In this document: positions 1 through 33,180 of the stretch, piece after piece
Numbering within the stretch: the stretch's first letter is position 1
How the letters are laid out: each line of letters starts with the position of its first letter
NCBI GenBank assembly: GCA_947441055.1
Contig: CANETC010000015.1
Span: 1 to 33,180, forward strand
Length of the DNA stretch: 33,180 nt
Source of the DNA: Cytophagaceae bacterium
Lineage (GTDB): Bacteria; Bacteroidota; Bacteroidia; Cytophagales; Flexibacteraceae
Reading direction: 5' to 3'
Translations under genes and position numbers: made by a program
The notes under the pieces: model-generated
Told to the model about the DNA's origin: nothing
The model's database searches: none
The model's input: the letters and a program-made list of their open reading frames with translations, nothing else

Positions 1-382
1 TCGGAGACCCTACCATATTTGTAAAGTCCGTAGTCCCTGCTTTGCAAGACTCAGGACAGATAGAAACAAAAAAACCTATGAGTTTTGCTTGGACGCGTAT
101 AACGAAACCTCATAGGTTTAACCCATTGACCCAAAAATCCACGAAATCCCTCCATCCGTCTAATCCGTGATGCAGACACAAAAGGCCGCTGTTATCGGTG
201 TTTTTCACCAACGAAATACAATGGAGCGAGGCTTATCTTCATCCCGGATATTGAAAAGGCGTATTCCGTTCCGCCATAGGCAGACCATACTAGTGCAATA
301 CTGGACTACAGACTGACATTTGAAATGCTACCCATCCTGACAGTTTGACAAAACAGGGCATTTTTGCCGGAAAATGGTTTGA
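1..382. other. Intergenic region at left edge
   Basis: No convincing gene is visible here. Bases 26 to 177 belong to the dispersed repeat described separately. Bases 178 to 382 hold no recognisable gene; a weak hairpin (GGTG, T5 loop, CACC) lies near 196 to 209. This stretch is downstream of the minus-strand response regulator, but I could not find a clear terminator for that operon in it. Confidence 0.6.
26..177. repeat. Dispersed intergenic repeat, copy A
   Basis: This about 150-base block matches 2791 to 2935 in the same orientation with few changes. It holds two inverted repeats. The first pairs 26-35 with 48-57 and is imperfect here. The second pairs 72-86 with 105-119, with one mismatch, around a loop containing GGACGCGTATAACG. 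A tail follows with the words AAAAATCC, CGAAATCC and TAATCCGTGATGCAGACA. It encodes no plausible protein. I do not recognise it as a named element. Confidence 0.8.
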
Positions 383-787
383 TTATGGCTGATGAGGCGG
401 CAGATTGCTGATTATTTCCAACACCATTTTTTCTGAAAGCGGTTTAGATTCAAAACCCTTTACCATACTAAAGGTTTCAGCCCGGTTGTGATCCCTTGAA
501 TCGAGTGATGAGGAAAGAATGTACACCACGGTATTCTTCAGGCTGCTTTCACTATACCGACGGATGGATTCCAGAAAATCAAAACCATTCATACCAGGCA
601 TCCGAATGTCAATCAGAATAACATCGGGAACGGGTAAATTTTGTTGAATTTGCGATGAGATGAAATTCAGCGCGGTTTCAGATTCAGAAAATACTTCGCA
701 TTGGTAATCCGGATTCACCTGATGAATTACTTCCTCTGAAAGAAAGTTAAAAATATCTTCATCGTCCAGAAGTAAAAAGCGAACCAT
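383..787 (-). CDS. Single-domain response regulator (REC only)
   Basis: A 134-residue stand-alone receiver domain with no output domain. The acidic pair D8-D9 lies in LLLDDED, the predicted phospho-acceptor is D60 in LIDIRMPGMNG, the switch Ser is about S92 in YILSSS, and the conserved Lys is K115 in ESKPL. Such proteins pass phosphate onward or signal by protein contact rather than by binding DNA. The start codon lies two bases past the stop of the histidine kinase gene, so the pair is almost certainly co-transcribed and the kinase is the likely phosphodonor. What it regulates cannot be told from the sequence. Confidence 0.93.
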   Translation of the reverse strand: MVRFLLLDDEDIFNFLSEEVIHQVNPDYQCEVFSESETALNFISSQIQQNLPVPDVILIDIRMPGMNGFDFLESIRRYSESSLKNTVVYILSSSLDSRDHNRAETFSMVKGFESKPLSEKMVLEIISNLPPHQP

Positions 788-789
788 TT

Positions 790-2442
790 TTAAGCTTGTT
801 TGGGCCGAACCGGAATTGTAATCATGACACGGGTACCTTCGTTCACTGTTGATTGCAAATCAATACTACCTTTAATTTTTTGAATAATCTCGCGGCAAAT
901 GTACAAACCTAAACCACTTCCAGGGCTTGTTTTTGAGGCCCGGTAAAACATATCGAATATTTTATTGAGGTGCTCTGAAGAAATTCCTTCTCCATTGTCT
1001 GATACTGAAATCTTTAATTCATTCTCTTCCATGCTTGCCTTCACCTCTACAAAAGATGAAGGATTGTCTTTTCGTAAATACTTGTAAGCGTTACCAATGA
1101 TGTTTTTCAACAAGGTGTTGATCCTGTTCTTATCCGAAATTACCTGAACGGCATTTTCAGATACCTCTCTTTCGAAGTGGACTTTGAATGGAATAGCGAA
1201 CTGAATATCGCTCTGAATTTCATCAATCATGCGGCGCAAATCGAATTCCTCCTGACTGAGGTCCAATCTTGCATTGCGGGAATATTCGAGAATTTCATGG
1301 ATGGTTTCATCCAGTCGTTTTACCGAATCCCCTGCCCTGTTAAGCAGCAAACGCGTTTTTTCTTCCAGACCAGTCGATTTCATTACCAGGTCGAGAATCC
1401 CTTTGATGGAAAGCAGTGGTGAACGGAGATCATGCGAAACGCTGTAAACGAAGTTATCCATTTCAGCATTGATTTTCCTGAGCTCTTCGTTCTTTTCAAC
1501 CAGATTTTTTCGGGCAATTTCCCGTTCATATGCGTTGCCAATAATACCGGAAATGGCTCTTAGAAGTTCTATGTCGGATTTTTTCCATGTCTTGTATACA
1601 ACGCATTCATCGAAACCGATAAAACCAAAAAACGAACCATTTACGATCAGAGAGAAAACCAGAATCGATTTTATTTCCTGAGGCTCAAGGAGTTCCCTGA
1701 CATCTGCTGGAAGTTCGCTGATATCTTCTGAGAAAATAACACCTGTTTCCTGAAGGGTTTTTTCCCAATAGGAAACATATTCATAGGGAACATATTTGAG
1801 GTTGTCGATTTGCGGCTCGATTCCCGCATTGCAGACCTCAAAAGTATTGGAGCAGGCAAGTCCCCTATCTATATTTTCAAAGATGTAAATCCGGCTTACC
1901 TGTGTGTGCTGCATAAGAGCCCCAAGTACTGCATCAATGCTTTTGTCAAAATCAAGATAACGATTGAGATCAAGTGCAATTTCTGCAATCAATTCCTGCT
2001 GGCGAAGATTATACTTTAACTCTTCCTCATTGGCCAGAGAACGAGTAATCTCTTTATAAACAGCAATAAAATTAGGAGGACTTCCCTCTTCGTCCAAGAC
2101 GGGTGTAAGCTGAACTTCGAAGTGGATTATTTCTCCGGATTTCCGGTAAGTCTGCACTACAACCTCCGCAAATTCCCGATGGCTTAAGGCCTGAATGAGC
2201 TTTTCAATTTCTTCAGCATTGTTACTCGGGTCATCCAGTAAATCCCAGGGATGGCTACCCAGAATTTCCGAAGATGAAAAGCCGATTATTTCTTCAAAAG
2301 CCGGATTGTTCCAGGTTATTTTTCCTGCAAAGTCCGTAATGAGAATGGGACTGTTCATTCGATGCACCATTTCAGAAAAGCTCTTGAGCTGAACCTGCCC
2401 TGAAGCGCCCTTCTCCTGCCCTGATTTTACGGCCTCGTTCAT
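790..2442 (-). CDS. Soluble PAS-GAF sensor histidine kinase
   Basis: A 550-residue hybrid-free histidine kinase. A PAS domain with its PAC tail covers about residues 20 to 140 (ITDFAGKITWNNPAFEEIIG). A GAF domain follows at about 150 to 310 and a short coiled segment at about 310 to 330. The HisKA helix carries the predicted phospho-accepting H337 in SVSHDLRSPL. The HATPase domain shows an N-box (N447, N451), a G1 box with D482 (SDNGEGI), an F box (FDMFYRA) and a G2 box (GSGLGL, 508-513). There is no signal peptide or membrane segment, so it should sense a cytoplasmic cue through PAS or GAF; the ligand is unknown. It is the first gene of a two-gene operon with the response regulator. No Shine-Dalgarno sequence precedes the ATG, as is usual in Bacteroidota. 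The operon sits between direct copies of an intergenic repeat. Confidence 0.95.
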   Translation of the reverse strand: MNEAVKSGQEKGASGQVQLKSFSEMVHRMNSPILITDFAGKITWNNPAFEEIIGFSSSEILGSHPWDLLDDPSNNAEEIEKLIQALSHREFAEVVVQTYRKSGEIIHFEVQLTPVLDEEGSPPNFIAVYKEITRSLANEEELKYNLRQQELIAEIALDLNRYLDFDKSIDAVLGALMQHTQVSRIYIFENIDRGLACSNTFEVCNAGIEPQIDNLKYVPYEYVSYWEKTLQETGVIFSEDISELPADVRELLEPQEIKSILVFSLIVNGSFFGFIGFDECVVYKTWKKSDIELLRAISGIIGNAYEREIARKNLVEKNEELRKINAEMDNFVYSVSHDLRSPLLSIKGILDLVMKSTGLEEKTRLLLNRAGDSVKRLDETIHEILEYSRNARLDLSQEEFDLRRMIDEIQSDIQFAIPFKVHFEREVSENAVQVISDKNRINTLLKNIIGNAYKYLRKDNPSSFVEVKASMEENELKISVSDNGEGISSEHLNKIFDMFYRASKTSPGSGLGLYICREIIQKIKGSIDLQSTVNEGTRVMITIPVRPKQA

Positions 2443-2673
2443 TATTTAAATTGGATTTGGATTACAATATTCTCAATCGTGTTAGCAATATAATCGGTAA
2501 TCAATGAAAGTATGACATTTTATTCGACAAGGTTGGAATACAAATTCCCCCAACCGAAAATGCCTAAATAAATTTATACTAAAACAATTTTAATCAGTTA
2601 ATACAATTTGTCTTATCCGCCTTTGGCGGGAGGGAATTCGACCCTACGATTGCGGTAGCCTAGAAAATCAAAA

Positions 2674-2917
2674 AAAATCCGCGAAATCACTAAATCCCTT
2701 TAATCCGTGATGCAGACAACAAGGGCAAAGGGACTTCTATTTGGCTAAGTTAAACCACCCCCGGGGACTGGAGTCCATCACATATTTATTGTCCTGAGTC
2801 CCTGCTTTGCAAGACTCAGGACAGATAGAAACCTATGAGGTTTGCTTGGACGCGTATAACGAAACCTCATAGGTTTAACCCATTGACACAAAAATCCTCG
2901 AAATCCATTCATCAGTC
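2674..2917. repeat. Dispersed intergenic repeat, copy B (fullest copy)
   Basis: Order of parts: a partial AAATCC-type tail at about 2674-2700; an unpaired block at 2701-2790 containing GACTTCTATTTGGCTA; an inverted repeat with perfect 10-base arms at 2791-2800 and 2813-2822 (GTCCTGAGTC and its complement); a second inverted repeat with perfect 15-base arms at 2829-2843 and 2862-2876 (AAACCTATGAGGTTT and its complement, 18-base loop); then an AAAAATCC/CGAAATCC tail. Bases 2791-2935 match copy A at the left edge, and 2701-2826 match copy C. Confidence 0.85.
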
Positions 2918-3041
2918 TAATCCGTGATGCAGACAACAAGGGCAGAGAGACTTCTATTTGGCTATGTTAAACCACCCCGGGACTGGAGTCCCTCACATAT
3001 TTATCGTCCTGAGTCCCCGCTTTGCAAGACTCAGGACAGAT
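2918..3041. repeat. Dispersed intergenic repeat, copy C (truncated)
   Basis: This block aligns with 2701-2826 at roughly 94% identity by hand count (about 6 substitutions and a 2-base gap). It repeats the GACTTCTATTTGGCTA block and the 10-base inverted repeat (arms 3006-3015 and 3028-3037), then stops before the second, 15-base inverted repeat. It is a direct tandem copy, about 217 bases downstream of copy B. Confidence 0.85.
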
Positions 3042-3060
3042 GGTAATTAGCCATTATTGA

Positions 3061-3085
3061 CTTGTTGGTGGAAAACACCAACAAG
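3061..3085. repeat. Perfect 10-bp hairpin upstream of ppsA
   Basis: CTTGTTGGTG at 3061-3070 and its exact reverse complement at 3076-3085 enclose a GAAAA loop. No T-run follows on the plus strand, so it is not a standard terminator for that strand. It lies just beyond repeat copy C and about 130 bases before the PEP synthase start. It may be part of the repeat family or a leader structure; function unknown. Confidence 0.55.
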
Positions 3086-3182
3086 GGCGGAACGGGGATT
3101 TTGAATAAAACAAGTGACAGCCAACTGAGGACAATAAGCCATGGCATTGACGGAGGTCAGAGAAGCCGTATGGGTGAACTTT

Positions 3183-3190
3183 TACTTTTG
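3183..3190 (+). promoter_or_regulatory. Candidate -7 element for ppsA
   Basis: TACTTTTG matches the Bacteroidota -7 consensus TAnnTTTG and ends 22 bases before the preferred ATG at 3213. No TTTG or TTG is found at the expected distance upstream, so the assignment rests on the -7 box alone. Confidence 0.3.
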
Positions 3191-3212
3191 GGAAATCACC
3201 CATCAGAACCCT

Positions 3213-5642
3213 ATGAAAAACAGTTTCATCCTCCCATTCGCCACGATTGGCAAAAAAGACATACCAGAAGCAGGTGGCAAAAATGCAGCCCTTGGCGAAA
3301 TGTTCAACGCGCTGAGTTTTCATGGCATTCGGATTCCGGATGGATTTGCCATTTCTGCCACGGCTTTCCGGTATTACATTTCTCAAAATGGCCTGTTTCA
3401 GAAACTGGACAGCGTGCTCAGAAAACTTGACAAAGAAAACCTGAGTAACCTAACTGAGATTGGGAAGCAATGCAGAACCATCATCGCAGAGGCTTCCATC
3501 CCAGAACTACTCGCCAATGAAATCAAAGAAGCCTACGACAATTTCATGAAAGAATATCCGGGCTCAAGTCTTGCGGTACGCTCATCGGCCACAGCAGAGG
3601 ATTTGCGGGATGCCAGTTTTGCGGGACAACACGATTCTTTTCTTAATATCACTGGCGCCAAGGATTTGCTCAGCGCAGTGAAGGACTGCTACATTTCTTT
3701 ATTCAACGACAGGGCCATCAAATATCGGGAGGACCATGGCTTTAATCATATGGAGGTGCCTTTGTCCTGCGGCGTACAGAAAATGGTGCGCGCAGATTTG
3801 GGTGGTTCTGGCGTGGCATTTACGCTCGACCCGGAAACGGGCTTCCGGGATGTAATCCACATTTCTTCCGTCTGGGGCTTAGGTGAAAACCTTGTTCAGG
3901 GAAAAGTAGAACCAGATGAAACGCTCGTTTTTAAACCAAGCCTCAAAAAAGGACTTGACCCAATCATCCGAAAAAAAATCGGTCTGAAAGAACTTACCTT
4001 GATTTATGCCCAAAAGAAGGAAGTCCTGCCAGAGAACGGAACACCCTCCGTTTCAAGGATGCCAAGTACTGAAAATATCCGAACCGAAACCGACAAGCGA
4101 AACCTGATGGTGCTCAACGACGACCAGGTAAAGGAACTTTCTCAATGGTGCATCGGCATTGAAGACCATTTCGGAAGTCCGATGGACATAGAATGGGCTT
4201 TAGACGGATTGGACCACAAGCTTTATATTTTACAGGCAAGGCCGGAAACAGTTCACTCTTTGCAAGTCAGAAAAACCGCCAAAGAGTTCACCGTTCATGT
4301 AAAGGCAAAAGAAATCTGTTCGGGCAGAGCGGTTGGGCACAATGTGGTAACCGGCAGAGCATGTCTGGTAAATTCTCCCCTGGATGTTAACAAAGTGCGG
4401 CAAGGCGACATCATTGTCACCGACACCACCAACCCAGATTGGAATCCTCTGCTGAAAAAAGCCGTTGGCATCATCACCAACAAAGGAGGCCGTACCAGTC
4501 ACGCGTCCATCGTGGCAAGGGAACTCGGAATTCCAGCCGTGGTGGGTACCAACAATGCCACCGATCAACTCAAAGATGGACAAATGATTACCCTGAGTTG
4601 TGCCGAGGCCGAAACCGGGAAAATTTATGATGGTGTTCTCGACTGGGAAGTGAGGGAATTCAGGTTGGATGACATCCCCGAAACCCACACAAAACCCATG
4701 CTGATTCTGTCGCAACCAGACAGGGCTTTGGATCTTTCGTTTTACCCAAATTCGGGTGTGGGATTGATGCGAATGGAATTCATTGTAAACAATTGCATTG
4801 CGGCACATCCCATGGCTCTGGTGCATTTTTCAACCTTGCCAGAAGGCGCAGATAAAATAATTGTGGATTACAAAACCCGGGGTTGGACTGATAAAAGGGC
4901 CTATTTTGTAGACAAACTCGCCAGATCTGTAGCGCAGGTGGCAGCAGCCTTCTATCCGAAAGAAGTTATTGTGCGGATGAGTGATTTCAAAACCAATGAA
5001 TACGCCACTCTGCCCGGTGGAAAGTTTTTTGAACCCGTGGAGGAAAACCCAATGCTGGGCTTCAGAGGAGCATCCCGATACTACAATGCCTGGTATAAAG
5101 AAGGTTTCCGGATGGAATGTGAGGCCATGAAATATGCCAGAGAAAAAATGGGTATGACCAACATCAAACTGATGGTACCTTTTTGCCGGACATCGGAAGA
5201 AGGGCGGAAAGTTGTCCAGATTATGGAGGATGAAGGCCTGAAACAAGGAAAAAATGGGCTTGAAATTTATGTGATGGTTGAGATTCCATCCAATGTAATT
5301 GAGCTGGAAGAGCTTGCAACCATTTTTGACGGATTTTCCATTGGATCAAACGACCTCACACAGCTTACACTCGGTATAGACAGGGATTCGAATTTGATCA
5401 GCCATCTGTTTGATGAACGAAATTCAACCGTAAAATGGATGATTTCAACCGCAATTGCCAAGGCCAAAAAATGTGGTAAGAAGATCGGCCTTTGCGGTCA
5501 GGCACCAAGCGATTATCCGGATTTTGCCAATTTTCTGGTGGAAGAGGGAATCGACAGCATTTCTTTCAATCCAGACTCGCTGCTAAACGGCATACGCAAT
5601 ATTCACAAAGCCGAGGAGGCGCTCATGGAAATTCACGAATAA
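3213..5642 (+). CDS. ppsA: Phosphoenolpyruvate synthase
   Basis: An 809-residue pyruvate, water dikinase that makes PEP, AMP and phosphate from pyruvate, ATP and water, the entry step of gluconeogenesis. The N-terminal ATP-grasp/pyruvate-binding domain shows GGKNAALGEM and AVRSSATAEDLRDASFAGQ. The phospho-histidine domain carries the catalytic His at about residue 430 in GGRTSHASIVARELGIPA. The C-terminal PEP-binding TIM barrel shows ENPMLGFRG, GFSIGSNDLTQL and the catalytic Cys at about 761 in GLCGQAPSD. Length is close to the E. coli enzyme (792). The frame stays open upstream to an ATG at 3141, but those 24 extra residues resemble nothing in the family. The start at 3213 aligns with the family N-terminus and follows a candidate -7 box. 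The dehydrogenase gene begins 4 bases after the stop, so the two are likely co-transcribed. Confidence 0.96.
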   Translation: MKNSFILPFATIGKKDIPEAGGKNAALGEMFNALSFHGIRIPDGFAISATAFRYYISQNGLFQKLDSVLRKLDKENLSNLTEIGKQCRTIIAEASIPELLANEIKEAYDNFMKEYPGSSLAVRSSATAEDLRDASFAGQHDSFLNITGAKDLLSAVKDCYISLFNDRAIKYREDHGFNHMEVPLSCGVQKMVRADLGGSGVAFTLDPETGFRDVIHISSVWGLGENLVQGKVEPDETLVFKPSLKKGLDPIIRKKIGLKELTLIYAQKKEVLPENGTPSVSRMPSTENIRTETDKRNLMVLNDDQVKELSQWCIGIEDHFGSPMDIEWALDGLDHKLYILQARPETVHSLQVRKTAKEFTVHVKAKEICSGRAVGHNVVTGRACLVNSPLDVNKVRQGDIIVTDTTNPDWNPLLKKAVGIITNKGGRTSHASIVARELGIPAVVGTNNATDQLKDGQMITLSCAEAETGKIYDGVLDWEVREFRLDDIPETHTKPMLILSQPDRALDLSFYPNSGVGLMRMEFIVNNCIAAHPMALVHFSTLPEGADKIIVDYKTRGWTDKRAYFVDKLARSVAQVAAAFYPKEVIVRMSDFKTNEYATLPGGKFFEPVEENPMLGFRGASRYYNAWYKEGFRMECEAMKYAREKMGMTNIKLMVPFCRTSEEGRKVVQIMEDEGLKQGKNGLEIYVMVEIPSNVIELEELATIFDGFSIGSNDLTQLTLGIDRDSNLISHLFDERNSTVKWMISTAIAKAKKCGKKIGLCGQAPSDYPDFANFLVEEGIDSISFNPDSLLNGIRNIHKAEEALMEIHE

Positions 5643-5646
5643 ACTT

Positions 5647-6387
5647 ATGAAAAGACTAGAAGGCAAAGCTGCGATTGTAACAGGTGCAGCAGGAGGAATT
5701 GGAAAGGCAGCGGCCATGTTGTTCGCTGAAGAAGGTGCTTCAGTTTTGGCAACAGACCTCCATATCGACATTCTTGAAGAATGGACGAAAGGCTCCAGTC
5801 CGGCAGTGGTAGGATTCCGGCACGATGTAAGCTCGCCGGAAGACTGGAAAAAGGTAGTAGAAACAGCGGTCTTGCTGTTCGGGAAAATTGACATTCTGGT
5901 AAACAATGCCGGCATCTTTCATGCCGGCACCAATACCGAAAACTGCAGCATTGAGGAATGGCATAAGTTTATGGCCACCAACCTGAGCGGCCCATTTTTC
6001 GGTGTTAAAGCCGCCCTTCCTTTTCTCAAAATGCAGGGAGGCAGCATTGTAAATGTGTCTTCCATTGCAGGCATTGTTGGCGGAAACGGACCGGCCTATT
6101 CTGCTTCCAAAGGCGGTTTAAGACTGCTATCAAAAGACATGGCCATAGAGTTTGTCAAATATGGAATTAGGGTAAATTCGCTTCATCCAGGAGGAGTTTT
6201 AACACCCATGACAAAAGACATGGTAGGGGGCCCCGGCGGACAAGAGCTCATTAAAAACAGTTGCCCGATGAGCCGCCTGGCTTCACCCATGGAAATGGCC
6301 TATGCCATTCTTTATCTGGCGAGTGATGAATCTTCTTTCGCTACCGGATCAGAACTGGTGGTGGACGGTGGACTTACCGCCCGCTAG
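5647..6387 (+). CDS. Short-chain dehydrogenase/reductase (SDR)
   Basis: A 246-residue classical SDR oxidoreductase using NAD(H) or NADP(H). The glycine-rich cofactor loop is TGAAGGIG (12-19). D37 at the end of the second strand (LATDL) favours NAD. Other markers are D60-V61, NNAG (86-89), N112, S138/S139, the catalytic pair Y151 and K155 in YSASK, and the PGG motif at 181-183. The C-terminus ends in VVDGG, typical of the FabG/cyclopentanol dehydrogenase-like branch. The substrate cannot be read from the sequence. It begins 4 bases after ppsA and probably shares its transcript, though a metabolic link with PEP synthesis is not obvious. Confidence 0.92.
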   Translation: MKRLEGKAAIVTGAAGGIGKAAAMLFAEEGASVLATDLHIDILEEWTKGSSPAVVGFRHDVSSPEDWKKVVETAVLLFGKIDILVNNAGIFHAGTNTENCSIEEWHKFMATNLSGPFFGVKAALPFLKMQGGSIVNVSSIAGIVGGNGPAYSASKGGLRLLSKDMAIEFVKYGIRVNSLHPGGVLTPMTKDMVGGPGGQELIKNSCPMSRLASPMEMAYAILYLASDESSFATGSELVVDGGLTAR

Positions 6388-6433
6388 GGAAATCGATAAA
6401 CTTCATTTTTCAGGTTGAAAGATTTTGCTGAGG

Positions 6434-6463
6434 TTTGTGCAATCTCATCAAGTAATATCTTTT
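6434..6463 (+). promoter_or_regulatory. Weak candidate promoter before first secreted paralogue
   Basis: TTTG at 6434-6437, an 18-base spacer, then TATCTTTT at 6456-6463, one base off TAnnTTTG. It would leave only a very short leader before the ATG at 6475, which weakens the call. The gap between the dehydrogenase stop and this gene shows no terminator hairpin, so read-through from ppsA is an alternative. Confidence 0.25.
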
Positions 6464-6474
6464 ACCCTGTTAAC

Positions 6475-9400
6475 ATGATTTTTTTCAAACAAATCCTTGG
6501 ATTTCTGGCAGCATGCCTGTTTTCCATTACCATGGCAAGTGCACAGGTAACTGTCACTTATAAGGTTGACATCAGCAATTATCTGGCTGGTGGTGCCACT
6601 TTGGGTGTAGGCGGAATTCGAATCGGCGGCAATTTTGGTGCATTAAATTCTCCTTTGCCCGATTGGATGCCTTCCGCCGTTCAGTGCGGCATGAGCAATA
6701 CCGGCAACAATGTATGGTCGATTTCTGTGACTTATCCGGCCACCTCTGTTGGTGAGACGCAGTTCTACAAATTTGTAAACAACGATTGGGGAACAAACGA
6801 GGGTGTAGCCGGCTCAACAATTGCCACTGGCGGATGTGGAGTAGATGACGGCGCTGGCAACATCAACCGAACGTTTGTTATCCCAGCTTCCAATGCCACA
6901 GTTTGCTTTTTTTGGGATGCCTGTACCAGTTGCCAGCAGTCAGGCACATTACCAACGGCTACGACTCTTTCACCGGCAACTGCGATTACCGACAATTCTG
7001 CAACTGTCGGTGGTTCATCCGCAGGTACTGGCATCACAGCCCGGGGCATTTGCTATGCCACCACCCAAAACCCGACTATTGCCAATTCCAGTGCATCCTC
7101 CGGAAATGGAGCCGGTGATTTCAATTCAAACCTGGGTGGACTAATGCCCGCCACAACCTATTATGCCAGGGCTTTTGCGACCAATTCTTCTGGTACAGGT
7201 TATGGAAACCAAATCAGTTTCACTACCCTCCCATCCCTGGATATCGTAGCAACTACAGGAACTTCCTCCAATTTGGGTTCCACTACTGCCGATGTTTCAG
7301 GATTTGTAAGCGGAACCAATATTACTTCCAGAGGCATTTGTTTTTCGACGAGCCAAAATCCAACAATGGCCAATTCAGTGGCAAATGCTGGAACCGGATC
7401 CGGAAGTTTTACTGCCAACCTGACCGGCCTTACTCCGAGCACGAACTATTATGCAAGGGCATTCGGAAGCGGACCAGCTGGAACATCTTATGGGAATCAA
7501 ATTTCCTTTACCACCCAGGCAGCACAGCCTCTGGGCATCACAATTACATTTAAAGTTGACATAAGCAATTACCTTACAGCTGGAAATACGCTGGGCGCAA
7601 ATGGGATTCGGATTGCAGGAAACTTCGCAGATCGCGGGGCAACTGTGAACGGAAATGCCATGGCAAACTGGACACCTTCAGATCCATTTTCTGGCATGAA
7701 TGACGAAGGAAACAACATCTGGTCCACGGACATTACCTTCCCAAGCAATTCCACCGGCCAAACCCTTACTTACAAATTTGTAAACAACGACTGGGGAACC
7801 AATGAAGGAACCGACCCAACGAATACAATCGTTTCCGGTGGTTGCGGAGTTGATGATGGTACCGGCAATGTTAACCGTACCCTTGTGATTCCTGCCAGTG
7901 TACAAACACTGGAATTTTGCTGGGATAAATGCACACCATGTGCAGGCACACCAAGTGCGCCGATCGTGACATCGGCGGCAGCCGCAACTGCTATTACTTC
8001 CAACTCTGCATCCATTTCAGGAACCGCAACAGGAACTGGCATCACCGCCCGCGGTGTTTGTTATGGCACTTCCCAAAACCCAAGCATTGCCAACACCGTC
8101 TCAAATGCCGGAACTGGCGAAGGAAGTTTTACCGCAAACCTCAGCGGGCTTTCTCCTGCAACGCTTTACTATGCAAGGGCATTTGCCACCAACGCAAGCG
8201 GCACTTCTTATGGATCAGAAATTTCGTTTACCACCCAGCCAGGTACACCGGTGCAGACCGTCAATGTCACATACAAAGTGGATGTAACAAATTACATCGC
8301 TGCCGGTAACACAATCGCTGGAAACGGCATTCGCATCGCCGGTAACTTCGCCGACCGTGGGGCCAAAGTAAACGGTACCGCCATGGTGAACTGGACACCA
8401 ACAGATACAGCATCCAGAATGACCAATACCGGAAACAACATCTGGTCCATCACGGTTACTTACGCCGATAGTTCTGTGGGCAAGACGCAGCAGTACAAGT
8501 TTGTAAACGGTAACTGGGGAAATAATGAAGGTGGTATTGGCTCTGGCATCGTCACCGGAAACTGCGGAGTTGATGATGGTGGCGGAAACATTAACCGGAC
8601 CTATGTTATTACTTCCACCACCCAAACCCTAACGTATTGCTGGGATCAGTGTGTTGCCTGTACAACGGCCAGCGCTCCGGTTGTAACAACCGCCGCTTCC
8701 GCAACTGCCATCACCGCCAATAGCGCGTCCCTCGATGGTACCGCAACCGGAACTGGCATCACCGCCCGCGGTGTTTGTTATGGCACTACCCAAAACCCAA
8801 GCATTGCCAACACCGTCTCAAATGCCGGAACAGGGGAAGGAAGTTTTACCGCAAACCTCAGCGGGCTTTCTCCTGCAACCTTTTACTATGCAAGGGCATT
8901 TGCCACCAATGCCACCGGCACTTCTTATGGATCAGAAATTTCATTTACCACATTGCCTGCTCAGGTTCAAGGTGTGAATGTGACATTCAAAGTAGATGTA
9001 ACAAATTACATCGCGGGCGGAAGTACCATTGGTGCAGGTGGAATCCGGATTGCGGGAAACTTTGCAGACCGTGGCGCCAAGGTAAATGGAACCAACATGG
9101 TAAACTGGACGCCAACAGACGCAGCCTCTGCTATGACAAATACTGGAAATAACATCTGGTCTATCGCCATTACATACCCGGATTCTTCCATTGCAAAGAC
9201 CCAAACCTATAAATTCGTCAACAACGACTGGGGCACCAACGAAGGAACCGATCCATTGAATAACATCGCCAGCGGAGGTTGTGGTGTGGACGACGGAACA
9301 GGCAACATCAACCGCACCTTGGTGATTCCATCAGCCAACAGCAATTTGACTTATTGTTGGGATCAGTGCACGAGCACTTGTGTGGTAACCTCCCTTGAAG

Positions 9401-9630
9401 AAATTAATTTGCCAACCACAACTGCAGCATACCCGAATCCTTTCTCCAGTAATTTGATTGTTGAAAGCCGAAACGCCGGGAAATTCCGCCTGATTTCAGT
9501 TCTTGGCAAGGTTGTGATGGAAGGCCAGTTGAACCTAGGGAAAAACAGCATTGAAACTTCAAGCCTTGGAAACGGACTTTACATTCTAAGCAGTGATGGA
9601 CAATCAATTCAACGCCTGTTGAAAAAGTAA
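6475..9630 (+). CDS. T9SS-secreted multidomain protein, starch-binding-like and FnIII modules
   Basis: A 1,051-residue exported protein with signal peptide MIFFKQILGFLAACLFSITM-ASAQ. Two kinds of module alternate. Type 1 (about 130 residues; about 25-154, 355-490, 594-730, 831-970) starts TYKVDISNYL, has GIRIAGNFADRG and YKFVNNDWGTNEG, and ends FCWDKCTPC with conserved cysteines. It resembles the CBM20/CBM48-like fold found in Bacteroidota secreted proteins. Type 2 (about 90 residues; about 162-253, 255-348, 492-587, 732-826) is the FnIII-like kind with ARGVCYGT, TYYARAFATN and GTSYGSEISFTT. Residues 974-1051 form a T9SS type A sorting domain (YPNPFSSN, GNGLYIL). There is no catalytic domain, so glycan binding or adhesion at the cell surface is the likely role, by inference. 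The frame extends upstream to a TTG at 6415, but the signal peptide fixes the start at 6475. Confidence 0.88.
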   Translation: MIFFKQILGFLAACLFSITMASAQVTVTYKVDISNYLAGGATLGVGGIRIGGNFGALNSPLPDWMPSAVQCGMSNTGNNVWSISVTYPATSVGETQFYKFVNNDWGTNEGVAGSTIATGGCGVDDGAGNINRTFVIPASNATVCFFWDACTSCQQSGTLPTATTLSPATAITDNSATVGGSSAGTGITARGICYATTQNPTIANSSASSGNGAGDFNSNLGGLMPATTYYARAFATNSSGTGYGNQISFTTLPSLDIVATTGTSSNLGSTTADVSGFVSGTNITSRGICFSTSQNPTMANSVANAGTGSGSFTANLTGLTPSTNYYARAFGSGPAGTSYGNQISFTTQAAQPLGITITFKVDISNYLTAGNTLGANGIRIAGNFADRGATVNGNAMANWTPSDPFSGMNDEGNNIWSTDITFPSNSTGQTLTYKFVNNDWGTNEGTDPTNTIVSGGCGVDDGTGNVNRTLVIPASVQTLEFCWDKCTPCAGTPSAPIVTSAAAATAITSNSASISGTATGTGITARGVCYGTSQNPSIANTVSNAGTGEGSFTANLSGLSPATLYYARAFATNASGTSYGSEISFTTQPGTPVQTVNVTYKVDVTNYIAAGNTIAGNGIRIAGNFADRGAKVNGTAMVNWTPTDTASRMTNTGNNIWSITVTYADSSVGKTQQYKFVNGNWGNNEGGIGSGIVTGNCGVDDGGGNINRTYVITSTTQTLTYCWDQCVACTTASAPVVTTAASATAITANSASLDGTATGTGITARGVCYGTTQNPSIANTVSNAGTGEGSFTANLSGLSPATFYYARAFATNATGTSYGSEISFTTLPAQVQGVNVTFKVDVTNYIAGGSTIGAGGIRIAGNFADRGAKVNGTNMVNWTPTDAASAMTNTGNNIWSIAITYPDSSIAKTQTYKFVNNDWGTNEGTDPLNNIASGGCGVDDGTGNINRTLVIPSANSNLTYCWDQCTSTCVVTSLEEINLPTTTAAYPNPFSSNLIVESRNAGKFRLISVLGKVVMEGQLNLGKNSIETSSLGNGLYILSSDGQSIQRLLKK
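8034..8235 (+). repeat. Intragenic repeat, copy 1 (third FnIII-like module)
   Basis: This block inside the first secreted paralogue matches 8751-8952 with about 10 differences in 202 bases by hand count, roughly 95% identity, at an offset of 717 bases. The offset equals one type 1 plus one type 2 module. Confidence 0.85.
8751..8952 (+). repeat. Intragenic repeat, copy 2 (fourth FnIII-like module)
   Basis: Partner of 8034-8235. The starch-binding-like modules that follow each copy are only about three-quarters identical in DNA over the part compared, so the near identity is confined to the FnIII-like module. Confidence 0.85.
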
Positions 9631-9651
9631 ATCCATCCATTTTTTCATTGG

Positions 9652-9683
9652 AAGACCGGTGCGAAAGTGCCGGTCTTTTTTTT
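9652..9683 (+). terminator. Rho-independent terminator after first secreted paralogue
   Basis: AAGACCGG at 9652-9659 pairs with CCGGTCTT at 9670-9677 and is followed by a run of eight T ending at 9683. It lies 22 bases after the stop codon and separates the two paralogues into distinct transcripts. Confidence 0.88.
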
Positions 9684-9725
9684 GAAAAACAGTTAGAAAA
9701 TCAGCCAAGCACAGTTAGCAAAACC

Positions 9726-9756
9726 TTTGCGGCAGCCGATAAGAAACCTACATTTG
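9726..9756 (+). promoter_or_regulatory. Bacteroidota-type promoter for second secreted paralogue
   Basis: TTTG at 9726-9729, a 19-base spacer, and TACATTTG at 9749-9756 match the Bacteroidota -33 TTTG and -7 TAnnTTTG consensus exactly. Transcription would begin around 9762, giving a leader of about 30 bases before the ATG at 9791. The preceding terminator makes a promoter here necessary. Confidence 0.7.
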
Positions 9757-9790
9757 CATCTCTCTATTACTTCATTACCTACATTTTAAC

Positions 9791-11890
9791 ATGAAATTTT
9801 CCAAACGCATTCTGCTTGCAATAAGCTTTCTTCTATTGATGGAAATGCCCTCAATGGCGCAGGTGAATATTACCTATGTAGTGGACATTAGCCTTTACCT
9901 CGATTCTGGAAATGTACTCGATACCGGAGGAATGCGAATTGGAGGCCGTTTCAGTTCGATGGGAATAAACAACATTCCTGACTGGACGCCGTCTTCGAAT
10001 CCCTGCAAAATGACAAATACCGGAAACAATCGCTGGAGCATTACCATTTCCTATCCGGATTCAGCCAAAGGGAAAGCCCAAGATTTTAAATTCGTGAACG
10101 GAAATTGGGGCACTGGAAAAGACGAAAGGTCCCCCGACCTGACTGGTTGCGGCTATATCAGCGGTGGCAATGTGAACCGCAGAATCATCGTTCCAAACCA
10201 AGACAGCACTTATTTGTATTGCTGGAACAGATGTTCGCCATGTCCGGTTCAATTTGTGGTGAGCACAGGAAACGCCTCCGCCATCACCAGCAATTCGGCC
10301 ACTGTAAGCGGCTTTGTAACTGGGACAGGCATCATCGAACAAGGCATCTGCTATGGCACAAACGCCAACCCCACGGTTGTAAATTCTTATACTTACGCTG
10401 ATCCCGGTTCAGGAAATGGAAATTTCAGTGCCAACCTAAGCATGCTTAATCCTGGTACGGTTTATTATTTCAGGACCTATGCAAGAAAAAGTGGAGGCTA
10501 CACATATGGAAACATTAACACCTTCACCACCCAAGTTCCCGGCCAATTTACCAGCATCACTTACAAAGTGAATGTGGGTAATTACCTGGCCATGGGCAAC
10601 ACCATCGGAGCCAATGGAATCCGAATTGCCGGAAATTTCATGAGCCTGGGTGCAAAAAAAGGGGGAATGAGCATACCAAACTGGATTCCTACAGACTCAA
10701 GCTGCGCAATGCAAAACATGGGAGGAAATATTTGGGCAATCACCATCTATTACCCGGATACTGCCATCGGAAAGGTTCAGCTTTACAAGTTTGTCAACAA
10801 CAATTGGGGACCCAATAGCAATGAAGGTTCAGACAGCTTGCTTGCAGCTGGTTGCGGAATTTTAGAAGGAACCGTCATCCACAGGATTTTCACCATTCCC
10901 GACACAGACCATACCCTTGAATTCTGCTGGGACAGGTGCAGTTCGGTTTGTGGTCCATTGCCTACGGCCCCAACCGTAAGTACCGGAGGTAGCGCCTCTG
11001 CGATTACCGCAAATTCGGCCACTGTTTCGGGCTCAGCCTCCGGAACGGGTATCTCAGCCAGAGGCGTCTGCTTTGACTTGGCCCCAAGCCCTACCACCAG
11101 TGATTCTGTCGTTGCTGCGGCTCCGGGTTCAGAGAATTTCACTGTGAATCTAATCAACCTGCAGCCCAACACCACTTATTACGCCAGGGCATTTGCGAGC
11201 AATCCGATGGGAACCAGTTATGGTAGCGAAATCAGTTTTACAACTGCCGTGGCCGTTCAGTTTTTCAACATAACTTATTCCGTTGACATCAGCTTGTATC
11301 TTGCACAGGGAAATACCGTTGGCCCAAATGGTATTCGGATCGGCGGCAATTTCGCAGATCAGGGTTGCACACTTCCAAACTGGACACCTTCTGCCCCGGC
11401 TTGTGCCATGACCGACAACGGCAACAACATCTGGTCCATCAGCATCCAATATCCTGATTCTGCTGCAGGAAATATTCAACGGTATAAATTTGTAAACAAT
11501 GACTGGGGCACAAATGAAGGTTCCGCAAATCTGGTGACAGGTGGCTGTGGCGTACAGGATGGTACCGATGTAAACAGGATTCTATCCATTCCCCAGTCTG
11601 CCAACACATTCACATTCTGCTGGGATTATTGCACATCCTTTTGCGAGGTTGGAAATGAGGCCCTCAAGAATAGACAAAGCATTGAAATCAGACCCAATCC
11701 GTTTGAGGAATCCATTGTGGTAAGTCTGGAAAAACCTTGCAAATATGAAATCACCAACCTAATGGGTCAAAAAGTCTTGCTTGGAGATCTCAATTCCGGC
11801 GATAACTCCATTGATACAAAGACAATTCAAAGCGGTATTTACTTGCTCAAAATGGAAGGAGCTGCCGCAATCAAAATTCACAAAAAATAA
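9791..11890 (+). CDS. T9SS-secreted paralogue, starch-binding-like and FnIII modules
   Basis: A 699-residue paralogue of the preceding protein. A signal peptide (MKFSKRILLAISFLLLMEM-PSMAQ) is followed by type 1 (25-152), FnIII-like (155-247), type 1 (253-388), FnIII-like (393-486), type 1 (491-619), and a T9SS type A sorting domain (about 628-699; IRPNPFEES, SGIYLLKM). Type 1 modules keep GIRIAGNF, YKFVNNDWGTNEG and the FCWDRCSS-C cysteines; the first is the most divergent (VNGNWGTGKDE). No enzymatic domain is present. Surface carbohydrate binding or adhesion is inferred from module type alone. It has its own promoter and terminator, so it is expressed apart from its larger neighbour. Confidence 0.88.
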   Translation: MKFSKRILLAISFLLLMEMPSMAQVNITYVVDISLYLDSGNVLDTGGMRIGGRFSSMGINNIPDWTPSSNPCKMTNTGNNRWSITISYPDSAKGKAQDFKFVNGNWGTGKDERSPDLTGCGYISGGNVNRRIIVPNQDSTYLYCWNRCSPCPVQFVVSTGNASAITSNSATVSGFVTGTGIIEQGICYGTNANPTVVNSYTYADPGSGNGNFSANLSMLNPGTVYYFRTYARKSGGYTYGNINTFTTQVPGQFTSITYKVNVGNYLAMGNTIGANGIRIAGNFMSLGAKKGGMSIPNWIPTDSSCAMQNMGGNIWAITIYYPDTAIGKVQLYKFVNNNWGPNSNEGSDSLLAAGCGILEGTVIHRIFTIPDTDHTLEFCWDRCSSVCGPLPTAPTVSTGGSASAITANSATVSGSASGTGISARGVCFDLAPSPTTSDSVVAAAPGSENFTVNLINLQPNTTYYARAFASNPMGTSYGSEISFTTAVAVQFFNITYSVDISLYLAQGNTVGPNGIRIGGNFADQGCTLPNWTPSAPACAMTDNGNNIWSISIQYPDSAAGNIQRYKFVNNDWGTNEGSANLVTGGCGVQDGTDVNRILSIPQSANTFTFCWDYCTSFCEVGNEALKNRQSIEIRPNPFEESIVVSLEKPCKYEITNLMGQKVLLGDLNSGDNSIDTKTIQSGIYLLKMEGAAAIKIHKK

Positions 11891-11911
11891 AAAATAACAG
11901 AATGAAATAAG

Positions 11912-11942
11912 AAAGGCTGCCGGAAAGGGCGGCCTTTTTTTT
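11912..11942 (+). terminator. Rho-independent terminator after second secreted paralogue
   Basis: AAAGGCTGCC at 11912-11921 pairs with GGCGGCCTTT at 11928-11937 with one G-U pair, followed by T residues to 11942. Confidence 0.88.
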
Positions 11943-12045
11943 AGTAAGAAGTAGCAGGCATGTAAGCAATTTTAAAAAGTAACACAACACAGAGTCAATT
12001 CTTTGGCTCACCTTTGTTGCACCATTACATGAAACCCTATCTGTT

Positions 12046-14145
12046 TTGAGACTTATTATTACCACTTTAGCCTTGGCACTCGCCTTGGTACCTAATAACG
12101 GTTCCGCACAAATTCAGGTGCAGATACCAGACCGCATCAAAGTTGCCGACATGGAATTACATATCCAGGAAGGGGCAAAAACCACGCTTACAACTTATGT
12201 AAGCAAACTTGTTTCCAACAATAAATATTTCAGGCAGATGGTGGACAGGGCCGATGCCTATCTGCCCATTGTGGAGAGAATTTTTCAGGAAGAAGGACTT
12301 CCAGATGACTTTAAGTATCTGGTCATTCAGGAATCGAGTCTGGTTTCTCACCTTGTAAGCACATCCAATGCAGTAGGTTACTGGCAGTTCAAAAAAGAAA
12401 CCGCTATCGAAATGGGCTTGAGGGTGGATGAAGAAATTGATGAGCGCATGGCCATCGTTCCAGCGTCCAAATCGGCTGCCAAGTATTTAATCCGGCACAA
12501 CCATTACATGCAGAACTGGGTATATTCGCTTTTGGGCTATTATGCCGGATTGGGCGGTGCCAAAGCCCTGATCAATCCCGAAAAAATTGGTTCCAAAACG
12601 CTGGATATTGATGAAAATACCCATTGGTACATCTTGAAATTTATCGCCCATAAAATTGCATTTGAACCGCATCTGTACAGAAATACCGCAAGTCCGAACC
12701 TCAGAATTCAGGAGTTTGCTGAATGTGAAAACAAAACCCTTGAGCAAATTTCAAAAGAAACAAATTACCCGCTCGATCAGCTTCAATTTTACAACCGCTG
12801 GGTGCTGAAAGGCTATATTCCCGGTGACCGTGACTATACCATTATCTTGCCAATTAAGCCTGAAGAAGGCGTTGTTTTCGACTCGCCGGTTTATGTGCGG
12901 GCTTCTCCTTCGGTTGACAAACTTGAACCATGGAGAGAGAAAATGCTATTTGGCTTAATTGAAAAACCTGTAACTCAATCCGAACCGGTTGTATTGGCCG
13001 ATGGCAAAACAGAAATCCCTGTATTCTTTGATTGGAACGGAATAAAAGCCATTCAGGCCAAGAAGGGAGACAATTCTTCCAGACTCGCATTGCTGGCAGG
13101 CATAGGACGGGATGAATTCCTAGAATACAATGACCTGCGGATTTTCGACCCGATTGTTCCTGGTGAAGTGTATTACGCAGACAACAAGAAAAATAAGGCA
13201 AAAATCCCTTTCCACACCGTTCAGCATGGTGAGACGCTTTGGGAAGTTGCCCAAAAATATGGCCTCAAAATGAAGTCACTCATGGCCAAAAACCGGATGC
13301 AGCGGCCTGAAAAACTGAAACCAGGAAGGGTCTTGTGGATGCGTCATATCCGCCCGGAAGATGAGCCAATCCGATTTGAGGCTGTGGCTGAACCGGCAAA
13401 ACTTCAGGCTCCGAAAGCGCCAGTTTTACAAACCAATGCCATTGCAGAAAAGCGGTTAGATTCTGCGCGAATGAAAAAAGCAGAAGTAAGGGCAATGGTG
13501 ATCATCGGCAAGGACAGCCTTCCCCAAACAGAAAATACAATTAGTCCGGCCGAAGTTGCGCTTACAGCAAAAGTTGAATCAGAAATTAAGCCTGATTCAA
13601 ATAAACCTGTAGTAGAAAATCAGACCATAGTTTCTCAAAATCAAACACCAGTAGAACCAGAGCAAGTTGCCCTTGTATCTTCCAACAATTCTCAGGTGCT
13701 TACCGAAAAGTTGGCAGAACCAAAGCCCGAAAAAGCAGCGCTCGTAATGCCAGAAGTTGTTGAAGGAACAATCACTGCACTTGAAGGCATGACCTGGTAC
13801 CGCATCAGCCGTCATTACCACAAATCACTCGACAGCCTTCAGGCTTGGAATGGAAATGACCAGAACCTAATGGCAGGAAGGAAGATTTATCTTGAAAGAA
13901 AGCTTCAGACAAACTTTCAGCCCAAGGCAGAAAAAATCCAGGATAAAGGAACAGCAGTTGAGATGGGCAAAATGCCCCTTGAAACCGCAGTTCTTGTTGA
14001 ATCTTATCAGGTGATGGCGGGCGAATCTTGCTATGGAATTGCCAGAAAGTTCGGAATGAAGGTTGAGCGGTTTCTTCAGATCAATGGAAAGGACCAGCCA
14101 ATTCTGAAAACCGGTGAAATTGTGAAGGTTGAAAAAATGCCTTAG
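12046..14145 (+). CDS. MltD-like lytic transglycosylase with LysM repeats
   Basis: A 699-residue periplasmic peptidoglycan lytic transglycosylase that cleaves the MurNAc-GlcNAc bond to give 1,6-anhydromuropeptides. A signal-like hydrophobic segment (LIITTLALALALVPNNGSAQ) is followed by the SLT domain at about 70-215 with the predicted catalytic E96 in VIQESSL and the AVGYWQFKKETA motif. Three clear LysM domains lie at about 388-432 (HTVQHGETLWEVAQKYG), 575-616 and 653-697, with a degenerate one near 338-378. Residues 440-560 are a low-complexity linker rich in E, P, K and V. The only in-frame start is TTG at 12046. An ATG 17 bases upstream is out of frame but would join if the T4 run at 12044-12047 had one more T (see findings). 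It converges on the hydrolase gene, sharing four bases. Confidence 0.9.
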   Translation: MRLIITTLALALALVPNNGSAQIQVQIPDRIKVADMELHIQEGAKTTLTTYVSKLVSNNKYFRQMVDRADAYLPIVERIFQEEGLPDDFKYLVIQESSLVSHLVSTSNAVGYWQFKKETAIEMGLRVDEEIDERMAIVPASKSAAKYLIRHNHYMQNWVYSLLGYYAGLGGAKALINPEKIGSKTLDIDENTHWYILKFIAHKIAFEPHLYRNTASPNLRIQEFAECENKTLEQISKETNYPLDQLQFYNRWVLKGYIPGDRDYTIILPIKPEEGVVFDSPVYVRASPSVDKLEPWREKMLFGLIEKPVTQSEPVVLADGKTEIPVFFDWNGIKAIQAKKGDNSSRLALLAGIGRDEFLEYNDLRIFDPIVPGEVYYADNKKNKAKIPFHTVQHGETLWEVAQKYGLKMKSLMAKNRMQRPEKLKPGRVLWMRHIRPEDEPIRFEAVAEPAKLQAPKAPVLQTNAIAEKRLDSARMKKAEVRAMVIIGKDSLPQTENTISPAEVALTAKVESEIKPDSNKPVVENQTIVSQNQTPVEPEQVALVSSNNSQVLTEKLAEPKPEKAALVMPEVVEGTITALEGMTWYRISRHYHKSLDSLQAWNGNDQNLMAGRKIYLERKLQTNFQPKAEKIQDKGTAVEMGKMPLETAVLVESYQVMAGESCYGIARKFGMKVERFLQINGKDQPILKTGEIVKVEKMP

Positions 14146-14960
14146 GATTTTTTAGCGAGATAGACCGCAAATTTTGCCAGCAAGCCTGCATGGCCTGTGT
14201 CGAGAATTAACCAATCTGCTGTCGGTAATTTTTTTCCAATCTGAGAAAACCGCTTGAGCGGAATAATGCCGTCATATTTGCCCAGAACAAGCAAAATTGG
14301 GATTGAGTTTTTTTTTGCATTTGAACTAAGGATTTGAATTTTAGGCCAAAGATTCCGAAAACCCAACCAGGTCCGAAGCACCCGATTTCTCCCTTCAGGA
14401 TAAGCCAATTCTGACATTGCGAAACGCCCCATAGAATCACGGAGCAAACCAAAACGCACAATTATTTTTACAAAAATTCTAAAAACAGGAAATGCCTGAA
14501 TTAAAAATCGAAGCAGTAATCTTCCGGGAATGGTTTCGGTAGCAAATTTATACCAGGGGTTCATCACCAAACCATCTGGAGCAAAAAGGGAAATACCCGA
14601 AAAAAGTGATGGCAGCAATTCATAGGCTTTCAGCAAAAACTTAGCACCCATGCTAAAACCCATCCAGTAGGCTTGGTCAATTTCAAGTTTGTCGAACAGC
14701 AGTTCAACTACTTTTTTCCATGCGGATGGTTTCAATGGGGAAGAGCCTTCAATTGTGCTCTCCCCATGATAAAAAATATGCAAACTCAGGAAAGAATACT
14801 GATTTCCAAGAACATCATAAACAGGTGAAAAACTTCGAAAATCCTGTCCATATCCGTGGATGAAAACCATCCATGGCCGGTTTAATTTTTCCAGTGTCTT
14901 GTATTCAAGCCGACAGGATTCATATTCAATGAAGCCAGTTTGCCAGTCTTCTTCCTTCAT
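14142..14960 (-). CDS. Alpha/beta-fold hydrolase
   Basis: A 272-residue alpha/beta hydrolase of unknown substrate. The oxyanion-hole motif is HGYGQD (35-40). The predicted catalytic triad is S103 in GFSMGAK, D230 in LGKYDGIIP and H257 in DTGHAG. No signal peptide is seen. Residues 125-180 form a hydrophobic cap that could meet a lipid or acyl substrate. The frame stays open back into the thiolase gene, but the ATG at 14960 lies 8 bases after the thiolase stop and gives a normal N-terminus. It is the last gene of the phosphatase-thiolase-hydrolase operon. An acyl-ester or thioester substrate would suit the thiolase neighbour, but this is a guess. Confidence 0.88.
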   Translation of the reverse strand: MKEEDWQTGFIEYESCRLEYKTLEKLNRPWMVFIHGYGQDFRSFSPVYDVLGNQYSFLSLHIFYHGESTIEGSSPLKPSAWKKVVELLFDKLEIDQAYWMGFSMGAKFLLKAYELLPSLFSGISLFAPDGLVMNPWYKFATETIPGRLLLRFLIQAFPVFRIFVKIIVRFGLLRDSMGRFAMSELAYPEGRNRVLRTWLGFRNLWPKIQILSSNAKKNSIPILLVLGKYDGIIPLKRFSQIGKKLPTADWLILDTGHAGLLAKFAVYLAKKS

Positions 14961-14968
14961 TTCGGAAA

Positions 14969-16156
14969 TTAAACCCGCTCGATGACCATCGCTGAGGAGC
15001 CTCCTCCCCCATTGCAAATGCCCACAACGCCATACTTTCCGCCTTTGGCCGAAAGCACATTGCAAAGTGTGGTGATGATTCTTGCGCCAGATGCCCCGAG
15101 TGGGTGGCCCAATGAAACCGCACCTCCGGAAACATTCATTTTTTCATCCGGCACCCCAAGAATTTTCTCGAAAACCAGTGGCACCACAGAGAAGGCCTCA
15201 TTGATTTCGAAGTAGTCCATGTCTGCAAGGGTAAGTCCGCCGAGGGCAATTGCCTTTGGCACCGAAAGCGTTGGGGCAGTGGTAAACCATTCTGGTGCAT
15301 GCTCGCCGTCTGAGAACGAAACAATTCTTGCAATGGGCTGAAGTCCAAGACGCTTAACAGCATCTTCACTTGCAAGAATTAAAGCAGATGCGCCATCGTT
15401 AATGGTGGAAGCATTTGCAGCTGTTACCGTTCCATCCGGAGTGAAAGCTGGTCTGAGTCCGGGGATTTTATCGAAAAATACATTCTTAAATTCCTCGTCC
15501 TCAGTAAGCATCATTGGTTCACCTTTTTTCTGAGGGATGGCCACAGGCACAATTTCATTGAGGAAATGTCCGGAAGCCGCAGAAGCTGCTGATTTCTTAT
15601 AAGAATTGATGGCGAAATTGTCCTGGTCTTCACGGCTGATGCCATATTTGGCGGCAGTTGCATCCGCAAAAACACCCATGGCTTTGCGCTGATACACATC
15701 CTGAAGGCCATCTTTTTCAAGGCCATCCACGAGTTCGCCATTGCCGTATTTATACCCAAAACGGGCCTTGGGAATGTAATAAGGAATATTGCTCATGCTT
15801 TCCATTCCACCAACAGCCACCACATCGGCTTGACCAAGCATAATTGCCTGAGCGCCATACATGGCCGCCTTGGTTCCGGAAGCGCAAACTTTGTTCACGG
15901 TTGTGCAAGGAACGGTATCCGGAATACCAGCAGCAAGGGCCGCCTGACGGGCAGGAGCCTGGCCAAGGTTGGAGGAAACCACATTTCCCATAATGACTTC
16001 CTGAACCTCTGTTGCCGGGATGCCTGCCTTTTCTAGGGCACCTTTCAGGGCAAATCCGCCGAGCTGAATGGCTGTAAATGGACTAAGAATTCCGCCGAAA
16101 CTGCCAATTGGCGTGCGCATGGCGGAGACAATGTAAACGGTTTTAGTATTACTCAT
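14969..16156 (-). CDS. Thiolase (acetyl-CoA C-acetyltransferase)
   Basis: A 395-residue type II thiolase condensing or cleaving acyl-CoA with acetyl-CoA. The acylated cysteine is C91 in NKVCASGTKA, the catalytic His is H351 in GHPLGASGAR, and the second Cys is C381 in CNGGGGSSAM. The NEAFSVVP motif (319-326) is that of the acetoacetyl-CoA thiolase/acetyl-CoA acetyltransferase branch. Length and N-terminus (TVYIVSAMRTPIGSFGG) are standard. No beta-oxidation partner genes are in the window, so whether it works in degradation, ketone-body use or synthesis cannot be told. It starts 22 bases after the phosphatase stop and is followed 8 bases later by the hydrolase. Confidence 0.95.
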   Translation of the reverse strand: MSNTKTVYIVSAMRTPIGSFGGILSPFTAIQLGGFALKGALEKAGIPATEVQEVIMGNVVSSNLGQAPARQAALAAGIPDTVPCTTVNKVCASGTKAAMYGAQAIMLGQADVVAVGGMESMSNIPYYIPKARFGYKYGNGELVDGLEKDGLQDVYQRKAMGVFADATAAKYGISREDQDNFAINSYKKSAASAASGHFLNEIVPVAIPQKKGEPMMLTEDEEFKNVFFDKIPGLRPAFTPDGTVTAANASTINDGASALILASEDAVKRLGLQPIARIVSFSDGEHAPEWFTTAPTLSVPKAIALGGLTLADMDYFEINEAFSVVPLVFEKILGVPDEKMNVSGGAVSLGHPLGASGARIITTLCNVLSAKGGKYGVVGICNGGGGSSAMVIERV

Positions 16157-16178
16157 TTAGTGTATAATTATTAAAAGT

Positions 16179-17087
16179 TCAATTAGGTGACGAATAAGTT
16201 GGGATTTGATCCTTCACAATCTGGTATTGAGTTTCCAGAATGCCATCCTTCAGACCGAGATCCGGAATTACAATCTTTTTTGCTTTGGCCAACTGCATGG
16301 TTTGCAGGTAAATTTCCGAAGCGGGAACGATTACATCTGCCCGATCCGGATTGAGCATCAGCTGATGAATCCGCTCTTCCACACTCATGCGCGAAACCAT
16401 CAAATGCACCTCCTGCAGCTCTGAAAGGGTTAAAGACTTCAATTTCTTTTTCTTGAGTCCGCAAAGGTCGTAAAGCTTTGAAATGTTTCCACCTGTTCCA
16501 ATGGCAGTTACCGGCATGGGTAAGTGGTGCATATTTTTCTTCAACCAGGATTCCATATGAAGCCATTCAGAAGTAGAAATTCCGCCAGACATATTTCGAA
16601 CAGAACCAAGTTTAAATGACTCTGAGGCGAGTTTTTCTTTGTCGTTATAAATGTTTAGTTCGGTACTTCCGCCGCCCACATCAATGTGAATGAAAGTTCC
16701 ATTTTCTACAAAACGGGACAGAGCCAGGCCCAGCAGGGCTGCTTCTTCTTCACCACTGATCACATCAATCTGAATTCCAGTTTCGGCCAGCGTTCTTTTC
16801 GCCAGTTCAGGTCCGTTTTTCGCATCCCGGAAAGCGGAAGTTGCGCATACACGGTAAGCCGAAACTTCATACAAATCCAGCATGATGCTGAATGCTTTCA
16901 TCAGGGCGACAAACTTTTCGGAGGTTTGCGGAAGAACACTTCCAGAATTGAAAACATCCTGACCAAGTCGAAGCGGAAACCGAATGTACTCCAGGTTTTT
17001 GATGGTATCCTTTCCGTTGTAGCGGATTAGGGTAGAAACCTGAAGTCGGATGGCATTGGAGCCAATGTCTACGGCGGCGATTCTCAT
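16179..17087 (-). CDS. Ppx/GppA-family phosphatase
   Basis: A 302-residue member of the ASKHA-fold exopolyphosphatase/guanosine pentaphosphatase family. Motifs are AAVDIGSNAIRL (4-15), SGEEEA (111-116, holding the likely catalytic Glu), the phosphate-binding DVGGGSTE (136-143) and GTGGN (197-201). It is the short form of about 300 residues without the C-terminal HD domain of the roughly 500-residue enterobacterial enzymes. It should hydrolyse polyphosphate or pppGpp; which one cannot be decided here. The frame extends upstream to 17180, but the ATG at 17087 directly precedes the first beta strand. It is the first gene of the minus-strand operon and is divergent from the isomerase operon across 181 bases. 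Confidence 0.93.
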   Translation of the reverse strand: MRIAAVDIGSNAIRLQVSTLIRYNGKDTIKNLEYIRFPLRLGQDVFNSGSVLPQTSEKFVALMKAFSIMLDLYEVSAYRVCATSAFRDAKNGPELAKRTLAETGIQIDVISGEEEAALLGLALSRFVENGTFIHIDVGGGSTELNIYNDKEKLASESFKLGSVRNMSGGISTSEWLHMESWLKKNMHHLPMPVTAIGTGGNISKLYDLCGLKKKKLKSLTLSELQEVHLMVSRMSVEERIHQLMLNPDRADVIVPASEIYLQTMQLAKAKKIVIPDLGLKDGILETQYQIVKDQIPTYSSPN

Positions 17088-17268
17088 TGAAAATTGGATT
17101 GCAAAGAAAGTAAAGAAAATCGCCTTTCCCCAAAACCATGACAAGCCAATTAAGAAGCAGCAAAGCAACAAGGCGGTCACTTTATTAAGTCAAATTTGTA
17201 CTACCAATTGAACTCCTTTTTTCTTATCCTTGCACCACAATTTTTATGGACAAAGAGTAAACAAAAAT

Positions 17269-19608
17269 ATGTTGATTCTCAGAAGTTTGCCTTTCATTTT
17301 TTTGATGCCATTGTTGGCCTCAATTCCTTCTCAGGCACAGAAAAAAGCAGCGACCCCAAAAAAACCTGCCAGCAAATCCCTTGCTGCAGCCATTTCCGAA
17401 GATGAAAAATCCATCATTAGCATCGGAAAAACGGCCGTACCATTCCGCGAATTCAGGTATGTGTACAACAAAAACAACTCCAACGCCTCCGATGCCAACA
17501 CTGAAAAAAGTGTGAAGGAATATGTGGACCTTTATGTGAACTTCAAGTTGAAAGTAATGGATGCTGAAAAAGAAGGCCTCGACACCACAAACTCTTTTAA
17601 ACGCGAACTCGAAGGTTACCGCAAGCAATTGGCCAAGCCTTATCTCACAGATAAATCCGTTACTCAAAAGCTTGTAAATGAAGCTTATGAGCGAATGAAA
17701 GAGGAAGTAAGCGCTGCCCACATCCTAGTTAAATGCGACCCTAAGGCAGATCCAAAAGACACCCTTTCGGCTTACAACAAAATCATGGATTTGAGGAGAA
17801 GAATCCTCGGTGGTGAATCTTTTGAAAAAGTGGCCAAAGAAAATTCAGAAGATCCTTCTGCAAAGTACAACGATGGCAATCTTGGTTACTTTACTGCCAT
17901 GCAGATGGTTTATCCATTTGAGGATGCCTCATACAAAACTGCAAAAGGGTCTATTTCAAGCCCAATTCGCACACAGTTTGGCTATCATATTCTAAAAGTT
18001 CTTGACCGCAGACCATCTCAGGGTCAGGTAACTGCGGCCCACATTATGGTGAACGCAAATCCTGGAATGCCTGCAGAAGATTCAATCGCAGCAAGAAAAA
18101 AGATTTACGACATCTATGACAAACTCAAAAAAGGCGGAAATTTTTCCAGCCTTGTCCTTGAGTTTTCAGACCATTCCGGTTCAAAAACTAAAGGTGGTAT
18201 TTTGCCTCCATTCGGAACTGGCACAATGACTCCTTCATTTGAGAATGCAACCTTCGCACTGAAAGATACAGGTAAGTACTCAGAGCCTTTCCAAACACCT
18301 TATGGATGGCATATTGTGAAGTTGGTGAACCGCAAAACCCTTGAACCATTTGAGGAACTTAAATCTTCATTGGAGAGCAAAGTTTCCAAAGATTCAAGAT
18401 CTGAACTCAACAGAACCTATTTGATTGCCAAGCTTCGCAAAGAAAATGGCATTACAGAAAACAAAGTGCTAATGGCGTATGCTTTCTCAAAAGCCGACAC
18501 CAATCTTGCCAATGGAAAGTGGAAATTTGACATGGCGGACAAAAAACTTGATGAAAAGATTATGAGCATCAAGGAAAAGAAATTTACACTTCGTGATTTT
18601 TGGAAATACGCCGAGAAAAAGCAGCAGGTAACTCAATCCAAGGCACTCGATTATCAAATGAAACTTCTTTTCAATGATTTTTCTGATGAGTGTGTTCTGG
18701 ATTATGAAGAAAGTCACCTTGCAGATAAGTACGAAGACTACCGCATGCTTGTAAAGGAGTACCGCGACGGCATTCTGCTCTTTACCTTAATGGATCAGAA
18801 AGTTTGGACCAAAGCACTTGAAGACACTACCGGGCTGAAAAAATTCCATAGTACCAACGCAAGTAAATATGCTTGGAACGAGCGAGTTAAAGCCACCATT
18901 TATTCTTGCGCCAATGCAAAAGTGCTTGACAATGTAAGAGCAAAATTATCTCAGGGTAAGTTTGAAGTCACAGACCTGAAATTTGATGCAATCCGTTTTG
19001 TTGCAAAAAATTCTTTTCAGGGAATGAGCAATGTAATTTCATTGAAAGCCCATTCAGACAACCTCAAACGCGACAAATCACTTTCAGTAGAAATTTCAGG
19101 ATTTGCTGCCAAAGATGAAAAATCATCTGTAGCCTTGAAGCGCGCCAACCATGTTGCAGATTCGCTGGTAGCTCTTGGCATAGACAGAAGCCGAATTTCG
19201 GTGAGAGATTCCGGAAAAACCCACTTCCTTGCCACTGAAGGCGAAAGTCGCAGAGTGACATTTAAAGTGTTTTCCAACTCTCCGAAAATTATGGAAAGAC
19301 TGGCATCCGCTGCAGAACCGCTCAGTTTGAATTTGACCGAAGGTTTGTTTCAAAAAGAAGAAAACAAGACGCTTGACATGCTAAAAACATGGAAGCCTGG
19401 AACCTATACGGTTGAGAATAATGGCCGGTTGAACTACATCGTAGTGGATGCCATTGAAAGCCCAAGGACTAAAACCTTTGAGGAAGCAAGAGGAGCCGTT
19501 ATTTCTGATTACCAGAACTTCTTGGAAAAGGAATGGATTGACAGCATGAAAGCCAAAAACACCATTGCCATCGACGAAGCACTTGTAAAAAAGTTGATTA
19601 CCAAGTAA
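17269..19608 (+). CDS. Exported parvulin-type peptidyl-prolyl isomerase with possible OmpA-like insert
   Basis: A 779-residue periplasmic folding factor. A signal peptide (MLILRSLPFIFLMPLLASIP-SQAQ) is followed by an N-terminal chaperone-like region. Two PpiC/rotamase domains lie at about 147-245 (AAHILVK, FGYHILKVLD) and 254-353 (AAHIMV, YGWHIVKLV). The long C-terminal half is helical and ends in TFEEARGAVISDYQNFLEKEW, typical of Bacteroidota isomerases of this type. Residues about 590-670 read like a degenerate OmpA C-terminal domain (RANHVADSLVALGIDRSRI, then SRRVTFKVF), which I do not expect in this family. The frame is open to a TTG at 17230, but the ATG at 17269 starts the signal peptide. 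First gene of a four-gene operon with a second isomerase, MoxR and LspA. Likely clients are outer-membrane or surface proteins. Confidence 0.9.
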   Translation: MLILRSLPFIFLMPLLASIPSQAQKKAATPKKPASKSLAAAISEDEKSIISIGKTAVPFREFRYVYNKNNSNASDANTEKSVKEYVDLYVNFKLKVMDAEKEGLDTTNSFKRELEGYRKQLAKPYLTDKSVTQKLVNEAYERMKEEVSAAHILVKCDPKADPKDTLSAYNKIMDLRRRILGGESFEKVAKENSEDPSAKYNDGNLGYFTAMQMVYPFEDASYKTAKGSISSPIRTQFGYHILKVLDRRPSQGQVTAAHIMVNANPGMPAEDSIAARKKIYDIYDKLKKGGNFSSLVLEFSDHSGSKTKGGILPPFGTGTMTPSFENATFALKDTGKYSEPFQTPYGWHIVKLVNRKTLEPFEELKSSLESKVSKDSRSELNRTYLIAKLRKENGITENKVLMAYAFSKADTNLANGKWKFDMADKKLDEKIMSIKEKKFTLRDFWKYAEKKQQVTQSKALDYQMKLLFNDFSDECVLDYEESHLADKYEDYRMLVKEYRDGILLFTLMDQKVWTKALEDTTGLKKFHSTNASKYAWNERVKATIYSCANAKVLDNVRAKLSQGKFEVTDLKFDAIRFVAKNSFQGMSNVISLKAHSDNLKRDKSLSVEISGFAAKDEKSSVALKRANHVADSLVALGIDRSRISVRDSGKTHFLATEGESRRVTFKVFSNSPKIMERLASAAEPLSLNLTEGLFQKEENKTLDMLKTWKPGTYTVENNGRLNYIVVDAIESPRTKTFEEARGAVISDYQNFLEKEWIDSMKAKNTIAIDEALVKKLITK

Positions 19609-19634
19609 TTCCAGAAAAACACAAAAGCACAATG

Positions 19635-19667
19635 GGCGAGCCTCCTGCAGGTTCGCCTTTGTCGTTT
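19635..19667 (+). terminator. Weak terminator or attenuator between the two isomerases
   Basis: GGCGAGCCT at 19635-19643 pairs with AGGTTCGCC at 19649-19657 with one G-U pair around a CCTGC loop. The following TTTGTCGTTT is only moderately T-rich. It could partly reduce transcription of the downstream genes rather than end it. Confidence 0.45.
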
Positions 19668-19678
19668 AAAAAACCCGA

Positions 19679-21052
19679 ATGACGATTAAGAAAAAAACAG
19701 TCTTTCTTCTTCAATCAGCTTCCATTTTGCTGATGACATTATTGGGTGCGCCTTGTATGTCACAATATACAGGCAACCCGGTAGCAGATAAGATTGTGGC
19801 TAGGGTAGACAATCAGATTCTCCTTAAATCAGAGGTAGAGCTGGGCTATCTTCAGGCAAAGCAACAAAATCAGGGAGTTCCCAGCGCTACGCTGAAATGC
19901 AAGGTTTTTGAACAATTGCTCATCAATAAGATGATGCTTGCCAAGGCGGACATTGATTCCGTAACGGTGGAAGACAATGTTCTCGAAGACCAGCTTGGCA
20001 GGCGAATGGCTTACATGATTCAGGCCATAGGTTCGAAGGAAAAGCTGGAAGAATATTATAAGAAATCCATCGAGCAGTTTAAGGCAGAGCTAAAAAAAGA
20101 AGTGCGCGATCAGCTGCTGGTTCAAAAAATCCAGGAAGGCATCAGTAAGAACATTAAAGTTACCCCCAACGAGGTAAAGCGATTTTTTAATGAAATTCCG
20201 AAAGACTCGCTTCCATTTTTTTCTACCGAAGTGGAAGTTGGGCAGATAATTCGCTTTAGCCAGGTAAGCAGAAAAAGCAAGCAAGTAGCCCGCCAAAAAC
20301 TGGAAGACCTTAAAGCAAGGATTCAGAACGGCGAGGATTTTAGTTTTCTGGCCAGGGCCTATTCTCAGGATCCGGGCTCTGCCAAAGAAGGAGGCAGTCT
20401 GGGATTTTGGGCCAAGGGAGCCATGGTTCCCGAATACGAATCAGCGGCATTAAAACTTGAGCCTTTGGGACTTAGCGAAATCGTTGAATCCGCTTTTGGT
20501 TACCACCTGATTCAACTGATTGAGAAAAAAGGAAATGAATACAATTCCCGGCACATTCTCATCAGACCAGAATCGGATGAAGAAGACCAAATGGCGGCGT
20601 TTCACAAATTGGACAGCATCCGTACAGCTTTGATGGCTGACAGCATAAGTTTTGGTGAGGCTGCTAAGAAGTTTTCCGAAGACAAGGAAACCGCATCCAA
20701 TGGTGGATTTTTTACAGACCCACAAACCGGAAGTACCCGAATCGCAACAGAAAACCTTGATCCGGGTATTTTCTTCACCATCGATACTCTAAAGCCAGGC
20801 CAGTACACAAAAGCACTTCCATACAAAACAGAAGACGGAAAACGCGGCGCCAGAATCTTGTATTTCAAAAGCAAATTGCTGCCTCATGAAGCCAATCTTG
20901 CCCAGGATTATCAGAAAATTCAGGCAGCAACATTGGAAAAAAAGAAATCTGAAAATGTGAAAAAATGGTTTCGCAGGACAAAATCAGAAGTCTTCATCAG
21001 CCGTGATAAGGATTACGGTGATTGTGAAATTCTAAAGGAAGAGGAATTATAA
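19679..21052 (+). CDS. SurA-like periplasmic peptidyl-prolyl isomerase
   Basis: A 457-residue SurA-type chaperone and isomerase for outer-membrane protein assembly. An N-terminal export signal (MTIKKKTVFLLQSASILLMT, cleavage near MSQ at 27-29) precedes the SurA N-terminal helical domain (ADKIVARVDNQILLKSEVE, 36-54). Two parvulin domains follow, at about 183-281 (EVEVGQIIRF, GFWAKGAMVPEYESA, SAFGYHLIQL) and about 288-397 (YNSRHILIRP, NGGFF). The first is the better conserved. The short C-terminal tail is basic, then acidic. It lies 70 bases after the first isomerase and 11 bases before moxR. Confidence 0.93.
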   Translation: MTIKKKTVFLLQSASILLMTLLGAPCMSQYTGNPVADKIVARVDNQILLKSEVELGYLQAKQQNQGVPSATLKCKVFEQLLINKMMLAKADIDSVTVEDNVLEDQLGRRMAYMIQAIGSKEKLEEYYKKSIEQFKAELKKEVRDQLLVQKIQEGISKNIKVTPNEVKRFFNEIPKDSLPFFSTEVEVGQIIRFSQVSRKSKQVARQKLEDLKARIQNGEDFSFLARAYSQDPGSAKEGGSLGFWAKGAMVPEYESAALKLEPLGLSEIVESAFGYHLIQLIEKKGNEYNSRHILIRPESDEEDQMAAFHKLDSIRTALMADSISFGEAAKKFSEDKETASNGGFFTDPQTGSTRIATENLDPGIFFTIDTLKPGQYTKALPYKTEDGKRGARILYFKSKLLPHEANLAQDYQKIQAATLEKKKSENVKKWFRRTKSEVFISRDKDYGDCEILKEEEL

Positions 21053-21063
21053 ATTATTAAAAA

Positions 21064-22026
21064 ATGAACTGGAGAGATGACGGAGAAGCAGCACAGGCAC
21101 TTAACCAATCCTTTGCTGAACTCGAAAAAGAAATAGGCAAAGTAGTAATCGGCCAGCAGGCAGTTGTTCGGTCACTGTTGATTTCTATATTTTCTCAGGG
21201 CCATAGCCTGCTGGTGGGCGTGCCCGGACTTGCGAAAACCCTATTGATCCAAACCGTTTCCCGTGCATTGGATCTGAGCTTCAACAGGATTCAGTTTACA
21301 CCGGATCTTATGCCTTCTGACATTGTGGGATCTGAGACCATGGACCAGAACCGGAATTTCAAGTTCATGCAAGGGCCAATTTTTGCAAACATCATTCTGG
21401 CCGATGAAATTAACCGGACACCGCCTAAAACCCAGGCGGCACTTCTGGAATCCATGCAGGAATATGCAGTAACAGTTGCTGGACAGAAATACCCACTCGA
21501 ACGCCCGTTTTTTGTACTGGCTACACAAAACCCCATTGAGCAGGAAGGAACCTATCCCCTACCAGAAGCCCAGCTCGACCGATTTATGTTTAACCTCAAT
21601 GTTGGTTACCCAAGTTTTGAGGATGAGGTAAGAATTGTAGAAGCCACTACTACCGACAAAATAGAAGATGTACGGAAAGTGATGGGCAAGCAGGAAATCA
21701 TTGCATTTCAGCAATTGGTTCGCCGCGTGCCTGTTACGCGCAATGTAACTGAATATGCAGTTCGACTGGCATCCAAAACGCGTCCGGGAACAGACACAGC
21801 CGCTCCGGAAGCCAACCAGTTTTTAGAATGGGGTGCAGGTCCGAGGGCATCTCAAAACCTAATACTTGCAGCGAAATGCCACTCTTTAATGGCCGGAAAA
21901 TTTTCCCCGGACATCGAAGATGTGCGCGCCATATGTTTGGAAGTACTTCGCCACAGGGTTGTCCGCAATTTTAAGGCCGAGGCCGAAGGCCACAGCGTGG
22001 AGGACATTATCAAACGCATGCTCTAA
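21064..22026 (+). CDS. MoxR-family AAA+ ATPase
   Basis: A 320-residue cytoplasmic MoxR-type AAA+ ATPase. Walker A is GVPGLAKT (52-59), Walker B is IILADE (110-115), sensor 1 is N156 in ATQNPIEQEG, and the likely arginine finger is R173 in PEAQLDRFMF. MoxR proteins act as chaperones that mature partner complexes, often with VWA-domain proteins; no VWA gene follows here, lspA does. The ATG lies 11 bases after the SurA-like gene. Confidence 0.94.
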   Translation: MNWRDDGEAAQALNQSFAELEKEIGKVVIGQQAVVRSLLISIFSQGHSLLVGVPGLAKTLLIQTVSRALDLSFNRIQFTPDLMPSDIVGSETMDQNRNFKFMQGPIFANIILADEINRTPPKTQAALLESMQEYAVTVAGQKYPLERPFFVLATQNPIEQEGTYPLPEAQLDRFMFNLNVGYPSFEDEVRIVEATTTDKIEDVRKVMGKQEIIAFQQLVRRVPVTRNVTEYAVRLASKTRPGTDTAAPEANQFLEWGAGPRASQNLILAAKCHSLMAGKFSPDIEDVRAICLEVLRHRVVRNFKAEAEGHSVEDIIKRML

Positions 22027-22031
22027 GAATT

Positions 22032-22637
22032 TTGAATCCCTATTTACGGTATTTCGGAATCAGCCTACTGGTTCTTTTGGTAGACCAGGCAACCAAGATG
22101 CTGGTTTATTACAATATGGAATATGGTCTCCAAGGCCAAATCATATTGATGGGCGATTGGCTCAAATTGCATTATACACTTAATCCCGGAATGGCATTTG
22201 GCCTGCAATTGGGAGGGGATAATGGCAAACTTATGCTGACTTCCTTCAGGATTGTTGCGATGGCGGGCATTTCCTGGTATATGGTGCAATTGATAAAAAA
22301 ACAAATGCAAACCGCATACATCACTTGCATGGCCCTTATTCTGGGAGGAGCCGTTGGCAATCTTTTCGATTCAGTCTTTTATGGCGTTTTGTTGGGCAAT
22401 GCCCCAGAAGGAAGTCCGAGTCCATGGCTTCATGGCCAGGTAATCGATATGATTTACTTCGACATTTGGGAAGGATTTCTACCGGATTGGATTCCCATGT
22501 TCGGTGGCGAGTACTATGCCTTCTGGCCGATTTTCAATGTGGCAGATGCCACCATTTTTACTTCCATTGCCTGCCTGATGATTTTTGGTGGGAAGTGGAC
22601 GGTAAACAATGATTTAGAAACAAGCGGAGGTAAGTAA
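22032..22637 (+). CDS. lspA: Lipoprotein signal peptidase II
   Basis: A 201-residue inner-membrane aspartyl protease that removes the signal peptide of prolipoproteins after lipid attachment. Transmembrane segments lie at about 5-23, 68-88, 95-118 and 165-186. Family motifs are D18 (LVDQATK), N51 (YTLNPGMAFG), GGAVGNLFD (105-113), and the catalytic Asp pair D139 (HGQVIDMIYFD) and D172 (FNVADATI). The inserted loop between 122 and 165 (NAPEGSP, FLPDWIPMFGGEYY) is the long form typical of Bacteroidota. The start is TTG at 22032, 5 bases after the moxR stop. The next ATG (residue 23) would remove the first transmembrane segment and D18, so the TTG is preferred. Confidence 0.96.
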   Translation: MNPYLRYFGISLLVLLVDQATKMLVYYNMEYGLQGQIILMGDWLKLHYTLNPGMAFGLQLGGDNGKLMLTSFRIVAMAGISWYMVQLIKKQMQTAYITCMALILGGAVGNLFDSVFYGVLLGNAPEGSPSPWLHGQVIDMIYFDIWEGFLPDWIPMFGGEYYAFWPIFNVADATIFTSIACLMIFGGKWTVNNDLETSGGK

Positions 22638-22802
22638 GCCTTATCATCAATTTTAGATTCTTCCTCACATGAAGGAAAAAGCCGGGAATACATCTGGCTG
22701 GGAATTTGCTTTCTGGCTCTCAGAATTATTCTTTCCATGGCATTTTATCCAGATTCCTCCCAGCATTTAACGGCAATAAATCCATCTTTCAGAAGGGCGT
22801 AA
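22638..22802 (+). other. Possible membrane-protein remnant after lspA
   Basis: An open frame of 54 codons continues in the lspA frame past its stop, without an ATG near its beginning. It contains the hydrophobic stretch YIWLGICFLALRIILSMAF and then polar sequence before a TAA at 22800-22802. It may be the broken N-terminus of a lost membrane protein, or chance. I do not recognise it. Confidence 0.2.
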
Positions 22803-22841
22803 AATCAAGTCAGCAACAATAGGATTGAATGGAGAAAAAGA

Positions 22842-22870
22842 AAAAGGCCATCTTTTCGGAATGGCCTTTT
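22842..22870. terminator. Bidirectional terminator between lspA operon and giant gene
   Basis: AAAAGGCCAT at 22842-22851 and its perfect complement ATGGCCTTTT at 22861-22870 enclose a 9-base loop. On the minus strand the stem is followed by a T-rich tract (T5, C, T5), so it ends the giant gene 21 bases after its stop. On the plus strand the T-run is short, but it is the only terminator candidate for the isomerase-moxR-lspA operon. Confidence 0.85.
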
Positions 22871-22891
22871 CAATCTAAACTGCGAATTGGG

Positions 22892-25800
22892 TTAATTCTT
22901 AACCAACCTCAGGCGTTCAAACCTGCCGTTGGTTTCAATTTCAACAATGTACATGCCAGGAGGAAGTGAGCCGGTATTCAGCTTTTCTTCCGCAACACCG
23001 GCGGATGGTTTCACCTGTCCCTTCAGAATTTCTGCTCCGGTAAGACTAAGCAAGCGGTAAGCCAAAGAATTGGCGGACTCCGATTGAACTTTTAGCAACA
23101 CCTGATTTGAAAAGGGATTTGGTGAAATCGAAATCCGCTGATCTTTCGAATTGGAAGAGATTCCTGTACAAATCATGATTCCAACCTGGATGGTATCAGT
23201 GAAAATACAATTGGTGGAAGTGGTAAGCTGCACATGATAAGTACCCTGATTACCGATTTCATAAAACGAGGAGGTACTTCCATCCTGCCATAAAACAGAG
23301 GCATAATTGCTCAAGTCGAATTGCAGAACTTCCCCATCGCAGAGAAGGGTATCAGGCCCAAGTCCCGGAAACTCCGGCGTGCGGAACACAGTCATTGTGT
23401 CGCTGGCTTCCGGACAACCTGCGCCATTGAGTGTCCAGCGCAAAATTGTTTTTCCTGGTGGGAGTCCCAAAACCAGCGAACCTGCCAACTGTGGACTTTG
23501 CACTTGCCCCGAACCCGAAACAAGCCCCCAGACTCCTGAAAACGGTTGCTGAACAGCAATTGCATTTAGCCTTACAGTGTCGGTGCAAGTTTGGAGCGAA
23601 GGACCCGCATTGGCCTGCAATCCTTCTATTATGGAAATGGAAACCGTATCGCTGCTATTGGGACAAGCCGTTCCAGAAACTGTCCAAACAAACGCATTGT
23701 TGCCGATTGCAAGGTTGGACACAGAAGTATTGGCCTGACTTGGATTTGCAATGCTGCTGTTACCAGAAATCTGTGTCCATTGTCCCGTTCCGGCAGCCGG
23801 AGAAGCAGAAGAAAGCGTTGCCTGTGTGCCGCAAAGTATCTGATCTGAACCAGCCTGGGCAGAAACAGGCAAGCTTACCTGCAAGTTAATCTGATTGGAA
23901 ACGACCTGAATTGGATTCGCACAGGTTGCGGAGGAAATCAGGCGTAATTGAACAGCATCATTGTTCGCCAAGGAATCTGTTTGATAAGTCAAACCTGTTT
24001 GCACAACTTGCCCATTGAGCAACCATTCGAGTCCCGGTGCAGCACCCTCACCACTTATCTGGGCCGAAAATGTTGATAAAGTTCCCGTACAAAGCGAATT
24101 CCCTGCTGAGGAAACAATCAAGGCCGAAGGATTTACAGAAGGCGTAGCCAATATTTCCAGGGTATCTGAATTTATCGCACAAGCTGAATCTCCGAAGGCC
24201 GTAACAAAATACGAACCTGATTGACTGATCGAGATGGATGATCCGCTTTGATCCGTACTCCAGAGCAAACTCAATCCGGCTTCAGCCGAGGCGGTCAACA
24301 CGGAAGTACCACCTTCACAAAGAATGCCGGTATTGCTTATTGCAGGAGCTGCCACACTGCGGTGTACCAATGTATTGTTGTCATTACAGTCTGTACTGTC
24401 ACGAACAAATCCAAGGGGTAACTCTGTATCAAGTGAATCAATTGAAGGGTTTCCATAACCATCTCCATCCGAATCGGCGAAATATTTCGAAGGGACAAGT
24501 GATTGAAAATCAAAATACCCAAGCGCAAGATCCGAATTAGCCACGCCAGTTTTCACTCCAATGGCGCGAATGGTGGCAGAATCTGAAAGAACAAATGGCC
24601 CAGAATACAACAAACTAGAATCCGCTCCCGGAACCGGAAGGCTACCATCGAGGGTATAATAAATTTCTGAACCTTCTGTCGCACAGGTAATCACAATGGT
24701 TTGAGGCTCAACAAAAACCTGAGGCGGCGGCGCAGAAGCACCCGGTGGGCTGATGATGGGTTTGGCAACCTTTTCTCCCAACACAACCGTCATTTGTGGA
24801 ATCAAGGGCAGCAACTCCTTATTGCCGGTATTGTCGATGCTCCTCAGGAAGAACCTGTACACATTGCCAATTTCAAAACCAGTCAAAATGATCGAAGCGG
24901 TATCGGCTTTAAACAGGCCAATGGATTCCGGATCAGCACCATTTCGGCTAATTAAAATTTCAGTTTTGGATGGTCCTGAGCCAGCATCGTCATCCGCTAC
25001 AGACCAGGAAACTTTAATTGAAGTTGAATCCTGAGTACCCGATTGAGATGTAACCAGGGTAGTGGGCGGAAGGGCATCGACAATGTTAAAATGTCGGTTG
25101 GTAATCACAGGTTCGTTGAAATCGAAAAAGATTTCTGCCTGTGCCCGCAGGCTGTCGCCTGTTTGGGTGCTTGAATCTGCCACGATTGTGTATGAAACAA
25201 AACCTTCGCCTTTTCCTGTGGAATCATTTACAGGAAGAAAGCCTTTATCCGGATTGGTTGAAGGCAGTCCGGTGCTTGCATCCAGGGTTGTAAATTGCCA
25301 GAACAGCTGTCGATTGAGGATATCAATCGTGCCCAATACACTCACTTTTATTCCCCTGTCTTCGGAAAGGTCGATTTCGGAAGTAAATGAGTTTTGTCCA
25401 GCGGGCACATCAAATATCTGATTGCCAAAACCAAATTGCTTCAAGCGCAGGGCGGATGCTTTTAGATTGGTATCCAAAGGTTGAATGACACGCACCATAC
25501 CAGCTGCAGCCGTTGCAAAAACCGGATCATTTTCAAACAATATGGTGAATGGCAAAGTATCCGTTTTGGCTACAAACTGGGATTTCCCAAAACCATCCGG
25601 CCCATCGATTTCATTAGGATCGCAGGAGTATCGGACTTCGGTACACTTTTGATCAAAAAACGAAAGATTCGGGAAGCAACCTGCAAATTTTGGCTGCGAA
25701 ACATCGCAAAGAGTCAAGGTGCAAACGGTGTACATTTGACCACACCTTTGCTTGGTGGTGGATGTGGTGGTCGTACATTCCGCAGTTGCTGCTGCACAGG

Positions 25801-28800
25801 AAGGGGATGGTAGTTTGGTGCTAGGTGGTTGAAAATCATCCAAATCACGGTCTCTTCCAGAAGGCGGACCGGTTGGTGGCGCCGGAGGTGGAACAGGTGT
25901 AGGGCCTTGGGGTTGGCCGTCATCGTCAAAACAACCAGGGCATCTATTCAGCGGATTAAAAGCACCGCCATCACCCAGAAAACCAACACCACTCTGGGTG
26001 GAATTACTACCACCACCGGATCTTGCCTGGGCATTGGGTTGGTATTCACCGAAAATGGTGGAGTAAATGCAGGGCCCAAAAACAAGCCCATTGTTTAGGT
26101 TTCCAACCAATCCACCGCCCTGGTTTTTACCAGTCGGAAGGCTGAGAAAACGGCTGCCCAATCTGCGTTTAAATTCAACCGAATCTCCATTGCAAGCTGA
26201 TTGAATCAAATCCTGAGGAGTTCTTCTGAAAGCCGAGGAATAGCTATGAAGAATACCATCCGTAAAATCAAGGTATAAACTTGAATCCGCTGGAAGATTA
26301 TATTCACTCAGCGGAGCAAAGCACAAATACTTCAAGCTTAAGTTGCGAATGGCAACAGGATTGAAAATAATGCCATAGCTCTTCATTTCATTGGGCTGCA
26401 ACAAACTAGGATAATATGGATGTGCTTCAATAGAATCCATATCAGATTGCCTAAAAAATCCCGAAGAGCGTAAATTCTGGTAGGCCAGTCGCTGGAAACT
26501 CCAGTAACCACCGAGAGAATCCAAAATCTGCTGGTTGCTGATTTTATCCAATTTTTGAATGGAAATCCAGCGCAGTTTTTCGACTTGCTCAGCCATCATT
26601 TGATGGAAATTAGCATCTGGGATGTCTTGCGCCGTTCGGAAAATTGGCAAAGAATTGATGGATCCGAATCGCTCCAATTCCATTGAAATTTGAAATTCTT
26701 CATTCGGTCCCATGTTTCGTTTCCAGGCAGGAATAAAATTAAACATGTCCATCTCTTCCTGATGAATACTGCCACCAAGTGTAAACACGCCTGTTTTCTC
26801 AATCAGTCCATTGAGCCCTACGGCATTCGAACTGACCACAATGTTTTTTACATTGGTAAAACCAGCGACAATAATTTGACCGAATCCATTTTCAATATCC
26901 GTGTTTCCTGCATTCAGAAAGCGGTAGGTTATTGGCAATGTGCTTCCGGCTGTTACAACAGATGGCACATCATCCTGAATAATAATTCCAGTTGGAGATT
27001 TCGGTAAAACCTGAAGGCCATTGGCCAAATCGAAAGTATCGAGCCCGGCCTTTATTGCTCTGACAGTGTAAAAACCCAGCGCTAAATTTTTGCAATGAAA
27101 TGTAACACGGGCCTGCATGCTGTTGCGCAAAATCCTGATTTGAGCGGTATCCACTACCTGACCAGAACCATTCAGTAAAAGGAATAATGTCTGGGTGTTG
27201 TAAGCCGCGCCTTTTACTTCGCAGGTGGCATTTCCTTGTCCGACTTTGTTTGGTGAAATAGACAAAATACTAAAAGGTAAAGCCCTGACTTTCAAACCAA
27301 CAGGAGCAGAACCTGAAGGACGAATCCCAAAATAATAAGTTCCGGATTCTGAGCTGGGGATAATCAGTTCGGTACTTCCGTCTTCCGGAGAAGAGAATTC
27401 CGCGGTACTGGCTACAGGAACTTTTTCCTTTGAAGCATATCCCGAAGCACCTTGAAATTCAGCCAGGATATCCAGACCTTGACCAATGGCAACCGAGCGG
27501 TAGAAGTAATCGCCTTGAAAACCAGACTCAGATGCCTGAATATCCAGTGCCAATGGATTGATAAACAAGTTTCTAAAACCTGCAGCATACGATTCATTGT
27601 TGGCAAAATTGGATTCTGAATTCAGGAAATTACTGTTGACAAATGTGCCGGGCTTATAGTTGCCCGGTAAAATTCCAGATGCTACAACCGAAGCATTAAA
27701 GGTCTGATTTGCACCAGCATTCAAAGACAATTGTTGATTGACCGATCCAATTTCTCCGTCAGAAAATGGATTAAAAATCCCTGTTTTTGAAAGTCGGAAT
27801 GTGTTTTTGGACAGGCCTGAAAAAGCGCCAGAACCTTGGTTTCGAAGCACATAGCTGATGTCCAATCTACGACCAGCTTCTACATTGGCAGGAAGTACAA
27901 GCGGATCGGCCACCAGATCGGGATAAACCGGTGAAGAAATGGTTACCGGTAGCACCAATAGATTATTCGACTCGCCTGAAGTTCCTTCAAAGGTTTTTTC
28001 ATCGGCATCTACTTCCAGAACTAGAAAATAATTGCCTGCAAAATTGAGGGGAACGAAACCGCGAATGGTGTCTTTTACTGGAATATTGCTTGGCATATTC
28101 GAAATGCCTGTAGCCTGTTGAGAAGATCCAATAATGCCACCAGAGATAATTTCGGTTCCGGTTGGCGAATTGGACAAGGCAGCTCTGGTTACGCACACGC
28201 CCTGCAGCTCATTCACTCCAGTATTTTTAATGACAACTGGAATGCGAAAAGCAGCACCTGCTATAAGTGAAATAGCAGACGGCGTTTGTGCAAAAACCAT
28301 ATCCGGAACAGGCGATGTTCTGAAAAAGATATCCCGTTCAAATGTTTGGTTTGTGCGGTCTGCATCCTGAGCAAAATTTTCAGCTAAGCGAACCCGCAAT
28401 TTGTATTGGCCATTCAGCGCTGTATTTCGCGTGATGGTTCGGGCCGGAATTGTAAAGCTTGACGGAAATGAATCGCTGAATGAAAGCAGATCTGTACGGG
28501 TCAGATATCGAATGTTGGGGTTTGTTTTATCCCAGATTTCAATGGACACATTACAGGATTTTGGCATGCCAGGTCCCGGCTGAATGGTATTGAAAAATCC
28601 TTGCGCGCTCACTTGAAAGCTTGGCTGATTTTGGAAAATATCAATGGTATCGGGCGCCGTTACGGAACTGATTCCGATGTCAAAAGATGTGCCGCTGGCC
28701 ACTTGTAATGGAATTTGTGCAGAGTTGTTATTTTCATTCAATTCAACCTGACTTGCCAATTCGTCAACCTTCACAAGCAAATTGTAATTTCCTCCTGGGA

Positions 28801-31800
28801 TGTAAATAGGAACCGGCTCGCTGACATTTACAGTAAGCGATTGGCCTCGCTTGATTGGCGATATTTCCTGATATTGAAGAAAAAACAATTGATTGTTTTC
28901 GACTGAACTGAGGAAATAATTGAGTCGAACAGACCCCAGTCCATTGGCATTGCCCACATTTTTCACTTGAAACGAGAAATCCAGATTGGTACCCGCCTGA
29001 ATATTTCCTGGTCCGGTTAGGGACTGGATGATGTAATCTGGCTTTTTGCTTGTATCAACATCCAGCTGAATGCCAGGGTTATTGATGTTGTTTGTCTCAA
29101 ATGAATACTCGAAAACCTTGTTGGTAGCGTCTGATTCTACAAACAAAAACAATGGGGTTTTTCCAAGGAAGGGAACAGCAAAATTGACTGAATCCGAATA
29201 AGTGCCATTGGGTAAAAAATTAGAAACCAATGGACTAGAACTCTTCAATAAAATAGCAGTGCTTTTATTGAACACTGGCGATTTGCTCAAGTAGACATTG
29301 TCTGTCCATGGCCTTTCGAATGCAAACGGTGCGTTCAAACCGACATTGCGTATTTGGTACTTAAGGCGAACTGTGTCTCCGGATTGCGTGGAAATTGGAT
29401 TGATCAGAATGCTGCTGACTTCCAGATCCGCTGGTGGGCGCAAAATGACATTAAATTCATTGGAGCGGATCAGGTTGTTTTCCTTAATCAATTCGGAGAA
29501 CATGCCCGTACCGCCATTCAATTGAACATAGATAAATCCCTTCCCATAAAAAGTATGTGGGATCAGGCTTGAATTGCTAAAAACCACAACACTGCTATCA
29601 ATCTTTAAACGGGGATCCGTTTGCATGTAGGCATCATTGCAGTCGTCCGGGTTATTCGAAACAGGACTTTGCAATTGCCTCGGGTTTACCAGCACAGTGC
29701 CAATCTGAATGGCATTGCTGTTGAAAATTGAATCATGCGATATATAGACCAGATCAGTCCAATATGGATCCAGTTTCTGGCAGATTTGCGGACTTGGAAC
29801 AACAACGGAGGCCGTGCCTAAGGCATTGGCCGTTCCCTGGTTGCGCACCTTATAACTCAAAGAGAATGTTTGACCACCCACAGCGGTTGATGGCACAAAA
29901 GCTGAACCGATGCCCACAACATCCGGGGAGGTAAATTGAGAAACCAACAGAACTTTTCCTGGATTTCTGAAAGTGCTGTTGTTTGTTTCATCCGACTCTC
30001 TGATGCTTAGGTCCTTATCGGTTTGTACATACAGAAAATACTCTCCCAATCTGCTAGTTTCAATCTGGAAACTCCCATTGTAAGAGGCACCTGGCATCAG
30101 CGCATTCAGGTTGGCTTTGCTGTCCAGTTCAATATCGTTTCCAATTACAGAATCATTGGAAAAAAAGAGCTTGTCCAACCAGAAACCCGGAAGTGTTACG
30201 CCCGTCCCTTGATTTTTCACTGTGTAAGTCACATTCAGCAATCCGGGAATTCCAATAACAGCCTGGGATTGAACATTTAATACAATCAGATCCGGCAAAT
30301 TTCTGGTGGTAAATTGCTGCACCGGGCCATTGGTTTGCTGGCAAGCCGAGCGGGAAACCAGCTGCCAATTGAAGGCAGTTCCAACAGCTAGTCCAGCAAT
30401 GTTAAAGCTGATTAAGCTTGTATTGATTAACGGATTGGCAGGCCTTGAAGGCAAACTTGCATCCCATACATAGAGATCGTATGAAATGGCATTCGCACCG
30501 GGCTGCCAGGAAAGCGTGAAAGAAGTTTCCTGGTTGATGCTGCCATCCTCCGGCAACATCGCAGAAACAGGAGCCGGGGAAAGCGAAGGCACAACCTGAA
30601 CTTGAATTGTATCTTTATAAATACAAGCATTTACGGAAGTCGTGCGAACAGAAAATTCAGTACTGGTTGAAGGGCTAACCGTGATTCCCGAATTGGTAGT
30701 TCCATTGCTCCAAAGGAAAGCGGCTCCGGAAGAAACAGAAAGGGAAATGGAATTTCCTGCGCAAATGGTATTAACAGGTACATTGGAACTCAGTACAGGA
30801 GCATTATCCACTGAAAGACTTATGAAATTGCTGCTTGCCTGGCAACCATTGGTTCCAGTGGCGATTACTGAATAATTACCTTCCTGAATGGCCGAAAAAT
30901 TCCCAGCGTCAACACCCGTATTCGCCCCATTTCGGAACCATAGAATTGAAGCAAGAGCAGATCCGTTGGCGTTGATCAGGACTGAAGATTCAGGACAAAT
31001 AACCGCCGAAGGCGCAGTTAAATTGACAATTGGATTCGGTTTTACTGTGATGGAAATGCCAGTGGAAAGAAGACTTGCGCAACCATTAGAAACCGCTTGA
31101 ACTGTATAAACGCCTCCTTGGGTCACCGTAATGCTATTGTTGTTGCCGACCACAGAAGTTCCATCGACGAACCAGAGATTTTCTCCGCTTGCAGAAGACA
31201 CAAGTTCAAGACTTCCATTTTGGCAAAAAGAAGTTTGTCCGCCGGAAGAAATAACAGGCCTTGCCGGAATCGTACTGTTTACATTGACAAGGATGGAATT
31301 CGAGAAAACAGTGCAGGAAGAAATCGTCTGTTTTACCCGATATTCACCTGAAGTAGTTGCTGTGAAAGTAGCAGATGTTGCAGCAGAAATATCCAAACCA
31401 TTTTTCTGCCATTGCACCGAGCTCGCAGATGATGATTGTAAATTAACTGAGCCACCGATGCAGAAATTTACATTGCCCAAAGCCGTGACAACTGGTGCAC
31501 TTTCGTTTACCAGATTGATGACAATGGCGTTTGAAAAGACCGAACAGCCGAAGGCATTTTGAACTGCAACTGCATAAGATCCTGCAGCATTTACCAGCAG
31601 ACTATCCTGGATTTTTCCCGGAAGGTCAATCCCATTTTTTTGCCATTGGTAGCTGAAACCTGCGCCCTTATTGGCTTTTAAAACAGTGCTGTTGCCCTGG
31701 CATAAATTGGCTGAACCTGCATTCACGATGGAAGCTGTCGGACTTGGATTTACTGTTACCACAACGGCCGCAGAGGTATCCGAACAACCTGCACCCAGCG

Positions 31801-33180
31801 TAGAGATGACTGCATAACTTCCGGCTGCATTGACTGACAAGGTTGCGGCAGTTTGATCTGGAATCACAATGCCATTCTTCATCCATTTTATAGCCGAGCC
31901 CGGAGTTACAGTTGCTGTCAGCGTAATGGTTGCAGGCTGGCAAACCGATACGGGTCCAGCTGGTAAAACCGAAGCATTGGGTGCTGGCAATACATTCACA
32001 ACTACAATTCCAGAACTGTCCTTGCAGCCGGAAGTATTGGCAACCACAACGCGGTAATTTCCAGATGCATTTGCAAGAAAACTTGGGGTATTTCCAACAA
32101 CTGCTGCGCCATTTTTCCACTGATAGGTTTGACCAGAAATAGGGTTGCTCACCGATAAACTCGTATTCTGACCCTGGCAAATATTGATGGTTCCGGATTG
32201 GCCTATGGCAGGATTTGGTTTTGGATTAACTACGACCGTAAGCACATTGGAAGTGTCTTTACAACCACTTGAATTGCTCACAACCACAGAATATAAACCT
32301 GATGAATTCACATTGCTTAGTGTCAGCGATGTTTCATTGGAAATGCTTGCGCCATTTTTTAGCCATTGATAAAGAAGTCCGGTTCCGGAATTGGCCGTTA
32401 GATTTACCGAGCCCCCGGCGCAAAAAGTAAGTGGACCGCTTGCAGCATTGGTGGCCGAAATTGCTGTACCGGCACCTATGCTGATTATAGCAGATGTGTC
32501 GGTACAGGTTCCGTTGGTGAAAATCAGGCTGTAGTTACCTGTTTGGGTTGCAGTAAAAGAAAAGGAATTGGCATTATTTATGGGTTGATTGTTGCGAAGC
32601 CATTGGTAAGTCCCGGGTACATTTCCGGCAACAGAACTCAGCACCGTGCTTGCCCCAGGACAAATTTGGGTTTGTGTGCTGGTAATTTCTGGAGGTCCAC
32701 AGGCCACCTCAAAATCTTTCACTTCAGTAGTAGCCCACCTGTTATCTGAAGTTTTACAGCGAATATAGAGTTTGTGATTGCCAAGTGTAATGTTGCTGGG
32801 CAGTGCAATAACACGGCTAATTTCGACTGAATCACCTGCTGTAAAAGCGCTTAAAGCAGTACCCAACCCGATTCCGGGATCAGTATCGACGAAATATTCC
32901 ATACGGGAAACCGGCCCCGAAACAGCATTGCTGGCATTAAGAATAAAAAATGAACGGGACTCTGTCATGCCATATCCCTTGTCGTTTTTAGCGCGGATGT
33001 ACAAGGTGTGAAATCCGACACTCAAACCTGAAACAGGCACAATTGCGGATTTGACGCTGGAATCTGCAGCCGGAGAAATGGCAATTTTGGTTCCAAGGCC
33101 AACACCCGGATCGGCATCAAAGAAATATTCCAAACCGCTTACAGGACCGGCCGTAGAACTTGCGCTCGAAAGGATAAAAA
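22892..33180 (-). CDS. Giant T9SS surface protein, N-terminus beyond window
   Basis: A partial gene of more than 3,420 codons; the frame is still open at the right edge. A TTG at 33131-33133 is not the start, because the frame upstream continues the same repeat (GPVSGLEYFFDADPG). Domains from the N-terminal side by plus-strand position: at least two EYFxDxDPGxGLGT repeats (33180-32705); nine Ig-like domains of about 80 residues with paired Cys (32705-30590); one FnIII (30590-30310); about seven CARDB-like domains (30305-27560, e.g. LNVTYTVKNQGTG); a PPC/TIG-like region (27550-27010); an eighth CARDB-like domain; an unclassified region (26700-25940); a Pro-rich linker (PTPVPPPAPPTGPP); a Cys-rich segment (25800-25618); a DPNE/FENDP domain (25625-25080); FnIII (25075-24790); a chitobiase C-terminal-like domain (24740-24530, IYYTLDGSLPVPG); a DSDGDGYG/DCND segment (24500-24370); about five Ig/PKD-like domains (24360-23170); and a T9SS type A sorting domain (SISPNPFSNQV, PPGMYIVEI). 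Likely a surface adhesin or matrix protein. No catalytic motif seen. Confidence 0.9.
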   Translation of the reverse strand, partial: FILSSASSTAGPVSGLEYFFDADPGVGLGTKIAISPAADSSVKSAIVPVSGLSVGFHTLYIRAKNDKGYGMTESRSFFILNASNAVSGPVSRMEYFVDTDPGIGLGTALSAFTAGDSVEISRVIALPSNITLGNHKLYIRCKTSDNRWATTEVKDFEVACGPPEITSTQTQICPGASTVLSSVAGNVPGTYQWLRNNQPINNANSFSFTATQTGNYSLIFTNGTCTDTSAIISIGAGTAISATNAASGPLTFCAGGSVNLTANSGTGLLYQWLKNGASISNETSLTLSNVNSSGLYSVVVSNSSGCKDTSNVLTVVVNPKPNPAIGQSGTINICQGQNTSLSVSNPISGQTYQWKNGAAVVGNTPSFLANASGNYRVVVANTSGCKDSSGIVVVNVLPAPNASVLPAGPVSVCQPATITLTATVTPGSAIKWMKNGIVIPDQTAATLSVNAAGSYAVISTLGAGCSDTSAAVVVTVNPSPTASIVNAGSANLCQGNSTVLKANKGAGFSYQWQKNGIDLPGKIQDSLLVNAAGSYAVAVQNAFGCSVFSNAIVINLVNESAPVVTALGNVNFCIGGSVNLQSSSASSVQWQKNGLDISAATSATFTATTSGEYRVKQTISSCTVFSNSILVNVNSTIPARPVISSGGQTSFCQNGSLELVSSASGENLWFVDGTSVVGNNNSITVTQGGVYTVQAVSNGCASLLSTGISITVKPNPIVNLTAPSAVICPESSVLINANGSALASILWFRNGANTGVDAGNFSAIQEGNYSVIATGTNGCQASSNFISLSVDNAPVLSSNVPVNTICAGNSISLSVSSGAAFLWSNGTTNSGITVSPSTSTEFSVRTTSVNACIYKDTIQVQVVPSLSPAPVSAMLPEDGSINQETSFTLSWQPGANAISYDLYVWDASLPSRPANPLINTSLISFNIAGLAVGTAFNWQLVSRSACQQTNGPVQQFTTRNLPDLIVLNVQSQAVIGIPGLLNVTYTVKNQGTGVTLPGFWLDKLFFSNDSVIGNDIELDSKANLNALMPGASYNGSFQIETSRLGEYFLYVQTDKDLSIRESDETNNSTFRNPGKVLLVSQFTSPDVVGIGSAFVPSTAVGGQTFSLSYKVRNQGTANALGTASVVVPSPQICQKLDPYWTDLVYISHDSIFNSNAIQIGTVLVNPRQLQSPVSNNPDDCNDAYMQTDPRLKIDSSVVVFSNSSLIPHTFYGKGFIYVQLNGGTGMFSELIKENNLIRSNEFNVILRPPADLEVSSILINPISTQSGDTVRLKYQIRNVGLNAPFAFERPWTDNVYLSKSPVFNKSTAILLKSSSPLVSNFLPNGTYSDSVNFAVPFLGKTPLFLFVESDATNKVFEYSFETNNINNPGIQLDVDTSKKPDYIIQSLTGPGNIQAGTNLDFSFQVKNVGNANGLGSVRLNYFLSSVENNQLFFLQYQEISPIKRGQSLTVNVSEPVPIYIPGGNYNLLVKVDELASQVELNENNNSAQIPLQVASGTSFDIGISSVTAPDTIDIFQNQPSFQVSAQGFFNTIQPGPGMPKSCNVSIEIWDKTNPNIRYLTRTDLLSFSDSFPSSFTIPARTITRNTALNGQYKLRVRLAENFAQDADRTNQTFERDIFFRTSPVPDMVFAQTPSAISLIAGAAFRIPVVIKNTGVNELQGVCVTRAALSNSPTGTEIISGGIIGSSQQATGISNMPSNIPVKDTIRGFVPLNFAGNYFLVLEVDADEKTFEGTSGESNNLLVLPVTISSPVYPDLVADPLVLPANVEAGRRLDISYVLRNQGSGAFSGLSKNTFRLSKTGIFNPFSDGEIGSVNQQLSLNAGANQTFNASVVASGILPGNYKPGTFVNSNFLNSESNFANNESYAAGFRNLFINPLALDIQASESGFQGDYFYRSVAIGQGLDILAEFQGASGYASKEKVPVASTAEFSSPEDGSTELIIPSSESGTYYFGIRPSGSAPVGLKVRALPFSILSISPNKVGQGNATCEVKGAAYNTQTLFLLLNGSGQVVDTAQIRILRNSMQARVTFHCKNLALGFYTVRAIKAGLDTFDLANGLQVLPKSPTGIIIQDDVPSVVTAGSTLPITYRFLNAGNTDIENGFGQIIVAGFTNVKNIVVSSNAVGLNGLIEKTGVFTLGGSIHQEEMDMFNFIPAWKRNMGPNEEFQISMELERFGSINSLPIFRTAQDIPDANFHQMMAEQVEKLRWISIQKLDKISNQQILDSLGGYWSFQRLAYQNLRSSGFFRQSDMDSIEAHPYYPSLLQPNEMKSYGIIFNPVAIRNLSLKYLCFAPLSEYNLPADSSLYLDFTDGILHSYSSAFRRTPQDLIQSACNGDSVEFKRRLGSRFLSLPTGKNQGGGLVGNLNNGLVFGPCIYSTIFGEYQPNAQARSGGGSNSTQSGVGFLGDGGAFNPLNRCPGCFDDDGQPQGPTPVPPPAPPTGPPSGRDRDLDDFQPPSTKLPSPSCAAATAECTTTTSTTKQRCGQMYTVCTLTLCDVSQPKFAGCFPNLSFFDQKCTEVRYSCDPNEIDGPDGFGKSQFVAKTDTLPFTILFENDPVFATAAAGMVRVIQPLDTNLKASALRLKQFGFGNQIFDVPAGQNSFTSEIDLSEDRGIKVSVLGTIDILNRQLFWQFTTLDASTGLPSTNPDKGFLPVNDSTGKGEGFVSYTIVADSSTQTGDSLRAQAEIFFDFNEPVITNRHFNIVDALPPTTLVTSQSGTQDSTSIKVSWSVADDDAGSGPSKTEILISRNGADPESIGLFKADTASIILTGFEIGNVYRFFLRSIDNTGNKELLPLIPQMTVVLGEKVAKPIISPPGASAPPPQVFVEPQTIVITCATEGSEIYYTLDGSLPVPGADSSLLYSGPFVLSDSATIRAIGVKTGVANSDLALGYFDFQSLVPSKYFADSDGDGYGNPSIDSLDTELPLGFVRDSTDCNDNNTLVHRSVAAPAISNTGILCEGGTSVLTASAEAGLSLLWSTDQSGSSISISQSGSYFVTAFGDSACAINSDTLEILATPSVNPSALIVSSAGNSLCTGTLSTFSAQISGEGAAPGLEWLLNGQVVQTGLTYQTDSLANNDAVQLRLISSATCANPIQVVSNQINLQVSLPVSAQAGSDQILCGTQATLSSASPAAGTGQWTQISGNSSIANPSQANTSVSNLAIGNNAFVWTVSGTACPNSSDTVSISIIEGLQANAGPSLQTCTDTVRLNAIAVQQPFSGVWGLVSGSGQVQSPQLAGSLVLGLPPGKTILRWTLNGAGCPEASDTMTVFRTPEFPGLGPDTLLCDGEVLQFDLSNYASVLWQDGSTSSFYEIGNQGTYHVQLTTSTNCIFTDTIQVGIMICTGISSNSKDQRISISPNPFSNQVLLKVQSESANSLAYRLLSLTGAEILKGQVKPSAGVAEEKLNTGSLPPGMYIVEIETNGRFERLRLVKN

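Follow-up and report, generated by a model that had tools for sequence, protein, structure and literature searches.

A complete OmpA-like domain was present inside a parvulin-type peptidylprolyl isomerase encoded in a 33,180-nucleotide stretch of DNA from a Cytophagaceae bacterium (contig CANETC010000015.1, positions 1–33,180; hereafter, the window). The insert had a length of about 106 residues and was lineage-wide, being found in much of a Cytophagales-like order and not in the window genome alone. The host region of the insert was likely a third, degenerate parvulin-like domain. With moderate confidence, the isomerase is read here as a foldase of SurA/PrsA type that bears a docking or scaffold domain derived from Pal, and this domain has probably ceased to bind peptidoglycan in the conventional way. 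The isomerase and its parts were located as follows.

17230..19608, + strand: 792-residue parvulin-type peptidylprolyl isomerase with a signal-like N-terminus (open reading frame; Pfam Rotamase and Rotamase_3 in two stretches)
17695..18015, + strand: parvulin domain 1, approximately residues 156–262 (Pfam Rotamase best stretch 164–258; Rotamase_3 154–261)
18025..18345, + strand: parvulin domain 2, approximately residues 266–372 (Rotamase_2 best stretch 287–378)
18865..18954, + strand: likely third parvulin-like domain, first half (strand and first helix), approximately residues 546–575 (alignment with insert-free orthologues; strand 539–547 and helix 550–562 of the model)
18955..19272, + strand: OmpA/Pal-like domain in the third parvulin-like domain, residues 576–681 (Pfam OmpA, 33.0 bits; Foldseek and VIA-align matches to OmpA and Pal; profile match to Pal, E 7e-15)
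19273..19464, + strand: likely third parvulin-like domain, second half (second helix and strands), approximately residues 682–745 (orthologue alignment; model)

The open reading frame was listed with a TTG start, and the ATG at position 17269, which corresponds to residue 14, is the likelier true start. The AlphaFold2 model was numbered from this residue, with model numbers equal to the residue number of the open reading frame minus 13. The N-terminus had a hydrophobic, signal-like stretch and no lipobox pattern. The PPIC-type isomerase domains scored above the Pfam cut-off (Rotamase, 161.3 bits, in two stretches), and parvulin domain 2 (model residues 250–358, residues 263–371 of the open reading frame) was superposed on PrsA (PDB code 6vj4) with a Z of 17.3 and an r.m.s.d. 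of 1.1 over 95 residues. The full-length model had a pLDDT of 87.2 and a pTM of 0.62, and its best Foldseek match was E. coli SurA (E 8e-16); the VIA-align listing for this model consisted mostly of parvulins, and the lack of other folds in it is uninformative. The isomerase was thus similar to the SurA/PrsA parvulin foldases in its two parvulin domains, but differed from them in the extra, likely degenerate parvulin-like domain with the OmpA insert; SurA_N gave no match at E ≤ 10 in the Pfam profile search, which does not prove that domain absent.

The preliminary description had recognised an OmpA-type segment at 19000–19290 (residues about 590–670). The segment was borne out and the quoted stretches were found there (ISGFAAKDEKS from residue 622, KRANHV from residue 637, and SRRVTF from residue 673), whereas the domain was found to begin earlier, at 18955, and to span residues 576–681. 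In a profile search, Pfam OmpA (PF00691; curated cut-off 27.2 bits) matched residues 604–672 of the whole isomerase with 28.8 bits (E 1.6e-6) and the insert alone with 33.0 bits (E 7.6e-8). The NCBIfam models YfiB, TpgA, YiaD, MotB, and Pal gave weak matches on the same stretch, far below their cut-offs. The insert was then aligned with its homologues, giving 42 sequences, namely the one from the window, those from relatives within the order, and three from another class; PF00691 was matched at E ≤ 0.01 by 33 of them. When a profile of the 42 inserts was searched against the PDB, E. coli Pal was matched at E 7.2e-15, together with Pal and OmpA of many species, PorE, and MotY. The same profile recognised the other OmpA places of the genome, 11 of 14 at E 3e-18 to 7e-12 and the remaining three at E 1.5e-8, 2.8e-5, and 0.035. 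DUF748 (PF05359) was also matched at E ≤ 0.01 by 10 of the 42 inserts. In L159 the match was to the C-terminal part of DUF748, which hints that this part is OmpA-like.

The OmpA fold was also predicted for the insert. The AlphaFold2 model of the insert alone had a pLDDT of 88.0 and a pTM of 0.81, and both this and the full-length model showed the order strand-helix-strand-helix-strand-strand, so that the structure prediction called for in the preliminary description returned the beta-alpha-beta-alpha-beta-beta fold with Z values of 14.9–15.2 to a solved OmpA-C-like domain. This domain (PDB code 9uu2) ranked first in Foldseek for the insert model and was superposed on it by VIA-align with a Z of 14.9 and an r.m.s.d. 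of 2.0 over 102 residues; Acinetobacter Pal (4g4w) gave a Z of 14.5. From the full-length model the corresponding Z values were 15.2 and 15.0. Of the two results that would have counted against the preliminary description, a missing OmpA profile match and a predicted fold lacking the beta-alpha-beta-alpha-beta core, neither was obtained.

The insert had been described as lying between the usual C-terminal parts of the isomerase. Insert-free orthologues did align on both of its flanks and ran straight through the junction, but the insert appeared to interrupt a single parvulin-like domain and not to separate two complete ones. The segment equivalent to residues 576–681 was 96–122 residues long in 127 of 168 proteins and at most 53 residues long in the rest; the proteins came from retrieved loci, several of which represent one genome more than once. 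The host region is likely a third parvulin-like domain because the Pfam Rotamase_2 best stretch fell there in orthologues of other classes (e.g. residues 604–694 in L161 and 681–795 in L162) and because the order of strands and helices in the AlphaFold2 model fitted a parvulin. When a profile of the third domain, built from 25 insert-free orthologues, was compared with profiles of parvulin domains 1 and 2, the match was weak (probability 3–5% over 25–28 columns). If the host region is a parvulin-like domain, the insertion point would fall after its helix 1 and before its helix 2. In three orthologues of another class (L161, L163, and L166), a helical-looking stretch of about 50 residues occupied the same junction, which makes the loop look like a hotspot for insertions.

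PorE of the type IX secretion system is a Bacteroidota envelope protein with an OmpA-like domain, and to our knowledge it has no parvulin domains. The OmpA-like domain of PorE (PDB code 6top) was similar to the insert (profile E 2e-14, fold Z 12.6), but is terminal, by its PDB title, whereas the insert is nested. Each of the modules is known, and searches of an open-access library found no paper on the combination of a parvulin or other peptidylprolyl isomerase domain with an OmpA-like or peptidoglycan-binding domain.

Most relatives of the isomerase were predicted lipoproteins. A lipobox pattern was found in 75 of the 80 loci of the relative set and was lacking in the open reading frame of the window; the five loci without it were the nearest relatives of the window (L031–L034) and L043. 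The lipid anchor of most relatives therefore appears to be absent in the genus of the window, as judged by a simple pattern, which failed to pick up some apparent lipoboxes in loci outside the 80-locus set. The isomerase was followed by the genes for a SurA-like isomerase, a MoxR-type ATPase, and signal peptidase II, in this order, the first two being located as follows.

19679..21052, + strand: SurA-like isomerase, the next gene (Pfam SurA_N and Rotamase)
21064..22026, + strand: MoxR-type AAA ATPase (AAA_3)

The SurA-like neighbour matched SurA_N with 34.5 bits and the isomerase of PDB codes 8hm3/8hm4 over most of its length (phmmer E 5e-79). A SurA-like gene was found within 2.5 kb downstream in 78 of the 80 loci, the flanks of other loci being often too short, and MoxR also followed in many relatives whose flank extended that far. 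In the window, the SurA-like gene started 70 bases past the stop codon of the isomerase, whereas many relatives (e.g. L009, L030, L111, and L134) had a gap of about 800 bases before it, with room for one gene.

The preliminary description had proposed an alignment of orthologues as a check of lineage specificity, and the insert proved to be common to much of the Cytophagales-like order. Among the 59 relatives searched, an orthologue spanning the insert was found in 43 (42 checked by segment length and G045 judged by alignment span alone), and the gene was present without the insert in seven (G012, G020, G025, G028, G041, G043, and G057). The orthologue of G058 was cut by the contig end, and eight relatives showed none. 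In a sample of 296 genomes of the phylum, the isomerase was matched at E ≤ 1e-30 in 183. Among the matches listed, most of which were not individually inspected, the alignment extended beyond residue 700 only in the same order and in three genomes of one family, f38, of another class (G112, G302, and G072; loci L158–L160). Pfam OmpA scored above cut-off in the inserts of L158 and L159 and below it in L160.

In a tree of residues 61–545 from 78 proteins, the insert-bearing rows of the order were within one clade of 53 rows (SH-aLRT 98), the rows of f38 were separate from them, and the insert label changed five times. An origin of the f38 inserts in the same event as those of the order was disfavoured by this separation and by the order of helices in L158. 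There, a helix similar to the second parvulin helix (GKTLEQIF) preceded the OmpA part, whereas it follows the OmpA part in the order of the window; the f38 insertion was therefore probably separate and at a slightly different point. Alignments of diverged sequence thus suggest that the f38 insert probably arose by a separate event in the same domain. The insert was absent in L111, L112, L113, L115, and the f19 clade. L111 was located inside the insert-bearing part of the tree with a complete gene, which suggests a loss there and indicates that the domain is dispensable at least in that genome.

The residues of the insert that correspond to the peptidoglycan-binding site were compared with those of Pal. 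Asp, Asn, and Arg are described as critical for diaminopimelate binding in the Tp0624 report (PMC5104382), and Asp271 and Arg286 are given as diaminopimelate-site residues of A. baumannii OmpA in a second report (PMC5974059).

19108..19146, + strand: remnant of the peptidoglycan-binding motif, residues 627–639, with Ala627 at the Asp position, Glu630, and Arg638 (insert alignment)

The insert was similar to Pal and the OmpA C-terminal domain (PF00691) in its profile score over the curated cut-off, its full fold, and its binding-site Arg, but differed in being nested in another domain and in the rest of the site. The Arg, Arg638 in the window, was found in all 39 order-level inserts and in 79 of 79 loci (the 80-locus set minus the near-copy L032). 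The Asp was kept in 15 of the 39 inserts and 15 of the 79 loci and was replaced by Ala627 in the window, where another Asp, Asp629, occurred two residues past this column. The Asn-bearing segment, NxxLSxxRA, was absent in the window and deleted in most members. The Arg followed the Asp column at a spacing of 11 in 32 of 42 inserts, against 15 in Pal as given by a four-residue gap of the profile alignment, and this shortening of the loop in most members indicates removal of the Asn segment. A Glu eight residues before the Arg (Glu630) was found in 38 of the 39 inserts and 71 of the 79 loci. The genome contained 15 OmpA places; when the insert itself, L181, and L184 were set aside, 10 of the remaining 12 could be read by a motif pattern, and among these 10 the Asp was kept in nine and the Asn in eight, as counted by eye. 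The decay of the site was therefore specific to the insert.

The preliminary description was thus right that the N..LS and Asp residues are altered, and its suggestion of a scaffold rather than a peptidoglycan binder fits the residue pattern, which would argue against conventional peptidoglycan binding in the lineage. A similar pattern is known from Treponema Tp0624 (PDB code 5jir), a divergent OmpA-like domain that the insert model matched in Foldseek (5jir_B, E 1.2e-5). According to its report, Tp0624 shares the change of Asp to Ala with the Arg kept, diaminopimelate binding was not detected, and the OmpA-like domain is the C-terminal one of three, whereas the insert is nested in a foldase (PMC5104382).

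Taken as a docking or scaffold module, the insert would have the following history. The isomerase would be an exported, periplasmic SurA/PrsA-like foldase with two well-scoring parvulin domains and a degenerate third. Early in the Cytophagales-like order, a Pal/OmpA-type domain may have entered this third domain after helix 1 and before helix 2, to be carried since as a nested arm. The ancestral arm plausibly joined an outer-membrane-anchored foldase to peptidoglycan, because most relatives are predicted lipoproteins. The diaminopimelate site would later have been rebuilt, with the Asn-bearing segment deleted, the Asp optional, the Arg invariant, and a new, nearly invariant Glu. At present the arm most likely serves as a dock or scaffold, with either a partner protein or an altered ligand bound to it, and the dock may place the foldase close to the outer-membrane assembly machinery instead of serving as a conventional peptidoglycan anchor. 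The simplest reading, in short, is of a foldase that works in outer-membrane delivery and bears an arm derived from Pal. Computation supplied the domain itself, the fold predicted for it, its position, its distribution, and its residue pattern; from these we infer export, location, the loss of peptidoglycan binding, docking, and the link to outer-membrane assembly, as well as whether the arm was ever tethered to the wall and what its present ligand is. A more specific form of this reading, offered only tentatively, is a repurposed Pal domain whose pocket of Arg and invariant Glu serves a different ligand, either a partner protein (for instance a BAM or TolB-like component) or the terminal carboxylate of a substrate. 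The foldase would then have a built-in envelope dock, and the phylum would have gained such a dock in this degenerate parvulin domain independently on two or more occasions.

It is rather unlikely that peptidoglycan binding persists in the insert by way of a remodelled pocket of Arg638 and Glu630. The insert would then tether the foldase to the wall, as the only tether in the genus of the window, which is without the lipid anchor. Perfect conservation of the Arg would also agree with retention of a ligand site, the Glu, nearly invariant in an otherwise diverging domain, could stand in for the Asp, the nearest PDB profile matches were peptidoglycan-associated lipoproteins, and the domain was kept in the genus of the window though the lipobox is missing. 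However, Ala takes the place of the Asp in the window, most members have lost the Asn segment, and the domain with the same change of Asp to Ala showed no diaminopimelate binding (PMC5104382).

A passive spacer or relic, inserted once and kept because it folds without disturbing the host domain, is improbable. The insert was the fastest-evolving part of the isomerase, with a mean pairwise identity of 0.22 against 0.33–0.58 in other parts, and natural orthologues do without it (L111, L112, L113, L115, and the f19 clade). Conservation of the Arg (invariant) and of the Glu (nearly so) would argue against a mere relic, as would retention in 43 of 59 relatives and a dN/dS of about 0.08 for the insert, the latter from one pair with few changes, the window and a 96% relative (L002), since dN/dS was saturated for most pairs and usable for this pair and few others. 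A convergent or chance OmpA likeness of an unrelated alpha-beta extension is scarcely credible and already contradicted, for although the insert as a single sequence gave nothing significant with phmmer against the PDB (E 0.39 or worse), its profile matched Pal at E 7e-15 and the genome's own OmpA domains, and its predicted fold was superposed on the OmpA-C-like domain with a Z of 14.9–15.2 and an r.m.s.d. of 1.8–2.0 over 101–102 residues.

For outer-membrane protein assembly, Bacteroidota are reported to use a BAM complex that has additional subunits, some of them with an isomerase fold (PMC12611786 and PMC12578637), and SurA of B. thetaiotaomicron co-purifies with BamA (PMC12578637). A SurA-adjacent foldase with a nested, lineage-wide Pal-type domain suggests that delivery to the BAM machinery may be spatially organised, by the wall or by a dock, and the natural insert-free orthologues make this question directly testable. 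The insert also documents, over much of an order, an OmpA domain in which the Arg was kept and the rest of the wall-binding site was rebuilt.

Elsewhere in the window, the adjacent same-strand genes at 6415–9630 and 9791–11890 had similar N-termini and type IX sorting tails, and look like tandem secreted proteins. A 3413-residue protein on the − strand (22892–33133) contained repeated Ig/CARDB-like segments, and its end resembled, by eye, a type IX sorting domain.
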